DNA of 64,000 nt. It comes from Chitinophaga pinensis DSM 2588 (GTDB lineage: Bacteria; Bacteroidota; Bacteroidia; Chitinophagales; Chitinophagaceae). Shown here piece after piece: positions 1 through 64,000 of this stretch. The notes below the pieces were generated by a model that had not been told where the DNA came from, did no database searches, and saw nothing but the letters and a program-made list of their open reading frames with translations. Numbering within the stretch: the stretch's first letter is position 1; every line of letters begins with the position of its first letter. A program made the translations under genes and the position numbers. Location: contig NC_013132.1 in the NCBI RefSeq assembly GCF_000024005.1, positions 5,264,001 to 5,328,000 of the forward strand, written 5' to 3'.

Positions 1-2187
1 TTTTATAATAATAATATATCAAAGCTTAACGCTTCTTTAAAATTCCAACCATCCAAAATCGAACCGGCAAACTTTTTAAGTTATGACGAAAATAATGGAT
101 TTGCATATACGAATGAAGAAGATGTCAGCTATGAATTAGATGTAGAGTTTCCGACCCCTTTGATGACCAATACTTTGAAAAAAGTCTCACATATCAACAA
201 CATTGACTTCAATCTACTGGAAAAAGAAGATATTGACAATATTGAAATCGACCTTAAGCACCTACTACTTGCAGAATTCCCAAAAACTGAAATTCGGCCC
301 GATACGAAGATGTCATTTGCTTCGAGCAAGCTATGTAGGTTGGCACTAGAAATTAAACCGGATTTCTCAATTATTGATCCATCGTATGAAAATAACAAAG
401 ATGCTGTTGAGAATTTATATAAAAAATTGAAAGAAGGCCAAAAGAGAATTCCGAAAGATAAAAAAGAAGAACAAGAATTCAAGAATAAACTAAAAGACAA
501 GGCAGGGAGGCATTTTATAGCTAACACACTAGCGCTAGAAATTAGCAAAGTCCGAAAAAAACAAGAAGGGATTTTCAACTTGCTCTTAAAAGCATTAAAA
601 GAAAATCCCGATAAAGTAAAGTTATGGAAGAAATGCATTGAGTTTTGTTTTCAAACAGGCTACCCTGGTATTAATGAGATACTGAATACAATCGGAAAAT
701 GTAGTATCCATGAGCGCAGCTTTACTTACCTAATTTCGTACTGCTTTACAAATATACAAGTCAACCTTGAAAAATCATTTTTCTTACTAAATGATGATCA
801 ATCACTATTCTGGAAAACTCATTGTTCTTATGAGTTTATTCGTAATTCAATTGACATTAACACGAAATCATTCTCATCATTATCCGGAAAATATCCTTTC
901 TCTAAACAAGCGCGCGAAAATCTAAATACATCAAAGAAATTCGTTCTGGAACAGCTTCCTGAGATATTCAAGCTATCAACCCAAACGGAGTTTTTAAATA
1001 TTAAAAATGTTATTAGATCCAGAAAGGCACTTAAAAATAAAATATACAGCACAAATCAAATCTGGTATTACTTATCTAATTACAACTGGAGATTAAAAGA
1101 TGCCTTCTTTTCGCAAACCGTAAATAAAGTTGATTTAAGCGATCCTTTGAGCTGGAGTATTTTGTCACTTTTTCCACATCTAATCCCTTACAAAAAAATC
1201 ACAGAAATCATTGATAATATACCAGCAAAAGGAAATAAGTTACTGCATCCATATTCAGAAATGTCAAATCTCATAAGTAGTAACGGATTTACATACGATA
1301 TGCTTAAATCTCTCAAAGAAAAAAGCAACACAAGATCTTATCTTAAATGTGTTAAACATTATCCTTCAATTCATAAAATTCTAACACGAGCCGATACAAA
1401 ATATATAAGCATGGAGCAGTGGCTTGATAAGTTGCTCTTTGAAAGTCGCGATTTAAATTGGATAGACCCCAGATTGACTGAATGGTCGCTAATCGAGATA
1501 ATAAAACAAATTTCATCTAGCTTATTAAAAGTTAATCGACAAGTCAATAAAAATATTTTTTCTGCCGTTAGTAAATCTAACTATAAGTATGTCCACCCTT
1601 CAAATTATCTAATTCCAGTGGAATGGGGTACTCAGCATCATTTAAACTGGGCTGAATGGGAAAAAATTGTTAGTAAGCATAAAATCAAACTTGCTGATAA
1701 AAGACACTTTATTTATGATCATCGCTTTTACCCTATTCAATCACGTTGGAAGAGTACCATATTACCGTTTATGGGAAGTCCTGAAATACCAATTGTGATT
1801 GGATTATCAATACTCTTAATTAAATTGTTATCAAAAACTTTCACCTGGCCCCCTGCTGCTAACAAGATAACTTTTATCGATCAACTATATAGTAGCGCAT
1901 ATATTGCTCTTGAGAATGAGCCTATATCATCAGACTTGCGAATTCTTCTGAATGCAATCTTTTCAAAAACAGATTTTAACGACATTTTCTATCAAAATGA
2001 GTATATAAAAGTTAGTGATGAAATAAAAATATCAGGAATCAATGACTATCTTTCGCTTTTAAGAAAAATTCAGGACAAGTTGAAAAAAAGCCATTGGAAT
2101 GTTATAGATCGTGAGCCAAGGCAGCTTGTATACATTAATCTTGACGATTTAAATAAATCAAGTAACTTCTTTTTTGATACCTTATGA
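1..2187 (+). CDS. Probable defence-associated reverse transcriptase, C-terminal part (5' end outside window)
   Basis: The reading frame is open from base 1, so the gene starts upstream; the first in-window ATG (160) is internal. The visible part carries no catalytic RT motif: the YxDD core would lie upstream. It is called an RT from (i) the post-palm style segment around bases 25-160, (ii) the region near 295-335 (RPDTKMSFASSKLCRL) and (iii) the segment near 590-680 (ENPDKVKLWKKCIEFC), which resemble the thumb and C-terminal helical parts of UG/Abi-type defence RTs, and from its neighbour. The stop overlaps the start of the nitrilase gene (ATGA), implying translational coupling. Nitrilase domains are known partners of some DRT (UG) reverse transcriptases, usually fused. 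The long C-terminal half (about 450 residues) has no domain I recognise. An unrelated helical protein remains possible until the upstream sequence is read. Confidence 0.6.
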   Translation, partial: FYNNNISKLNASLKFQPSKIEPANFLSYDENNGFAYTNEEDVSYELDVEFPTPLMTNTLKKVSHINNIDFNLLEKEDIDNIEIDLKHLLLAEFPKTEIRPDTKMSFASSKLCRLALEIKPDFSIIDPSYENNKDAVENLYKKLKEGQKRIPKDKKEEQEFKNKLKDKAGRHFIANTLALEISKVRKKQEGIFNLLLKALKENPDKVKLWKKCIEFCFQTGYPGINEILNTIGKCSIHERSFTYLISYCFTNIQVNLEKSFFLLNDDQSLFWKTHCSYEFIRNSIDINTKSFSSLSGKYPFSKQARENLNTSKKFVLEQLPEIFKLSTQTEFLNIKNVIRSRKALKNKIYSTNQIWYYLSNYNWRLKDAFFSQTVNKVDLSDPLSWSILSLFPHLIPYKKITEIIDNIPAKGNKLLHPYSEMSNLISSNGFTYDMLKSLKEKSNTRSYLKCVKHYPSIHKILTRADTKYISMEQWLDKLLFESRDLNWIDPRLTEWSLIEIIKQISSSLLKVNRQVNKNIFSAVSKSNYKYVHPSNYLIPVEWGTQHHLNWAEWEKIVSKHKIKLADKRHFIYDHRFYPIQSRWKSTILPFMGSPEIPIVIGLSILLIKLLSKTFTWPPAANKITFIDQLYSSAYIALENEPISSDLRILLNAIFSKTDFNDIFYQNEYIKVSDEIKISGINDYLSLLRKIQDKLKKSHWNVIDREPRQLVYINLDDLNKSSNFFFDTL

Positions 2188-3086
2188 AAGAGTTTTTAAC
2201 CTTAGGGATGATACAACCTGTTATTAATCCCGATATTTCGTGGAATAGGACACCTCCGTTTTCTTTAAATATCAATCCAATTATAGCTGAACGAGTTTGG
2301 GAAGAAATTAAAACTGGATTGATTGAAATGCTTAGAGTCGATGGAAAGCCACACATAATATTGATTCCCGAACTACATCTCCCAGTAGCTAGAATTAATA
2401 CTATAAAATCCCTAAGTAAAAGGCATAACGTTATTATAATTTCTGGTATAGACTTTCAACAGAATCCAATAGATAAAACTCGGATTCGCAATCGGGGAAT
2501 AATATGTTTCCCCGATCAAGTTGATACAGGTAGTCCTTCGATTAAACTAACCTCAATGCAATTCGGAAAAACCTATTTTACATATATGGAAAGAAGTATG
2601 TTTAAGAAAGAGATTGCCAACATAGGTAAGTGTTCTTCCGATCCTGAACAAAACATGTATATATTTCAATCTCAAGATCTTGGAAATTTCGGCATCATGA
2701 TCTGTTCTGATATATTTGATATAGAACGTATGGCTTTTTACCAAGGGCAAATTCATCATTTATTTATTATTTCGTTAAACAAAGACCTAAACACCTATTT
2801 CGCAATGGCAGAGTCATTGACCAGACTTTTATATTGTAATGTGACAATATGTAATACAGGGTATTATGGAGGCACTGTATCCATTTCTCCATACAGTGAT
2901 CCTAATGAACGGACTATTTACAAATATATTGGGCAAAGAATGTTTAATAGTCATGTTATAAATATACCTCTGAAGTCACTAAATACCGCACAAGAATTTG
3001 ATTTTATAAGAGATGACAAGGAGAATATTAAATTCAAAGCTTCGCCTCCTTCATATCCCAAAATAAAATCAAACAATAACGCTTGA
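2184..3086 (+). CDS. Nitrilase/carbon-nitrogen hydrolase-fold protein, DRT partner
   Basis: A 300-residue protein with nitrilase superfamily layout. The Glu of the triad is in IPELHLP (E63), the probable Lys is near K129 (QFGKTY), and the Cys is C174 in GIMICSDIFD, followed by the typical late motif CNTGYYGGTVSISPY. Nitrilases hydrolyse or condense C-N bonds through this Glu-Lys-Cys triad; in RT-nitrilase defence systems the domain is thought to act as effector, with substrate unknown to me. Its start overlaps the stop of the upstream gene by 4 bp (ATGA). No signal peptide or membrane segment is seen, so it should be cytoplasmic. A separate rather than fused nitrilase is the notable point. 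The fold is fairly certain; the role in defence is inferred from the neighbour. Confidence 0.75.
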   Translation: MKEFLTLGMIQPVINPDISWNRTPPFSLNINPIIAERVWEEIKTGLIEMLRVDGKPHIILIPELHLPVARINTIKSLSKRHNVIIISGIDFQQNPIDKTRIRNRGIICFPDQVDTGSPSIKLTSMQFGKTYFTYMERSMFKKEIANIGKCSSDPEQNMYIFQSQDLGNFGIMICSDIFDIERMAFYQGQIHHLFIISLNKDLNTYFAMAESLTRLLYCNVTICNTGYYGGTVSISPYSDPNERTIYKYIGQRMFNSHVINIPLKSLNTAQEFDFIRDDKENIKFKASPPSYPKIKSNNNA

Positions 3087-3418
3087 GTGTTCTTTATAGT
3101 ATAGATAATTAAGCGGCTTTAACAAATCCCAATATTGATAATTGACATTGCGAACCTGCTTAATTTAATCACGGCAAGCAATAAAGGATTTTTACTTACT
3201 AAAAAATTTTAAATAGTCTTAAATGACAGCATACATGAAAAAGTCGTTTATACATTCTAACATTGAATTAGTGATTGAAGTAGAGCCGCTTGATTATGCT
3301 TATGTTCTTATAGTCGCAAACACTTTATAAAACTCCAATATGGACAGACTGCATTATGCCAAGGTTAAATAGCCCAATGTAGACTGCATATTCTAACGAT
3401 GTACCCAATTTAACTAAA
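3087..3418. other. Intergenic, 332 bp, no convincing gene
   Basis: AT-rich spacer between the RT/nitrilase pair and the DUF262 gene. The only ORF is a 31-codon one at 3235-3330 without a clear ribosome binding site or recognisable product. It presumably holds the terminator of the first operon and the promoter of the next, but I see no clear hairpin. Confidence 0.4.
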
Positions 3419-5302
3419 ATGAAAGCAACAGCAGCTAGCCTTTTAGCAGTTGTTAAAGGCCCCAAACAATTCGTAATCCCTGTTTATCAACGAACTTATA
3501 GTTGGCAACGCAGCCAATGTCAGCAACTATTTCGTGACATAATAAAAATTGGAGGAAATACGGCGTCCAATGGTCATTTTATTGGCTCTGTCGTGTACTT
3601 CCAAGAAAGTATTTACAATACCACAGATGTGCCGCGTTTGTTAATTATTGACGGTCAACAGCGTGTCACCACTGTAAGCCTTGTGATTTTGGCGCTTTCC
3701 GAGTTTATGAAAGCGAACGAAGTAGAGTTAGAAACAAACGTCGCAAAACTTCGAAACTATTACCTGCTCAATCCAGAGGAGGAAGGAGAACTAGGGTATA
3801 AACTACTGTTGACGAGAAAGGACAAAGAGACATACTGTAATCTTCTGGACGGCCGTCGACCACCCGAAGATCATTCGTTGCGGCTGACAGAAAATTATGA
3901 GTATTTTAAGGGTCAAATTACGAGTGAAAATGCATCTCAAATATATAACGGTTTGATGAAACTGTTTGTTGTAGATGTAACTCTTGAAAAGGAGAAAGAC
4001 AATCCCCAGCTCATCTTTGAAAGTATGAATTCCACCGGATTAGATCTGTCACAGGCGGATCTAATCCGAAATTACATTCTAATGGGACAGGACATCGATA
4101 TGCAACAAGCATTGTATGAGAATTACTGGTATCCGATGGAGAAAAGCTTCGGTAATGAATATACTACGCATTTCGACCGCTTTGTAAGGGACTATTTATC
4201 AGCAAAAACCAACGTAATATCTAATACTGGAGCAGTTTATGCGGACTTTAAAACCTACACCAGTGGATGGCTTATAAAAGATCTCCTTGCTGAGCTTACC
4301 AAATATGCAGCATACTATGCAAATATGGTGCTGCAAAAGGAGAAAGACGCAAGTTTACTAGCCGCCTTCAAGGTGATCACTATCCTCAAAGTTGACACCG
4401 CTTATCCATTCTTATTAGCAGTTTACAATGATTATAGTAGGAATACTATTGATAAGATTGCATTTCTGAAAATTTTAGATCTGATCATAAGCTACATCTT
4501 TAGACGAGCAGTTTGTGGAGTGCCAACGAACAGCCTCAATAAAACATTTCTTACTTTGTATAAATCCATTGACAAGTCGGACTATGTAGATAGTCTTGCT
4601 GCAACTATGTGTTTATTCGAAGGCTCTAAGCGTTTTCCCAAAGAAAACGAATTTAATAGAGAAATCAAGATCAAGGATTTATATAATTTCAGGCAGAAGA
4701 TGTACTTCCTAGATAAAATGGAAAACTACCGCAGGAAGGAAGTTGTGCCTGTCAATTCATATACAGTTGAACATATTTTACCGCAAAATGAAGAACTTAA
4801 CTCTGATTGGCAGGAGATGCTGGGCGAAAATTGGAGAGAGATACAGAAATCCTGGCTTCATACACTAGGGAATCTAACGCTTACGGGGTATAACTCAGAA
4901 CTAAGCGATCGGTCTTTTTTATATAAAAAGAAGATTGAAGGTGGGTTCAATCAATCCCCACTAAACCTTAATAACTACCTGCGCAAGGTAGATGTTTGGA
5001 ATGAAAAACAGATTCAGGAACGTGCGGAAGAATTAGCGAACATAGCGTCTGCGGTTTGGCGCTATCCGAAACTTCCGGAAGCAAAGCTGACAGCTGTTGC
5101 CGAAGTACAGCGCGCGCAAGATAGTCAATATTCCGTTAACAACTTTGACGCATTAACTGGCGATATGCTCCGCCTTTTTGAAGTGTTAAGAATACGAATA
5201 TTAGCGCTAGATGAATCAGTGACAGAGGATGTAAAAAAGCTCTATATCGCATATAAAACCTCCACTAACTTTGTTGACATTGTGGAACTGCTACATTTGT
5301 GA
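3419..5302 (+). pseudogene. GmrSD-type restriction protein (DUF262 + DUF1524 + DUF5655), 5' part, truncated by IS3 insertion
   Basis: The N-terminal DUF262 domain (residues about 10-220) shows IPVYQRTYSW and IIDGQQR (77-82), the ParB/Srx-like nucleotide-binding motif of GmrS. The DUF1524 HNH-type domain (about 440-510) shows VEHILPQN and LGNLTLTGYN, the nuclease motif of GmrD. A DUF5655 tail starts near residue 575 (FEVLRIRILALDESV). GmrSD enzymes are NTP-dependent type IV restriction enzymes acting on modified phage DNA. The DUF5655 domain is cut after TNFVDI: the last seven codons and the TGA come from the IS. The rest of the gene resumes in the same frame at 6548. Excision of IS plus one TSD copy restores an uninterrupted frame. 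The truncated product keeps both catalytic domains, so residual activity is possible. Confidence 0.9.
5280..5282. repeat. Target site duplication, left copy (TTG)
   Basis: TTG immediately left of the IS3-family left end, repeated at 6546-6548. Removing the element and one copy gives ...GTT GAC ATT GAT CCG CAG..., a continuous DUF5655 frame, which confirms the boundaries. Confidence 0.8.
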
Positions 5303-5318
5303 GGACACAGAGTTAAGC
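5283..5318 (+). repeat. IS3 element left inverted repeat
   Basis: Begins TGGAACTGCTACA and ends GTTAAGC. It aligns gap-free to the reverse complement of 6510-6545, with identical TGGA, TGC, ACA, GACAC and GTTAAGC blocks. Confidence 0.8.
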
Positions 5319-5340
5319 TCGTTTTCTTAACTTTGAAGTA

Positions 5341-5658
5341 ATGAGTAAACAACAAAGACGTAGCTACGATAAGGCCTTCAAGCAGATGGCAGTAGAACTT
5401 TATCTGAAGGGCAAAGCGGCTTCAGATGTTGCTAAAGACCTTGGTATAGGAGTCGATATGGTTCGTCGTTGGACCAGAGAGCATAATGAGAGTGGCGCAC
5501 GCAGTTTTCCTGGCAATGGGAAGCAGGATCTGACACCGGAGCAAAAGGAGATCCAGGCTTTGAAGAAAGCACTCAAGGAGGCGGAAATGGAAAATCAAAT
5601 CCTAAAAAAGGCGGTAACCATCTTCTCCAAGGAAGGCAACAAATATTCAGGTTCATAA
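5341..5658 (+). CDS. IS3-family transposase OrfA (helix-turn-helix)
   Basis: 105 residues: an N-terminal HTH_Tnp_1 helix-turn-helix (SYDKAFKQMAVELYLKG, then DVAKDLGIGVDMVRRW) and a C-terminal leucine-zipper-like coiled coil (KEIQALKKALKEAEMENQIL). OrfA binds the IS ends and, after frameshifting, supplies the N-terminal part of the OrfAB transposase. It begins 58 bp inside the left end. The frameshift heptamer at 5604-5610 lies within its last 18 codons. OrfA alone usually acts as a repressor in this family. Confidence 0.95.
   Translation: MSKQQRRSYDKAFKQMAVELYLKGKAASDVAKDLGIGVDMVRRWTREHNESGARSFPGNGKQDLTPEQKEIQALKKALKEAEMENQILKKAVTIFSKEGNKYSGS
5604..5610 (+). promoter_or_regulatory. Programmed -1 frameshift heptamer (A6G) in IS3 transposase
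   Basis: AAAAAAG lies in the orfA/orfB overlap. Frame -1 is open from here through the orfB start and gives a continuous OrfAB protein. This is the standard IS3-family arrangement. Confidence 0.8.
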
Positions 5659-5690
5659 AGAATCATAGTGGCAAATTTGATGTCGGGAAG

Positions 5691-6515
5691 ATGTGTAAAG
5701 TGTTTAAAGTAAGCCGCAGTGGCTATTATGCCTGGTTAATTAGAAAACCTTCAAAACAGGCGATTGAGAATCACGCTCTAAGCGATAGAATTGAAGCAAT
5801 ATACCGTTCTGGCAAAGGCCGGTATGGAAGTCCTAAAGTAACCAGGGTACTCAAATCAGATGGAATACATGTATCACAACGGAGAGTAGCCCGGATCATG
5901 AGGTCAAAAGGGCTCCGTAGTGTAATTGTAGGTAAGTTTAAAGTCTGTACTACGGATTCTAATCATGACAAAGAGGTATCTTCTAACATATTAAACAGAG
6001 AATTCACTGCAACGTCACCATCAGAAAAATGGGTCTCAGACATTACATATATCCGTACAAAATCCGGGTGGCTCTATCTCACTGTCATTATGGATCTGTT
6101 TGACAGGAAGATACTGGGATGGGCGATGAGTAAAGGGATGACAGCAGCAGAAACAGTAGTAGCAGCGTGGAAAATGGCTATCAGGAACAGGTCTGTAAAA
6201 GAGCATATGATCATCCATTCAGACAGAGGCGTACAATATGCCAGTCATGAATTTCGGATATTGCTCAAATCAGGTCAAATAAGGCAAAGCATGAGCCGTA
6301 AAGGAAATTGCTGGGATAATAGTGTATGTGAAAACTTTTTCAAAATTCTCAAGTCAGAAACAGGGATTAACATCATTTACGATTCCTTTGAGGTTGCCAG
6401 AAGAGAAATATTTGAGTTCATAGAAATCTGGTATAATCGAAGGAGAATACACTCCCGACTGGGATATATGACACCTGAACAATTTGGAAATTCTTTAATC
6501 AAACAAGCGGCTTAA
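5691..6515 (+). CDS. IS3-family transposase OrfB (DDE integrase domain)
   Basis: 274 residues from the internal ATG, with the frame open upstream to the A6G slip at 5604, so the functional product is probably an OrfAB fusion of about 390 residues. An HTH_21 segment (RYGSPKVTRVLK) precedes the rve domain. The catalytic Asp-Asp-Glu residues are in WVSDITYI, IHSDRGVQY and NCWDNSVCENFF, the D,D(35)E spacing of IS3/retroviral integrases. It ends 30 bp before the right end of the element. It looks intact. Confidence 0.95.
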   Translation: MCKVFKVSRSGYYAWLIRKPSKQAIENHALSDRIEAIYRSGKGRYGSPKVTRVLKSDGIHVSQRRVARIMRSKGLRSVIVGKFKVCTTDSNHDKEVSSNILNREFTATSPSEKWVSDITYIRTKSGWLYLTVIMDLFDRKILGWAMSKGMTAAETVVAAWKMAIRNRSVKEHMIIHSDRGVQYASHEFRILLKSGQIRQSMSRKGNCWDNSVCENFFKILKSETGINIIYDSFEVARREIFEFIEIWYNRRRIHSRLGYMTPEQFGNSLIKQAA

Positions 6516-6545
6516 CCTGGTGTCTATTTTTTTGTTGCAAATCCA
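6510..6545 (-). repeat. IS3 element right inverted repeat
   Basis: Its reverse complement starts TGGATTTGCAACA and ends GTTAAGC, matching the left repeat at 5283-5318 without gaps. Confidence 0.8.
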
Positions 6546-6745
6546 TTGATCCGCAGAAATCCCGCCTTCGTTTGTCGCTAAATATGCCGTTCTCCGAGAT
6601 TATTGATCCTGAAAATTTGTGTAAGGATATCACCGGACTTGGAAGATGGGGAAATGGCGATGTAGAATTTGGTATTCACTCTATTTCCGACATAGACAAA
6701 GCGATGACATTCATCCAACAAGCATTAGACTACCAAGAACGATAA
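6546..6745 (+). pseudogene. 3' fragment of the GmrSD-type gene (end of DUF5655)
   Basis: From 6548 the frame reads D-P-Q-K-S-R-L-R-L-S-L-N-M-P-F and later GLGRWGNGDVEFG, ending at TAA 6743-6745. These are the conserved last motifs of DUF5655, which normally follow the TNFVDI sequence found just before the IS. TTG at 6546-6548 is the right target duplication. The fragment has no start of its own and is not expected to be translated. Rejoined, the protein would be about 690 residues, normal for the family. Confidence 0.9.
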
Positions 6746-6930
6746 CTTTTTATTATGCAATAGTCAATATTTGATGAGCCAGTCAGACATGTTCCATTTA
6801 GCATCCGCTATGTTACCAAATGTTCTTTGCATTGCACTAAAAAATTTAAAACCCATAAACAAACAGGAAATACTATAATGAACTAGACCTAGAAGTCTAT
6901 TACCCTTATCTAATGATGGCAACGCTATCG

Positions 6931-6959
6931 GGTTCGATTATACTTCGCTACTGGGCACA
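6931..6959 (+). repeat. 29-bp dispersed intergenic motif, copy 1
   Basis: Starts GGTTCGATTATA and ends CTACTGGGCACA. One of six similar 29-bp units in the window, all on the + strand. It is followed immediately by a hairpin. Confidence 0.6.
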
Positions 6960-7002
6960 TAAAACACTAAACCCGCAATACTAGTGTGTTTAGTGTTTTA
7001 TG
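6958..7002. terminator. Hairpin, likely terminator
   Basis: CATAAAACACTAAAC (6958-6972) pairs perfectly with GTTTAGTGTTTTATG (6988-7002) around a 15-nt loop. It is flanked by T-rich sequence on both strands and lies downstream of the GmrSD fragment. Confidence 0.55.
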
Positions 7003-7400
7003 CTGTTTGATACCATCCATAGATATTCTCGTTATACATAGAGTTTAGCAAGCCTAAAAAGAAAGAAGTTTACATCCATTTGACTAAACATATAGCATCT
7101 AGAACATGAATGATAGTTGACTAGACCTTGTCAGACAGCATTGAGTACCTGTCAAGCAATTTCGAGGTGTTTCGCCTTTAAAATCCCAACATCACGGGCT
7201 ATATTCAACGCAATCGTAAATCCACCGCTTGTGTGAACACCTTTATCGATTTTAGATTTCTTTCAAAAAGGTGTTGCTGGATTTAAAAAAGCAATACATA
7301 ACCGACAAAGTCATAAATTGCAGTAACGCCAAGCCTCGGCTTTATACAGCCGGTGGATAGAGTGACGAAAAATAAAAAACCTTATAAAACATTCGCATCA

Positions 7401-8327
7401 ATGAACAATCCTCCCACCAAACATCACTACGTTCCGGAAGGATATTTAAAAGTCTTTACCAATTTTCAAAACTCGCTTTGGCAATTTAAAAAGGATTACA
7501 GGAAAATATCGCTCAAAACGCCTGCTCAAGTCTGCTACGAGGTTGATGCAAACCGTTTTAAGGATAAACGTAATCTGTTGAACCATGACAATACCGATGA
7601 CTACTACGTAGAAAAAGAGTCTTTTAAATACCAGGAGATTGGCTATGGAAAAATTATTGGAACTATTATCAAATATCAACGGGGCGCACAAGTAATAGAC
7701 AAGCATCGATATCGCCTTTTTTTGGAAACACTCGCCACTATAAAGAGAAGAAACCCTTCAACCCGCGAAGGACTTATTGAAGCATTTAAAAACGGTTATA
7801 AAAGTGAGGAAGGCATAAAAAGGTTTAGGGAATATCTGTCAGAACAAACTGGTCTTAAAGAGCCTGTGTCGCATCTGGAAACGAAAATAAGAACACATTT
7901 TGCGAACCGCTCCCGGGACGCTAATTATCAATATGATATGTACCTCAGTGCATTCATAAACAAGGGCCAGTTTACAGTAATTGCTGAATTAACTAATGAT
8001 TTTTACCGGTTAAAACAATACATACTGCATCCTCCAGTGGGCTGGCAGTTCATCACGTCTGATAATCCCGGGTTTACAATATATGATGGTAAGGTGGTCA
8101 GCTTAGGCGGATTTGAGGGAGATTACGAGTTTCATTTTCCAATATCACCTGAGGCATGTTTATACCTGAATTCGAAGCATGTAGAAGACAACCGGCTGAT
8201 AGAGAAAACGATCTACCATGAGTGGATTGACCAATCTGTAGTACACACGCTTAATCTGTCAACCCATGCCATAAGCATGAAGGCTATTTTCGCACGTGAC
8301 AGAAGTATCTTGGAAATCTACAAATAG
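7401..8327 (+). CDS. DUF4238 domain-containing protein
   Basis: 308 residues from ATG 7401. An upstream GTG at 7353 is in frame, but conservation starts right after 7401 with the family hallmark (PPTKHHYVPEGYLKVF). The DUF4238 hallmark HHYVPxxYLKxF and later GWQFITSDNPGF are visible. DUF4238 proteins are widespread, of unknown biochemical function, and often found in defence or mobile regions. There is no signal peptide or membrane helix. It stands alone, about 500-600 bp from either neighbour, between the restriction gene and the Gabija-like pair. Family assignment is firm; a defence role is inference from context only. Confidence 0.8.
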   Translation: MNNPPTKHHYVPEGYLKVFTNFQNSLWQFKKDYRKISLKTPAQVCYEVDANRFKDKRNLLNHDNTDDYYVEKESFKYQEIGYGKIIGTIIKYQRGAQVIDKHRYRLFLETLATIKRRNPSTREGLIEAFKNGYKSEEGIKRFREYLSEQTGLKEPVSHLETKIRTHFANRSRDANYQYDMYLSAFINKGQFTVIAELTNDFYRLKQYILHPPVGWQFITSDNPGFTIYDGKVVSLGGFEGDYEFHFPISPEACLYLNSKHVEDNRLIEKTIYHEWIDQSVVHTLNLSTHAISMKAIFARDRSILEIYK

Positions 8328-8841
8328 TCAAAATAGCATTTCTGACAATTTGCAGTTATAAAATTCCAATTATTTGAACGTGTTGCCTAGATTCCTTATT
8401 TAGGCCCTCCTGATACATCCCGACACGACTAAGAAATAAAAATAGTGCTTAATACTATACACAGAGGATATTTCCGGATCCATAATACACCGTTCTACAA
8501 TAGCCTTCAGACCTTGCAGAACTAAGATCAAATTGGTCGAGCTATATATTCAAACGCCTGGTAAAAAAAATCAACTTAATTACACCCGAAAGGGTACCTA
8601 TACCTCGAAAAATCCGTTAAACGCTGTCTTATAAAGATAGCCTCCTCGCATGAAAAAAAATACCACCTAGTTTGTATTTTTTGGTATTTACAGTTCGTTT
8701 GCACATCTATTACATAAGTAATGATACCCATTTATTTTAAGTGGGAGCTAACGTTTTTAGATATTCCATATATTGCCACATATTGCCTTGAATGCAAATT
8801 CCACATTGAACGATTGTCAACACCTTTAACATCCCAAACTT
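8328..8841. other. Intergenic, 514 bp, nothing recognised
   Basis: AT-rich, many stops in all frames, and no convincing hairpin. It presumably contains the promoter for the Gabija-like pair. Confidence 0.4.
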
Positions 8842-11184
8842 ATGTATCTAAAAACGATATGCATAAAAAACTACCGTAGGCTTAAAGACGTTAAAATTAA
8901 TATACAAAAGGACACAACAATTTTTGTAGGAGCCAACAATAGTGGTAAGACCTCTGCCACTCATATATTTCAGTCATTTCTCAGTGGAAAGGCTGACTTT
9001 TCCTTACATGACTTCAGCGTCGATTGCTGGAAACTAATTAAGGATATTTCCCAGTCAACCAATATTGTCGAAGATATTTACAAGCTGCCAACAATCTCCC
9101 TCGATTTATGGTTTGAAGTTAGTGAAGATGATTTGAACTATATTATTGACCTACTACCCAATCTGGATTGGGCTTCGCAACCGGTAGGAATACGACTAAT
9201 GTATGCGCCGAAAGGACATGATAACTTACTTTTAGAATACCAGACTGCCAAGGCAGATGCCCAGAAAAAGGGGAAAGATATGTTTCAGCCCTGGCCCAAG
9301 GATCTGTCCGACTACTTAACCAAAAGACTTAACCAGGAATATGAAATCAATTATTTTGTTTTAGACGCTACACAATTTGATCGGAACTATAACATCATTG
9401 ATCCCTCCTACACTCCCCATGCTCTACATGAAGATAAAGACAACAAGAAAACTGGTGCTGCTATAATCAGATCTTTGATCAAAGTAGACTTCTTAAACGC
9501 CCAACGTCATCTCTCAGATAACATATCCACAGGCAGATCGGAGGATCTGTCGAAAAGGTTTAACCGATTTTACGATCGCAACCTAGAAAAAAGAGAAAAC
9601 GATCCTGAGATCTATAAGGCTTTGTTTGATTCCGAATCACTGCTAACCCAGCATCTGGAAAAGGTATTTCAGCCCACATTAGATAGCCTAAATAAATTAG
9701 GCTATCCAGGTTTTACTAATCCTAAACTTGTCATCAAAGCCGCCTATAGTCAGGAATCAGTAAGCCAGTACGCACAATTGCATTATTCTATTGGCGATTT
9801 AGACCTTCCGGATAAGTATAATGGACTTGGATTTAAAAACCTAATCTATATGGTGATTGAAATTCTAGATTTTCATGAGCGATGGAAAGAAGATACAGAT
9901 ACTAAAGCACCATTACATTTGATTCTCATAGAAGAGCCAGAAGCACATCTACATGCACAACTTCAACAGGTATTTATCCGGCAAATTCTAAATATCATTA
10001 ATCCAAGCGGGCAGAATGACGGCTTCAATACCCAGCTGATCGTCAGTACCCACTCTCCGCATATTATTTATGAAAGTGGATTTTTACCGATAAGATACTT
10101 CAGGCGAACTTCCGAAGTTTCAAAATCTCCAGTGTCTGAGGTATTGAACCTGTCTACCTTTTACAATGAGAGTGAAAAAGACTCTCGGGAGTTTCTCGAG
10201 AAGTATATGAAATTGACTCATTGCGATTTATTTTTTGCAGATGCAGCCATCTTGGTTGAGGGAAATGTGGAAAGATTATTATTGCCACTGATGATCGAAA
10301 AATGCCAAAAAAGCCTGCAATCCAATTATCTATCAGTAATTGAGGTGGGAGGGGCCTTTGCGTATCGATTCGAGCAATTGATTTCTTTTCTTGGCTTAAC
10401 CACCCTTGTCATAACAGATCTGGATAGTGTGTTTCCCCCTAAACCACTCCCTCCTAACAATGAAACGACAGAAAGCGCAGATAAGAGCGAGAAAAGTGAA
10501 GAAGAGGATAATGAGGAGGATATTGAAGAAGATGATTACGATGATGAGGAGGATAGCGAAGAAGAGGAGCAGAAAGGTAAAACGAAAAAAAAGACTGGGG
10601 CATGTTCGTACAGTACGCCCGATGCCATCACGTCAAATTATACTTTACGGCACTGGTTACCTAAAAAAACAAAAATAGCTGAGATCCTAACCTGTTCTGA
10701 ACAGGAGCGTACCCGCATCCAATCGGCCACCAACCGCGCTTCTGTTCAAGTTTGTTTCCAAAACAAAGTGGAGATAAATTGGGAAGGTAAAACTGATACT
10801 AATTGCGGGCGCACATTAGAAGAAGCATTTGCTTTCGAAAACCTAGAATGGACGCAAAAAATTGAAAATAAACACCTCAACCTAAGAGTCATTCTAAAGA
10901 CAAAGCAACTAACCGTTAGTGAAATTTCAGCTCGAATAAGCCGACGAGTACAGTCATCCAATTTCGAAAAAACAAATTTTGCATTGGGTCTATTAATGGC
11001 AAATGCGGACGAATGGAACGTTCCAGTTTATATTAAAGATGGCTTATATTGGCTAGATAAAATGTTAAATCCACCCCACCCATTCAATACCCTACCTGAA
11101 TACGTCAATATTCATGAGGATACTATACTACAGCCAACATTCCCTGCTGAGGAAGGAGAAAAAGAACCCAATACTTTTGAATGA
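8842..11184 (+). CDS. gajA-like: OLD-family ATPase/TOPRIM nuclease, Gabija GajA-like
   Basis: 780 residues. The N-terminal ABC/SMC-type ATPase has Walker A GANNSGKT (30-37), Walker B LILIEEPEAHLH (near 362-373) and a switch His motif STHSPHI (near 401). The C-terminal TOPRIM domain has the glutamate motif ILVEGNVERL (near 469) and DxD motif VITDLDS (near 523). GajA is an ATP-sensing sequence-specific DNA nickase that works with the UvrD-like GajB. At 780 residues it is longer than canonical GajA (about 580). Part of the excess is a highly acidic low-complexity tract (near 543-583, mostly E/D) followed by a short Lys-rich stretch, inserted after the DxD motif. The helicase gene starts 20 bp downstream. 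Canonical Gabija versus another class 2 OLD-UvrD pair cannot be settled by eye. Confidence 0.85.
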   Translation: MYLKTICIKNYRRLKDVKINIQKDTTIFVGANNSGKTSATHIFQSFLSGKADFSLHDFSVDCWKLIKDISQSTNIVEDIYKLPTISLDLWFEVSEDDLNYIIDLLPNLDWASQPVGIRLMYAPKGHDNLLLEYQTAKADAQKKGKDMFQPWPKDLSDYLTKRLNQEYEINYFVLDATQFDRNYNIIDPSYTPHALHEDKDNKKTGAAIIRSLIKVDFLNAQRHLSDNISTGRSEDLSKRFNRFYDRNLEKRENDPEIYKALFDSESLLTQHLEKVFQPTLDSLNKLGYPGFTNPKLVIKAAYSQESVSQYAQLHYSIGDLDLPDKYNGLGFKNLIYMVIEILDFHERWKEDTDTKAPLHLILIEEPEAHLHAQLQQVFIRQILNIINPSGQNDGFNTQLIVSTHSPHIIYESGFLPIRYFRRTSEVSKSPVSEVLNLSTFYNESEKDSREFLEKYMKLTHCDLFFADAAILVEGNVERLLLPLMIEKCQKSLQSNYLSVIEVGGAFAYRFEQLISFLGLTTLVITDLDSVFPPKPLPPNNETTESADKSEKSEEEDNEEDIEEDDYDDEEDSEEEEQKGKTKKKTGACSYSTPDAITSNYTLRHWLPKKTKIAEILTCSEQERTRIQSATNRASVQVCFQNKVEINWEGKTDTNCGRTLEEAFAFENLEWTQKIENKHLNLRVILKTKQLTVSEISARISRRVQSSNFEKTNFALGLLMANADEWNVPVYIKDGLYWLDKMLNPPHPFNTLPEYVNIHEDTILQPTFPAEEGEKEPNTFE

Positions 11185-11204
11185 TTATTTAATTATTTAT
11201 TACT

Positions 11205-13091
11205 ATGGCTACCAGTAGAATCAATAAACCCGACACTTCAGCTGATCACGAATTAAGGAATTGTATTGATACCAAGCAAAGTTTTGTGATGATTGCAGGT
11301 GCAGGATCAGGAAAAACCACCTCGCTTATTAAAGGACTGGATTACATTAGAAGTAGATACGGCAATCAACTTAGGGCAAAACGCCAGAAAATAGCTTGTG
11401 TTACTTATACTACCAATGCTGTTGATGAAATTATCGGAGATGTGCAGGGAGATTCTTTATTTCATGTATCAACAATCCATAGCTTCCTTTGGGAGATTAT
11501 CAGCCCGTTTCAAAAAGACATTAAAGACTGGGTTAAACAGCGGGTACGAGAGAAAATAGCGAAAATTCAGCAAGCTATCCAAGAATATGGCCCTAGGGTA
11601 CAGCAAAAAACTAAGGATAAAGACCAAGCAGAGTTCTTGCGACTGGAAGAGGTTAGCAGATTGATAGATTCCGTGAACAATTTTCGCTATGAGACTGGGG
11701 CAGATTACACAAAGGGCATAATTGGACATGCTGATATACTCAGAATGGTACCAGAATTAATACAAGGTAAGACCCTACTAAAGAAAATAGTTATACAAAA
11801 ATTTCCGTTTTTACTCATTGATGAAAGCCAAGATACTGCCCCCAACGTTGTCGAATGTTTTCTTAGCGTAGACGCCCAAAAGCAGTCGGATTTTTGTTTA
11901 GGATTTTTTGGAGATCCCATGCAAAAAATCTACTTAACAGGGATTGGAAAAATTCCTGACCGAGATAATTGGAAAACTATTGTTAAGCCGGAAAATTTTC
12001 GATGTGCTTCTGCCGTATTGGAACTGATCAATCTGATAAGAAAACCGGCAGATCAAATTGAACAAACAGGTGGTAAAATGGAAAACGTTGGCGGTATGCT
12101 AACTCCGGTTGTAGGTTCAGCACGGTTATTCATATTACCTGCTAACGAAGAGAGGTCAACGAATGTGGAAAAGGTAAGGAATTTTATTGCTCGCGAGGAA
12201 CAAGATCCTGCCTGGCGCGATGATAGTGGCTCCGATCTGAAAATTTTAGTATTGGAACACCGAATGGCAGCAAAAAGATTAGGCTTTGAACAACTGCATG
12301 CTGCTTTTAAGGATGGAACGCCAGAGTCCATCGGAAGCGGCTTCAGCGAAGGAAATAGCTGGGCTCTTTCCTTATTCCAGAAATATATACTCCCTTTAAT
12401 CGAGGCTCAGTCAATTGGAAAACAGTCCAACGTGATGACTCTGCTTAGAGCATTTTCGCCGATTTTAGAAAAAGAGTATTTGCAGAAGCATAAAATTAGT
12501 GCAGAAGACCTGAAGGTTTTGGATCAAACTATAAAAGAACTAGTTGCCTTGTTTGCTGACCCGAACATTTCTGTTGCCCAAATCTTAGATCTTATTGAAA
12601 CGAGACGTTTAGCTGTTCTTGATGAAAGAATAGCCGCCAAGCTACGTGATGAACCTTTATTGATTGAGAATGCAGAAGCTATATCACGTGTACTTGAGAA
12701 ATACTTTCAATGCTCAGTCAACCAATTATTAGGATATGATAAGTATATAAGAGAAGAGTCTGTGTACTCAACGCAGCATGACGTAAAGGGATCCGAATTT
12801 AAGCGTGTTATAGTTATATTGGATGACGAGGAAGGCAAAAGGTCCACTTTGTACTCCTATGAGAAACTACTCGGACTTAAACCTCTTTCGGATACCGATA
12901 CCGAAAATATCTCAGAGGGAACCGAATCCGTTTTGGACCGTACCAGGAGATTGTTTTACGTTTGTTGTTCGAGAGCTCAAAAAGATTTGGCAGTAATATG
13001 GTTTGTCCAAGACGTTGATGAGGCGCTCGCGGTATTAAAAGATAGTATATTTTCAGATGATCAAATAATTATGGAGCATAAACTAGGTTGA
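11205..13091 (+). CDS. gajB-like: UvrD/Rep-like superfamily 1 helicase, Gabija GajB-like
   Basis: 628 residues. Motif I is AGAGSGKTTS (31-40), motif Ia-like is CVTYTTNAVDEI, motif II is FLLIDESQDTA (near 201-211), motif III-like is FFGDPMQKIY, and the C-terminal motifs are STQHDVKGSEFKRVIV (near 520) and FYVCCSRAQKDLAV (near 585). SF1A helicases of this type partner class 2 OLD nucleases. In Gabija, GajB responds to DNA termini and nucleotide depletion to activate GajA. Same operon as the nuclease (20-bp gap) and ends before a strong hairpin at 13230-13266. Longer than canonical GajB (about 500). All helicase motifs look intact. Confidence 0.85.
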   Translation: MATSRINKPDTSADHELRNCIDTKQSFVMIAGAGSGKTTSLIKGLDYIRSRYGNQLRAKRQKIACVTYTTNAVDEIIGDVQGDSLFHVSTIHSFLWEIISPFQKDIKDWVKQRVREKIAKIQQAIQEYGPRVQQKTKDKDQAEFLRLEEVSRLIDSVNNFRYETGADYTKGIIGHADILRMVPELIQGKTLLKKIVIQKFPFLLIDESQDTAPNVVECFLSVDAQKQSDFCLGFFGDPMQKIYLTGIGKIPDRDNWKTIVKPENFRCASAVLELINLIRKPADQIEQTGGKMENVGGMLTPVVGSARLFILPANEERSTNVEKVRNFIAREEQDPAWRDDSGSDLKILVLEHRMAAKRLGFEQLHAAFKDGTPESIGSGFSEGNSWALSLFQKYILPLIEAQSIGKQSNVMTLLRAFSPILEKEYLQKHKISAEDLKVLDQTIKELVALFADPNISVAQILDLIETRRLAVLDERIAAKLRDEPLLIENAEAISRVLEKYFQCSVNQLLGYDKYIREESVYSTQHDVKGSEFKRVIVILDDEEGKRSTLYSYEKLLGLKPLSDTDTENISEGTESVLDRTRRLFYVCCSRAQKDLAVIWFVQDVDEALAVLKDSIFSDDQIIMEHKLG

Positions 13092-13198
13092 GCATCGGTA
13101 TATTGGAGCGTTTGCTACTGAAATATTATTTACCACTTGCGTGTGTAATGAGGCCGAACCATACAAATCTCTTAATTTATTGACAATTAATACCATTT

Positions 13199-13227
13199 GG
13201 TTCGAAAAGGCTCCGGTTTGTGGCACA
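13199..13227 (+). repeat. 29-bp dispersed intergenic motif, diverged copy
   Basis: Starts GGTTCGAAAAGG and ends TGTGGCACA. It is the same length as the other copies with a diverged middle, and abuts the hairpin at 13230. Confidence 0.45.
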
Positions 13228-13229
13228 AA

Positions 13230-13266
13230 AACGTCAAATCCCGCTCTTAGAGCGGGATTTGACGTT
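13230..13266. terminator. Strong bidirectional terminator
   Basis: AACGTCAAATCCCGCTC pairs perfectly over 17 bp with GAGCGGGATTTGACGTT around a TTA loop. It lies between the + strand helicase gene and the convergent - strand MBL gene. Confidence 0.85.
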
Positions 13267-13367
13267 TCTATAGCTTATCTCCATATTTTATAATTTTTTG
13301 GTAATCAATCTAAAACGAGTTCGATTCCGGACTAGGCCCCGTGAATATTACACCTGAAAATTTTTAC

Positions 13368-14570
13368 CTAAAGATGAATATCTATATCCCTTCCTACGAT
13401 ATCAGTTCTACGTACATTAAATTTTGCAGTCCCCAGACATTTTAGAATTGATCGGAATGGGTGCCCATAAGTGTTACTGCCAACCGATATGATTGCATCC
13501 TCTTTCTTCACGTTCGGCTGTAAGTTAAAATTATACGACCCCGCATTTCCTCCATGATGAGGAACTATCAAATAATGTCGATGCTTATAGTTTAGATAAC
13601 CAGGAATAACAAAATGATCGAATTGCCCATAATGCTGATCGCCTGTCAAAAGCACGCTTTTAGTTGCAGTTCTAATTAGTAAGGAAAGTCCATCCTTATT
13701 CCTACTTCGACTATATCCAGAATTAAAAATTGTAAATCGCTTATTATCATAATAAGAGAAAAGTGGGGTCTCTTTTATAAATACTTTCCGTGTATCCGCG
13801 TTGATTGATATGAAGTTTTTATTAAGTCTAGATAGCCTTGAGAATATTACACGGGACATCAATGACGGTGTAAAATTTCTGCAAAGAATAAACTTCAATG
13901 ATGATATTGTGGTATCGGTCATCACTTTTAGAAAATGATAATGATCAACATCCCAGTGTGAAATTATCAATCCGGGACAATCATTTTGATATAATAAATC
14001 TCGATTATCATACATTGAAGCAACCTTAGAAGCTTTTGTTGAATAATGAGTTCCTGCATCGAAAATCAATGTCAACTTTTTGTTTACTTCAATTTCCGTC
14101 CAACTTCCCTGTCCAACATCCTTTATAATTAATCTTGTTCCGCCCTTATTCGGTAGTTGAAAAGTGCGTCCATACGCAGACCCAAGGTGAAAACGATAAG
14201 TCCAAAAGTATTTTTCTTCCAAAAACCTATGACTGACTGACTTTCCAAAGACATCCTCTTTAATTCCCGTCAAATCTATTTCTGCTCTAACGATAAAAGA
14301 ATCCTCTATAAGTGAGACTCTTTCTTCTTGTCTTAATCTGTCAATAGTCGATAGATTCAAAGAATAAATAGACCCTTCTCTTTTCCGATATTCATAGTTT
14401 TTGAATAAAAGCATAGTAGGACCATCTATAGGAAATTCAAGCCCCAAAATTTCAAAAAAACGAGAAAAGTTATTTGATTCTATAAAATCTGTTAATAGCG
14501 TTTTATTAGAAATACTTATCGATTCAATATAGATGAATATTTCACTATTAAGATGGGAAAGTTCAAACAT
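13368..14570 (-). CDS. ComEC/Rec2-type metallo-beta-lactamase-fold hydrolase
   Basis: 400 residues. After an N-terminal region of about 145 residues that I do not recognise comes an MBL domain in ComEC C-terminal style: DVGQGSWTEI (151-160), DAG (171-173), metal motif SHWDVDH (204-210), LLTGDQ (308-312), VPHHGG (336-341) and SVGSNTYGHP (362-371). ComEC-type MBL domains are predicted nucleases or phosphodiesterases using two metal ions, and all ligand motifs appear present. No membrane segments, so this is the soluble hydrolase only. It lies 21 bp downstream of the GHKL ATPase gene on the same strand, so it is probably co-transcribed and is the likely partner effector. The fold is well supported; substrate and role are unknown. 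Confidence 0.8.
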   Translation of the reverse strand: MFELSHLNSEIFIYIESISISNKTLLTDFIESNNFSRFFEILGLEFPIDGPTMLLFKNYEYRKREGSIYSLNLSTIDRLRQEERVSLIEDSFIVRAEIDLTGIKEDVFGKSVSHRFLEEKYFWTYRFHLGSAYGRTFQLPNKGGTRLIIKDVGQGSWTEIEVNKKLTLIFDAGTHYSTKASKVASMYDNRDLLYQNDCPGLIISHWDVDHYHFLKVMTDTTISSLKFILCRNFTPSLMSRVIFSRLSRLNKNFISINADTRKVFIKETPLFSYYDNKRFTIFNSGYSRSRNKDGLSLLIRTATKSVLLTGDQHYGQFDHFVIPGYLNYKHRHYLIVPHHGGNAGSYNFNLQPNVKKEDAIISVGSNTYGHPFRSILKCLGTAKFNVRRTDIVGRDIDIHL

Positions 14571-14591
14571 ACAAACATAAGTTACGTTACA

Positions 14592-16523
14592 TCACGCTTC
14601 GAACATATTTAATTGAGCTTTGTCGTTCAAATATGCTCTTATTCTTGTCTCTTTCAGAAATGGTGCCTGACGTATTTTCTCATGTAAGTTTAACAATCTA
14701 CTCTTTGTCCTTCGCATCACCATATCATATTCCATGGGAAAAATCACCACTCTACCGTTCATCTCAGTGCTCTTTCCTGATTCGAGTGGATCAATTTTAC
14801 TACCTAGTACGAAACAAACAACTTGAGAGTAATCTTTCAGCAACCCCTTGGAAAAAAGTTCCTTTACATATTTCCATGCTTGTCCTTTTTGTTCTCGGTC
14901 AATGGGAATACCAGGACGTTTTAATTCAATTACAACCAAACGATCTACCCCTATTTCGCCAAAATCATCTTCATCAAATTTGGGCAATGAATATAATCCC
15001 ACAGTCCCATCCTTTAAAATTGCAAAATCTGGCCTTGTGGAGCTACCTTTTATTTCAGAGCCAAATAACTGTTGAATCACCTGAGTCATTCCCTTATTCG
15101 ATGTGTATTCGATAGTCTCATATTCAGGACCAAAAATCCAAAGCCCTCTGTGAAAGAGTGGTTGAAGTTCTTGAACTTCATCTGAACCCTCATTCAACAC
15201 CTTCGATTGCAACTTTTCTATCAATTTAGTTCTCCATTCTATTTCGTCTAATACGATTTTTGCGACATCAATATCCCATTCTTCAATAATCTTACTGAGA
15301 TTATCTAGATCTTCAACAGAGGCATTCGCCAAGGTGTTAATTAAGCCGTATTTAGATTCAGAAGTTTCAAGTTTCGCCAATAACGAAGCGATTTTTTCCA
15401 ACTCGTCATTTCCAATTGATGGGCATTCCTCCTGCACTTCCCTTACAAATTTCTCCCATTTCTCTCTGCTTACTATACCCATTTTCCTCAATGTAGGCTT
15501 TATACTACCCTCTATATCTTTAAACGCCTCTTCTCTTTGTCCTTTTGTCAAATCAAGTATATGCTCCTTTACACTGGTATAAATAGCAATACACGATTTT
15601 TTGTATTTATCATCATAATTTTTAAAGCCTGTCCAATCTGGCAGTACCGCATCTTCGATACTATCAGCATTGACTATGAATATATATCTCTTCGCTACAG
15701 ATTTTCTGCCATCTATCAAATGTTCACTTCCACTCCCTTTCCAGGTACACTCACCCACTAAACGATTCTTAACCTGCCAAGCAATACCATGAAGTTGCGT
15801 AGATTTGTCCGTAGCCTGAACGTCAATAACTTTAACAGGAAAAATCCCAATATCTTTAATCTCAACATTATATTCTTTGATATGATTCTTGGGAACGTCC
15901 TCAAAGCTGACCTTTTCAGTGTTAACCCAAACAGTAAAATTTGGATCTACTAAGAATCGCATTCCGATTTCCTTCTTTGCATCCTCAAAACTTAATCTAG
16001 GTTTAAATGCCTTCTCAATAAAGATAGTAGTACCATGAGAAATGCTACTTTCTTTCTCATCAATCTTTTGATACGCGAGACGATTATTATTATCAATGAA
16101 AATTCTAAATATTCTCTCAATACCCTGCTTTGTTGTTGAGACCTTGAACGATTCTCCGAAAGCAAAGCTAGCCAAACGTCCCTTTCCATTTTTTCCGAAG
16201 GCTGGTCGCAAGGCAATCTTATCTTTATGATCAGGAGGAACATGAGCGAATCCTCCCATCTCCTTAAGCCTTTCGTAGGCAAGTACCATAAATCTGGTCT
16301 CAAACTCTGTTTCTGTCATTCCATGACCATTGTCCGTTATTTCAAAAGGATCCTCATGTTTTTCTGGCCATTTAATTTTGACTTCAGTTGCACCAGCATC
16401 CCAAGCATTAGCTATTAATTCGATTATTGCAACCTTCGGCTCGCTAAATATAGAAGAGCCAGCAAACGACTCAAGAAATCTGTCTGAGAATGAGGCGTAT
16501 TGTTTTTGACTCATAGATGTCAA
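14592..16523 (-). CDS. GHKL (Hsp90/MORC-like) ATPase with C-terminal PD-(D/E)XK nuclease-like domain
   Basis: 643 residues. The N-terminal HATPase domain has the N-box AIIELIANAWDAGA (E35, N39, D42) and the G1 box TDNGHGM (63-69), followed by an S5/transducer-like region. The C-terminal part (about 455-600) reads EVQELQPLFHRGLWIF, then RPDFAIL, then VVIELKRPG (530-538). The D..ELK arrangement is typical of PD-(D/E)XK/Shedu-like nucleases. GHKL ATPases clamp by ATP-dependent dimerisation, and bacterial MORC-like versions occur in restriction and defence loci. First gene of a two-gene operon with the MBL hydrolase 21 bp downstream. Cytoplasmic, no signal. Domain calls are motif-based; the pairing with a ComEC-type MBL is not a named system I know. 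Confidence 0.8.
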   Translation of the reverse strand: MTSMSQKQYASFSDRFLESFAGSSIFSEPKVAIIELIANAWDAGATEVKIKWPEKHEDPFEITDNGHGMTETEFETRFMVLAYERLKEMGGFAHVPPDHKDKIALRPAFGKNGKGRLASFAFGESFKVSTTKQGIERIFRIFIDNNNRLAYQKIDEKESSISHGTTIFIEKAFKPRLSFEDAKKEIGMRFLVDPNFTVWVNTEKVSFEDVPKNHIKEYNVEIKDIGIFPVKVIDVQATDKSTQLHGIAWQVKNRLVGECTWKGSGSEHLIDGRKSVAKRYIFIVNADSIEDAVLPDWTGFKNYDDKYKKSCIAIYTSVKEHILDLTKGQREEAFKDIEGSIKPTLRKMGIVSREKWEKFVREVQEECPSIGNDELEKIASLLAKLETSESKYGLINTLANASVEDLDNLSKIIEEWDIDVAKIVLDEIEWRTKLIEKLQSKVLNEGSDEVQELQPLFHRGLWIFGPEYETIEYTSNKGMTQVIQQLFGSEIKGSSTRPDFAILKDGTVGLYSLPKFDEDDFGEIGVDRLVVIELKRPGIPIDREQKGQAWKYVKELFSKGLLKDYSQVVCFVLGSKIDPLESGKSTEMNGRVVIFPMEYDMVMRRTKSRLLNLHEKIRQAPFLKETRIRAYLNDKAQLNMFEA

Positions 16524-16973
16524 TGTTTATAATATGGGGGCTTCATGAAAGTATTTTCGGGAATTGATAAATCTACAATTTTTACAGATTTTGGCCAAAA
16601 ACTCATTAATACCACCTTTTTATATACCCCCAATGACACATAAATCTAGTCACTCCATATGTTTTAAACTTACATACTTGTTAGTCAGACGTAAAGGACT
16701 ATCAAATCAACGTTTTCAAACAGCATTAGACTAATTTACTGATTATAAAAGCTAAATGGTTCGAGTATCTACCGCCACTGGGCACTAAAGCGGAAAGGTC
16801 GGATTGAATGTGTACCCGGATTGTTAGGAATGGGATAATAATTCCAGGAGTTCCCCGTCATTCAGTGGTTGCTGTATCTTCAGAATTGAACACCTAAATT
16901 GTAACTTTTTAATAATCACACCAAACATCTCATTCACTAGCCATATCATGTTACTTACACCCACCACCTAGAA
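16524..16973. other. Intergenic, 450 bp
   Basis: Upstream region of the GHKL operon and downstream of the lipoprotein gene, both on the minus strand. It holds one copy of the 29-bp motif (16758-16786). No other structure is recognised. Confidence 0.4.
16758..16786 (+). repeat. 29-bp dispersed intergenic motif, copy 2
   Basis: Starts GGTTCGAGTATC and ends CCACTGGGCACT. Strong match to the copies at 6931 and 21133. Confidence 0.6.
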
Positions 16974-17519
16974 CTAATTTTCATGTTGACCGGATGGCAC
17001 ATACAGCCGCGCGGATTTTTCTATATCACTTCTTCTTATAAGATCAATTGACATTACACGTCTATAATCATAAATTCTATAAGAAAGCTTTATTTCCTTA
17101 TTCGAATACTCAAATCTTATGGAATTCGAACCATCAATAGCTTTCTGAAGTTTCAATGCACTTTTTTCTCCCCAATAGTACTTTACTTTCACAGGAATAA
17201 GTTTCACTGAGTCCGGCACTTGTATTGATCTGCCATTCTGCAATATATTTTTAACAATAGCTTGGCTGACGGCCAATTTTCTTAGGTAAACTAAGTCGTT
17301 CTCACTACTTGCAATCCTATATCCATCTTTATGCGACTTACTTAGAAACTCGGAATCAACAGAATCTTTCGAAGGGAAAAATAAAGCTTCTTCTGATTCA
17401 TAATAAAAAATAAGATATCCTTTATGACTATTAATTAAATCTTTTTTCTCTACAAACATTACACGGTTGCAAGAGAAACCAACGATGAGCATAAAATATA
17501 AAACTAGATGACGCTTCAT
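16974..17519 (-). CDS. Small lipoprotein downstream of RHS toxin (candidate immunity protein)
   Basis: 181 residues from the ATG at 17519. A start at 17534 would add five residues and overlap the upstream stop; the later one places a Lys-Arg n-region directly before the hydrophobic stretch. The N-terminus is a lipoprotein signal (KRHLVLYFMLIVGFSC, lipobox GFSC). The remainder has no domain I recognise. It starts 4 bp beyond the stop of the RHS metalloprotease tip on the same strand. Cognate immunity genes normally follow RHS toxin tips in this position, and a membrane-anchored one would suit an extracytoplasmic protease; this is inference from location only. Confidence 0.6.
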   Translation of the reverse strand: MKRHLVLYFMLIVGFSCNRVMFVEKKDLINSHKGYLIFYYESEEALFFPSKDSVDSEFLSKSHKDGYRIASSENDLVYLRKLAVSQAIVKNILQNGRSIQVPDSVKLIPVKVKYYWGEKSALKLQKAIDGSNSIRFEYSNKEIKLSYRIYDYRRVMSIDLIRRSDIEKSARLYVPSGQHEN

Positions 17520-17523
17520 AAAA

Positions 17524-18183
17524 CTATTCAACAAAATGATTTAAAATAAAACTATTACCTTCCTGCTGTTGCCTAGCTTTTATATCCTTACCCCAATTAT
17601 TCCAATGAATTTGATGCATTATGGGAGAACTTGAATGGCTATTATTCATCATATCATCATTACCCACCACTCTTTGGTCCGTGACATTTTTATACCAATC
17701 TTTCAGTCCGAACAAATGCATCACCTCATGAAAGGCTGTCGGAGCAGAGCCATAATAACGTCCCTCTGGCTTATGAGAATTCCCCATTCTTGTTGAAAAG
17801 TCTGTGAAGTGTTCTATGCCTATCCTGTCCCATTTGCCAGGCACAGGATTTTTATCTTTAGCATATAGTTCCTTACTAAATCCACCAGAAGCAGATTGAT
17901 ATTCAGAATCCTCAAGTTGAAGTAAGTTATCTCCATTTCTAGTTTTTTCATCATTAAGTCTAGCTATATCTTTCTCTGTTGCCAGCTCATACTTGAAATC
18001 TAAATTAACAGTAGTTGTAGTCTTTCCATCTTCATTTTTTGAGGTATTACTCAAAAGGTTAGTGTGATTTTTCAGGAACGAGTTATATTCACCTACTCTT
18101 TGATCGGCTTCAAACCCAGTTACATAAATAGTTGATGAAAAAGTAATTGTCCAATTACCATTTCCATCTATCTGAACACCGAT
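17524..18183 (-). pseudogene. RHS C-terminal toxin tip: HExxH metalloprotease, separated from its RHS core by a TGA
   Basis: This stretch is in the same frame as the RHS gene and is split from it only by TGA at 18184-18186. It continues as IGVQIDGNGNWTITFSS..., exactly where RHS proteins of this group continue after GKDVW, so the TGA most likely replaces TGG (Trp). The tip contains HEVMHLFGLKD, a metzincin-like HExxHxxGxxD zinc motif, and SSPIMHQ as a possible Met-turn, so it is a predicted zinc peptidase toxin. The first ATG after the stop (18054) begins within the tip, and no ribosome binding site is obvious, so separate expression is doubtful. Confidence 0.75.
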
Positions 18184-20563
18184 TCATACATCTTTGCCAT
18201 TGGGATCAACATAATTTACGGGAGAATTCAATGTATAATTATAAGGAGAATAGTTATTCCATTTGCTTGCCAAAGGGTCTATTGCATGCCATCTGCCGAT
18301 TTGATTATCATACATTCTTGCTCCATAATCATACAATTCTAGGCCTGCACCATCTGTAAACTCTTTAGTCTGCAACTCCTTCCCATTATATTTATGCCGA
18401 TTTACGGCATAATTCACTCCCTTTAACGCATTTGTAGAAATACCCGCCATCGTCAGCCCATAAGGATAGTAATGTGTTTCTTCTAACAACGGCCCACTAC
18501 TCACTCCCATCACTACGTTATCAAAATACACATCCTGCTGACTCTCATTGCTGGTATAAACATACATATAGCCACTCTTCGCCACAGCCATTTTTTCTAC
18601 ACCAATCTCCTGCAACTCATCCGGACTCGACTTCACCTGCCTAACACCACTATTATCCTCTACTAATTTAAAATCATCATCAAACAATACAAAATTTAAA
18701 TATGATTTCGGACGATCTGAATAACCATTATCAGAATTTTTCTCTTTTAGGCGCTGATAGGCATTTTCATAAAAATCGTTAGTAAACGGAGTTCCATTTG
18801 ATATATCCGTCGCCGCATGTGAAGACCCTTCGCTAGTGCCACCTCCAAAAGCCTGCACTAAACCCGACACCATATCCTCAATAGGTGCTTGGTTTCCGTT
18901 ATCCGTCGGTCCTTCAGATTTATAAAAGGCCCGTGCATTGATCTGTACAGTATCACCAACCATTACTCGCAGCACTATAGATGGTCCTATTTTCTTTCCT
19001 CCAATTTTGCCATTTAATTTAGCTACGGATTTATTCTCCTGCGTTGTCTCATCTTGAGGATATCCTGCTGGCTTGTCAACTCTGGTTTCGGTCACATTGC
19101 TGAATAACGCAACTTCTTTCTCTGCCATGCTTGTCTCCATAGTAGCAGCATACATCGTAAAGTCCGTCTGATCTGTCAGAACTGTTCTGACATTTCCTAA
19201 ATGGTCCTTTTCGAAATAATCATATGCATATTGGATGGCTGCGCCACTGTTATAAACAGCTCTTATCCTACCTTCTTCATGGCTGATCAATTCGAGACTG
19301 TCCTGCTTATAAACAAATGCGCCGTCGTATCTTGTGACAGTCGTCATAGGACTACTACCCATATTATCAACGACTGTTTTTGATAATTTAGTACCTAAAG
19401 CATCGTAGGTGTAGGTAATTGTTCCCTTACCAGTTACTGTAATAACTTCAGGAAGATTCAGGTGATTATAGGTAATGGAAGCAATTTTTTTATTCAGGTC
19501 TGCGATCATATTACCGTTCGCATCATAAGAATAATCTTTAGTACCGGTATTACCATCTATAAAATCCCCTAACATTGCAGGTCTCGTAATAGATGAATCA
19601 ATTTCTCTTACGCCAAGTAACCTATTACTATTCGCTGGATAGGTATATACCAGACTATCAATCGTTTTACTAGCTGTACCAACCATTCCCTTCTGCAACA
19701 TCGTTTTGATATTGCCATTCGCATCATAACTTATATTAGTGACAGAAAAGTCTTTTACTCTCAATGCCCAGTTGTCACCATTTCTCTGGGTAAAGGCTGC
19801 ACTTAACAGACGATTGGACCTGTCATAATTATAGCCATATGCCATGGCGCTATCTGCACGGGTTTTCCACTTAACACCGGCGATATTGCCGTTAAACTGA
19901 TTATCTGTAAAACCATAGTCATAACTCAGTTCCTGTCCGAACCAGTTAGATGCGACATTACCACTATTTACAAAGTTTTTGTTGATGCCCTGTAACCAAC
20001 CCCGGATATTGTAGGCATAATTTAATGTATCTAATAGACTTCCTGCTGCTGTGACTCCCAGACGTTTAAGACGCAGCCTGCCGGATTCATCATAGCTGTT
20101 GGATGCGATAATTTTTTCGTCAGCCACATTATCATTTAACCGCTTACGTACTGTCAATAGACGGCCTCCGTTATCATAGGTCATGCTTGTCAGCAAAGTC
20201 GTCTGTGCCGTCACACTTCTGGGATTCTGATGACGCAGATAAGCTGTCAGTATTACACCTTTAAAATTATACAATGTTGAAATTATATCTTTACCACCCT
20301 GGTTATTTTCACTAATAGTCTGTACAACCTGCCACTTATCATTATAGTAGGGAGTCGTTGTGAGCCACTTATCTGTACCCAGTACCCGCACTTTAGTGCC
20401 TGTCACCAATCCCTGCAACATATCTGTCACCGGTCTTCTCGTCGGATAAAGTGTATCCGACGCCTGCAATTTCAAGGTATCTGCTCCCGCAAAAGCGAGC
20501 TTACCAGGGTAGTTATAATTATCGTAAAAAGTATAAGTTAGTGGTGTCAGTGAAGATATGAAA
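18184..20563 (-). pseudogene. RHS/YD-repeat core protein, 5'-truncated by IS remnant and ended by premature TGA
   Basis: About 790 residues of RHS/YD-repeat shell: repeats such as YDANGNIKTM, YSYDANGNMIAD and TYTYDALGTKL, the RHS-associated core (YYPYGLTMAGIS, YNGKELQTKEF, DYGARMYDNQIGRWHAIDPLA) and the junction motif DPNGKDV. RHS proteins encapsulate a C-terminal toxin and are exported. The coding sequence begins abruptly at the left end of an IS remnant (20564). Upstream reading (to 20628) is IS sequence, and the N-terminal half with its signal peptide is missing. At the 3' end TGA separates the toxin tip. With both ends damaged the gene is almost certainly inactive. Confidence 0.88.
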
Positions 20564-20984
20564 TGCCCCCAAAAAGTTAGACACTTTTGGGGGCACTTAT
20601 TATGAATAAACAAAGCAAATACAGCCAAAAAACGAAGATTTTAACGATTCGTTCTATTAAGGCCGGTAAAGAATCCTGCAGAATTGCAGCAAGAAGACTG
20701 GGTTGCGCAAAAGCACTGTTCGCGACTGGATATTACATTATCAGGAACGTGGTCTTGCGGAGTTAAGCATTCGCAACGGAAGCTATAGAGGAATTTTTAA
20801 GGCTGAAGTAATCAAGCATATGTTAAAAAACAAGGCATCTTTATTGCGGACAACAATTCTTTTTGGTATACCTAATACCAGTGTAGTATGGAGATGGCGA
20901 CAGACCTACGAACGCTTTGGAACATATATTGCCAGTACAAATAATACAAAGGAACAAGATGCGCAATATATGTTTCATGAATAA
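20564..20984 (+). mobile_element. IS3-family remnant: left end plus frameshifted orfA
   Basis: Starts with TGCCCCCAAAAAGTTAGACA, a typical IS3/IS150-group terminus, here forming a hairpin with ACTTTTGGGGGCA (to 20595). An orfA starts at 20602 (MNKQSKYSQKTKIL...RRLGCAK) and shifts frame near 20709 in an A-run (one A seems missing), continuing as STVRDWILHYQERGLAEL to TAA 20984. Two helix-turn-helix segments remain; orfB and the right end are absent. Its insertion removed the 5' part of the RHS gene, or a later deletion did. Confidence 0.75.
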
Positions 20985-21132
20985 TAGTAGTTTTTAAAGC
21001 TCGTTATTCTATCACCAGTGAACGAGTGTAATTATAGAAATAGAATTTTTGCTTTGCGAAGCTATGATTGCGGCACGTTATTTCAAATAATCTAGCTTTC
21101 ATAACTTAACTTATTAATAATCAGCACAAGTT

Positions 21133-21161
21133 GGTTCGAGTTTATTCCACTACTGGGCACA
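21133..21161 (+). repeat. 29-bp dispersed intergenic motif, copy 3
   Basis: GGTTCGAGTTTATTCC followed by ACTACTGGGCACA. It is closest to the consensus and is followed by an AGCGGAATATCTGCT partial hairpin. Confidence 0.65.
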
Positions 21162-21193
21162 AGCGGAATATCTGCTATGGGCGTGGTGGTCCT

Positions 21194-21844
21194 CTACTCT
21201 CCTTGCGTCTTCGTTCTTTTTTCTATAATCTGTTCCGCCTCCATGTTAAAAATGGAATTCGGATATTTCTTGATAAACTTTTCCGGTGTCATACCCCAGT
21301 CGTGGTTTTGTGTATCCACCTCTGCCTGCGTAATCAAGCCTTGCGCTACCTTCATTTCAAAACACAGCCGATAAAGGGTACTGATAAACCCACCCAGTGT
21401 GGCGCCGTTTTTAAAGTAAACGTCGACGTGTTCTTTTTTTATACTTGACACTACTTTTCCTTCTTCGATATCGCGGATAATTGAGGATGCACCTCTTTCT
21501 AAATGTATCCTGACGATAATTACCTCATCACTCATTTCGTGGCGGGTAATTCCTTTTAATTTCGCCATGTTGATGCTATCCGTCAAGAAAAGCACCTCCT
21601 TCCCTCCGTATTTGACGTATACGGCATGGGTGGCCAGTTGGTTATAGAAAGCTATCTTGAAACTGGTTTCAGGATAGCTGAATTCATATTTTGAACCGCG
21701 GATAGTATAGGAGATATTATTGCCATCCATCTGGTAGCTGCTTAATACTTTTGTATAGTGATCCGCACGCTCGTAAGCTAACTTTTGCGCCTGTACAGAA
21801 AAGATATTAACGAACAGTAGTATCGGCAGGAAAAGATATTTCAA
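21194..21844 (-). CDS. Exported protein of unknown function
   Basis: 216 residues with a cleavable signal peptide (KYLFLPILLFVNIFSVQAQ, cleavage after AQA-like VQAQ). The mature part is mixed alpha/beta without a motif I recognise; it ends in a charged segment (EQIIEKRTKTQGE). It is the second gene of a probable two-gene minus-strand unit, 17 bp after the gene at 21862-22926. No assignment of function is possible from the sequence. It lies next to the damaged RHS locus, so an association with secretion or toxin immunity is conceivable but unsupported. Confidence 0.7.
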   Translation of the reverse strand: MKYLFLPILLFVNIFSVQAQKLAYERADHYTKVLSSYQMDGNNISYTIRGSKYEFSYPETSFKIAFYNQLATHAVYVKYGGKEVLFLTDSINMAKLKGITRHEMSDEVIIVRIHLERGASSIIRDIEEGKVVSSIKKEHVDVYFKNGATLGGFISTLYRLCFEMKVAQGLITQAEVDTQNHDWGMTPEKFIKKYPNSIFNMEAEQIIEKRTKTQGE

Positions 21845-21861
21845 GGTGTCACTTTTTTAGT

Positions 21862-22926
21862 TTACTTACTAATTTCATCGGCTTCCAGTTTGCCCTCTTT
21901 GGTAATGTAGTATATCATACTGACATGATCGCCGGTAATCACTTCAAAAAAAGCATCATAAGTGGATTTATCGCGGAGCTTCTTTTTATCCATATAAGTA
22001 CCATTCACCACCCAGCCTACTTCAACATGCCTGCGATTAGCCGACTGAAACGGCTGCAGTTCGTGCCGCCGTTTGGTTTTGTAATTATATATTGCACCGC
22101 TAGGAAAGTCATAAGAAGCATGCGGGGCCGCACCGCGCCCAAAAGACTTTCCTTCCAGCAATATAAAATAGTCCCCGGAAAAGTGAACTATTGTCGAGAT
22201 GTTGTCATCATTCAGCAATCGCTTGCCGGTAGCGTCTACCAGATCGGAAATTACATGATTGCCTGCTGTTTCGTTTAAGATAGCGATCCCGATACTTGGT
22301 GGAAATTTGTCACGGTTTTCCGGATTCAGACTAGGTCTTCTTGCACCAATACAAGCTTTGAATTCATCATTGTCCAGGATTTTCTTGTTGTTAAGCACGA
22401 AGTAATTAATGTCCTTGTACAATTTATAAACCCGGTTATTGCGCTCACCCTGGTTAATGTCAAAAATCATAGAAGATACTAAATGATTGTCCGTTTCGGC
22501 GTCGTCGTATAGGCAACCTGCAGCCATTCCGTCTACTGCAACGAATGCCTTCTTAGTGGGAGTTCCAGTGTTTGCTTTATTGGCGGGCATTGTTACCGCG
22601 AGTTCCGTAACGCCTTTATCCGCCGCCCTTTTGTTTTTAAGTGCTGTTTCCTGCGCCTGTTTCTCCGCCAGGGCCATTGCGGCGCGTTCCGCAGCTCTCA
22701 CGTCCGCGCGGCGCTTGTCCTCCGCTTTTCGGGCAACAGCTTCTTTTGCATCCTCTGCATCACACGCAGGGCATTGCGTATGACCTTCTGCATACACATT
22801 TTTATTTCTCAGGCTGTTTTTGGCATATCTGCAAAAGGACCCCTTCGTAGCAACGTGAGATTGAGCTGATATATGGATTATCATAGACAGCAGCAGCGCC
22901 GCAAGAAAGAACAAGCTTTTTATCAT
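21862..22926 (-). CDS. Exported protein with Ala/Arg/Glu-rich coiled coil, unknown function
   Basis: 354 residues. The signal peptide (IKSLFFLAALLLSMIIHISAQ) is followed by a Cys-rich segment ending in CPACDAED (residues about 32-58), a strongly helical charged segment of about 50 residues (AEDKRRADVRAAERAAMALAEKQAQ), a Thr/Pro linker and a C-terminal domain of about 220 residues of unknown fold. The CxxC in the N-terminal segment could bind metal or form a disulfide. The helical part resembles the periplasm-spanning linker of TonB/TolA-like proteins only in composition. Probably co-transcribed with the exported protein 17 bp downstream. Confidence 0.7.
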   Translation of the reverse strand: MIKSLFFLAALLLSMIIHISAQSHVATKGSFCRYAKNSLRNKNVYAEGHTQCPACDAEDAKEAVARKAEDKRRADVRAAERAAMALAEKQAQETALKNKRAADKGVTELAVTMPANKANTGTPTKKAFVAVDGMAAGCLYDDAETDNHLVSSMIFDINQGERNNRVYKLYKDINYFVLNNKKILDNDEFKACIGARRPSLNPENRDKFPPSIGIAILNETAGNHVISDLVDATGKRLLNDDNISTIVHFSGDYFILLEGKSFGRGAAPHASYDFPSGAIYNYKTKRRHELQPFQSANRRHVEVGWVVNGTYMDKKKLRDKSTYDAFFEVITGDHVSMIYYITKEGKLEADEISK

Positions 22927-23413
22927 GGGTGGTATTATACTCTAATATAAAGCATTTGCTGATGCTAAATTCGAAAAGCCAAAATAAAAGGCGCTGGTAA
23001 ACTCATTAAGCAGTTGGCTATCTGCATAAGAGTACGAAAAAACCGGGTAACAGCGCATCAGGATACTTACGGATAAGTCCAACAACTTCACTCGCAGCTA
23101 CTAAGTTGATGGCTCCGCATCTAGATGGGCATCGATACGCTGCTGTGCATTGTCCCTTACATTCAGCTAAAACATGTTCACGTAACCAGGTGTAAAGTGC
23201 CCGGCGGCTACACTCTTTTACTCACACTTAAATCTAAGATATTTTCGTCCGTCCTATTATGGAAAATATGATTAAAATATTGATAAATAATTGATAAACT
23301 GTGTTCGATTTTATTCCGCTACCGGGCACAGAAAATATAAAATCCGCTCTATCTCCGACCTTTTGCTTTTTAAGACCATGTAACACCTAAAATCCCCAAC
23401 CTAAATAATTTTA
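22927..23413. other. Intergenic, about 490 bp
   Basis: Holds a 29-bp motif copy (23302-23330). A minus-strand stretch of roughly 60 open codons near 23035-23220 lacks a start and is not recognisable, and may be a relic. Confidence 0.4.
23302..23330 (+). repeat. 29-bp dispersed intergenic motif, copy 4
   Basis: TGTTCGATTTTATTCC followed by GCTACCGGGCACA, matching the copies at 6931 and 21133. Confidence 0.6.
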
Positions 23414-23690
23414 TCAGCTGGAAACTGTCTTTAGCCTTTCTGCCGGTTCATAATATCCGTCAAGGACTGGCATATAATTTCCATCATCCAGATCCCCGAT
23501 CGATTCAATTTACCGCATAACGAGCAAAGTCGGCTTTGGTTGTTATCACCGCATCGCTAAGCTGTATCTTTTCCCCAGCCTCCTCTTTGTTACCATAATT
23601 GTGCAGCGTCTGTCATTCCTGATCCAGCTCATATTTGACTAAAAGATCTATTAGCACATGTCGACTCCCCGAAACTGATAAACATAGCAA
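23414..23690 (-). pseudogene. Decayed gene fragment (3' end), unknown product
   Basis: On the minus strand a coding-like sequence reads HVLIDLLVKYELDQE, then a TGA where Trp would fit, then QTLHNYGNKEEAGEKIQLSDAV, then ARYAV. After a small frameshift in an A-run it resumes as IESIGDLDDGNYMPVLDGYY and ends at 23414. The low-complexity-free, codon-like composition across the lesions suggests a dead gene rather than chance. I cannot name the family. Confidence 0.4.
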
Positions 23691-23744
23691 ACGCTTCAAA
23701 ACACATCCCCTTCGATGTTTCCAGTTAACACCAGGTAAAGACAA

Positions 23745-26700
23745 CTACTGTATCTTCAGAAACTCAAAATGTCTCGTTTTACCTGATTTCCTTTTCGTTT
23801 CCACAAAATACACACCGCTTGGTAAGGCTGATACATTGAGGGCGATCTTTTCCTTTCTATCGGCATTGTTCATCACCATTACCTTTATACCTAAAGTGCT
23901 GAAAACAGTAATTGTAGAAACCCAGTCAAGTCGGTTTTCGTCCTGGATATAGAGCGTTGAGCTCACAGGATTGGGATACCAGCGGTAACCCATACTGACT
24001 GAAGGCGTTTCAGGCGTAGCCGTAGGCACACTAATCCTCATGGAAACTGGATAGCTGGTAAATATGCAACCGGCATCGGTCTTGCCCAAACATCTGACCT
24101 TGTCCCCGCTTTTAACTGGAGCATACTTTATCACAGTCCCAACAGCATCACTAATGTCCTTCCAACCATGCAAATGGGTACTATCCTGCCATTGATACTG
24201 TAGATCCGTATCCCAATAGGAGGTGATAGCTGTCAACTGGCTCTTCATACCTCCAATAACTACTGTATCCCCTGAAATCCTGATATCAGGTGTGCTTACG
24301 TTCATTATAATTATACCGCTGGTTGCCTGAGGCTGACGACGGCAAACAGAAGGGCTGGTAAGCACACATTGAACGACGTCCTTGTCCTGTAGCATCGAAC
24401 TGCGGAAGACATTTGCGTTCGTGCCTGTAGCAATACCGTTCACCATCCACTGATAGTTGTTCACCGGGCCGGCATTTTCCGGAATTGCCAGAAACGAAAC
24501 CTCAGTTCCGTTACAAACTGTACGGTTTAGGGTCCATATGCTAACAGACGGAGCAATCGTATCCTTTAGCGCCATTGTAAGAAGGTTACTCTTTGCAGGG
24601 TTTGGATATGCACAAGTGGCAGCGCTTTTCATCAATACATGTACATAGTCATTTTTTCTCAGGCTTGAGCTGGTAAATGTCGCAGTACTAACTCCCTGGG
24701 ATATATTATTTATCCTCCAGTCATATACCGGTAGGCTGCCCGGATTCACAGGCGTTGCTGTAAATGTGACAGGTGTTCCCAGACAGGCAGTTAGGTCAGA
24801 CGCGCTTATCTGCACAGAAGCCGTATCGCCGTTTACATGTACGGTTATGGTACTGCTGGTATCGCTATGTTGGAGGCCGCAAATATCATTATACGAGAGA
24901 ATCACCCGCACCTGGTCCAGATCCTCCAGTATATTGAAGGTACGCGTATCGTCCAGAAAGTAACCGGTGTTCTTACCATTAATCTGCCACTGCCAACGAT
25001 AATCATGTTTATAGCCGGTAGAATCAGTTGCGGCAAAGGTTACATTTGTTCCAAGACAGAAAGTGGTATCAGTAGCTGTAACGATTACGCCAGGACTAGT
25101 GGTATAATTTAGTTGCAGTGCAAAGGTGCTGCTGTAACGTCCATCGACTACGCACCGGTATTTATAGCCATTCCAGGATACAGGTGTACTATCCAATTGC
25201 AGGGTGTTTGTCGTTTCGCCGGACAGGTTTGCACTTTTAACAACATTGGCAAACCCACTGCCCGCATCCTGCTGCCATTGATATGCCGTTCCGCTGATAT
25301 CGGACACCAGCGTGTTACCTCCTTCCCTACTGGTACACATAGGAGTGATTATCGGAACACCGACATTATTTTTATACACAACAACTTGCTGGTAATCGCT
25401 AAGGGTCGATGCAGCCAGATCAGGCTTGCCATCTCCGTCAAAATCCGCAGCTCCAAATGAATAAGCAAACATATGGGTCGAGTTGTAGCTAGGTCCGTAT
25501 ACGAGACCAGCCAGTTGAGGACTACCAGGCAAGGAAGTATTCTTTCCCATGACGAATTGACGAGGCAATGCGTTAGCTGTTGACATTACATCCGGTTTCA
25601 TACTTCCGCTAAAATTTGACACACATCCGCCATGTCCATTGCTACCTGGCAAATACATGGAAACAGGGGGTGAAAAGGAAAGGTGTCCCGAAGTACTGTT
25701 ATTATGAAGTATGGATATGTTATCGTCATTGCAAATAACGATATCTGATTTGCCGTCCATATCGAAATCCACGATTGTAATAAAGCTGGCCGAAAAACTG
25801 ACGCCCGGCACGCTTATTCTAACATAGGAATCGAGAGAAATATTCCCTCTGATACTGGTATTCCGATACAACAGAATACCAGGATTTTTGCTATAGTGAG
25901 GATAGGCGATAATATCTTTCAACCCGTCGCCGTCCAGATCGCCGGCAGCGATCCCTACTACTGTCTCTGAGGCATCGAAATTTTGTGTAACACCAAAAGA
26001 GAGGGAGCCCAACACGCTCGTATTCCTCATTACACATATGCGATAATCTTCAAATGACGTCACCGCAATATCATTCTTTCCGTCGTTGTCGAGATCAGCA
26101 ATGACCGCTTCCTGAGTACCTCTTTCGGCAGGAACCAGATATTCCTTGTCAAACGAAATAAGGCCCGGACTGCTCGTATTCCTGAGTACCTTTACCAACG
26201 CTTCATTCGTTGGCATCACGACGTCAGGGCGGCCGTCGCCGTCCAGGTCGTTTATATCAAAACCAGCATCTGTAGGGAAATAAACATAACCAACATTCAC
26301 TCTCGGTGCAAAGGAAAGCCACCTTCCTTTCGTTGTATTACGGTAAACAGCCAGCGAATCACCCTGCCCCATGCTCATATTTAAAACCAGATCAGGTTTT
26401 CCATCTCCGTCGATATCTCTGCCTTGCACACGCATGGGAATTCCTCTGCCTTTATTTAGAATAAGACCTTCGTTAAAAGAGTTAAGTGTAAAATTCTCCG
26501 TGCTGTCAGCAAACGGCACATTGAAAGGAGAATAAGATTCTCCCAAAAGACCATTGTCCTTATTAAGCACCTGAATAGTTCCTAAACTAGCGCCAACAGG
26601 CACGGTACATACGATTTGTCCGGAGGAGACTGTCTGTAGCTGTGCCGGAACAGTTCCGAAGAACACCTGGTTTTGGGAAGCGGTTGAACTAAAGCCACTA

Positions 26701-28328
26701 CCGGTGATTGTTACCGTGGAGCCTATCATGCCCGCAGAGGGACTGACGGTCTTAATTACCGGAGGCGGTGAAACTGGTGGTGGATTATACGTGAATTCAC
26801 CGACCTTAATGTTGCTATAAAGCTGCTTAAATGTGATGGCTCCGGTACCACCGCCGGCAACGACAGCTGTAATCTCTTTATCTGATAACACAGTAAAGGA
26901 AGCTGCAGGTATACCACCAAACGAAACACCAGATACGTTAGAGAATTTTGAACCTGATATCGTTACGAATGTGCCTTTACTACCCGATTTTGGATAATAG
27001 GAGGAGACTTGGGGAGATTCCAATGCGTTAAACCGCGGGTATTTTGTGAGGGTGTCGGAGACTCCTCCGGCAGAGACGATTAATTGCACTGTATCAACAT
27101 ACCTGCTAATGTCATGTGTATAGAGTGCGTTATAACTGGTGCTTACCACAGATCCATTAACCAGCCACTGATATTGAGATCCCGTATGGGAAAAATTTAA
27201 CAGGCGAATATTGCCAGCAATATACATTCCGGTTGTGTCTGTTTTAAAATAAGCGGCTATTGGAGTACCTCCTCCGTTTGTCGTCATTTCCAGATACCCA
27301 TGATCCCCTCCTGCCCACAACTGTGTTGAGGAAAGACACTGCAGATCATTATGGGAATAACCGAGATAAGTGAAATTATTTTCCCTTGAGAGCGGTTCCC
27401 AGGTTACGCCGCTGTTTGTTGTTTTATAAACCTGGTAAGGCGCTACCAGCGCATAGCCGGTATTGGCATCGGTAAACCGCATCTTATAACAATTGAAGGG
27501 AGTTGCTTCAACGTCGTTCTGAAGTGTCCATTGCTGGCCCCCATTTGTTGTTTTATAAAAGTAGCGGTATGCCCCGCTATACATGCTTAACCACCCGACG
27601 TTGGCGTCCAGAAAATACGCATAGGTCAGAATGCCCGTTCGAGGCAATGTCATTTGCTGCCAGGAAGTTCCTCCATTGCTGGTCTTTAATAACTTGTTTG
27701 TATAATAGTTGGTACTTATTGTAATGATGTTATTGTTATCAACGGCCTCGATATGGTCAAAATAGCTGCCAGACATCACTGTCTGCACTGACCAGTTAAT
27801 CCCTTTATCTGTCGTCTTCAGAATACGGTCGGCATCGACAGCATAGCCAATATTACCATTTTGAGGAAAAACAATATCCTTTATCCCGGTACTCAGTTGT
27901 AAAGGATTATACTGTGAATGGAATACCAGCTTAAAAGAATTTCCGCCATCAACAGAATATAAAATAGATGGTACCAGCCCATAATCTCCATATACGATAA
28001 GGGTGTTCTTGTCGAAGGCTTTCACGCCCCCGATACCAAACCCAAAAGTTATATTGATGTTCGTATAGCTGCCGTAATCGACGTTCCTGACTGTAATAAA
28101 CTTCTTGGTATATGTCCGGCCACTGTCTGTAGTATAGCCGATCCAATTCGAAAAGGCCACAAATCCCTCATTCGGAGAATAAAAACTCACCTTCTTAATA
28201 TTGTTATCTTCATCAGCATCCAGGTACATCTGTCGCATTTGAGCATATGCAGGTGAAAGGGAAAAAACATAAATAGTAACAAAGGATAAGAAGCTTTTAA
28301 AGACTGTTTTCAGGTAGGGATGTTGCAT
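23745..28328 (-). CDS. Large exported T9SS cargo: YCF48-like repeats, two IPT/TIG domains, FG-GAP repeats, sorting domain
   Basis: 1527 residues. Signal peptide (SFLSFVTIYVFSLSPAYAQ). Residues about 30-360 carry YCF48/BNR-like repeats (TSNGGTSWQQM, TTNGGQQWT, TTNSGVTW), a beta-propeller. Around 370-435 is a PKD/Ig-like segment. Two IPT/TIG domains follow (PQVSSYYPKSGSKGTFVTI and KTVSPSAGMIGSTVTI). About 650-1000 is an FG-GAP/VCBS propeller (DIDGDGKPDLVL, DLDGDGRPDVVM, DFDGDGKPDLAA), with acidic loops that bind calcium. Ig-like repeats follow, and the C-terminus is a type A T9SS sorting domain (YRWYPNPVSSTLYI ... GVYFVETKRKSG). It is predicted to be secreted or surface-bound and adhesive. It stands alone; no enzyme domain is seen. 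Confidence 0.9.
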   Translation of the reverse strand: MQHPYLKTVFKSFLSFVTIYVFSLSPAYAQMRQMYLDADEDNNIKKVSFYSPNEGFVAFSNWIGYTTDSGRTYTKKFITVRNVDYGSYTNINITFGFGIGGVKAFDKNTLIVYGDYGLVPSILYSVDGGNSFKLVFHSQYNPLQLSTGIKDIVFPQNGNIGYAVDADRILKTTDKGINWSVQTVMSGSYFDHIEAVDNNNIITISTNYYTNKLLKTSNGGTSWQQMTLPRTGILTYAYFLDANVGWLSMYSGAYRYFYKTTNGGQQWTLQNDVEATPFNCYKMRFTDANTGYALVAPYQVYKTTNSGVTWEPLSRENNFTYLGYSHNDLQCLSSTQLWAGGDHGYLEMTTNGGGTPIAAYFKTDTTGMYIAGNIRLLNFSHTGSQYQWLVNGSVVSTSYNALYTHDISRYVDTVQLIVSAGGVSDTLTKYPRFNALESPQVSSYYPKSGSKGTFVTISGSKFSNVSGVSFGGIPAASFTVLSDKEITAVVAGGGTGAITFKQLYSNIKVGEFTYNPPPVSPPPVIKTVSPSAGMIGSTVTITGSGFSSTASQNQVFFGTVPAQLQTVSSGQIVCTVPVGASLGTIQVLNKDNGLLGESYSPFNVPFADSTENFTLNSFNEGLILNKGRGIPMRVQGRDIDGDGKPDLVLNMSMGQGDSLAVYRNTTKGRWLSFAPRVNVGYVYFPTDAGFDINDLDGDGRPDVVMPTNEALVKVLRNTSSPGLISFDKEYLVPAERGTQEAVIADLDNDGKNDIAVTSFEDYRICVMRNTSVLGSLSFGVTQNFDASETVVGIAAGDLDGDGLKDIIAYPHYSKNPGILLYRNTSIRGNISLDSYVRISVPGVSFSASFITIVDFDMDGKSDIVICNDDNISILHNNSTSGHLSFSPPVSMYLPGSNGHGGCVSNFSGSMKPDVMSTANALPRQFVMGKNTSLPGSPQLAGLVYGPSYNSTHMFAYSFGAADFDGDGKPDLAASTLSDYQQVVVYKNNVGVPIITPMCTSREGGNTLVSDISGTAYQWQQDAGSGFANVVKSANLSGETTNTLQLDSTPVSWNGYKYRCVVDGRYSSTFALQLNYTTSPGVIVTATDTTFCLGTNVTFAATDSTGYKHDYRWQWQINGKNTGYFLDDTRTFNILEDLDQVRVILSYNDICGLQHSDTSSTITVHVNGDTASVQISASDLTACLGTPVTFTATPVNPGSLPVYDWRINNISQGVSTATFTSSSLRKNDYVHVLMKSAATCAYPNPAKSNLLTMALKDTIAPSVSIWTLNRTVCNGTEVSFLAIPENAGPVNNYQWMVNGIATGTNANVFRSSMLQDKDVVQCVLTSPSVCRRQPQATSGIIIMNVSTPDIRISGDTVVIGGMKSQLTAITSYWDTDLQYQWQDSTHLHGWKDISDAVGTVIKYAPVKSGDKVRCLGKTDAGCIFTSYPVSMRISVPTATPETPSVSMGYRWYPNPVSSTLYIQDENRLDWVSTITVFSTLGIKVMVMNNADRKEKIALNVSALPSGVYFVETKRKSGKTRHFEFLKIQ

Positions 28329-28420
28329 TAATATGAGATTATCGGCAATATAGGGCGCAAATATATCAATTTTATCTTACATAAACCGTTGTAAACGAAT
28401 AAAAAAAGGCGTGCAATTCG

Positions 28421-28793
28421 AACAACAAAGGATAATCCTTTCTGCCCCTCACGGGAAAATCGTCTAACCAGCTATGCCTGTCTGATATATTCCAGAAAAT
28501 CACACCAGTCAGTAATGCTTTGTACTTACGGAATATTTCAAAGCATACCGGTATTGTGCTGCCTGCGCGATTTCCTTCTCCTTTGTAAAACTGGTATCAT
28601 AGTCATTCGCACGCCTTGCGTGGGCTTCATGCTTTTTTCGGATAAACAGAAATATCGAGTTCCGTGATCTGCAATGGAATCTATAAAACAGCAAAATCTG
28701 CAAAGGTCTTCTCCAACTGTTCCCCACAAGGTTCGTTAACAGCCCAGTGTCCCTGTAAGTGGCGTATAATTTGCTAACTGTCAATTTTTTCCG
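28421..28793 (-). pseudogene. Deleted duplicate of the GH10 xylanase gene (3' end plus leader)
   Basis: Bases 28421-28758 match 37789-38127 almost base for base (last third of the GH10 gene), for example the peptide RRANDYDTSFTKEKEIAQAAQY is shared in two overlapping parts. Bases 28759-28793 match 38849-38883, just upstream of the intact gene's start. The middle (about 720 bp in the parent) is deleted, with a short AA microhomology at the joint. The missing middle would include both catalytic glutamates. Small indels disturb the frame. It is a non-functional relic about 9 kb from its parent. Confidence 0.85.
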
Positions 28794-28980
28794 TCTCTTA
28801 TTCATATTTATTGAATTATTTCAAAAAATGGATTTTGATGCTTATTTATCATTTCGATCTATAGGATCCCGAATAATTGAAAGAAGCGCAAATGTCAAGC
28901 GAACAATAAGGCTAATTCCGTGTTATACTCCATGTGCTTTTCGCAGTAGAATAACCAAACCCTGTAATCAATCAAATCAT

Positions 28981-30861
28981 ATGAAACACCATCATCACCA
29001 CGGATGCACGCATTGTGCGTGTAGCAACCCCATTTTGAAAATCCTGAAAGATGAGCTCTTCACTCCTGAAAATTTCGCTAAGCTCCCAAAACAAAAGACA
29101 TTTAAAACAGCAGCGCAAACAACACCATTCATGGTCACCGGCGGTATTATCCGCCCTATGATCAATGGCGCCGTTGAATCTATAGGCGCTATTGGTTTTG
29201 CAGAAGGTATTGTCGTAAAGACGGGCACCAGAGAGGAAGTAGCCGCATTTATGGAGGACTCCTATCCCGGTTATACCAGCAGGGAACTGGAAGAAGGCCA
29301 GACCTTGCTGCCCGGTCTGATTGAACCACACATTCACCTCGTTCCTACAGCTATGTTAATGGGCTGGGCAGACCTGAGTGCATTTGACGGCCAGATACTG
29401 AGACCCGACTACAACATTGCCACTCTAGGCAAAAATATTGCTAAAGAGGCGAAAAAATTAGCCAGCCTGGATCCTACGTTATGGTACCTGGGGGCAGGTC
29501 TTGATCCGGCGCTGATGCCTTTATTAAAAAATAATAAAGAGCTGTTAACGATAGACATCGACCTGCTGGACAGCATTACCACAGATGCGCCGGTGTGCAT
29601 TATCGCAGCATCTATGCATACCTTGTATGTAAATACAAAAGCACTGTGGCTGATCTGGAATTTCCCGGATAACATCGACCTGTTAAACACCTACTCTTCC
29701 TTTGACGACTACAAAGAGAAAACAAAGGGGCAGTTGCAGGAAAGCGCGGAGATGACCCCAGCATTAAAAGCCATTCCCCCATTACAGAAAGCAGACTTTT
29801 TCCTGAAATCATTTATCTATTTAAAACAGATCTTTGATACTGCCAATTCCAGGGGTGTAACCTTTATGCATGATGCGGGAATGAATAAGGGGCAGCAGGA
29901 AATACTGGAAGCATATCTGGCAGTGAACGAGGGGACTGTTCGTATCGGTGCAGCCGAAGTATGTAACTCTATGGAGGACCTGAGTAAAATAAAAGATTTC
30001 CCTGTTCCGCCAACCGTATACAAGGACATCTACAAGAGTCATGTGAAAGTGATCTCTGATGGTTCTAACCAGGGATTGACAGGATATCAGTCAGACCCTT
30101 ATCTATGTAATCCTGCTCACAACTATGGCGTGTACAATTTCGCAGACAAATACGATGAAAAGCCGGTGATCCCTCCAAAAGATTTCCGACAGCTGATGCA
30201 AGAGATTGTAAAGGTAAAAAATTGGCCGGTGATGATCCATGCGAATGGCGATCGTGCAGTTCAATTTGCGATTGACGCATTTAAGGAATTTATTCCTGAT
30301 CCTTCGGCGGGGGTGCGACACAGGATAGAGCATTGCTCCCTAACAACACAGCAAAACCTAATAGACATGAAAAATCTGGGGGTCTCTCCAAGTTTCCTGA
30401 TTGGGCACGTGGGGTACTGGGGGTATGCTTTCCAGGAGGCGATCTTTGGGGAAAAATCAAACATGCTGGATCTCTGTAACAGTTCGCTGCAACTGGGTAT
30501 GAAGATCACACTGCATAGCGATAATTCGGTAAGTCCGCTGGGACCGTTGAGAATGATGGAGCAGTCTATCACAAGGAAAATGGAGGCGGATGACGAAGCA
30601 GGGGTATTGAATGGAGCAGAATGTATCACGCACGAACAGGCTTTGCGAGCCATTACCTACGATGCAGCATGGCAGTGTTATGCAGAGCAGTGGACTGGGT
30701 CGTTGAAGGCAGGGAACTTTGCGGACTTTGTCGTACTGGCGCAGGATCCACTGACGATGGAGAACCCATTTATGAATATGCGGAATATCGAGGTGGTGGA
30801 AACATGGGTAGCAGGTTTAAAAGTATATAGTACAGTGCTGCAAGAAGCAGGCGTAGTATGA
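28981..30861 (+). CDS. YtcJ-like metal-dependent amidohydrolase (amidohydrolase family 3)
   Basis: 626 residues from ATG 28981. The frame extends upstream to 28759, but that part overlaps the xylanase relic and is not protein-like. Family features: PGLIEPHIHLV (HxH metal motif, near residue 116), later FMHDAGMN, VMIHANGDRAV, RIEHCSL (His ligand), LHSDNSVSPLGP (Asp), and the C-terminal GNFADFVVLAQDP. The family hydrolyses amide or related C-N bonds; substrate unknown. Cytoplasmic. Unusual N-terminus: MKHHHHHGCTHCAC, five consecutive His followed by CTHCAC, which could bind metal. Monocistronic, ending in the terminator at 30865. Confidence 0.88.
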   Translation: MKHHHHHGCTHCACSNPILKILKDELFTPENFAKLPKQKTFKTAAQTTPFMVTGGIIRPMINGAVESIGAIGFAEGIVVKTGTREEVAAFMEDSYPGYTSRELEEGQTLLPGLIEPHIHLVPTAMLMGWADLSAFDGQILRPDYNIATLGKNIAKEAKKLASLDPTLWYLGAGLDPALMPLLKNNKELLTIDIDLLDSITTDAPVCIIAASMHTLYVNTKALWLIWNFPDNIDLLNTYSSFDDYKEKTKGQLQESAEMTPALKAIPPLQKADFFLKSFIYLKQIFDTANSRGVTFMHDAGMNKGQQEILEAYLAVNEGTVRIGAAEVCNSMEDLSKIKDFPVPPTVYKDIYKSHVKVISDGSNQGLTGYQSDPYLCNPAHNYGVYNFADKYDEKPVIPPKDFRQLMQEIVKVKNWPVMIHANGDRAVQFAIDAFKEFIPDPSAGVRHRIEHCSLTTQQNLIDMKNLGVSPSFLIGHVGYWGYAFQEAIFGEKSNMLDLCNSSLQLGMKITLHSDNSVSPLGPLRMMEQSITRKMEADDEAGVLNGAECITHEQALRAITYDAAWQCYAEQWTGSLKAGNFADFVVLAQDPLTMENPFMNMRNIEVVETWVAGLKVYSTVLQEAGVV

Positions 30862-30864
30862 TAA

Positions 30865-30897
30865 AAGAACGGCCATGTCACTAACATGGCCGTTCTT
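30865..30897 (+). terminator. Intrinsic terminator after amidohydrolase gene
   Basis: AAGAACGGCCATGT pairs perfectly with ACATGGCCGTTCTT around a 5-nt loop, a few bases after the stop codon. Confidence 0.85.
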
Positions 30898-31328
30898 AAT
30901 TACTCCAGTTCGAATATATAAACTGTATTTGGAGTAATGCCAGCGACAGGTCAATTCCAAGATTCGTAAACATGCCGGTAAAATGATTTTGCAGAAAACT
31001 TCGTTTTTGTCCGCGGTATCTGAACATTTAACCGATATTTAAAATGAGGACTACTATCACTGGTCAGATTTCATTTTATTGAGGTCTTGATACATTGCTA
31101 TTTTGTAATGCTATCCTGGCCGATTTGATATTACTGCATTGTTTGGAATCTACATTCATCGGACTGCACCTATTCAGCCACTTGATAAGATCTGTTGTGG
31201 CTATTTCCATGCAAACCTGTATGGCGGCTTCAAGACACAAGACAACCCGAATGATCTGGTCATCAGATTTGGCGGACAAATATCCTATCAAAAAGTTCGA
31301 TTACTGTCCTTTCGTCTTAAAAATATAA
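30898..31328. other. Intergenic, about 430 bp, possible relic
   Basis: Between the amidohydrolase terminator and the convergent methyltransferase gene. Short open stretches on the + strand (for example 31139-31342, with HANLYGGFKTQDNP) have protein-like composition but no start site or recognisable family. I see no RNA structure. Confidence 0.35.
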
Positions 31329-31934
31329 TTATCTGGCCTTAATCCAACAGTTAAATAACATATCCACATCACTTTCGACCAAACGATATGCTCCCGGAAT
31401 ACGCTCATACGAGCTTTGAAATGTAACAAGGCGGGTACCCTCAGGTCTTTGTTCGAGAATTTTATATAGATATTTTGTATAATAGTCGTACAAGCTCTCA
31501 GAATGAGCAATGTTATGATCAATATACAGGCTTTCATCAATCAGATTTTCGTAAAACGAGTTGTAATAATAGAAATGATCAAATCTTGAATAATCCAGTT
31601 GCGTGAAATTTGCATGGATGAATGTTGTGTTTGTAATTCCTAATTGTTGTTGAACCTGATTAGCTACTGTGATCAGACTACCTCTTTGTTCTACACCGTA
31701 AAAATCACAATCAGGGTGATAATATCCTGCATTCAGACAGAATTTGCCAACACCAGATCCAATATCGAGTATTTTCGAGCCAGGTGTAACCGCCAAAAAT
31801 TTGCTGGCTTTTTGAGCTATCTCAACCGGTGTCCAATGTAAGCGGGACAAACTACGTATGGTCGGTGGATACAACTCGTCAAAAGTATTATTTGTTAAAA
31901 AGGTCTCTTTCAATGTTCTTTTATCTATAATCAT
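31329..31934 (-). CDS. Class I SAM-dependent methyltransferase
   Basis: 201 residues. Rossmann motif I is ILDIGSGVGKF (near 54-64), motif II is DFYGVEQRG, motif III-like is FIHANFTQLD, and post-I acidic residues are present. The tail (SESLYDYYTKYLYKILEQRPEGTRLVTFQ) resembles methyltransferases acting on small molecules or protein. Substrate unknown. The start ATG at 31934 is followed by IIDKRTLKETF. It is isolated, convergent with the amidohydrolase and divergent from the Crp/Fnr gene. No membrane segment. Family call is firm, function open. Confidence 0.8.
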   Translation of the reverse strand: MIIDKRTLKETFLTNNTFDELYPPTIRSLSRLHWTPVEIAQKASKFLAVTPGSKILDIGSGVGKFCLNAGYYHPDCDFYGVEQRGSLITVANQVQQQLGITNTTFIHANFTQLDYSRFDHFYYYNSFYENLIDESLYIDHNIAHSESLYDYYTKYLYKILEQRPEGTRLVTFQSSYERIPGAYRLVESDVDMLFNCWIKAR

Positions 31935-32140
31935 GATGGTTTTCGATGCGTTGATACCGGCTGTATTTTTGATGCGTATTCCGGGGAAGATAACAAATTG
32001 TCGTTGTCATGTAAGGAGGGGAATACCGACCATAGCAGGTTTATACTTAAAATTGATCCATTCATGATCATTGGTATAATAAAGCGCACTTTTATAGTGT
32101 TGCATATTCATAACACGAAATTATCAACTTAAAGTTTCAC

Positions 32141-32148
32141 TAACTTTG
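32141..32148 (+). promoter_or_regulatory. Bacteroidota -7 promoter box (TAACTTTG)
   Basis: TAACTTTG fits the TAnnTTTG consensus about 60 bp upstream of the Crp/Fnr start. No clear -33 TTTG box. Confidence 0.45.
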
Positions 32149-32154
32149 TAAGTA

Positions 32155-32172
32155 ATCAACTTTAAAGTTGAT
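32155..32172. promoter_or_regulatory. 18-bp perfect palindrome, candidate operator
   Basis: ATCAACTTTAAAGTTGAT is its own reverse complement. A related half ATCAACTTAAAG lies at 32123. It sits between the -7 box and the start of the Crp/Fnr gene, as expected for an autoregulatory site. Confidence 0.5.
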
Positions 32173-32206
32173 AAAAGTCAATTTTCACTTATTATATTCT
32201 GTTGAA

Positions 32207-32914
32207 ATGAGTTTAAAAGGTATCTTCCCGATAGATAAATGGATTTTTCGTTCCAGGTCAATACTGGAAAGTTTAACCACAAATGAAACGGAGAGATTGT
32301 TATCAGATGCGGTAGCACAAAATTTCCGGAAGGGACAGATCATCTTTAGAGAAAACAATCCCGCTTTTGGCATTTATTATATCAAAGAAGGAAAAGTCAA
32401 AAAATACAAGCAAGACAGAAATGGCAACGAACACATAATATATGTGGCAAATGCCGGAGAATTAATTGGATATCACGCCATTCTGGCGGACAATACTTAC
32501 CCTGACTCTGCTGCTGCTCTGGAAGATTGTATGATCGCTTTTATTCCAAGAGATGCTTTCCTTCTGGCAATAGAATCTTCTGCTAATTTGTCCAGGCACC
32601 TGTTAGGGGCACTTAGCCATGAATACAACGTCCTTTCAAACAGTTTGTCGATCGTAGCCCGGCACTCTGCGAAGGAGCGTCTGGCTATCTCACTGATTGT
32701 CCTGAGAGAAAAATATAAATCGTCTGAATATGACACGGGAGATATCTGCATCACTATTTCCCGTAAAGATCTGGCTAGTATGACCGCCACCACAGAAGAG
32801 AATGTAGTCAGAATGTTAAAGGAGTTAAAAAAAGATAACATTGTAGGTACAATAGGCAGAAAAATTATAATTTATGATGTAAAGTCACTGATAAAAATGA
32901 CGAATTATCAATAA
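32207..32914 (+). CDS. Crp/Fnr-family transcriptional regulator
   Basis: 235 residues from ATG 32207; a TTG start at 32168 overlaps the palindrome and is less likely. An N-terminal cyclic-nucleotide-binding fold (FRKGQIIFRENNPAFGIYYIKEGKVK ... AGELIGYHAIL) and a C-terminal winged helix (ITISRKDLASMTATTEENVVRMLKELKK). No N-terminal Cys cluster for an iron-sulfur site. A palindrome directly upstream suggests autoregulation. It is divergent from the methyltransferase. The ligand is unknown. Confidence 0.88.
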   Translation: MSLKGIFPIDKWIFRSRSILESLTTNETERLLSDAVAQNFRKGQIIFRENNPAFGIYYIKEGKVKKYKQDRNGNEHIIYVANAGELIGYHAILADNTYPDSAAALEDCMIAFIPRDAFLLAIESSANLSRHLLGALSHEYNVLSNSLSIVARHSAKERLAISLIVLREKYKSSEYDTGDICITISRKDLASMTATTEENVVRMLKELKKDNIVGTIGRKIIIYDVKSLIKMTNYQ

Positions 32915-33026
32915 TGTCACATCAAATCACGTGAGATGGATTTTTTTGACAAAAGTACAGCGTATTTTCAGGTCAAGACTTATTCCGAAATGATAATACA
33001 CTAGAGTATTGCCGCAATAACAAGCT

Positions 33027-33302
33027 ATGGTTAAAGTTGGAAATAAGAAAAGAGAACAAATTTTTACACGCGTAAGGAAGCTATTGAATATCAAATCCTA
33101 TATTGATTTACATATATTATATTTTGATGAATTTATGGAGAAATACAGCCATTGGGGAGATGGTATATTTAACCAGACCGAAGTGAGATTTCGTACACAG
33201 AGTGCGGCACTTTCAGAAGTGAGAAAATTATTGGACATATCAAAATTAAAAAATCGGAGTTGTAAAACCCCGATTTTTAATATTACACCGGTTTTGAAAT
33301 AG
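33027..33302 (+). CDS. Uncertain small ORF, 91 codons
   Basis: Lys/Arg-rich short ORF (MVKVGNKKREQIFTRVRKLL...). An intrinsic-terminator-like hairpin (33249-33277) lies inside its last quarter, which argues against the full ORF being real. No family recognised. It could be a relic of a longer gene or noise. Confidence 0.25.
   Translation: MVKVGNKKREQIFTRVRKLLNIKSYIDLHILYFDEFMEKYSHWGDGIFNQTEVRFRTQSAALSEVRKLLDISKLKNRSCKTPIFNITPVLK
33249..33277 (+). terminator. Hairpin with T-tract, probable terminator
   Basis: AAAAATCGG pairs with CCGATTTTT around an 11-nt loop, with T-run on the 3' side. It is about 340 bp after the Crp/Fnr stop. Confidence 0.6.
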
Positions 33303-33579
33303 TGTCCAGTTTTAGCTACTTTACTCCTACAACTGTGTTAGGCAGAATGATAGATGATATTATTGCATGGGTAGCACATCAGAACATCCCCAATTCAGTT
33401 TTAGTAATCAGTCAATCACACGAAATCCTTTATCAGGCATTTGCTGCCAGCAACTAGACCTTTCAATTCCTTTAGGGTTATTTTGAGCAGGTATTGTAGT
33501 TTTGTATAACTTAGAGTTTGGACCTCAATTGCCGTTATATGCGGTGTAGAAGTTTTTGCCATTTCGAAGCAAACAAATT

Positions 33580-35895
33580 ATGAGAAACGCATTATTGGTC
33601 ATTTTCTTGATTCTATTTACAAATTCATCACTGGCACAAACCAGCAATCTGGATGAATTACCTTTGTCGGAATTAAGGCAAAAACTGGCAAAAAGTGCCA
33701 ATGATACGACTAAGGTCCAGGTGCAACTGGCCCTGGGACATTTAATGCTTCAAAAACCTACCCAGGACGAGAAAGACATTGATTCAGCTGTCTCGTTCGC
33801 AACACAGGCTGCAGCACTAAGTCGCCGGCTCGACTATCATTTTGGAATTATTAATGCCATGCTGCTCAGTGCAGAAACTTATTATAATCGAGGTGATCGC
33901 GAAACGGGTCTGACGACTGCTCAAAATGCGCTGACATTCTCTCAAATGCATAGCAATAGCGATGGGGAGGGAAGATCATATCACCTTATCGCCCAGTACT
34001 ACTCTATTTCTGATCCGGTCTCCCTTCAAAACAGGATCCTATATATGAGCAAGGCTATCAGTGTATTTAGAAAAAACGGGAATATTCTTTGGCTCTCCTT
34101 TTTGCTAATGGCAAACGCCGATCTGTTATTTAATGCAGATCGAATTACCGAAGGACTTAGGCTATTGTTCGAAGCCTTAAATTTAGGAAAAGGAGTAAGT
34201 CGCCGAACTGTTGAGGGGATTTACTGGAACATCGGGAGGATATCGTATGATTTAGGCGATTATAGCAATTCCTTAAAATATAATATGTTGGCGATTGAGA
34301 CAGCCAAAGAAGTCAACGATACAACGTTACAGGTCAGTTTAATTAACCATCTTATCGCGTCTACTTATATTAAACTGGAGGACTATAACAAGGCGATTCC
34401 ATATGCCGTTGATGCATTAAGGCTGGCAAAGCGTTACAACGACCGGAGCTTTATGGATGCCGGGTCTTCAATACTGGCATTAGCATACACCCGCACGGGC
34501 GAACTCTCTAAAGCTTTAGCACTACTCGAAGAAATGAAAAACCGGGCTGTTACTAACCCGGAAAAATTATCGGTAACAGTGGAGCTTTTAAATAATCTGG
34601 TCTATGCAGAACGCTTCGGAGATGCTGAAAAATATGTACAGGACGTAACAAGTCTGTTAAAGGCAATCTCCAGTGAGAACGTCACAGAACGCATGAACGC
34701 CTATAACTCCCTCGCCGCCTATTATTCGGAGATAGGACAGGTGAAACAAGCTTACCGCTATACGGAGCTGTATGCCACCATGGCGCACAAACTAAATTAT
34801 GCAGCGGGTATCAGAACGGCCGAATACCGTTATTATAAGCTGGTGTCATTACAAGGAGATACGAAGTCTGCTATGAAGCACTTTCTTAAAGAAAAGGAGA
34901 TTAAAGATTCAATTGATAATATCGCCAAAAACTATCAGATCTCCCTACTTCATATTGAAAATGAGACACTGGAAAAAAACAGGCATATAGACTCGCTTAC
35001 CAGGGAAGCACTGATAAGTGATATTAAATTGAAACGTAACCAACTTCTCCATAAGGTGACCATTGGCGGAATTGTGTTATTACTGATCATTATTGCACTT
35101 ATTTATAGCCGTTACAGGTTAAAACAACGCAGCAATGCGCTTTTGTTGCTTCAGAAATCTGAGATTGACCAGCAAAATATTTCTTTACAGCATCTGGTAT
35201 CGGACAAGAATCAGCTCATTGGGGAAAAAGACCTGCTACTCAAAGAAGTGAACCACCGTGTAAAAAATAATCTGCAGATCGTTATGAGCCTGCTGGATAC
35301 ACAATCAGAATATGTAAAGAATGAGAAAGCACAGGAAGCGATACTGGAAAGCCAGAACCGCGTGCATGCGATCGCGTTGATACATGATCAATTATATAAG
35401 ACGGATAACACGACGGAGATCAATCTTTCATTATATATTAAAAAATTAGTTCACTCATTGAACAGTTCTTTAAATCACAGCATGAACAAGGTCGCGATAA
35501 CGTGTGAGATCGATGAGATCACCCTCGATGTTTCCCAGGTGGTACCTGTAGGCATCATCTTAAATGAAACTGTGACCAACGCATTGAAATATGCATTTCC
35601 TGATCATCAACGGGGCCATATCAATGTCCTTGTTAAACACGTAGGAGCCTTCATAGAGATAAAAATCAGCGATGACGGTGTAGGATTGCCCAAAGATTTC
35701 AATCCCACAACTTCAAATACACTTGGGATCACACTTTTGGAAGGATTGATTAAACAACTGGAAGGGACTTTTTCGATCGAAAATAATCATGGTTTGACTA
35801 TTTTTTTAAAATTTCCTTTCAAGGTCTACAATAAACCGACAATTGTCGAAAGGGAACGGGAGTTACCGCCCGTGTCAAAATATGTGGCGAACTAA
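33580..35895 (+). CDS. TPR-repeat sensor histidine kinase (HisKA_2/LytS-like)
   Basis: 771 residues from ATG 33580; an upstream start at 33556 is possible but gives a poorer signal peptide. Signal peptide MRNALLVIFLILFTNSSLAQ, then about 430 residues of tetratricopeptide repeats in the periplasm (for example YSNSLKYNMLAIETAKE, YNKAIPYAVDALRLAK), one transmembrane helix (VTIGGIVLLLIIIALIYS, near residue 500), a coiled coil, then HisKA_2 with LLKEVNHRVKNNLQIVMSLL (phospho-His in EVNHRVKNN) and a HATPase domain (ILNETVTNALKYAF, SDDGVGLP). No response regulator is adjacent, so the partner is elsewhere. Confidence 0.92.
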   Translation: MRNALLVIFLILFTNSSLAQTSNLDELPLSELRQKLAKSANDTTKVQVQLALGHLMLQKPTQDEKDIDSAVSFATQAAALSRRLDYHFGIINAMLLSAETYYNRGDRETGLTTAQNALTFSQMHSNSDGEGRSYHLIAQYYSISDPVSLQNRILYMSKAISVFRKNGNILWLSFLLMANADLLFNADRITEGLRLLFEALNLGKGVSRRTVEGIYWNIGRISYDLGDYSNSLKYNMLAIETAKEVNDTTLQVSLINHLIASTYIKLEDYNKAIPYAVDALRLAKRYNDRSFMDAGSSILALAYTRTGELSKALALLEEMKNRAVTNPEKLSVTVELLNNLVYAERFGDAEKYVQDVTSLLKAISSENVTERMNAYNSLAAYYSEIGQVKQAYRYTELYATMAHKLNYAAGIRTAEYRYYKLVSLQGDTKSAMKHFLKEKEIKDSIDNIAKNYQISLLHIENETLEKNRHIDSLTREALISDIKLKRNQLLHKVTIGGIVLLLIIIALIYSRYRLKQRSNALLLLQKSEIDQQNISLQHLVSDKNQLIGEKDLLLKEVNHRVKNNLQIVMSLLDTQSEYVKNEKAQEAILESQNRVHAIALIHDQLYKTDNTTEINLSLYIKKLVHSLNSSLNHSMNKVAITCEIDEITLDVSQVVPVGIILNETVTNALKYAFPDHQRGHINVLVKHVGAFIEIKISDDGVGLPKDFNPTTSNTLGITLLEGLIKQLEGTFSIENNHGLTIFLKFPFKVYNKPTIVERERELPPVSKYVAN

Positions 35896-35957
35896 ATTAA
35901 GATGTATACATCTTTGTTATAGTCAGGTTTGTCTTTGAAACAGTTAAAGCGATGAAA

Positions 35958-36335
35958 CTAATTTTCTGTAATCGATGCCCCAGCATTGTGCTGCAAAATG
36001 ACCCTACGTAGCCGCTCCTCATGTTCGTCGCCCCAAAGACCAATGAATTGAATCAACGGAATGAGTGTTTCGCCAAATTCAGTAAGACTGTATTCTACCT
36101 TTGGAGGCAAAACCGGAAAGATCTTTTTAGTGATCAATTCATGATCTTCAAGTTCCTTCAGTTGCACATTCAACACCCGTCTGGTTACATCCGGAATTTT
36201 CCGCTGAAGTTCACTTGGCCGTAAGTTGCCTATATGGATGAACCAAAGAATACGGATCTTCCATTTTCCATACAATACTTCACCAACCAGGTCAAGTCCA
36301 CAATTGAGCGTCGGAGTAGTCTTTTTAATGTACAT
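35958..36335 (-). CDS. HxlR-family transcriptional regulator
   Basis: 125 residues, winged helix: LVGEVLYGKWKIRILWFI, LRPSELQRKIPDVTRRVLNVQLKELEDHELI and LPPKVEYSLTEFGETL. A Cys near the N-terminus (LNCGLDL) is at the position used by redox- or electrophile-sensing HxlR proteins. Divergent from the SDR gene at 36463; the shared intergenic region has a near-perfect 22-bp palindrome (36371-36392). Close paralogue of the HxlR at 61071 (same VTRRVLNVQLKELE-type helix). Probably represses the SDR and itself. Confidence 0.93.
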   Translation of the reverse strand: MYIKKTTPTLNCGLDLVGEVLYGKWKIRILWFIHIGNLRPSELQRKIPDVTRRVLNVQLKELEDHELITKKIFPVLPPKVEYSLTEFGETLIPLIQFIGLWGDEHEERLRRVILQHNAGASITEN

Positions 36336-36370
36336 AGTTACAAATATACATCACCCCCGATGAACGGTCA

Positions 36371-36392
36371 ATACGGATAAATTTGTCCGTAT
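36371..36392. promoter_or_regulatory. Near-perfect palindrome, candidate HxlR operator
   Basis: ATACGGATAAA / TTTGTCCGTAT, one mismatched pair. Its core GGAyAAATTTrTCC is the same as in the palindrome at 61004-61023 upstream of the paralogous HxlR. Confidence 0.65.
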
Positions 36393-36462
36393 CTGATTCG
36401 TAAGCCCGTAATTGTTTGCTTCCCGCATACTATCGAGATTTGCACTACAAACAAAAAAACAC

Positions 36463-37257
36463 ATGGAACAGCAATTCAACTACAGCAACGAATTATCCGG
36501 TAAGATAGCTTTAGTAACAGGTGGAACCAAGGGGGCTGGCAGAGCAATCGCAGAACGCTTAAAGGCCGCTGGTGCAACAGTAGTCATTACCGCGAGGAAC
36601 AAACCCGAACAGTCCGATGCAGACCTTTATTTTGTTCCTGCAGACCTAAGCAAGCCAGAAGAGTCGCAAAAAGTAATCAGCGAAGTGCTGTCAACCTATG
36701 GCAGGCTGGATATCCTGGTTAACAACCTTGGTGGTTCATCAACACCCGCCGGTGGCTTTTCAGCATTGAATGATGAGGATTGGATATCAACCTTACAAGC
36801 AAATTTACTTGCTCCCGTCAGGCTTGACAGAGGATTTTTACCGCAAATGATCGATCGGAAAAGTGGTGTAATTATTCACATCGCTTCCATCCAGGGCAAA
36901 TTGCCGCTATATGATTCTACGTTGCCGTACGCGGCTTCAAAAGCAGGATTAATCAATTACAGTAAAAGCTTATCAAATGAAGTTGCGCCTAAAGGTGTCC
37001 GCGTGCTGACTGTTTCGCCGGGATGGATAAATACAACAGCATCGATAGCCTGGTTGGGCGAGATCGCAAGAAATGCAAATAGTACTGTAGAAGAAGCTCA
37101 GCAAAGTGTCATGCATGCATTGGGTGGAATACCTTATGGCAGACCCGCCGAACCGGAAGAAGTCGCAGAATTGGTTGGCTTTTTAGTTTCACCGAGAGCT
37201 AAATACTTAACAGGAACAAATTTCGTCATCGACGGAGGAACAATACCTACAGTCTAA
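36463..37257 (+). CDS. SDR-family NAD(P)-dependent oxidoreductase
   Basis: 264 residues from ATG 36463; in-frame codons upstream lie across the promoter. Rossmann motif VTGGTKGAGRAIAERL, NNLGG after the second strand (DILVNNLGG), catalytic Tyr-Lys in YAASKAGLINYSK with Ser in IIHIASIQGK, and C-terminal YLTGTNFVIDGGTIPTV. Classical SDR of about 250 residues; substrate unknown. It is followed 19 bp later by a SnoaL-like gene and divergent from HxlR, so a regulated two-gene operon is likely. Confidence 0.92.
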   Translation: MEQQFNYSNELSGKIALVTGGTKGAGRAIAERLKAAGATVVITARNKPEQSDADLYFVPADLSKPEESQKVISEVLSTYGRLDILVNNLGGSSTPAGGFSALNDEDWISTLQANLLAPVRLDRGFLPQMIDRKSGVIIHIASIQGKLPLYDSTLPYAASKAGLINYSKSLSNEVAPKGVRVLTVSPGWINTTASIAWLGEIARNANSTVEEAQQSVMHALGGIPYGRPAEPEEVAELVGFLVSPRAKYLTGTNFVIDGGTIPTV

Positions 37258-37276
37258 AAACCTAAATCACATCATC

Positions 37277-37600
37277 ATGGAATTACCAAAAGTAGTAGGA
37301 CGTTTTATAGAGACACAAAATAATTATGATAGCAAGGCTTATACCGACTGCTTCACTGTAACGGCCATTGTGCATGACGAAGGCAGAATCCATAACGGCA
37401 AGGAAGAAATTCGCCAATGGATCGAACATGCAAATGAGATTTATCGATCTTCAATGGAGCCTCTAAATTATGAGCAATCCGGATCAAACGGAGTGCTAAC
37501 ATCAAAAGTGTCTGGCACTTTCCCAGGAAGTCCAATAGTATTAAAGTTCCATTTGGAATTTAAGAACGAGCTCATAGCATCTTTGAAGGTCACCGGATAA
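37277..37600 (+). CDS. SnoaL-like / NTF2-superfamily protein
   Basis: 107 residues, cone-shaped NTF2-like fold suggested by VVGRFIETQNNYDSKAYTDCFTVTAIVHDEGR and GKEEIRQWIEHANE. Members are isomerases, hydrolases or binding proteins for small hydrophobic molecules. 19 bp downstream of the SDR gene, same operon under the divergent HxlR. No catalytic residues can be assigned. Confidence 0.85.
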   Translation: MELPKVVGRFIETQNNYDSKAYTDCFTVTAIVHDEGRIHNGKEEIRQWIEHANEIYRSSMEPLNYEQSGSNGVLTSKVSGTFPGSPIVLKFHLEFKNELIASLKVTG

Positions 37601-37640
37601 ATTGGCATATCATCAAGTTGCACTTATATAGATTACGGAA

Positions 37641-37664
37641 GCCGCCGGTAAATACGGCGGTTTT
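37641..37664 (+). terminator. Intrinsic terminator
   Basis: GCCGCCG / CGGCGGT stem with 7-nt loop followed by TTTT, 40 bp after the SnoaL-like gene. Confidence 0.75.
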
Positions 37665-37736
37665 CTACTATCAGAATCACGAAAACGGAGAGGGCTTTGC
37701 GAACCTCATGGTGACGGGAATACGTAACGCCTGCAT

Positions 37737-38840
37737 CTAAAAAGCGACAACGGCCTGAAATGCCTTTTTAGGCTGAAAATTCCTGTCAAACAACAAAGGA
37801 TAATCCTTTCTGCCCCTTACAGGAAAATCGTCCAGCCAGCTATGCCTATCTGATATATTCCAGAAAGTCACACCGGTCAGCAATGCTTTGTACTTACGGA
37901 ATATTTCAAAGCACACCTGGTATTGTGCTGCCTGGGCAATTTCCTTCTCTTTTGTAAAACTGGTATCATAGTCATTCGCACGCCTTGCCCTGGCTTCATG
38001 CTCTTTCGGATAAACAGAAATATCAAGTTCCGTGATCTGCAAAGGAATCTTTAAAACAGCAAAATCTGCAAAGGTCTTCTCCAACTGCGCCCCAGAAGGT
38101 TCGTTAATAGCCCAGTGCCCCTGTAATCCAACGCCCTGGACCGGTACGCCCTTCTTCCGCAACGCTCTTATCATCTGGATGATCTTTGTCCGCTTGTCGG
38201 GGTCTATCTCATTATAATCGTTATAAAAAAGCACTGCCTCCGGGTCAGCAGCATGTGCCCATTCAAATGCTTTTTCAATAAACTCAGGGCCACAGATCCG
38301 CAGCCATGCTGAATTGCGGTAAAACTCGCCGTGTCTGTCACTGATCGCTTCATTGACCACATCCCAGGCGTATATCTTTCCCTTATACCTTGTCACAACG
38401 GTTGTAATATGTTCCTTTAGACGCTGCAATAAGGTTGCTTTGGATACTGTATCCCCCTTATTATCGGTGAACATCCATCCGGCCACCTGACTATGCCAGC
38501 AAAGCGTATGGCCTCTTATCTTCATCCTGTTCCTGACCGCGAAGTCAACAATAGCATCTGCCCCTTTAAAGTCATATTCATGCTCACGTGGATGAATAAC
38601 GCCCATCTTCATATCATTTTCCGGAGTTACACTGTTGAACTGCGAAATGATGAACTGTCCTTCATTTCCCGGCAAGGCACGCGAAGAGACCGCTACGCCA
38701 ATGGGAAACATGGCCCCGTAGTAGTCTTTTAAGCCTTTTTCGGGTGTACGCTGGGCTAAAGAGGAGCCTGCAAAAAAAACGCCTGAGACACATATCAGCA
38801 GGTGTTTTGTTATCCTATGAAAACCTGATTGTCTAAGCAT
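37737..38840 (-). CDS. Endo-1,4-beta-xylanase, glycoside hydrolase family 10
   Basis: 367 residues. Signal peptide (LLICVSGVFFAGSSLAQ). GH10 barrel with the acid/base Glu in WDVVNEAISD, the nucleophile Glu in LQITELDISVY, substrate motifs NSVTPENDMKMG, GHTLCWHSQ and TFWNISDRHSWLDD. It cleaves internal beta-1,4-xylosidic bonds of xylan and is predicted periplasmic or secreted. A deleted duplicate lies at 28421-28793. The GH29 and double-CE1 genes upstream suggest a plant cell wall polysaccharide locus, although no SusC/D pair is in the window. Confidence 0.95.
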   Translation of the reverse strand: MLRQSGFHRITKHLLICVSGVFFAGSSLAQRTPEKGLKDYYGAMFPIGVAVSSRALPGNEGQFIISQFNSVTPENDMKMGVIHPREHEYDFKGADAIVDFAVRNRMKIRGHTLCWHSQVAGWMFTDNKGDTVSKATLLQRLKEHITTVVTRYKGKIYAWDVVNEAISDRHGEFYRNSAWLRICGPEFIEKAFEWAHAADPEAVLFYNDYNEIDPDKRTKIIQMIRALRKKGVPVQGVGLQGHWAINEPSGAQLEKTFADFAVLKIPLQITELDISVYPKEHEARARRANDYDTSFTKEKEIAQAAQYQVCFEIFRKYKALLTGVTFWNISDRHSWLDDFPVRGRKDYPLLFDRNFQPKKAFQAVVAF

Positions 38841-38939
38841 AACTAAAAGTGGCGTATAATTTCCTAACTGTCAAATTTTTCCGCTTTGCCTTCCTGGCTC
38901 AAAATTCATCAGTATTTGTTCTTATGAAACGCTGCAGCA

Positions 38940-40607
38940 TCAAGATGTAGCCATAGTTATCTTTAAAGCAACAGCATAAGATGATAACGAATGTCTCTCA
39001 GGGAGAACTATTTTGAGCGCTGTAGAAGAACGCTCAAAAAACAACTCGCCTGCATCTCCCAGCAGTTCCACTTTTCGGATCTCACGCGGCTCAAGGTTAC
39101 TGCTACCCGCCAGGCTCCCTATTTTCACTTCACCATTTTCCGGCCATTTCAACACTGTAGCATACAGCACCTCTCCTTTTGTGGTGAACCTTATGTCCGT
39201 CGCTTCAAAAGGACGGCCTTTCCCTTCATTAAAACCCTGTGCATTCAAAGGAACAGCATTTTCAAGTGACGGTCCTTCTCCATATACTATCCATGGCCTT
39301 GTACCATATATGCTCTCGCCATTGACCCGCATCCACTGTCCTATCTCCTCAACGATGTTCCGCTCGTCCTCATCAATACTTCCGTTACCACGTACGGGTA
39401 TACTGAGCAGCAAATTACCATTCTTGCTAACAATATCTACAAGTGTTTGTATGATGGTCTGTGCACTTTTATAACCATGTTTTTCATAAATATTTCGGTC
39501 ATAATGCCATCCGCCAATGCAGGTATCCGTCTGCCAGGATGATGGTTCAATGCTATTACTCTGTCCCCTTTCAATATCCCATACCATACATTTACGCTGC
39601 TCTTCGTTCAATATTTTGCCATTAATTACCACATCCAGCTTATTCCTGTTCTTTATGCTCCGATTGTAATAGTGCGCGGCGATTCTCAATCCCGCGTCAC
39701 TTACAGGCCACAATGGTAATGCGGTATCATCAAAATATACCAGATCCGGATCATACCTGTTGATAAGGTCGATAGTTCTATTATAGAATTTTTCACAATA
39801 GGCCCGGGTTGGAGGACAAACACCGTTCCCCCAGTTCCATTGACGATGTATCATGCTATTATCCAGACTATTCTCGCTAAGAGGATGATCCTGCGCATAA
39901 AGTGCCTGGGGATCAAGGCCATTCCACCACTTGCTTTTGCCTTCAGACTTTCGCAATTTGCCGTCATAAGGTACACCGGCATAAGGACCTTCTGTATCGG
40001 CCCGCTGAGCTGTCTCCATCCAGCTCCAGGCATGTGCAGCATGTACACTGACTCCAAAATGGAGACCTTGATTTCTGGCAGCTTTCGCCCATCCTGAGAT
40101 CAGGTCTCTTTTAGGCCCCATTTTGACACTATTCCATTCTGGCTGATACTTACTGTCATATAAGTCCATATTGTCATGATGGTTAGCTAATGCTACAAAA
40201 TATTTGGCACCAGCTCTTCGATATAGTGATAATAACTCTTCAGGATTCCATTGCTCAGCCTTCCAGTCATTTATCACATCCTTAAACCCAAATTTTGAAG
40301 GATGGCCATATTTCTTCAGATGGAAATTATAATGATGATTCCCTTCCATATACATCTCACGGGCATACCAATCACCATTCTCCGGCTGGCACTGTGGCCC
40401 CCAATGCGCCCAGATACCAAATTTGGCGTCACGATACCATTCCGGTGTCTTAAATTGTGCTAAAGATTCCCACGTAGGTGCAAATGGTCCATCAATAATT
40501 TTCTCCCCTATATTTAAGCTGATAGCAGATATAGCTGAAAGTTTCTTTGACAAAAACGTAGCTGGTAACGCCTTCCCCAATTGTTTTATTACTGTTCTTC
40601 TGTTCAT
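38940..40607 (-). CDS. Alpha-L-fucosidase, glycoside hydrolase family 29
   Basis: 555 residues. N-terminus MNRRTVIKQLGKALPATFLSKK is a basic, weakly hydrophobic leader, possibly Tat-like. GH29 motifs: EWYRDAKFGIWAHWGPQC, YAREMYMEG, VALANHHDNMDLYDSKYQPEW, GLHFGVSVHAAHAW, the nucleophile region DLVYFDDTALPLW, and NGNLLLSIPVRGNGSID. It removes alpha-linked fucose from glycans by a retaining mechanism. The C-terminal about 100 residues form the beta-sandwich. Same strand as the xylanase gene, 99 bp upstream of it, probably co-regulated. Confidence 0.93.
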   Translation of the reverse strand: MNRRTVIKQLGKALPATFLSKKLSAISAISLNIGEKIIDGPFAPTWESLAQFKTPEWYRDAKFGIWAHWGPQCQPENGDWYAREMYMEGNHHYNFHLKKYGHPSKFGFKDVINDWKAEQWNPEELLSLYRRAGAKYFVALANHHDNMDLYDSKYQPEWNSVKMGPKRDLISGWAKAARNQGLHFGVSVHAAHAWSWMETAQRADTEGPYAGVPYDGKLRKSEGKSKWWNGLDPQALYAQDHPLSENSLDNSMIHRQWNWGNGVCPPTRAYCEKFYNRTIDLINRYDPDLVYFDDTALPLWPVSDAGLRIAAHYYNRSIKNRNKLDVVINGKILNEEQRKCMVWDIERGQSNSIEPSSWQTDTCIGGWHYDRNIYEKHGYKSAQTIIQTLVDIVSKNGNLLLSIPVRGNGSIDEDERNIVEEIGQWMRVNGESIYGTRPWIVYGEGPSLENAVPLNAQGFNEGKGRPFEATDIRFTTKGEVLYATVLKWPENGEVKIGSLAGSSNLEPREIRKVELLGDAGELFFERSSTALKIVLPERHSLSSYAVALKITMATS

Positions 40608-40849
40608 CTTAAAATATTAAGTGTTATAATTACAGTTAACGGATATAATTTAAGAAAGAAATCGATATAAATGACGTAAAATAGCATCTAAGCAGATATT
40701 AATTCATGCCTGTTAAACATGCGCCTCAATAGCAAGGATTTTCCGGAAAACATCCTACTATTGTTGGTGAAATGAATAATACCCGCCATTGTTTCACATA
40801 AATCTTCACTGAACGAACCACTAAAATGTTAAACTAAATCTATATAACT

Positions 40850-42766
40850 ATGAAAAGACTGGTCCTTACCATTGCAGCTTTTTGTATGGTCTATATAACC
40901 GGACATACTCAAGCGATTGTTAACCATGCGCCTCAGGGTTTTGATACACTGCGTAATAATATTATCCACGGAAAAATTGACACCATTGTGTACATTTCCA
41001 AAACAGTAGGTGTTAAGCGCAGGGCCCTGGTGTATACGCCGCCTGGCTATGCTAAAAAAAACAGATATCCTGTGTTGTACCTACTGCGTGGTATTGGTGG
41101 CGATGAAAAGGAATGGCTGAACGGCGGCACTCCTCAGGTGATACTGGATAACCTGTATGCCGAAGGTAAATTAGCTCCAATGATCGTTGTTATGCCAAAT
41201 GGACGAGCTATGACAGATGATCGTGCTACCGGCAATATTATGGCGCCTGACAAAATTCAGGCGTTCGCTACTTTTGAACAGGACTTGCTGCAGGACCTTA
41301 TTCCTTTTGTTGAAAAACAATTCCCTGTGTTTACTGACAGGGAGAACCGTGCTATTTCGGGTTTGTCTATGGGGGGAGGCCAGGCGCTAAACTTTGGGCT
41401 GGGCAATCCCGATCGGTTTGCCTGGGTTGGCGGCTTTTCTTCCGCTCCTAATACCCGAAGTCCTGAGTTACTGGTGCCTGACCCGGAAGTTGCAAAAAGG
41501 CGGCTTAAGCTACTTTGGATTTCCTGTGGCGATAATGACAACCTGATTAGCTTTAGTAAGCGTACACATGACTATTTATATGAAAATAAAGTACCACATG
41601 TTTATTATATAGAACCAGGCAGGCATGACTTCACCGTCTGGAAGAACGACCTCTACATGTTTTCCCAGTTGCTCTTTAAGCCCGTTGATCCGTCTACTTT
41701 TACACAGTATACAGTACTTGGTACGCCTGCGGTCACTAATGTACGCAACGCCAGCTTCCCACAGGTATTGCCCGACAACCGTGTCGTATTTCGTCTGAAA
41801 GCACCACAGGCGCAACGGGTACAGATTGATCTTGGCAAAAAATACGATCTGACAAAGGATACAGCAGACTATTGGACCGGTACGACTGATTCCATAGGTG
41901 AAGGATTCCATTATTACTCTTTACTAATAGACGGTGTCGCCGTTGCCGATCCTGCGAGTGAAACTTTTTATGGAATGGGGCGTATGGCTGCTGGTATTGA
42001 GATCCCCTTTGCGGATGGCGCTTTTTATGCTATTAAAGATGTGCCTCATGGTGATGTACGCAGCAAGCGCTACTTCTCGCCAGTCACCAATTCCTGGCGT
42101 CGTTATTTTGTATACACCCCCCCAGGATATGATAGTGCCGTTGATCAGCGATATCCTGTACTCTACCTATTGCATGGCGGAGGCGAGGACGAACGGGGAT
42201 GGAGTACACAGGGCAAGACCGACCTGATCCTCGACAATCTCATTGCTATAAAACAAGCTAAGCCTATGCTTGTGGTGATGATGGATGGAAATGTATCTAC
42301 GGGCAGCTTTAATGAGCAGTCGTTGCGGACGTTTGAAAATGAGCTGTTACGCGTTGTTGTACCTTCTGTTGAAAGAAATTATCGTGCAGTGGCGAATGCT
42401 GAACACAGGGCATTGGCGGGCTTGTCAATGGGCGGGATACAAACACTTTATGCTGGTGTTAATAACACCGATCAATTTGCTTATCTGGGCGTGTTCAGTT
42501 CCGGTTGGTTTGGCGGCAAACAACCGGTGGCAGAACAGCAATACGCTTTTATGAAGCAGTCGGCCGGTAAAATCAATAGTAACCTGAAACAATTCTGGAT
42601 CACTATGGGTGGCAAAGAAGATATCGCCTATAACAACTGCCAGAATATGCTGGCCAGGTTTGATGAAATGCAGATTAAATATAATTACAGCGAATATCCT
42701 GGTGGTCATACCTGGCCGGTATGGCGTAATAACCTCTATAAGTTTGCCCAACTGTTATTTAAATAA
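40850..42766 (+). CDS. Exported double esterase (two CE1/Fes-like domains joined by a CBM48-like module)
   Basis: 638 residues. Signal peptide (RLVLTIAAFCMVYITGHTQA). Domain 1 (about 45-285): GLSMGGGQ nucleophile, CGDNDN Asp, GRHDFTVW His. A CBM48/E-set-like module (about 290-395) follows: VVFRLKAPQAQRVQI. Domain 2 (about 400-638): LLHGGGEDERGW, GLSMGGIQ nucleophile, GGHTWPVW His. In domain 1 the equivalent of the oxyanion HGGG is RGIGG. CE1 enzymes hydrolyse feruloyl or acetyl esters on xylan, which fits the GH10 neighbour. Divergent from the fucosidase with a 242-bp shared upstream region. Tandem catalytic copies in one chain are the notable trait. Confidence 0.92.
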   Translation: MKRLVLTIAAFCMVYITGHTQAIVNHAPQGFDTLRNNIIHGKIDTIVYISKTVGVKRRALVYTPPGYAKKNRYPVLYLLRGIGGDEKEWLNGGTPQVILDNLYAEGKLAPMIVVMPNGRAMTDDRATGNIMAPDKIQAFATFEQDLLQDLIPFVEKQFPVFTDRENRAISGLSMGGGQALNFGLGNPDRFAWVGGFSSAPNTRSPELLVPDPEVAKRRLKLLWISCGDNDNLISFSKRTHDYLYENKVPHVYYIEPGRHDFTVWKNDLYMFSQLLFKPVDPSTFTQYTVLGTPAVTNVRNASFPQVLPDNRVVFRLKAPQAQRVQIDLGKKYDLTKDTADYWTGTTDSIGEGFHYYSLLIDGVAVADPASETFYGMGRMAAGIEIPFADGAFYAIKDVPHGDVRSKRYFSPVTNSWRRYFVYTPPGYDSAVDQRYPVLYLLHGGGEDERGWSTQGKTDLILDNLIAIKQAKPMLVVMMDGNVSTGSFNEQSLRTFENELLRVVVPSVERNYRAVANAEHRALAGLSMGGIQTLYAGVNNTDQFAYLGVFSSGWFGGKQPVAEQQYAFMKQSAGKINSNLKQFWITMGGKEDIAYNNCQNMLARFDEMQIKYNYSEYPGGHTWPVWRNNLYKFAQLLFK

Positions 42767-42835
42767 TAGTTGAGCAAGAGGCTGAGAGCTTTGGTGACGC
42801 CTTCATTGGGAAAGCTTTATCTTACCTTAATTAGA

Positions 42836-43153
42836 TTATCCAATATTTTTTCTTTTCCAAGCTACTATATCAATTAACAAAGGGCAAAGGCTTTTTCCAA
42901 AATCAGTGAGCGCATACTCTACCCGGGGGGGAAGTTCCTTGTACTGTTTCCTGCTGATTAAGCCGTCAGCTTCAAGCTCTCTTAGTTGCTCGGTTAACAC
43001 CTTCTTTGAAATAGAAGGTATCCTAACCTGGATTTCACCAAAACGTCTGGTATTTTTGAAAAGCACACGTAAAATTGTCACCTTCCACCGTCCTCCAAAC
43101 ATGGCTATCGTCTCTGTAATAGGACAGTCAGCATGGTCTAACTTATTTTCCAT
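42836..43153 (-). CDS. HxlR-family transcriptional regulator
   Basis: 105 residues: ADCPITETIAMFGGRWKVTILRVLF, FGEIQVRIPSISKKVLTEQLRELEADGLI, LPPRVEYALTDFGKSL. The Cys in DCP near the N-terminus may sense oxidants or electrophiles. Divergent from the NmrA-like oxidoreductase gene. The intergenic region has several GGTTAC/GTTACC/GGTAAC repeats. The recognition region differs from the HxlR proteins at 35958 and 61071, in line with the different repeats. Confidence 0.93.
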   Translation of the reverse strand: MENKLDHADCPITETIAMFGGRWKVTILRVLFKNTRRFGEIQVRIPSISKKVLTEQLRELEADGLISRKQYKELPPRVEYALTDFGKSLCPLLIDIVAWKRKNIG

Positions 43154-43154
43154 T

Positions 43155-43205
43155 GGTTACTTTTAGGTTACCTCTTTTTGTCTTGTTACCAAGAGCAAGG
43201 GTAAC
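43155..43205. promoter_or_regulatory. GTTAC/GTAAC repeats, candidate HxlR operator
   Basis: GGTTAC (43155), GGTTACC (43166), GTTACC (43185) and GGTAAC (43200). The last two form an inverted repeat with a 9-nt gap. They lie between an HxlR gene and its divergent target. The same pentamer recurs at 56110-56149. Confidence 0.55.
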
Positions 43206-43266
43206 TTTTCAAAATCAATATTTGTTTCTTTACACACCAAAAGTAATTAATCTTAAAACAGAAAAG

Positions 43267-44133
43267 ATGATTTTAGTAACCGGTGCAACAGGAAATTTAG
43301 GTAAAGCCACCATTAATGCATTATTAAACAGGGGTATAGCGCCCAACGACATTACTGCATTGGTAAGAGATGAAACCAAGTCGACAGAATTAACATCAAA
43401 AGGAGTTCAAATAAAACTTGGCGATTATGAAGATTTTGAGTCTTTAAAAAGTGCATTACAGGGAGTAGACAAGCTGCTACTTGTATCTTCTTCATCAGAC
43501 ATTAGCAAAAGGTTTGAGCAGCACAAAAATGTGATCAATGCAGCCAGGGAAACTGGTGTTGGACATATTACCTATACAAGCTTTGACATGAAAAATTTAC
43601 AACAAAGTATAATGGGTAAAGAGGTTCAATATCATGCCTACACAGCTGATTATCTAAAACAAATAGCCATTCCTTATACGCTGATGAATAATACCATGTA
43701 TGCTGACATGATTCCTTTCCTTTCCGGAAAAGATATATTAAATAATGGCATTTCCATTCCTGCCGGAGACGGCAAAACTCCCTTTTTGCCAATAACAGAA
43801 ATGGCTGAAGCGAATGCTGTTGTACTGACTACTCCGGGACATGAAAACAAAGAATATATCATCGCTGCAGAAACCGCCTTCTCCTTCGCGGAGATTGCTA
43901 ATCTACTATCAGACATTACCGGAAAAACAATACCTTATTACCAACCCGAGGTAAGCTCCTATATTGCCACGCTTATACAGATAGGTGCTTCTGAAGATGA
44001 TGCAGCGTACCTTGCAAGGTTCTGTGTGGCGATTGCTAACGGAGAATTCGATACCAATAAAAGTGATGTGAAACAGTTACTGGGCAGGAGCCCGATCAGT
44101 TTAAAAGATTTTTTGCAAAAAAAATATAGCTAA
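43267..44133 (+). CDS. NmrA-like/atypical SDR NAD(P)H-binding protein (quinone oxidoreductase 2-like)
   Basis: 288 residues from ATG 43267; the longer in-frame start at 43153 would run through the operator. Rossmann motif MILVTGATGNLGKATINAL, then IKLGDYEDFESLKSAL and LLLVSSSS typical of QOR2-like atypical SDRs; the catalytic YxxxK is absent as usual for this subgroup. These proteins reduce quinones with NADPH or sense NADP. Divergent from an HxlR repressor, which fits an electrophile/quinone response as with HxlR-family YodB/HypR. Ends before a bidirectional terminator. Confidence 0.9.
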   Translation: MILVTGATGNLGKATINALLNRGIAPNDITALVRDETKSTELTSKGVQIKLGDYEDFESLKSALQGVDKLLLVSSSSDISKRFEQHKNVINAARETGVGHITYTSFDMKNLQQSIMGKEVQYHAYTADYLKQIAIPYTLMNNTMYADMIPFLSGKDILNNGISIPAGDGKTPFLPITEMAEANAVVLTTPGHENKEYIIAAETAFSFAEIANLLSDITGKTIPYYQPEVSSYIATLIQIGASEDDAAYLARFCVAIANGEFDTNKSDVKQLLGRSPISLKDFLQKKYS

Positions 44134-44171
44134 TTGGTAGAAGAGTAAATATTCATTGTGGAGTAGCATTT

Positions 44172-44200
44172 GGTACTAAAATGCTTCACTACCGGGCAAG
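44172..44200 (+). repeat. 29-bp dispersed intergenic motif, diverged copy
   Basis: The 3' half TTCACTACCGGGCAAG matches the motif; the 5' half (GGTACTAAAATG) is diverged. It directly precedes the terminator at 44204, as copies at 6931 and 13199 precede hairpins. Confidence 0.5.
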
Positions 44201-44203
44201 TAA

Positions 44204-44237
44204 AAAAGGAAATCCGTCAACTAGCGGATTTCCTTTT
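44204..44237. terminator. Bidirectional intrinsic terminator
   Basis: AAAAGGAAATCCG pairs with CGGATTTCCTTTT around an 8-nt loop. It lies between the convergent NmrA-like and SUMF1-like genes. Confidence 0.85.
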
Positions 44238-44276
44238 CCGTATTAATTGGGAGATCCTGCATAAGTAGCTGGGATG

Positions 44277-45056
44277 TCACTTTTTGACCACCCTGAAGCC
44301 CTGATTACTAAAGGATGCCCTTCTATGCACTCTTCCAATATCTACAGAGTTAAAATAGTGACAGGAGTGTTGACTACACCACCATGAGCCGCCCCGGGCA
44401 TGTACTGTTTTCTCCTCTTTGAGATGCCCTTCGCAAAACTCGAATACATTTCCATACATGTCGTATAGCCCCCAGCGATTAGCTTGGAAACTGGCAACAG
44501 GAGCAGTATACATATATCCGTCGGAGCTGTCTGATTCCAGGTGGTCATGTGCATGCCAGATATTAGCATAACGACCGATCTTCCGGCTATCTTCTCCCCA
44601 AAAATAGGTGGTTCTGGCGCCTGCGCGGGAAGCGATCTCCCATTCTTCGAAGGAAGGGAGCCTTACCTGTGCCCATTCGCAATAGGCTTGAACGTCATTG
44701 TAGCTGATGGTGGTAACAGGATGTTGCATTTTGTCTTCAATACCACCGCGGCTCACGCCGTTAGGATACCGCCAGTAGGCAGTACTGTCCTCCAGCCAGC
44801 GGAATTCCCTCAGTCCTGGTTCGAAGACCATCGCATTGTGTAGCCGCTCCGCATCCGTGACATAATACGTAGCGGCCACAAATGCTGCAAACTGCTGATT
44901 AGTGACTTCCGTAGCACCGATAGCGTAGGTTTCTACATGGACCTGTCTGGCGGGATTAAGGGCATGCCCTTTAGCACCGACCCAATAGTCTCCGGCGGGT
45001 ACCTGTACAAAGGATGTATCAGGCAGGAATAAACTTATCAGTAGTGAGAATATCAT
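44277..45056 (-). CDS. Formylglycine-generating-enzyme (SUMF1)-family protein
   Basis: 259 residues. Short signal peptide (MIFSLLISLFLPDTSFVQ). FGE-sulfatase fold: PAGDYWVGAKG, YAIGATEVTNQQFAAFV, HPVTTISYNDVQAYCEWA, LPSFEEWEIASRAG, YDMYGNVFEFCEG, ARGGSWWC and NQGFRVVKK. True FGEs oxidise a sulfatase Cys using a Cys pair; here Cys residues lie near the end (WWCSQHSCHYF), but most exported Bacteroidota members are non-catalytic relatives. The start overlaps the upstream stop by 1 bp (TAATG), so it is translationally coupled to the exported protein at 45056. No classic sulfatase gene is nearby. Confidence 0.88.
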   Translation of the reverse strand: MIFSLLISLFLPDTSFVQVPAGDYWVGAKGHALNPARQVHVETYAIGATEVTNQQFAAFVAATYYVTDAERLHNAMVFEPGLREFRWLEDSTAYWRYPNGVSRGGIEDKMQHPVTTISYNDVQAYCEWAQVRLPSFEEWEIASRAGARTTYFWGEDSRKIGRYANIWHAHDHLESDSSDGYMYTAPVASFQANRWGLYDMYGNVFEFCEGHLKEEKTVHARGGSWWCSQHSCHYFNSVDIGRVHRRASFSNQGFRVVKK

Positions 45057-45793
45057 TAGTTAGCAGCGTTGTACATGCCCATAGCCCGTTGTATGATCAG
45101 GTCTTCATTGGCCTGGTTGAATACAAGGTATGCGTTGTAAGTACTGTTCTTACTATACAGCTTGGTATAAGATGCTGATTTGACAAAAGGCTCATATTTT
45201 GTTTCCGCCATGAACTCCATCAGTACTGTCAGGATGTCCAGATCTTTATGATCACGTTTAAAAAATTCTACCAGGAAAGGGACCATCTCAACGGCCTTGA
45301 TCTCTACCAGCGCCATTTTGTAGTTGAGTCCCATACGTCTGCTGCGATTGGCGGATTCTTTGATGATCTCCATCACAGAATCCCGGTTGGCCTGCAGGAA
45401 GTCCCGCTGACGTTCACTCCAGTTCAGTTCAGCATAGTTGTCCGGCAGGTGGCCGAAGACCTTTTTATGCTCATCCTGGATGGGCGGTTCAACATCACAG
45501 TTCTGGCTGTATGATTCCGGATTGATCATGTGGTAGGTGAATTTCTCGCGGAGCGTGAGGGACATATAGTCTTTAGAACTCATTATGGTGAAATCGTCCA
45601 GAGATGCTGTATTCTTTTTGATCAGCTCTTTTACCTTCGCAAGGCCATAGGGTGGAGTAGTCATTTTTAGTCTGTATTCACGATAAGCATTGCTTTCCGC
45701 GCTTGCGGGTTTCCAGGGTTCCTCCTGATTCTGATCCTGGGCAAATGTGGCTAAAGGTAATAGCAGGGCTAATATAGCAGTAGTTAATTTCAT
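45056..45793 (-). CDS. Exported protein of unknown function, coupled to SUMF1-like gene
   Basis: 245 residues from ATG 45793; a start at 45805 adds four residues. Signal peptide MKLTTAILALLLPLATFAQ. The mature part is mostly helical (YGLAKVKELIKKNTASLDDF, EIKAVEMVPFLVEFFKRDHKDLDIL) and might form HEAT-like repeats. No catalytic motif seen. Its stop and the SUMF1-like start share one base. Function unknown; coupling suggests they act together in the cell envelope. Confidence 0.75.
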   Translation of the reverse strand: MKLTTAILALLLPLATFAQDQNQEEPWKPASAESNAYREYRLKMTTPPYGLAKVKELIKKNTASLDDFTIMSSKDYMSLTLREKFTYHMINPESYSQNCDVEPPIQDEHKKVFGHLPDNYAELNWSERQRDFLQANRDSVMEIIKESANRSRRMGLNYKMALVEIKAVEMVPFLVEFFKRDHKDLDILTVLMEFMAETKYEPFVKSASYTKLYSKNSTYNAYLVFNQANEDLIIQRAMGMYNAAN

Positions 45794-46214
45794 AGTTATA
45801 TGCATTCTTAAATTGGTTCGATCTACTAGAATTTTTGATTATATACGTCCGCTGAAACCTACACTTTCAAATGGACTAAACCTATGATTTATAGCAATTG
45901 GCATTTTGCGTTCAAAAATACAAACTCCCTGGTATTTTATTACAATGTTTTAATGACGATCGTAATCAGCTTTTGTTTATACACTTTGTCGCCGGTAGCC
46001 GTACTGTTGTTAAGTTCCTTCTGTCTGTCATACTCCTTCTCCATAGCTTTCATTTTGGCGATTGCTGTTAGATGGTCCTGTTGAAGCCGGATATATTGAG
46101 GATCTTCCATAGTGGCAATCACCTCTATTAACATGCATTCCGGGTAGCAATTTGGTGGACTTTAAATGAGCCGGTACCCGACAAAAATTTGATATTATTA
46201 TATTTTATATTAAT
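45794..46214. other. Intergenic, about 420 bp, with an uncertain small ORF
   Basis: A minus-strand ORF at 45940-46134 (64 codons, or 57 from an inner ATG) encodes a charged helical peptide (EDPQYIRLQQDHLTAIAKMKAMEKEYDRQKE). It may be a real small coiled-coil gene or chance. Nothing else recognised. Confidence 0.35.
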
Positions 46215-46247
46215 TTGCTTAATTGTTCCTATTCCATAAAATGGCTT

Positions 46248-47774
46248 ATGCGGTTATTAAAAGATATAAAAATCGTTCACTTTTCTTTATTAATAAGTTG
46301 TCTTAACTTTTTATTCTTTCATTATCCCTTTTTCAAATTTATTTTTAACAATGTTGATTATACAAGTTTTAACGGCATTTCCATTGTTATTTGTTTTGTT
46401 ATCCTAATGGTGCTTGCAAATGCATTTGTCTTTTTTTTGATGTTCTCTCTATTACGCTTTGTAGGAAAAATTATCCTGGCATTACTCTTTATTTTCAGCG
46501 CAATTGCAGTTTACTTTATTAATACTTACGGTGTTATAATAAATGCGGAAATGATGGGTAATGTGCTAAATACCAATTATGCCGAGGCGTCTGGTTTTTT
46601 TTCCATAAAATTACTACTCTATATAATTCTGCTTGGTGTTATTTCTGGCATTATTATCATAAAAGCCCAAATAGTATATGTAACATTCAAGCGATTTTTA
46701 GTCATCGCATTAGCTAGTTTATTATTTATGCTGGCTGTAGTATTTGCGAATTCTCAAAATTGGTTGTGGGTGGATAAAAATTCAAAAGTATTAGGTGGGC
46801 TTGCAATGCCATGGAGTTACACAGTAAATCTTTCCCTCTTTTTTGTACATAAACAACAGGAAAATGAAAAAGAAATATTATTGCCTGATGCTGGCATAAA
46901 AGATAACCGGAAATCGGTTCTAGTCTTAGTGATAGGAGAATCCGCCAGAAGTGAAAATTTTTCTTTATACGGATACAGTAAAAATACAAATCCACTTCTT
47001 TCAAAGACCCCTGGTGTATTTCATTTTAATGCTACCTCTTGCGCCACCTACACTACTGCAGGTGTAAAGTGTATTTTAGAACATAAAAATACCGGCGAGT
47101 TGTATGAGATTTTGCCCAATTATTTATATAGAAATGGCGTAGAGGTTGTCTGGAGAACCACAAACTGGGGAGAACCACCCGTTCATATAAAAACTTACCT
47201 GAACAAAGAGGCGCTGATGAAAGATTGTAAAGGCGACAGATGCGATTACGATGAAGTGCTTCTGAATAACCTGAAAGAGCAAATAGCAGCAAGTACAAAA
47301 AATAAGGTATTGATAATACTGCACACAAGTACAAGTCATGGACCTGAGTATAGCAAAAAATATCCGCCTCAGTTCGAAACTTTTAAGCCAGTCTGTAATA
47401 GCGTTGAATTAGCAAAATGTTCTAATACAGAACTGGTCAATGCTTATGACAATACGATTGGTTATACCGATTATATTTTATACAACGTGATTGAAGATTT
47501 AAAACAACTAAAGGAATATAGAAGTGCAATGATTTTTGTCTCCGACCATGGCGAATCTTTAGGAGAAAAAAATATGTACATGCATGGTTTGCCTTTAAGC
47601 CTGGCGCCGAAACAACAATATGACATTCCTTTTATAGTTTGGACATCTGATAACAGTTTAAAACAACTGAAAACAGAAAGTTCATTGTCACAAGACTATG
47701 TATTTCACAGTGTGTTAAATTTTTTAGGCGTACAAAGTCCTGTTTATAATGAGGAATTGAACATTTTTAAATAA
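46248..47774 (+). CDS. eptA-like: Phosphoethanolamine transferase, EptA/sulfatase family
   Basis: 508 residues from ATG 46248; TTG at 46215 is less likely. Five transmembrane helices in the first about 200 residues, then the periplasmic catalytic domain: LVIGESARSENFSLYGYSKNTNPLL, nucleophile Thr region SCATYTTAGVKCILEHK, HTSTSHGPEY, and metal motif FVSDHGESLGE with MHGLP. It transfers phosphoethanolamine from phosphatidylethanolamine to lipid A or other envelope glycans; lipid A modification lowers polymyxin sensitivity. Single gene ending in a strong terminator. No two-component regulator adjacent. Confidence 0.92.
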   Translation: MRLLKDIKIVHFSLLISCLNFLFFHYPFFKFIFNNVDYTSFNGISIVICFVILMVLANAFVFFLMFSLLRFVGKIILALLFIFSAIAVYFINTYGVIINAEMMGNVLNTNYAEASGFFSIKLLLYIILLGVISGIIIIKAQIVYVTFKRFLVIALASLLFMLAVVFANSQNWLWVDKNSKVLGGLAMPWSYTVNLSLFFVHKQQENEKEILLPDAGIKDNRKSVLVLVIGESARSENFSLYGYSKNTNPLLSKTPGVFHFNATSCATYTTAGVKCILEHKNTGELYEILPNYLYRNGVEVVWRTTNWGEPPVHIKTYLNKEALMKDCKGDRCDYDEVLLNNLKEQIAASTKNKVLIILHTSTSHGPEYSKKYPPQFETFKPVCNSVELAKCSNTELVNAYDNTIGYTDYILYNVIEDLKQLKEYRSAMIFVSDHGESLGEKNMYMHGLPLSLAPKQQYDIPFIVWTSDNSLKQLKTESSLSQDYVFHSVLNFLGVQSPVYNEELNIFK

Positions 47775-47813
47775 CGGACAACTATGTCGAATTCCGTTTG
47801 ACATAGTTGTCCG
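47775..47813. terminator. Intrinsic terminator after eptA-like gene
   Basis: CGGACAACTATGTC pairs perfectly with GACATAGTTGTCCG around an 11-nt loop, right at the stop codon. Confidence 0.85.
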
Positions 47814-48015
47814 CTTCTCCAAAATACTATGCCAGACATTCCAAAGTATGGGAAATCTTTTTGGCACATGTATCGCTGACCGGATTTTAAACTGATGTTA
47901 TATTTCCGGTTTTATTTTTATTACTGGCGTGAAGGATTGTATTTAAAAGCAAGGCAAAAAAACTTGTTGACGACTTCCCTCGTAGTTTGAACTTTTTCAA
48001 TATTCATCGACATGC

Positions 48016-49128
48016 CTATTGGTTATCGTTAGTCCATGCTTTGATAGAGGCTTTAAGTTCTTCCTCTGTTTCGGGTAGCTGGACTTTCAGCGAGTCATCA
48101 ACACGTGCATGAATACTATCCACAAAAGGTTTGAATACTTCGTTATATTTAATAAAAGCGGTTTGATGATCGTCTGTAGCCTGAAGCTGCTCAGCCAAAA
48201 GCGCTGCACCTTGCATAGCCAGGCTGGTACCCATCCCAGTGAAAAAGCTTGGGGCATAGGCGGCATCCCCTATCAGGGCCACCCGTCCCTTTGTCCAGGT
48301 CGGCATTTTGATCTGGCAGGCCTCGTCAAAATATAAGTCATCAGCATCAACCATGGCATCCAGGATTTGTGGAATTTTCCAATTGGTGTTACCGCCGAAA
48401 TGATCCTTTAAAATCTGCTTAGGCTGCTCGCGATCCCGGTAATTCCAATCCAGCTTGGGTGCCCGGAATACAAGGATGGCGTTCGCTGCCTCTTTAAACT
48501 GAAAGATCACCGCCTGTTTACCTAACTCTCGATACACAATACCTGTAGATTTGGGTCGGCCTGTTTGAATATGATCAGCAGCAGCAAATGCAAAGTAAAC
48601 ACCCAGAAACTTCTTAAAGTCTTCTTCTGGTCCGAAAACAAGTTTTCTGACTATAGAATGGGTGCCGTCAGCACCAAATACAAGATCGTAAACTTCGCTT
48701 TCGCCGTTCTCGAACTTCACTTCCACGTGATTGTCCCCCTGCCTTAAATCGGATATACTGTTGCCAAAAATGATTGCTACTTCATCTTTTGGAATGGCTT
48801 CATATAGGATCTTTACCAGGTCTCCACGGTGAATCTCAATATCACCCAGATATTCCGGTAAAGTGTTGATGGCAAACTTTGCTAATGTTTGATCTTCGGA
48901 ACCTACAATCTCATCTGTATGTATAAATTCATTGGCTTTAATCTGGTCATATATACCCATTTTCCTGGCTATATCTAAAGCGTCACCACGCACATCGATT
49001 GGTGAGCCGGCGGTTCTCAGGTCCCCTCCTAATTCAACTACAGTTACCTTAAAACCGGACTTATTTAACCAGTAAGCCAGTGTTAGTCCTGCAAAGCTGG
49101 CTCCTGATATTAAAACATGCTTTCTCAT
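48016..49128 (-). CDS. FAD-dependent aromatic hydroxylase-like monooxygenase
   Basis: 370 residues. Dinucleotide-binding motif VLISGASFAGLTLAYWL, then RGDLVKIL, DG motif LVFGADGTHSIVRK, and GD motif VALIGDAAYAPSFFTGMGTSLA. Class A flavin monooxygenases use NAD(P)H and O2 to hydroxylate aromatic or polyketide substrates; substrate unknown. Divergent from an AraC-type regulator whose start is 84 bp away, so it is likely its target. Second FAD monooxygenase at 52077 is related but not a close copy. Confidence 0.9.
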   Translation of the reverse strand: MRKHVLISGASFAGLTLAYWLNKSGFKVTVVELGGDLRTAGSPIDVRGDALDIARKMGIYDQIKANEFIHTDEIVGSEDQTLAKFAINTLPEYLGDIEIHRGDLVKILYEAIPKDEVAIIFGNSISDLRQGDNHVEVKFENGESEVYDLVFGADGTHSIVRKLVFGPEEDFKKFLGVYFAFAAADHIQTGRPKSTGIVYRELGKQAVIFQFKEAANAILVFRAPKLDWNYRDREQPKQILKDHFGGNTNWKIPQILDAMVDADDLYFDEACQIKMPTWTKGRVALIGDAAYAPSFFTGMGTSLAMQGAALLAEQLQATDDHQTAFIKYNEVFKPFVDSIHARVDDSLKVQLPETEEELKASIKAWTNDNQ

Positions 49129-49212
49129 TATCTGATTTTATTTCACTACCACAAAACTAATTGTAGCTTTACAAGTAAAATATTCGATAACCTATTATTT
49201 TTAGTCGAAAAA

Positions 49213-50184
49213 ATGAAAGCTCAGACCAGTAGCAATAGTAACAGCGACATGCAGCAGTTTACGGATAAGTTGGGCTTGGTCCTGGAAAATGTGTTGCAAC
49301 ATTTCCAGGTCATCTTCTTCAAAGGCTTCGCTTTCTTGCCTGATATGGCCATGCACTTCGGCTCTTTCATCGTGACAGATGATTTCACACGGGTAACCGG
49401 TCAATCGGATATAACTGATGGTATCGGTATTGTATTTCACAATATCTTTCAGGATCACGTGGATAACAAAACGAATATGCGGAAGCCCAATGGTCCAGTG
49501 GAGCCGCCCTATGTACGCATCTTTCCCTACACGATAAGTCAAACCCTGCATTTTAAAAAAGACACCCATGTATCGCATGTTTCCATCAGCATCAGTGCCG
49601 GATATCTCCGGAACTTCTTAAAGGAGGAAGCCGAACACTTCGATTACCTTTTTGATCGTGCTAACAATTTTTGGATAGAGGAACTGATGACCGATGATAT
49701 CTTGCGCACGGTAAATGAAATCGTGAAAAAGGACGAGCCTGACGCTATGAAAAGTTTCTATTACAAGATGAAAGCAATGGAATTGCTTTTTTACCTTTTT
49801 GAAAGTTTGAAAAAGCGTGAGAATGCTGCGGGTATTAAACTAAATGGAAAGGAGATCAAGGCTATTTATCAAGTTCGGGACAAAATTGTTTCGTCTTTAA
49901 GCCAGCCGAGTACAATTGCGGAATTGAAAAAAATTGCCGGCATGAATGAACTTAAACTCCGCAAGATTTTCACGCAGGTTTTTGGTATGGGTATCTACGA
50001 CTATTATCAAAACTTACGTATGAAAGAAGCCGCAAGGCTTTTGCGCGAAGAAGACCTGTCGGTATCCGAGGCAGGCTATCAAATGGGATTTGAGAACCTT
50101 GGTCATTTCACTAAAGTGTTTGAGAAGCATATTGGCAAGAAACCCAAAAAATACGTGCTGAGTTTTAAGATCACCGGTCTTTAG
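49213..50184 (+). CDS. AraC-family transcriptional regulator
   Basis: 323 residues from ATG 49213; an open frame back to 49117 overlaps the divergent gene. N-terminal ligand domain without a recognisable cupin motif; C-terminal double helix-turn-helix: TIAELKKIAGMNELKLRKIFTQVFGMGIYDYYQNLRMKEAARLL and SVSEAGYQMGFENLGHFTKVFEKHIGKKP (parts of one domain). Probably activates the divergent monooxygenase. Confidence 0.92.
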   Translation: MKAQTSSNSNSDMQQFTDKLGLVLENVLQHFQVIFFKGFAFLPDMAMHFGSFIVTDDFTRVTGQSDITDGIGIVFHNIFQDHVDNKTNMRKPNGPVEPPYVRIFPYTISQTLHFKKDTHVSHVSISISAGYLRNFLKEEAEHFDYLFDRANNFWIEELMTDDILRTVNEIVKKDEPDAMKSFYYKMKAMELLFYLFESLKKRENAAGIKLNGKEIKAIYQVRDKIVSSLSQPSTIAELKKIAGMNELKLRKIFTQVFGMGIYDYYQNLRMKEAARLLREEDLSVSEAGYQMGFENLGHFTKVFEKHIGKKPKKYVLSFKITGL

Positions 50185-50249
50185 TGTTGATTGAATATTA
50201 TCGAATGATCAAAGCGCTTACAACCACATACCAATACGCTATTTATTAG

Positions 50250-50849
50250 CATCATTTTTCCCGTATTACTCTTGAAAACGTACGAGGCTGTAGCCCGCTA
50301 TCCCTTCGTCAGCGCGCATTAGCTGCAACGAGCCTCAATAAACTGGAAAAATATAAAAAGAACTATACCCTGTCTACCGCTACAGTGCAGGAACTGGAAG
50401 CATTTGAAGCGACCCATGGAGTGTCATTACCCGGTGAATACAAAGCGTATCTGCTGGAGATCGGGGCCGGTGGAGTTTACTTTATGGAAGACAATGTGCC
50501 CCCCATTCAGGAATTAGGCAAAGAAGAGATCGACAGGCTTAAAAAGCCTTTCCCCATAACGAGCGATAAAATACATGAGGTGCAGAATTTTTATCGTGTT
50601 AAAGCCTGGGTATATTCCGATAGTAATAGCTGGATAGAAAATGGCGTTTTGCCGGAAGGTACAGATATGGCAGCCATGTTTGGTCTGCCAGAAGAAACGG
50701 GACTAAATGATGGATGTATTTCCCTTGGTTACTCCAGTGGGAGGAACGAATTAGTACTGGTAGCGAATGGAGAATTTGCCGGTGAAGTGTGGTCCGACCG
50801 TTTAGGATACGGAGCAGCCATGCGTGGCTGCTTTGGCGCGGGATCTTGA
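50250..50849 (+). CDS. SMI1/KNR4-family protein, start codon unclear
   Basis: SMI1/KNR4 fold: EAFEATHGVSLPGEYKAYLLEIG and GCISLGYSSGRNELVLVANG with EVWSDR. The first usual start is GTG 50385, but the frame is open back to 50250 and the upstream codons are protein-like and family-like (LNKLEKYKKNYTLSTATV), with no ATG, GTG or TTG giving that N-terminus. Either a rare start is used or the 5' end is damaged. The family includes immunity proteins of polymorphic toxins; no toxin gene is adjacent, so it may be an orphan immunity relic. Confidence 0.6.
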   Translation, partial: HHFSRITLENVRGCSPLSLRQRALAATSLNKLEKYKKNYTLSTATVQELEAFEATHGVSLPGEYKAYLLEIGAGGVYFMEDNVPPIQELGKEEIDRLKKPFPITSDKIHEVQNFYRVKAWVYSDSNSWIENGVLPEGTDMAAMFGLPEETGLNDGCISLGYSSGRNELVLVANGEFAGEVWSDRLGYGAAMRGCFGAGS

Positions 50850-50887
50850 AACGCTTAGTAGTCATGAACTAAAGTTGGGTAGATTTA

Positions 50888-51457
50888 TTACATACGCTTC
50901 CGTAGCATACTTAAAAACACCGGTGTTATGCCCAGATAGGAAGCAATATGCTTTTGTGTAATACGCAGTTCCAGATTAGGGTAGCGCTTACGAAAACGTT
51001 TATATCTTGATTCTGCCGTCTCTGACAGATTGGAGATGGTGCGGCGTTGATAAACATACAGACCATTCTGTGTGAGAATGCGGAAGAAGCGTTCCAGCTT
51101 GGGTACCTCCTGATACAATTGTTCCATCGCATCATAAGTCAGGTAACAGACAGTCGTATCCTCCAGCGCATCTATACTCATGAAGGCTGGTTTTTGCATG
51201 GAAAAGCTCGTGATATCTACAGCCCACCAATTCTCCGGTGAAAAGGAAATATTATGTTCATCACCATTTTCATCGGAATAGAAAAGACGCAGGCATCCGC
51301 TAACCACATAATAAACATTCCGCGCGGTCGTACCGGCTTGCAGCAGTAAGGTATGTTTAGGTACATCCCTTACCTGCAATACGGCAGATATTCTTTCAAC
51401 TTCGCTTTCATCCAGATTAATATGTAGTGCGAAGTTCTTAAAAATGGCATCAAACAT
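50888..51457 (-). CDS. Crp/Fnr-family regulator (short Bacteroidota type)
   Basis: 189 residues from ATG 51457; a start at 51499 would overlap the divergent promoter. cNMP-binding fold (VPKHTLLLQAGTTARNVYYVVSGCLRLFY, SFSPENWWAVDITSF) and a short C-terminal helix-turn-helix (ITQKHIASYLGITPVFLSMLRKR). The ligand pocket lacks the usual cAMP residues, as is typical for this subgroup. Divergent from the DUF1330-like gene. Paralogue at 57547. Confidence 0.9.
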   Translation of the reverse strand: MFDAIFKNFALHINLDESEVERISAVLQVRDVPKHTLLLQAGTTARNVYYVVSGCLRLFYSDENGDEHNISFSPENWWAVDITSFSMQKPAFMSIDALEDTTVCYLTYDAMEQLYQEVPKLERFFRILTQNGLYVYQRRTISNLSETAESRYKRFRKRYPNLELRITQKHIASYLGITPVFLSMLRKRM

Positions 51458-51591
51458 CAGGAACGTTTTGACAAAAGTAATTGATTCAAATGACAGCACA
51501 GTTTAAGACAAATGCAGTTATAAAATCTTCAAGTAGTTATATTTTATTCTCCGCCCCTGATGGTTTATTTGTAGTCTTAAAACTATCAAAC

Positions 51592-51984
51592 ATGAGAATA
51601 ACAACGATTGACCATAAAGGTCTGAAAGAAACCGCCTGTAACATTCCGCCCAACACCCCTGTAGTGATGCTGAACCTGTTGCGCTTCAAGCCGGACGGTG
51701 GCCGCGAGATCTATTACCAGCAATATATTCCTTCCTTCCAGGAATTGACAACGAAGCTGCAGCTGGAAGGTATCAAACTCGCGTGGGGAGGCAATGTATC
51801 AGGCAGACTGGCCATAGCAGATAATGAGTGGTGGGACGATGTATTACTGGTAGAATATCCTGACTTTGCCAGCTTCCTTTTGATAGCGGAGAGTGATGGT
51901 TACAGAAATGATGCAGAACCCTTCCGCTTGGCTGCAATAGACGATTGCAGACTGATACCGATGGTGGGATTCATGAAAGAATGA
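51592..51984 (+). CDS. DUF1330-like dimeric alpha-beta barrel protein
   Basis: 130 residues from ATG 51592; in-frame codons back to 51481 are in the divergent promoter. VVMLNLLRFKPDGGREIYYQQY and VLLVEYPDFASFLLIAESDGYRNDAEPFRLAAI are typical of DUF1330/ferredoxin-like stress proteins. Function unknown. Divergent from a Crp/Fnr regulator that may control it; ends at a hairpin terminator. Confidence 0.8.
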   Translation: MRITTIDHKGLKETACNIPPNTPVVMLNLLRFKPDGGREIYYQQYIPSFQELTTKLQLEGIKLAWGGNVSGRLAIADNEWWDDVLLVEYPDFASFLLIAESDGYRNDAEPFRLAAIDDCRLIPMVGFMKE

Positions 51985-52035
51985 ATTTTCAGTGACTGAT
52001 AGCTCAGACAAACAGCTCAATCTTTCAAGTTAAAA

Positions 52036-52057
52036 ATGGCCGGCAAAAACCGGCCAT
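52036..52057. terminator. Intrinsic terminator between convergent genes
   Basis: ATGGCCGG pairs with CCGGCCAT around CAAAAA, between the DUF1330-like gene and the TetX-like gene. Confidence 0.75.
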
Positions 52058-52076
52058 CCACATATAAGAAAAAACG

Positions 52077-53255
52077 TTATTCCACGTGGTTAAATAGTTG
52101 CAACAGTCGCTCCTGTGCGTCTTCCGCCCGCATCCATTGGCTCATCTCGATGGAAGATCGCGCTTCCGCCGTGCCCCTCTCCTGCATGGCCGCTTCATAC
52201 GCTGCAATGGCCGATTTGATATCTATAAAATCTCCGCTGGTAAGTCTCTCACTCAGTTCCAGTGCATCCAGCATGGCCAGGTTCACGCCTTCGCCGGAGG
52301 GCGGCATGATGTGGGCCGCATCGCCCAGCAGCGTAACATTGGCATGGGCTTCCCAGCTTTGATCAAAGGGAATACAATATTGCGGGCGCAATAAATAAGG
52401 CGAATCTGCCTTCTCGAACATGGGCGCCCAAACATCATTCCAACCCCGTGTTTCAGACAGGAACCAGGCCAGCACCTGCCGGCCATCGGAGAAATCTACC
52501 CCGCTGTTGTTCCACCAACCTTCCGGCTTTTCTTCGACAAAGTAAAAATCTATGCTGCCATCACCTTTGGAAGAAATGTGCAGGTATTTTCCATCGGCAT
52601 GTACGTAGACTTTACCGCCTTTGAGTAGTTCACTGGCCTGGGGCACGGTGGTAGCCGCATGGCCCACATTGCCCTGTACGATCATTATGCCTGTGTAGCT
52701 GGGCTGAATGTCCGTCACAAACGGGCGCACTTTGGAATTGCCGCCATCTGCACCTATCACAATATCGGCGGTAACGGTATGGCCGTTCCTGAATTCGATT
52801 TTCCAGCCATGGCCTAGCGGTATCATGTTTTTAAACTGGCTGTCCCACACCACGGTGCCGGGCAGAAGGGAGTTCAGCAAAATATCGCGCAGCGGCCCCC
52901 GGTCTATTTCCGGGCGGGCGTATTCACTGTCCAGGTCCAGCACGTTCATCATCGGCTCGAAGTCCGTACTATGTTCGTCGTAAACGATTTTGCCATATTT
53001 ATCGATCACCCGACCTTTTTCCGCACCGGGGCGGTAGTTGTTGAGGAAAGCATCACGCAGGCCCATGGCTTTAATGGCTTTCAAACCCGATTCAAAATGA
53101 AGATCAAGTGTGGCGCCCTGTACGCGGGCTTCTGCGTTCGCATCTCTTTCATACACGGTCACATCCGCGCCTTTCAATTGTAACAGGCGGGCCAGCGTTA
53201 AGCCACCCGGGCCACCGCCAATGATGGCCACTTTTTTAGCTGCTATTAACATCAT
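52077..53255 (-). CDS. TetX-like FAD-dependent monooxygenase
   Basis: 392 residues. VAIIGGGPGGLTLARLLQLKG (FAD GxGxxG), VYERD, ARVQGATLDLH, EIDRGPLRDILLNSL, DIVIGADGGNSKVR (DG motif) and LLGDAAHIMPPSGEGVNLAMLDALEL (GD motif). Order and wording follow TetX, which inactivates tetracyclines by 11a-hydroxylation; the family also includes other hydroxylases, so substrate is open. Upstream on the same strand is a decayed MFS transporter, a common neighbour of such enzymes. C-terminal helix present; protein looks complete. Confidence 0.88.
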   Translation of the reverse strand: MMLIAAKKVAIIGGGPGGLTLARLLQLKGADVTVYERDANAEARVQGATLDLHFESGLKAIKAMGLRDAFLNNYRPGAEKGRVIDKYGKIVYDEHSTDFEPMMNVLDLDSEYARPEIDRGPLRDILLNSLLPGTVVWDSQFKNMIPLGHGWKIEFRNGHTVTADIVIGADGGNSKVRPFVTDIQPSYTGIMIVQGNVGHAATTVPQASELLKGGKVYVHADGKYLHISSKGDGSIDFYFVEEKPEGWWNNSGVDFSDGRQVLAWFLSETRGWNDVWAPMFEKADSPYLLRPQYCIPFDQSWEAHANVTLLGDAAHIMPPSGEGVNLAMLDALELSERLTSGDFIDIKSAIAAYEAAMQERGTAEARSSIEMSQWMRAEDAQERLLQLFNHVE

Positions 53256-53361
53256 TATTTTTTTTAGTAAGTATTTCGGTTTTCACCAGCAAAATAGAAT
53301 AGGCTCCAGGAAGCAAATAGCCGTGGATAGCATAGGAATAGTCCTGAAACCGAAACAAGGA

Positions 53362-54015
53362 TTAATAATCTTCGCTCAAAATAACCGCCTCATCCACCAC
53401 CGTTTTCACAGCCGGTTTCTTTTTTACCAGTTTGTCTACACCCACATGAGCCAAATGGTCAGGAGAGAGATACAGAGTGTTACATACCCCAGCGTGCTGT
53501 AATACTCCAGTGGCTTCCCATCCCAGCGCATTAGCCAGGTATAACCCGATGGGAATACCTAATACCTGGCTGGCGCCAAAGCCCATCTGCACATAGCCCA
53601 TCACCCGCCCGCGCTGCTGCAGGGTGAAAAGATCGGTGATGATGGCCATGGAAATAGAGGCGATAACGCCGCCAAACAAACCGGTAACAATGCGGGCTGC
53701 CACCAGCAGCGTGTAGCTATGCGCAAGGCCGCACAACACCGTGCCGATAACGAACCCGATATAAAAAAACAGTAACAATTTCTTACGGTCGAAACGGTCT
53801 GCAAAAACCGCTGTGAGCAGGCCGGAAATGCCCGCGCTAAAGGCGTAGGTGGACACCGCAAACCCAAAGGCCTGCAGCCGCAGGGAAAGTGATTTCATAA
53901 GCACATCGCCAAGCGGCGAAATAACCATGAAATCGAGTATCACGGTAAATTGGGTAACGGCTAGTACAAAAATGACGAACCATTGGTAGCGGGAAAAAGA
54001 AGGTGTCGATTCCAT
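53362..54015 (-). pseudogene. MFS transporter with internal deletion and frameshift
   Basis: From ATG 54015 the first six transmembrane helices of an MFS carrier are present (FVIFVLAVTQFTVILDFMVISPLGD, FADRFDRKKLLLFFYIG, RIVTGLFGGVIASISMAII, GASQVLGIPIGLYLANALGWEA). Near 53518 the sequence jumps out of frame to what looks like the last helix (LEYYSTLGYVTLCISLLTIWLMW), followed after another shift by a tail (VDKLVKKKPAVKTVVDEA). About 150-200 residues are missing, so the half-transporter is unlikely to work. Confidence 0.8.
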
Positions 54016-54216
54016 ACTGCAAAGTTGGCCCCGCATTTCCCAATAAAATAGCCGTCTCCGATAATAAAATAGTCGTAAATGAAAATCCGGCGCCATTTTC
54101 TTACCAATTCAGATTGGCCTGGGTTTACAACATCATTATTGTCACATACGTAGAATACACGTCAAACATAAATGGCATCCTTATATTCAAAAATTGCCGC
54201 CACTAGGCTGAATTAT

Positions 54217-54795
54217 TTATTGAAATTTCTCACCTTTTGCCAACATTTCAATAATTTCTTTCATACGCTTTTCCCTTGTCTCTTGTTTTTTTGCGGTCTG
54301 AAGACGAAATCCAATGGAGAAAACATTTGTCTTATTAAGACTCTTAAAAAATGCTTCTGCTTTTTTGTTTTTGCTAAGTTCTTTCAGAAAGTCTTCGGGC
54401 ATTACGATTTTGCTTGGAGAATCGTATGCCTTTTCCCAACTACCATCTGCTTTGGCTTTTTCGACAGCTTTTAATCCTGCGGGTCTCATTCTTCCTTCAT
54501 TGATTAATCTTTCGACATGTCCGGTATTTATTTTGGACCAAATACTTTTGGCGCGCCGGGGACAAAACTTTTGCAGCCAGGCTTGTTCGTCATGTGCTTT
54601 CTTCTGACCATCAATCCACCCATAGCACAGCGCTACATCAAGTGCTTCCGCATAGCTTACAGTGTCCATTCCGGAATCTTTCTTGAATATTTTGAGCCAA
54701 ATCCCATGTGAGTTATCGTGATTCTTTACGAGCCAGGTTTCAAATGCTTTAGCTGTTTTAAATTCTATTATTGGAGTAGTATCTAATTTAGTCAT
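54217..54795 (-). CDS. YdeI/OmpD-associated family protein
   Basis: 192 residues: IEFKTAKAFETWLVKNHDNSHGIWLKIF, YAEALDVALCYGWIDGQ, WLQKFCPRRAKSIWSKIN and MPEDFLKELSKNKKAEAFF. This family is linked to resistance to antimicrobial peptides or bacteriocin protection in some species, but biochemical function is unknown. No signal peptide. Stands alone. Confidence 0.9.
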   Translation of the reverse strand: MTKLDTTPIIEFKTAKAFETWLVKNHDNSHGIWLKIFKKDSGMDTVSYAEALDVALCYGWIDGQKKAHDEQAWLQKFCPRRAKSIWSKINTGHVERLINEGRMRPAGLKAVEKAKADGSWEKAYDSPSKIVMPEDFLKELSKNKKAEAFFKSLNKTNVFSIGFRLQTAKKQETREKRMKEIIEMLAKGEKFQ

Positions 54796-55285
54796 ATGGT
54801 TGTAGCTTTTTCCTTTCTATATACTTGCTGTTGACACATAATATATGCCCTTAACCAGATTTGATCCCAAAATCAGCATTGGTAATCATAGTGCTGGTGA
54901 CCGACTTCTCATTTTTACGGACAAACGCAAAATACACATTATTACTATTTAACCTATACGCCTGGCAATTTTAACATTAAGTCTGTTTGTCACTGGTCTT
55001 AACTTTGTCGTTGCTAACACTACCAGTACGACTGATTATATGTCTTCCGGACGTGCATGCAAGCTGTCCGGATGCTGATATGGGTAGGTGTAATCCCGTT
55101 ATTCAGATTGTAGGTTTAAGCTGAGCATTCAAGTCCGTCCAAATGATGGGCGCTGCAATAGATTAGGGGGATTGGGTTAGTTTGTGCTGTCGTGGAGTAA
55201 TGGGAAAAGAGGGAACCCAAATGATTGTAAATTATATGGAGCCTGTACACTGAACCATATAATCTACACACAGATCCGAATGAAT
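54796..55285. other. Intergenic, 490 bp, nothing recognised
   Basis: No ORF of weight and no clear hairpin or repeat. Confidence 0.4.
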
Positions 55286-56056
55286 TTATTTCACGGAGAA
55301 AGCATTGGTCATTCCACCATCCGCTAATATATCCGCGCCTACAATGAATGATGAATCATCGGAGGCTAAAAACACCGCCGTCTTTCCGATCTCAGCCGGA
55401 GTGCCTTGCCTTCCAAGCGGTGTGAGATCTATATACACTTGTTTTACCTGCGCGACTGCTTCAGCCGGTACCATCTTTCCAAAAACGGGAGTATCGATTG
55501 AGCCGGGAGAAATCGTATTAACCCTTATTCTCCTTGACAATAAATCCAGGGATAAACCTCTTGCCAGTGAAATAACTGCTGCTTTTGCGGCGGCATAAAT
55601 TGTTGCTCCGGGTGCAGCCCGATATGCAGCATTCGATCCAATCAATATAATCGAAGCACCATCATTTAAATACGGAAGCGACTGTTTGACGGTAAAATAG
55701 GCACTTTTAAAATTCAGATTCATATACTGATCGAAACCTTCTTCCGTTACATCAGTTATTGTCATCAGGGGAACTCCGTCCACGACGCCACCGGCATTCA
55801 CCACCAATACGTCTATCTTGCCAAACTTGTCAACCGTAGTTTTGTACATGTCCTCCAGGTCATCAAGATTTGTTACGTCACCTCTTACGCCTATAAAATT
55901 ATTGCCCAGGGTTTCAACAGCATTTTTCAATGTAGTCCCATTTCTTCCGGTGATTGTTCCCACAGCACCTTCGTTGTTGAACGCCTCAGCAATGCCAAAT
56001 CCAATACCACTGTTACCGCCTGTAATCACGGTAACCTTGTCTTTTAGTTTACTCAT
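55286..56056 (-). CDS. SDR-family oxidoreductase
   Basis: 256 residues. VTVITGGNSGIGFGIAEAF (cofactor motif), VLVVNAGG, catalytic Ser in IILIGSNAAYRAA and Tyr-Lys in IYAAAKAAVISLARGLS, C-terminal FIVGADILADGGMTNAF. Here the Tyr-x3-Lys motif is YAAAK. Substrate unknown. Divergent from the HxlR gene at 56160 across a region with four GTAAC repeats, hence probably its target. Confidence 0.93.
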   Translation of the reverse strand: MSKLKDKVTVITGGNSGIGFGIAEAFNNEGAVGTITGRNGTTLKNAVETLGNNFIGVRGDVTNLDDLEDMYKTTVDKFGKIDVLVVNAGGVVDGVPLMTITDVTEEGFDQYMNLNFKSAYFTVKQSLPYLNDGASIILIGSNAAYRAAPGATIYAAAKAAVISLARGLSLDLLSRRIRVNTISPGSIDTPVFGKMVPAEAVAQVKQVYIDLTPLGRQGTPAEIGKTAVFLASDDSSFIVGADILADGGMTNAFSVK

Positions 56057-56109
56057 TTTTCTATGATTTAAGATTGAGTTACAAAGCTAGATCACAGAAG
56101 TTATTTTTA

Positions 56110-56149
56110 GTAACTTTGTAACGAAAACTAGTAGTAACATAGATGTAAC
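56110..56149. promoter_or_regulatory. Four GTAAC repeats and a -7 box, candidate HxlR operator
   Basis: GTAAC begins at 56110, 56118, 56134 and 56145. TAACTTTG at 56111-56118 fits the TAnnTTTG box and overlaps two repeats, so a bound regulator would block it. Same pentamer as at 43155-43205. Confidence 0.55.
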
Positions 56150-56159
56150 CAGTTAAAAT

Positions 56160-56513
56160 ATGGGATGTAAAATAGCAGAGTTCCAACAGGAACAAAAGAA
56201 GAGAATGAGATCTGTGCAAGATGCAATGGATGCGCTAAATGGCAAGTGGAAGATCGCTATTATTTCATCAATTTGTTGCTATGGGAAACGGCGGTTTTCT
56301 GACATTTTGAATGATATAGACGGAATTTCCAACAGAATGCTAAGCAAAGAATTAAGGGAATTAGAAATAAACCAGATAGTAAAACGGGCCATATCAGACA
56401 TTCATCCCATCACTGTTCAATATGAACTTACAGAACACGGGGATACACTACAAACCATTATTAGTAATCTCTCTGACTGGGGCATTGCTCACCGGAAAAA
56501 GATAGTTGGGTAA
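56160..56513 (+). CDS. HxlR-family transcriptional regulator
   Basis: 117 residues: VQDAMDALNGKWKIAIISSICC, RRFSDILNDIDGISNRMLSKELRELEINQIV and TVQYELTEHGDTL. Cys3 (MGCK) and a Cys pair (ICCYG) could be redox-active. Divergent from the SDR. Wing and recognition region are closer to the HxlR at 42836 (ISKKVL / ISNRML) than to those at 35958 and 61071. Confidence 0.92.
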   Translation: MGCKIAEFQQEQKKRMRSVQDAMDALNGKWKIAIISSICCYGKRRFSDILNDIDGISNRMLSKELRELEINQIVKRAISDIHPITVQYELTEHGDTLQTIISNLSDWGIAHRKKIVG

Positions 56514-56634
56514 CTATTAGATACAATCCTGCTTTGTTTAAGATATTGACAAGAGGGCGCATAAATTATTATTACGAATATATATAATATTACATCTATA
56601 TTTGCGGCTGACTTTTTTATTAAACATCAGTTCT

Positions 56635-57234
56635 ATGAAAGCTTTAAAAGCCGCATTGTTAATCACAGGCATAAGTTTCCTATTATTCTCTTGTAAAGAT
56701 GATGATGCTCCCGTACCTGCTAATCCGTTGTCGGGAGTTTATACCTTCAAGCAAGCAAAGACTACTGGTCGTATTGTAGTTATCACCGACACCGGAGTTT
56801 CTGACTCTATCATCACTAGTTATAACTATACGGTAACCGGGGCTGGTGAGCTGGCGTTCGATGCTGAAAACATTTCTCAGAAGGATATCGCTTACAAATA
56901 CGCTGCTCAGACGGAGTACATCAGCTTTTTTAAGGGTGAAATAACAAATAAAACCGAAACCAACTCGAATCAGGAAGTTGATAGCTTCAGTAAAAAGATA
57001 GCATACCTTATCAAAGAAGATTCAATTCATTTTTCAACGCCACTGTTAGATAATGAAAAGGATGTTATCGGATTTCCTTTAAAAGCCACCTATTTTTACC
57101 TCGAGGGTTCAGCCGTTCTGTTACTAAGTTCTAAAACAGCAACAAGAGACACGACTATTAATTCTGATGGAACTCCCAGGATTAGTGTCAGCACCGAGAG
57201 CCAGGTGATTACGTTAGAGAAAAAATTGAACTAA
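56635..57234 (+). CDS. Lipoprotein of unknown function
   Basis: 199 residues from ATG 56635. Lipobox LLFSC after a hydrophobic stretch (KAALLITGISFLLFSC), followed by acidic KDDDAPVP, the export signal-like acidic run of Bacteroidota surface lipoproteins. The remaining beta-rich domain (SGVYTFKQAKTTGRIVVI ... ISVSTESQVITLEKKLN) is not recognised. Single gene with a strong downstream terminator. Confidence 0.8.
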   Translation: MKALKAALLITGISFLLFSCKDDDAPVPANPLSGVYTFKQAKTTGRIVVITDTGVSDSIITSYNYTVTGAGELAFDAENISQKDIAYKYAAQTEYISFFKGEITNKTETNSNQEVDSFSKKIAYLIKEDSIHFSTPLLDNEKDVIGFPLKATYFYLEGSAVLLLSSKTATRDTTINSDGTPRISVSTESQVITLEKKLN

Positions 57235-57297
57235 TGATATACTAGCTAAGAAATCTGAGCGTATTAGATTGGCAAAAGAAGGAGACTATTTTGAAAA

Positions 57298-57349
57298 ATA
57301 TGGAGGTGTCATCTTTGTTCTTTAAAAAGCAAAGATGACACCTCCATAT
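57298..57349. terminator. Long perfect hairpin, terminator
   Basis: ATATGGAGGTGTCATCTTTG pairs over 20 bp without mismatch with CAAAGATGACACCTCCATAT around a 12-nt loop, followed by T-rich sequence. Confidence 0.85.
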
Positions 57350-57546
57350 GTCTTTTTTGAGTAACCTCTTTTTTAACTGCTTACCGTTCTTCAGCGTTAT
57401 GATATACCATCACGAGAAGAATCTGCCCGCGGCTTCGGATAAATATGAAGTCATTATCTTGCCTTCCTCATATCCGCTCCAGTGATCAATCAGTATTATT
57501 TTGTACCTTAAAAGTCAGAATTGTGCAAAAATAGAGCTAGTAAATT

Positions 57547-58125
57547 ATGTTTGATATTTTTGAACAGTATATGCAGCAGGTCAGTGGCGTACCGAAAGCG
57601 GATCTTGCTATGCTAAGAGAAATCTGCATAGAAAAGAAATTACGGAAAGGCCAATCCTTATTACATGAAGGTGAAATATGGTCGATGAATTGTTTCATTA
57701 CCTCAGGCTGTTTGCGGCTATACAGAACAGATAAAGAAGGTGTTGAACATACTGCAAGGTTTGGAATCGAAAATTGGTGGATGACTGACATGGAAAGTTA
57801 TATTTACCAAAAACCTTCAGAATATAATATAGAGGCTCTTTCGTCCAGTACAGCCATCGTGTGGACGAAAGCGGCCTGGGATGAAATCCTAAACAGCAGC
57901 CCTGCCATGAAAATTTTTAATGATCAGCTTCTCCAACGCGCTTACATAGCAAGTCAAAAAAGGATTTTTTCGTTGATAAGTTCCAATGCTACAGAAAAGT
58001 ATTTTGAATTTCAAAAGACTTATCCTAATGTATTTAACAAGGTACCTTTGCATATGGTCGCGTCTTATCTGGGAATGTCAAGAGAAACATTGAGCCGGAT
58101 AAGAAGAGAATACGCGAAACTTTAA
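57547..58125 (+). CDS. Crp/Fnr-family regulator (short Bacteroidota type)
   Basis: 192 residues: FEQYMQQVSGV, LRKGQSLLHEGEIWSMNCFITSGCLRLYRTD, FGIENWWMTDMESYI and a C-terminal HTH VPLHMVASYLGMSRETLSRIRREYAK. Same subfamily as 50888-51457 (ENWW motif shared). Ends before a terminator. Confidence 0.9.
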   Translation: MFDIFEQYMQQVSGVPKADLAMLREICIEKKLRKGQSLLHEGEIWSMNCFITSGCLRLYRTDKEGVEHTARFGIENWWMTDMESYIYQKPSEYNIEALSSSTAIVWTKAAWDEILNSSPAMKIFNDQLLQRAYIASQKRIFSLISSNATEKYFEFQKTYPNVFNKVPLHMVASYLGMSRETLSRIRREYAKL

Positions 58126-58143
58126 GGGTCTTCCCTGATGGAG

Positions 58144-58185
58144 AAAAAGGCAGAACGGGATTTGCGCTCCCTGTTCTGCCTTTTT
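58144..58185. terminator. Intrinsic terminator between convergent genes
   Basis: AAAAAGGCAGAACGGGA pairs with TCCCTGTTCTGCCTTTTT (one bulge), between the Crp/Fnr and amidase genes. Confidence 0.8.
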
Positions 58186-58241
58186 GGTATTACAAATATT
58201 AAACCAGCATAACTATCCGGTGACTTCTCAACTGAGTATGG

Positions 58242-59669
58242 TTAAATACCAGGGTGAAGACCGCGGACCGGGCTTACGCTTTCCAGCAGCGAAGCGATGT
58301 GCAGAATAGTCGATTCATTAAGCCAACTTCCCACGATTTGAACTGCTATAGGTAGCCCCTCTTTGCTTGTACCGAAGCGCATCGCAATACCCGGCAAGCC
58401 AGTTATATTAAGAGGTACGGTCGCACCTTGCAAATATGTGGGGTCCACCTTCTGCCCGTTGATAATAAAGGATTCTACGCCATGCTTGTGGGCAGGGACC
58501 GGCAACACATGTGTGAGCAACGCATCGTATTTGCTGAAATAACCGGCAAAACCGTCTTTTAAGCGCTCAGCCGCCTGCTCCGCATCTATGAAGTCCTCCA
58601 TTGACGTATCGGGCAGCGAAAGCATGGTTTTTGACATTTTATAAAGTTCCTCCTGGCTGCGACCTGCGGTTGCTTCACGGAATGCTTTTTTCATCTCCAT
58701 TACATGTAAGCGATTGAATACATCAAGCGCAAAGTCGCGTTCCAGCGCAGGGATGCCCACTGGTTCTACTAATAAACCTAAACTCTTCAAAGCATCTGCG
58801 GCTGCCTCAACGGTCTTTATGACTTCAGAGTCGACCGGACCGAAGCCAGGCCCGACCATCCAGCCTATGCGTAGCTTACGATCAGGTATACTGCCAACAC
58901 CGCCATTCAACAGGTAATTACTTGAGGAAAATCCGTCAAGACCGTCAGGACCGGAAAGCACGCCAAAGGCAATTTGAAGGTCACGAATACTACGCGCCAT
59001 TGGGCCTACATGCCAAAACCGACGTGGTACACGTGGCCAGATACCGGTCATTGGTACACGGCCGTGCGTTGCTTTGAGCGACACAATACCTGTTTGTGCT
59101 GCCGGACCACGCACAGAGATAGCAAGGTCGGTTCCAAGACCAATCGGTGACATACCAGCCGCAATGGCTGCCGACTCACCTCCACTGGATCCTCCCGGTG
59201 TGCGGGACAAATCCCAGGGATTATTCGACCTGCCGCTAAGCAGATTATCGCTTTCTATCCAATAGGAGAACTCCGGAATATTGGTCTTTGCCAGCAGAAT
59301 GCCACCTGCTTGCTTCATTCGTGCAACGCTTGTCGCATCACTATCGGGTATACGACCCTTAAAAATTGGAGAACCACGTTGTGTTAAAATATTCGCAGTA
59401 TCAATTGAATCTTTAACTGTGAATGGCACACCATGCAAGGGTCCCAATTCATTCCCTCTCAATACCGCATTTTCTGCCTTCTTGGCCACCTCCATTGCAT
59501 TATCAGCAATCGTTACAATTGCATTGATAGCTGGGTTGAATGCTTCAATACGATCAAGATGAGCCTTCATTACTTCAACCGGTGAGATATCCCGGTCGCG
59601 TATCATTTTAGCCAATGTACCCGCGTCCTGGTAATAGATAGGATTTCTGTCACTTTTTTGCAAATCCAT
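58242..59669 (-). CDS. Amidase signature family hydrolase (GatA/FAAH-like)
   Basis: 475 residues. Catalytic Lys in GVPFTVKDSID, cis-Ser in GGSSGGESAAIAAG. The nucleophile region normally reads TDIGGSIR, here TDLAISVRGPA: the Ser is kept but the two oxyanion-loop glycines are replaced. The family hydrolyses amides through Ser-cisSer-Lys. Free-standing, no GatB/GatC, so it is not the tRNA amidotransferase. No signal peptide. It is 160 bp downstream of the OYE gene on the same strand, possibly co-transcribed. Confidence 0.9.
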   Translation of the reverse strand: MDLQKSDRNPIYYQDAGTLAKMIRDRDISPVEVMKAHLDRIEAFNPAINAIVTIADNAMEVAKKAENAVLRGNELGPLHGVPFTVKDSIDTANILTQRGSPIFKGRIPDSDATSVARMKQAGGILLAKTNIPEFSYWIESDNLLSGRSNNPWDLSRTPGGSSGGESAAIAAGMSPIGLGTDLAISVRGPAAQTGIVSLKATHGRVPMTGIWPRVPRRFWHVGPMARSIRDLQIAFGVLSGPDGLDGFSSSNYLLNGGVGSIPDRKLRIGWMVGPGFGPVDSEVIKTVEAAADALKSLGLLVEPVGIPALERDFALDVFNRLHVMEMKKAFREATAGRSQEELYKMSKTMLSLPDTSMEDFIDAEQAAERLKDGFAGYFSKYDALLTHVLPVPAHKHGVESFIINGQKVDPTYLQGATVPLNITGLPGIAMRFGTSKEGLPIAVQIVGSWLNESTILHIASLLESVSPVRGLHPGI

Positions 59670-59829
59670 AGTATATCGTGTTTAAAAGTTCATGAAACAG
59701 CAAGAATTACTCATTGCCGAAACAAAAGTACAGTGGGACAGATTGCCCGGACGAAGTCAAATGGCACTTTTCAAATGTGACATTTGTCACATCTTTATAT
59801 CTACAGTTCATGAAGGCTTATTATAATTG

Positions 59830-60939
59830 CTACGCTATCACAGCTTCTGGATAATCTGTGTATCCACTTTCGCCGCTGTAATAGGTATCCCGGTTGCTTT
59901 CTGCCAATGGTAAATTATACATGAAACGCTTTACAAGATCTGGATTCGCAATGAATGGTGTACCAAAAGATACCAGGTCTGCCTTACCATCTTTCAAAAT
60001 TGCGTTACCGCTTCCCTGCGTAAAGCCCAGATTTGCCATGAGTGTGCCGCTATAGTGGTACCGGAAGTGGCTAAAATAGTCATCCTGCAATACCTCTACC
60101 GGTGTGCCGGTTAAATCTTCTGCAGGACCCACAATATGTAAGTAAGCGAGATTATAATCGCTTAATTTTTTAAGGATATATTGAAACAGCGGGATAGTTT
60201 CTTCATCTGGTGTCACAATACCTACATGGCTGAATAAGACCGGCGTGAACTTGATGGCTACACGTGTGCTATCCCATACTTCTATGATGGCATCCAATAT
60301 TTCAAATACAATGCGTGCCCGGTTTTCGACACTGCCACCATACTCGTCGCTACGCTTATTAGTAGCCAGACTTAAAAACTGAGGGATTAACATCCCTGCC
60401 TGCGCATGTACCTCGATACCATCAAATCCTGCTTCCTTTGCATTTTTTGCTGCCTGTTTGTAATCCAGTATAGTTTGTTTAATCTCAGCGACAGTCAACA
60501 TGCGTGGGGTTACTGTGTCTTTAAAGCCTTCGGGCGTAAAAGACTGGGTTTGCGGATTTATAGCAGAAGGTCCCGCAGGTAGTTCCCCGCCAAAGAAATC
60601 CGGGTGCGATGCAGCACCGATATGCCCTAACTGAGAGAAGATCAGACCGCCTTTGTCATGTACCGCTTGGGTCACAAGTTTCCATCCTTCTATCTGCTCC
60701 GGCGTGTAGATGCCCGGCACATTAATAAAGCCGATCGACCGTGGATTCACCCAGGTCCCTTCACTCAGAATCAAGCCTGCTGAGGCGCGTTGTGCATAAT
60801 ACGCAGCCATTAAAGGAGTCGGCACCAAACCTTCATTTGTGGCACGTCCACGGGTTAGCGATGACATAATTACCCGGTTTTTCAATTTCAAATTGCCTAT
60901 CTGATATTCTTCTAACAAGGGTTGTGCAGTATTCTTCAT
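59830..60939 (-). CDS. Old Yellow Enzyme-family alkene reductase (NemA-like)
   Basis: 369 residues, FMN TIM barrel: LKNRVIMSSLTRGRA, GLIFSQLGHIGA (Gln), FDGIEVHAQAGMLIPQFLS, RSDEYGGSVENRAR, MANLGFTQGSG and VSFGTPFIANPDLV. Reduces activated C=C bonds or nitro groups with NADPH. At the substrate-binding His-x-x-Asn/His site it reads HAQA, so the second ligand is Ala. The phenyl-loop RSDEYGGSxENR is intact. Divergent from an HxlR gene over a perfect 20-bp palindrome. Confidence 0.92.
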   Translation of the reverse strand: MKNTAQPLLEEYQIGNLKLKNRVIMSSLTRGRATNEGLVPTPLMAAYYAQRASAGLILSEGTWVNPRSIGFINVPGIYTPEQIEGWKLVTQAVHDKGGLIFSQLGHIGAASHPDFFGGELPAGPSAINPQTQSFTPEGFKDTVTPRMLTVAEIKQTILDYKQAAKNAKEAGFDGIEVHAQAGMLIPQFLSLATNKRSDEYGGSVENRARIVFEILDAIIEVWDSTRVAIKFTPVLFSHVGIVTPDEETIPLFQYILKKLSDYNLAYLHIVGPAEDLTGTPVEVLQDDYFSHFRYHYSGTLMANLGFTQGSGNAILKDGKADLVSFGTPFIANPDLVKRFMYNLPLAESNRDTYYSGESGYTDYPEAVIA

Positions 60940-61003
60940 TATTTTTTTTTAGCAAACTTCGGGCATATACAGCAGCGGCACAATATGGGAAAAACTAAAG
61001 TCG

Positions 61004-61023
61004 TAGGGATAAATTTATCCCTA
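61004..61023. promoter_or_regulatory. 20-bp perfect palindrome, candidate HxlR operator
   Basis: TAGGGATAAATTTATCCCTA, own reverse complement, between the divergent OYE and HxlR genes. Shares the core GGATAAATTT with the site at 36371-36392. Confidence 0.7.
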
Positions 61024-61070
61024 TGGCGATTTGAGATACTATGTCTATTTTTGAGTAAATTGAACAGCTT

Positions 61071-61493
61071 ATGTACGAAAGAAAGACTCCCCTCGCTATT
61101 GATTGCGGCCTGCACCTGACCAGAGAAGTGCTGAACGGCAAATGGAAGCCTGCCCTGCTCAATGCTATTTCGATGGATATAAAACGTCCTAGTGAGATGC
61201 TACGCCTACTACCTGATGCTACGCGGAGGGTGTTGAATGTTCAACTCAAAGAGTTAGAGGAGCATGGCATGATACAAAAGAAAATTTACTCTCAGCTACC
61301 GCCCAAAGTGGAGTATTCGCTCACGGAAATCGGATGGTCGCTAATGCCAGTTATTGACGCGATGAACCAATGGGGTGACGCTAATCGCAGCTTTCTGGAG
61401 ACGGTTGTTACACAGGCGCCGAAGATCAGAGAAACTTCAAAATCAGTATGCGAGGGTTACCGGCAAAGGTTTATTGAGCAAAAAATCGGATAA
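61071..61493 (+). CDS. HxlR-family transcriptional regulator
   Basis: 140 residues: LTREVLNGKWKPALLNAI, LLPDATRRVLNVQLKELEEHGMI, LPPKVEYSLTEIGWSL. Conserved-position Cys in IDCGLHL. Paralogue of 35958-36335 with a nearly identical helix-turn-helix, in line with a shared palindrome. Likely represses the divergent OYE gene. Confidence 0.93.
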   Translation: MYERKTPLAIDCGLHLTREVLNGKWKPALLNAISMDIKRPSEMLRLLPDATRRVLNVQLKELEEHGMIQKKIYSQLPPKVEYSLTEIGWSLMPVIDAMNQWGDANRSFLETVVTQAPKIRETSKSVCEGYRQRFIEQKIG

Positions 61494-61794
61494 AATACTG
61501 CCATTTTTCCCAGGTCTTTAGTCTTTCCTTATATAGATGTTTTGTCCGCTACAGAGATTTTTCTCCCGGAAAAATCATCAGCGGCTGATTACCTGAGTCC
61601 GCAATTTGCATAATTACAACTGCTGTTGCTTTAGGCACACCAATTGAATAAGCCACGCCCCTTACCATCATCTGCATCAGGACTCGCACGTACAGCTATG
61701 CCTGGATTGTTAACGAGTAGCCATATGTTGTAGCCTATCCTTAACATACGGGTAACATTCAATAACTACTTTGTTGACAAATGAACTTCTATAA
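61494..61794 (-). pseudogene. Possible SDR relic in intergenic region
   Basis: On the minus strand near 61670-61750 the frame reads WLLVNNPGIAVRASPDADDG, close to the SDR NNAG motif, then breaks by stops and shifts; further on SAADDFSGRKISVADKTS follows. It is probably a heavily decayed dehydrogenase gene, low certainty. The upstream promoter of 61795 must also lie here. Confidence 0.35.
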
Positions 61795-63084
61795 ATGAAA
61801 TATCAAGCAATTACACTAGCTGCATTGGCACTTGTATCCTTAAGTGCCTGTAAAAAGAATGACAATGTGGCAACAACCATCGTTTACCCCGATATGGCAG
61901 AAGCAGTTAATCCTGCCATATTGTTTACTACTGCTGCAGGTGTGAAAGTATATAATGGCGGGTATGGATCAGCGGTAGCTGCAGATCCAACGCAGAAAGA
62001 TGTATTTTATATGCTTACAGACCGCGGATCGAACGTAGCAGGACAGGTAGCCAATTCAATTATTATTGGTAAATCTGACTTTACACCGCAGATCGGAAAG
62101 TTCCGCCTGAAAGATGGTAAACTGGTCCTGGAGCAGGTTATAGAATTAAAGAATGCGGCAGGCGACAAGCTAAATGGCCTTCCTAATCCGGCAGGCATGG
62201 GTGCATCCGGAGAAATAGCCTACGATCTGAATGGAAACATACTTACGCCCAGTCCGGACGGAATCGATTCAGAAGGACTTGTGGCTGCCGCAGATGGAAC
62301 CTTTTGGATAAGCGACGAATATGGTCCACATATAGTACATGTAGATGCGACAGGGAAAACTATTGAGCGCATCAATCCTTTTGGTACCGGTACAGGCAAC
62401 CGGAAATTACCTGCTGTATTTACCAACCGCCGGGCCAACCGTGGAATGGAAGGGCTAACGATCACGCCTGACGGCAAAACACTGGTCGGTATTATGCAAT
62501 CCCCTATGTACAATCCTTCTAAAACCGCTGTTGCTAAATCTACCGTATTGCGGATACTTACATTTGATATTGCCACAGCAGCTACCAAACAATATGCTTA
62601 CCTGATGGATAACACAAGCCTTACAGGAGTAAGTGAAATAGTAGCCGTTAACAACACCACATTTTTAACACTTGAGCGCGATGGGCTTTTTGGCGGAGCT
62701 GCTACTAACCCGGCTACTTTCAAAAAGGTATTTAAGATAGAGTTGAGCAATGCAACGGATATTTCTGATCCCGCCAATGGCGCTACTGGTAAGCTGTATA
62801 GCGGTAAGACTGTAGAAGAGTTGAATGACGTATCAGGTTTACAGGGAGCAGGCATAACACCTGTTACCAAAACGCTTGTACTCGATCTGTTAAAAGATCT
62901 GTCTATTGTCTATCCACATGATAAGGCAGAAGGCCTGGCACTATTACCAGGTAATATACTCGTTATTTCGAATGATGACGATTTTGGTGTCGTAGACAAT
63001 GGCGCAAGCGGTTTTTCTCAAAAAATACTGACGTTGGGATCTGTAGATCGTAACCGTTTGTACTTCAAAAAAATAACTTTATAG
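61795..63084 (+). CDS. Exported lipoprotein, phytase-like esterase domain (PF13449-type)
   Basis: 429 residues. Lipobox LSAC in the signal (LAALALVSLSAC). Mature part: FYMLTDRGSNV, DSEGLVAAADGTFWISDEYGPHIVHVDATGKTI (parts of one conserved block), NRGMEGLTITPDGKTLVG and HDKAEGLALLPGNILVISNDDDFG. These are the hallmarks of the esterase-like activity of phytase family, a beta-propeller that may hydrolyse phosphate esters. Outer-membrane or periplasmic. Single gene with a downstream terminator. Confidence 0.9.
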   Translation: MKYQAITLAALALVSLSACKKNDNVATTIVYPDMAEAVNPAILFTTAAGVKVYNGGYGSAVAADPTQKDVFYMLTDRGSNVAGQVANSIIIGKSDFTPQIGKFRLKDGKLVLEQVIELKNAAGDKLNGLPNPAGMGASGEIAYDLNGNILTPSPDGIDSEGLVAAADGTFWISDEYGPHIVHVDATGKTIERINPFGTGTGNRKLPAVFTNRRANRGMEGLTITPDGKTLVGIMQSPMYNPSKTAVAKSTVLRILTFDIATAATKQYAYLMDNTSLTGVSEIVAVNNTTFLTLERDGLFGGAATNPATFKKVFKIELSNATDISDPANGATGKLYSGKTVEELNDVSGLQGAGITPVTKTLVLDLLKDLSIVYPHDKAEGLALLPGNILVISNDDDFGVVDNGASGFSQKILTLGSVDRNRLYFKKITL

Positions 63085-63242
63085 GGTACCTATAGCGAAA
63101 GATATAGACGCTGAGTATTAAAAATATTTGGTCAATAAACATCTTCGCTATTGAGCATAAAAAGAGGATGTATCGAAAATAAATGCACATCCTTAGAATT
63201 ACTTAAATGACTACCTGATTCCATCAGGTATCCGAATAAAGA

Positions 63243-63277
63243 GAGCCTGTATCTTACTTTTGATACAGGCTCTTTTT
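63243..63277 (+). terminator. Intrinsic terminator
   Basis: GAGCCTGTATC pairs with GATACAGGCTC around an 8-nt loop followed by TTTTT, downstream of the phytase-like gene. Confidence 0.85.
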
Positions 63278-63289
63278 ATGCTATATGCT

Positions 63290-63614
63290 TATGGATCCGG
63301 TATGGGAGAAGTTTTTGTTGATTATCATCCGGACTTCACTAGAATTAAAAAAACAACTTTGGTGATAGCCGTAGACAAGGATATTTCCGCTCAGGAGACC
63401 GTTAAAGGACCAGGATGGCATACAGATCCTTATAGATTAGGCGCCGGCCTTAAATGCCTTTTAGTACTTACCGGCGGCAAACATAATCTTGGCGGTATTT
63501 CCGGATATGATGCTGCTGAAGCTATTGATGAGAACCCCGAACGTGTGATGCTGGTACAATGCCTTACCTGGGGCATATCTCCGTACAGCACTTTATCCGG
63601 AAGATAAATCCTGA
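63290..63614 (+). pseudogene. C-terminal fragment of an alpha/beta hydrolase
   Basis: DYHPDFTRIKKTTLVIAVDKD carries the acid-loop Asp, and GGKHNLGGISGYDAAE carries the His motif, typical of the chlorophyllase/dienelactone-hydrolase-like group. The N-terminal half with the nucleophile Ser is missing; upstream sequence is the terminator. One extra G in the run 63570-63573 shifts the frame: the corrected end reads RLTWAYLRTALYPED-like to TGA 63612-63614. Confidence 0.75.
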
Positions 63615-63649
63615 GCGAATAGTGGAATAGGTTTCGAGTGCGCAAACAA

Positions 63650-64000
63650 AATTTCCCGAGCGGCGCCACATGATCAAATTATTTTAGCTTGTAGAAATAT
63701 TGAAGCAGGCAACGAAGCGATTAAAAAGATCAAACGGGCAACTGATCACGAGTTCCTGATCTGTCTGCCTTTGGATCTGGCCTTATTGCAATCGGTAAGA
63801 GATTTTGTAAATACCTTTTCTCAATTCCCGGATCCGGTTGTGTCAATATTAGTAAACAATATGGGTGGCCTTTTCTCAGGAACACTGCCTATACAAAAGA
63901 CGATATGGAGACAGGATCATGACAATCAACGAAATATGGCACAGTGAGCTCATTTTGTGCAACAGTAACTGCATATCAGCCGGGGATTAATAGTTGTCTG
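63650..64000 (+). pseudogene. SDR-family gene fragment, decayed, runs off window
   Basis: Reads IILACRNIEAGNEAIKKIK, then LPLDLALLQSVRDFVNTFSQF, then VSILVNNMGGLFSGT, that is the second half of the Rossmann unit and NNxG motif of a retinol-dehydrogenase-like SDR. The N-terminal TGxxxGxG motif is missing, TGA interrupts at 63945, and SDR-like wording resumes in shifted frames near the window end. Confidence 0.6.

Follow-up and report, generated by a model that had tools for sequence, protein, structure and literature searches.

The metallo-beta-lactamase (MBL) gene studied here belongs to a family of soluble ComEC-type proteins that recurs next to the genes of type I restriction, SIR2-HerA and DruA-NurA-HerA systems, and its pairing with a GHKL ATPase gene is a lineage-specific cassette and not a general two-gene system. 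The ATPase half is of a known kind. Both genes lie in the window, a stretch of 64,000 nucleotides from Chitinophaga pinensis DSM 2588 (NC_013132.1; genome size 9.1 Mb). We consider it somewhat better than an even bet that the cassette combines a predicted stand-alone anti-phage nuclease like VcSduA, the ATPase, with an MBL that would serve as an interchangeable accessory DNase and not as a fixed partner.

The two open reading frames are present on the minus strand where a sequence-only reading of this DNA had placed them, and coordinates, strand and the 21-bp spacing were all borne out. Its motifs were all found in the translations, at these residues: ELIANAWDAG at 32, DNGHGM at 61, RPDF at 494 and VVIELKRP at 527 in the ATPase, and SHWDVDH at 204 and VPHHGG at 336 in the MBL. 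The underlying observation is confirmed as real. ATPase residues are numbered from the ATG at 16514, from which the relatives align, giving a likely product of 640 aa. Comparison with the copies in C. oryziterrae gave dN/dS values of 0.05 for the ATPase and 0.19 for the MBL. This purifying selection indicates that both are real, maintained genes.

Table 1 Features of the cassette and its surroundings in the window.
Feature	Position	Strand	Description
RT-nitrilase (DRT) genes	160-3086		
GmrSD-type gene	3419-5302		
Gabija GajA/GajB	8842-13091		PADLOC E 4e-248 and 1e-219
Block common to window and C. oryziterrae	13365..16786	.	two-gene cassette, 3.4 kb
MBL gene	13368..14570	-	400 aa, ATG start; soluble ComEC-type metallo-beta-lactamase protein
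MBL nuclease core	13371..14147	-	residues 142-400; metal-ligand motifs intact
MBL N-terminal domain	14151..14570	-	residues 1-140; present in most aligned relatives
Intergenic gap	14571..14591	-	21 bp here; 149 bp in C. oryziterrae
ATPase gene	14592..16523	-	TTG start as listed; paraMORC3-type GHKL ATPase / PD-(D/E)XK-like nuclease fusion
C-terminal restriction-endonuclease-like domain	14670..15197	-	residues about 440-615; D496, E530, K532; profile-profile match to Shedu SduA_C proteins
GHKL ATPase domain	15876..16493	-	residues 8-213; N-box E32-N36, G1 D61-G65
Repeat like 3' end of tRNA	16756..16785	.	outer cassette edge; putative attachment site

The ATPase had been described as a GHKL protein with a PD-(D/E)XK-like C-terminus, and the evidence supports this. 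PF13589 (HATPase_c_3) matches in Pfam at E 3e-18, and the motif residues E32, N36, D61, G63, G65, D496, E530 and K532 do not vary across 18 aligned ATPases, that of the window among them, and neither do G107, G110 and G112. Pfam gave nothing convincing for the C-terminus. PF14082 (SduA_C / DUF4263) had no hmmscan match to the C-terminal piece up to E 10 and none in the window genome, and hmmscan found it absent from a phage ParaMORC3 too. By hhalign, the nuclease region aligned with six SduA_C proteins at a probability of 89.9% (E 1.7e-6); these came from same-genus genomes and represent six of the seven loci found, the seventh yielding no ORF in the analysis. From these profiles, a distant kinship of the C-terminus with SduA_C is likely. 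BLASTP against the ParaMORC3 of an E. coli phage record aligned residues 19-206 (E 2e-14) and 428-551 (E 2e-4), pairing ELKRP with the phage EMKRP. In a separate alignment with the phage protein, D496, the RPDF aspartate, is left without a counterpart. The predicted structure is of middling quality (pLDDT 69.5), with low confidence over the nuclease region, and the nuclease fold therefore rests on the motifs and the profile match. After the GHKL domain the model has strands and helices, and good structural alignments stop near residue 213, which bears on the question of an S5 fold. A fold search with the model returned Hsp90, MORC, MutL, topoisomerase and similar proteins among the matches listed, none of which fell on the nuclease part. 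A sequence search of the PDB gave PMS2 and MutL (best E 4e-4, ATPase part only) and a designed protein at 0.8.

We place the ATPase in paraMORC3 because of its similarity to the phage ParaMORC3 at both ends and its predicted paraMORC3 make-up, PF14082 being unmatched. It is predicted to work like GHKL-Shedu proteins, and we claim no formal Shedu membership for it. Shedu types are reportedly defined in Gu et al. 2025 and Loeff et al. 2025. The sequence-only reading knew of no named system with this pair; for the ATPase half that does not hold, as paraMORC3 (PMC2292703) covers it and its architecture, judged from the available text, is that of the published single-gene VcSduA (PMC12137116). It is extremely improbable that the gene instead encodes a BbrUII/HgiDII-like restriction enzyme whose partner methyltransferase is encoded at another site. 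NF050001 (BbrUII/HgiDII) does match the GHKL part at E 1e-28, and some GHKL relatives adjoin DNA cytosine methyltransferases or a type IIG-like gene. However, the match scores 100 bits where the curated cut-off is 550, and it covers residues 24-223 and not the whole protein. Pfam found no methyltransferase among the genes scanned around the ATPase.

The description of the second protein as a soluble ComEC-like MBL also stands, with both motifs in place and no transmembrane-like stretch in the 400 aa. Across 21 aligned MBL proteins, that of the window among them, D171, S204-D207, D209, H210, D311 and P337-G340 do not vary, and 235 residues of the core align with ComEC. By analogy with ComEC the protein would act as a nuclease, and its substrate could be RNA or a nucleotide instead of DNA. 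The MBL is not ComEC itself: TIGR00361 (ComEC/Rec2) matches at 43 bits against a cut-off of 190, over the MBL part only, and the membrane channel part of ComEC/Rec2 is lacking. Avs1a of AVAST type 1 was likewise rejected, as the MBL gene is not among the two matches to NF041809 (cut-off 420 bits) in its own genome at E <= 1e-3. The N-terminal domain, searched as part of the whole protein, had no match among the matches listed, and a PDB search with the MBL sequence returned zero. Plasmid and phage records each contained one partial match, covering 63-64% of the query; the plasmid match carries a ComEC/Rec2 annotation and the phage match has none. Relatives also exist in metagenomes, e.g. P0122 (69%).

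Proteins of the HamM/Avs1a/CanC kind are similar-sized MBL proteins that resemble DNA-uptake nucleases, according to the accessible portion of PMC12799240, which raises the alternative that the window MBL is a proteolytically gated pro-nuclease, its protease being encoded elsewhere or non-classical, e.g. the GHKL fusion. We regard this as very unlikely, given the missing Avs1a match. Moreover, no trypsin or caspase domain was detected in the neighbours scanned singly with Pfam, nor among the best 25 of 60 Pfam families in a tally of 65 neighbours. The MBL model, set against HamM by description, also shows no long disordered or gating insertion: its sole segment below pLDDT 50 is residues 1-3, though the loop 361-370 is of low confidence (average 67).

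The conservation of the pair was assessed from both sides. A scan based on two peptide patterns taken from the ATPase profile, covering one genome per species in 84,980 species and not a census, yielded 62 ATPase loci, 8 of them from Algoriphagus. Both flanks extend for 10 kb in 34 of the loci, and 28 have less than 10 kb on a side. According to the MBL profile, the MBL is next to the ATPase in one of the 62, that of C. oryziterrae, and was not found in the DNA around the other 61, which include L045 of C. arvensicola and L098 of C. pinensis YS-16 (a broken gene). Viral contigs contained two MBL loci (L106, L107) and five ATPase loci, 0/5 of the latter with an MBL profile match. Leaving out L106, L107 and the L044 copy, we obtained nine MBL loci outside Chitinophaga, from seven genera, and in their fetched flanks the ATPase was found at 0/9. 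Neighbour clustering over 67 ATPase loci put an integrase-like cluster near 11 of them, of which 8 are Algoriphagus, and a large restriction-type gene near five. The latter is directly upstream in four (L061, L088, L089, L095) and is type IIG by PADLOC in L089; each of the other clusters listed occurs in three or fewer non-Algoriphagus loci.

Whole-genome profile searches, whose counts in the larger draws are lower bounds with few candidates scored per genome, gave MBL matches at E <= 1e-20 in at least 3 further of 244 own-family genomes and at least 3/301 and 3/295 in two other families, which together supplied the nine loci outside Chitinophaga. One draw of 395 phylum genomes gave at least four ATPase profile matches, among them G412 over residues 1-206 only, and at least seven MBL profile matches, of which the six outside the own genome are frames of 796-827 aa (E 4e-16 to 4e-22) that we took as ComEC and left out. 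Within the genus, a search for further MBL loci was positive in two of seven genomes, both already known, and one draw (74 relatives; MBL at E <= 1e-20) placed the MBL and a close ATPase in the same 2 of 45 Chitinophaga-genus genomes. Adjacency in 1/62 and 0/9 loci, confinement to the same two genomes and the single shared block lead us to the conclusion that the pair is a lineage-specific cassette, and the two counts of loci led us to reject a general two-gene system. Such an undescribed system had been the proposal of the sequence-only reading, which gave rarely adjacent homologues as one observation that would speak against it, and rarely adjacent is what they proved to be. The co-occurrence it suggested checking was found within the genus, in one shared block, but not at the other loci examined.

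We consider it quite unlikely that the two genes nevertheless form an obligate system, with the GHKL ATPase detecting or remodelling the invader's DNA and controlling the MBL nuclease, and with neither protein protective by itself. Spacing of 21 bp on one strand and a single block shared by the two genomes that carry both genes are what such a system would look like. Against it are the ATPase loci with no MBL in the flanking DNA covered, 61/62 genomic (two of them Chitinophaga) and 5/5 viral, the nine MBL loci without the ATPase and the single-gene function of VcSduA in the part of PMC12137116 available to us.

The shared block aligns with C. oryziterrae in two pieces, with 94% nucleotide identity over the ATPase and 90% over the MBL; the C. 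oryziterrae copy is on NZ_WRXO01000013.1. Outside the block, the sole match between the two is to RHS-type genes in opposite relative orientation (65%). Synonymous divergence is unequal between the genes (0.19 vs 0.31), suggesting that the ATPase and the MBL may not have travelled together throughout. The tRNA-like repeat at the outer edge has a weaker copy at 13197, and a tRNA search over these repeats found none. The case for tandem integration via the repeats is weak: loose repeat matches number six on the plus strand, and shuffled sequence also yields them, at an average of 1.85 per strand. The cassette lies in the defence island reported earlier, which was borne out with Gabija beside the pair and further GmrSD-type and DRT loci.

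The MBL family is enriched near defence genes in other genomes too, as had been anticipated for the pair, but there with other partners: a PADLOC match within 5 kb at E <= 1e-15 was found at 7/9 MBL loci, and L118 and L136, checked in full, had zero at 1e-15. Intergene gaps are given less stop codons. In L117 the MBL follows hsdR by about 150 bp, with hsdS, DarT and macro-like genes in the stretch (pooled tally and by eye). L133 reads hsdR-hsdS-MBL-hsdM, all on the same strand; about 9 and 1 bp separate the MBL from its two neighbours, and a putAbiC gene lies further along. The MBL of L135 is about 45 bp after hsdR and before a NOV_C gene, and that of L137 is 98 bp from a divergent hsdM, then hsdS and hsdR (both by eye). 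In L138, an MBL piece at a contig end, from a gene split over two contigs, is 1 kb from hsdM. In L134 about 7 bp separate the MBL from a preceding herA, itself preceded by a SIR2-like gene. In L116 herA again precedes the MBL, at a distance of about 590 bp and with NurA and DruA genes ahead of it, and the locus ends 0.6 kb past the MBL. L118 has AbiV-HEPN and HNH-like genes on one side of the MBL and a KAP NTPase on the other. L136 has no recognised defence gene near the MBL and a weakly MukB-like gene further off.

A pooled PADLOC scan of 65 MBL neighbours, the window's six included, matched 236 families. As a control, 16 regions were drawn and 14 tested (L154 and L167 left out); their 133 proteins matched four IetA models only, all on one AAA protein in L164. 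Fisher tests of MBL neighbours against the control gave p = 0.001 for any PADLOC match and 0.004 for type I restriction, values that are indicative given the few loci and two pairs of the same genus. In 6/10 MBL loci, the next same-strand upstream gene belongs to an ATP-driven DNA machine.

Partners that vary by locus, together with L136 and the viral L107, where the MBL has no recognised partner (L107 by eye), are also what would be expected if two independent defence genes simply happened to be neighbours in an island and the MBL were a stand-alone defence nuclease with no functional tie to the genes around it. This is unlikely, though it deserves some weight: in L133 the MBL is placed between hsdS and hsdM, and in L134 directly after herA, at spacings tight enough to suggest co-expression with those systems.

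We return to the reading of the cassette as a VcSduA-like nuclease with an accessory DNase; past gene order and family, what follows is what we infer. The GHKL domains would dimerise on ATP and clamp DNA, and would thereby allow the C-terminal nuclease to cleave the DNA of the invader; the fusion would be both sensor and cutter, the role proposed for VcSduA. The MBL nuclease might then deliver a second hit to DNA that has already been nicked or opened, adding to the harm done to the invader or to the infected cell, and would more generally profit from DNA that ATP-driven machines open, nick or move. Several observations count against this reading: the type IIG-like upstream partner in four distant ATPase loci, the gap of 21 bp in one genome and 149 bp in the other, the unequal synonymous divergence of the two genes, the middling ATPase model, the small number of MBL loci, and, on the sequence side, D496 unmatched in the phage ParaMORC3, PF14082 unmatched, and the two MBL loci devoid of PADLOC matches. 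Extended to the family, the proposal is plausible, though we would put it below even: these undescribed soluble ComEC-type nucleases may be a protease-free plug-in second-hit module of prokaryotic immunity, mounted on ATP-driven DNA-handling machines (type I restriction, SIR2-HerA, DruA-NurA-HerA, GHKL-Shedu), finishing DNA that these open or move, and perhaps docking by their own N-terminal domain. Unrelated restriction and defence machines would then have one portable helper nuclease in common. In the mostly open-access literature searched, we found no report of comparable defence operons, whether type I restriction or HerA, that include an MBL gene, and the MBL as a portable helper would be a new twist on a known theme, on evidence that is thin but controlled.

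Among known systems, paraMORC3 proteins have the make-up predicted for the window ATPase, GHKL with a C-terminal restriction-endonuclease-fold domain carrying E-D-ExK; a subset is standalone, mainly in proteobacteria and Bacteroidetes, and the portion of the article available mentions no MBL partner (Iyer, Abhiman, Aravind 2008, PMC2292703). In VcSduA, GHKL is fused to DUF4263; the protein confers phage protection on both V. cholerae and E. coli, and both active sites are required. Its authors interpret its growth curves as a sign of direct restriction in hosts that stay viable, and note that proteins of its type were formerly annotated paraMORC3 (2025, PMC12137116). Likened by description, it is one protein with an N-terminal GHKL domain, a middle region and a C-terminal PD-(D/E)XK nuclease, as predicted for the window ATPase, and it adjoins a GmrSD-like system, a GmrSD-type gene being present in the window too. 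VcSduA differs in carrying the DUF4263 signature, which as PF14082 is unmatched in the window ATPase, and the accessible text mentions no MBL for it, whereas the window ATPase has one 21 bp away.

For the MBL, the closest precedent lies in the MBL pro-nucleases used by Hachiman, AVAST, Lamassu, DRT and Canu, which a partner protease unlocks (Tuck et al. 2025, PMC12799240). As far as the available part of that paper describes them, HamM, Avs1a and CanC represent a ComEC-like MBL repeatedly taken up by unrelated immune systems, like the window MBL family, whose partners differ in being type I restriction, HerA and GHKL systems. HamM and CanC have two disordered gating insertions over the active site and a neighbouring gene for a trypsin-like or caspase-like protease, whereas the window MBL model shows no long insertion and no protease was seen adjoining it. 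The window MBL is thus perhaps like HamM-type nucleases in being recruited and unlike them in being cut. If this is true, the family would parallel the nuclease-protease pairs of Hachiman and AVAST, apparently minus the protease.

The window contains several defence genes on the side of the metallo-beta-lactamase (MBL) gene. PADLOC matched the reverse-transcriptase/nitrilase region to RT_UG6 (E 3e-64, covering profile positions 289-915 of 925) and to RTasNitrilase (E 2e-87), and the start of the reverse-transcriptase gene may lie upstream of the window edge. The Gabija genes (+) and the MBL gene (-) are convergent.

Defence genes and other features in the window
Feature	Coordinates	Strand	Basis or remark
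Reverse-transcriptase/nitrilase defence genes	160-3086	+	PADLOC RT_UG6 + RTasNitrilase
GmrSD-type restriction gene	3419-5302	+	PF03235, PF07510
IS3 transposase	5691-6515		between GmrSD-type and DUF4238 genes
DUF4238 gene	7353-8327	+	PF14022, E 2e-34
Gabija pair GajA-GajB	8842-13091	+	PADLOC
RHS-repeat gene, then small ORF	17524-20628	-	
28-bp repeat GGTTCGA...CTACTGGGCAC	6929, 13197 (weak copy), 16756, 21131, 23300	+	

The 28-bp repeat resembles a tRNA 3' end, and its copies are possible integration sites. We found seven exact copies genome-wide, two of them inside the window, and none of the reversed pattern. Inspection by eye revealed a metalloprotease-like HEVMH motif in the small ORF next to the RHS-repeat gene; a Pfam scan of this ORF gave no match.

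The same genome carries a second copy of the ATPase fusion (G000:C1:2561863-2563692, locus L119), which is 30% identical, and a third that is decayed to a C-terminal fragment (G000:C1 5556499-5556939, L120). Both lack an MBL gene alongside. Separately, at L106:12003-14327 in a viral contig, an MBL relative lies close to the candidate defence gene PDC-S06 (PADLOC, E 1e-196).

A DNA cytosine methyltransferase gene directly adjoins a GHKL relative on the haloarchaeal plasmid NZ_CP081960.1 (L171) and in the E. coli phage PV340563.1 (L124). Distant relatives of the ATPase, with about 36-45% identity, directly follow a large restriction-methyltransferase-type gene at loci L061, L088, L089 and L095, and that at L089 is type IIG (PADLOC, E 4e-253).
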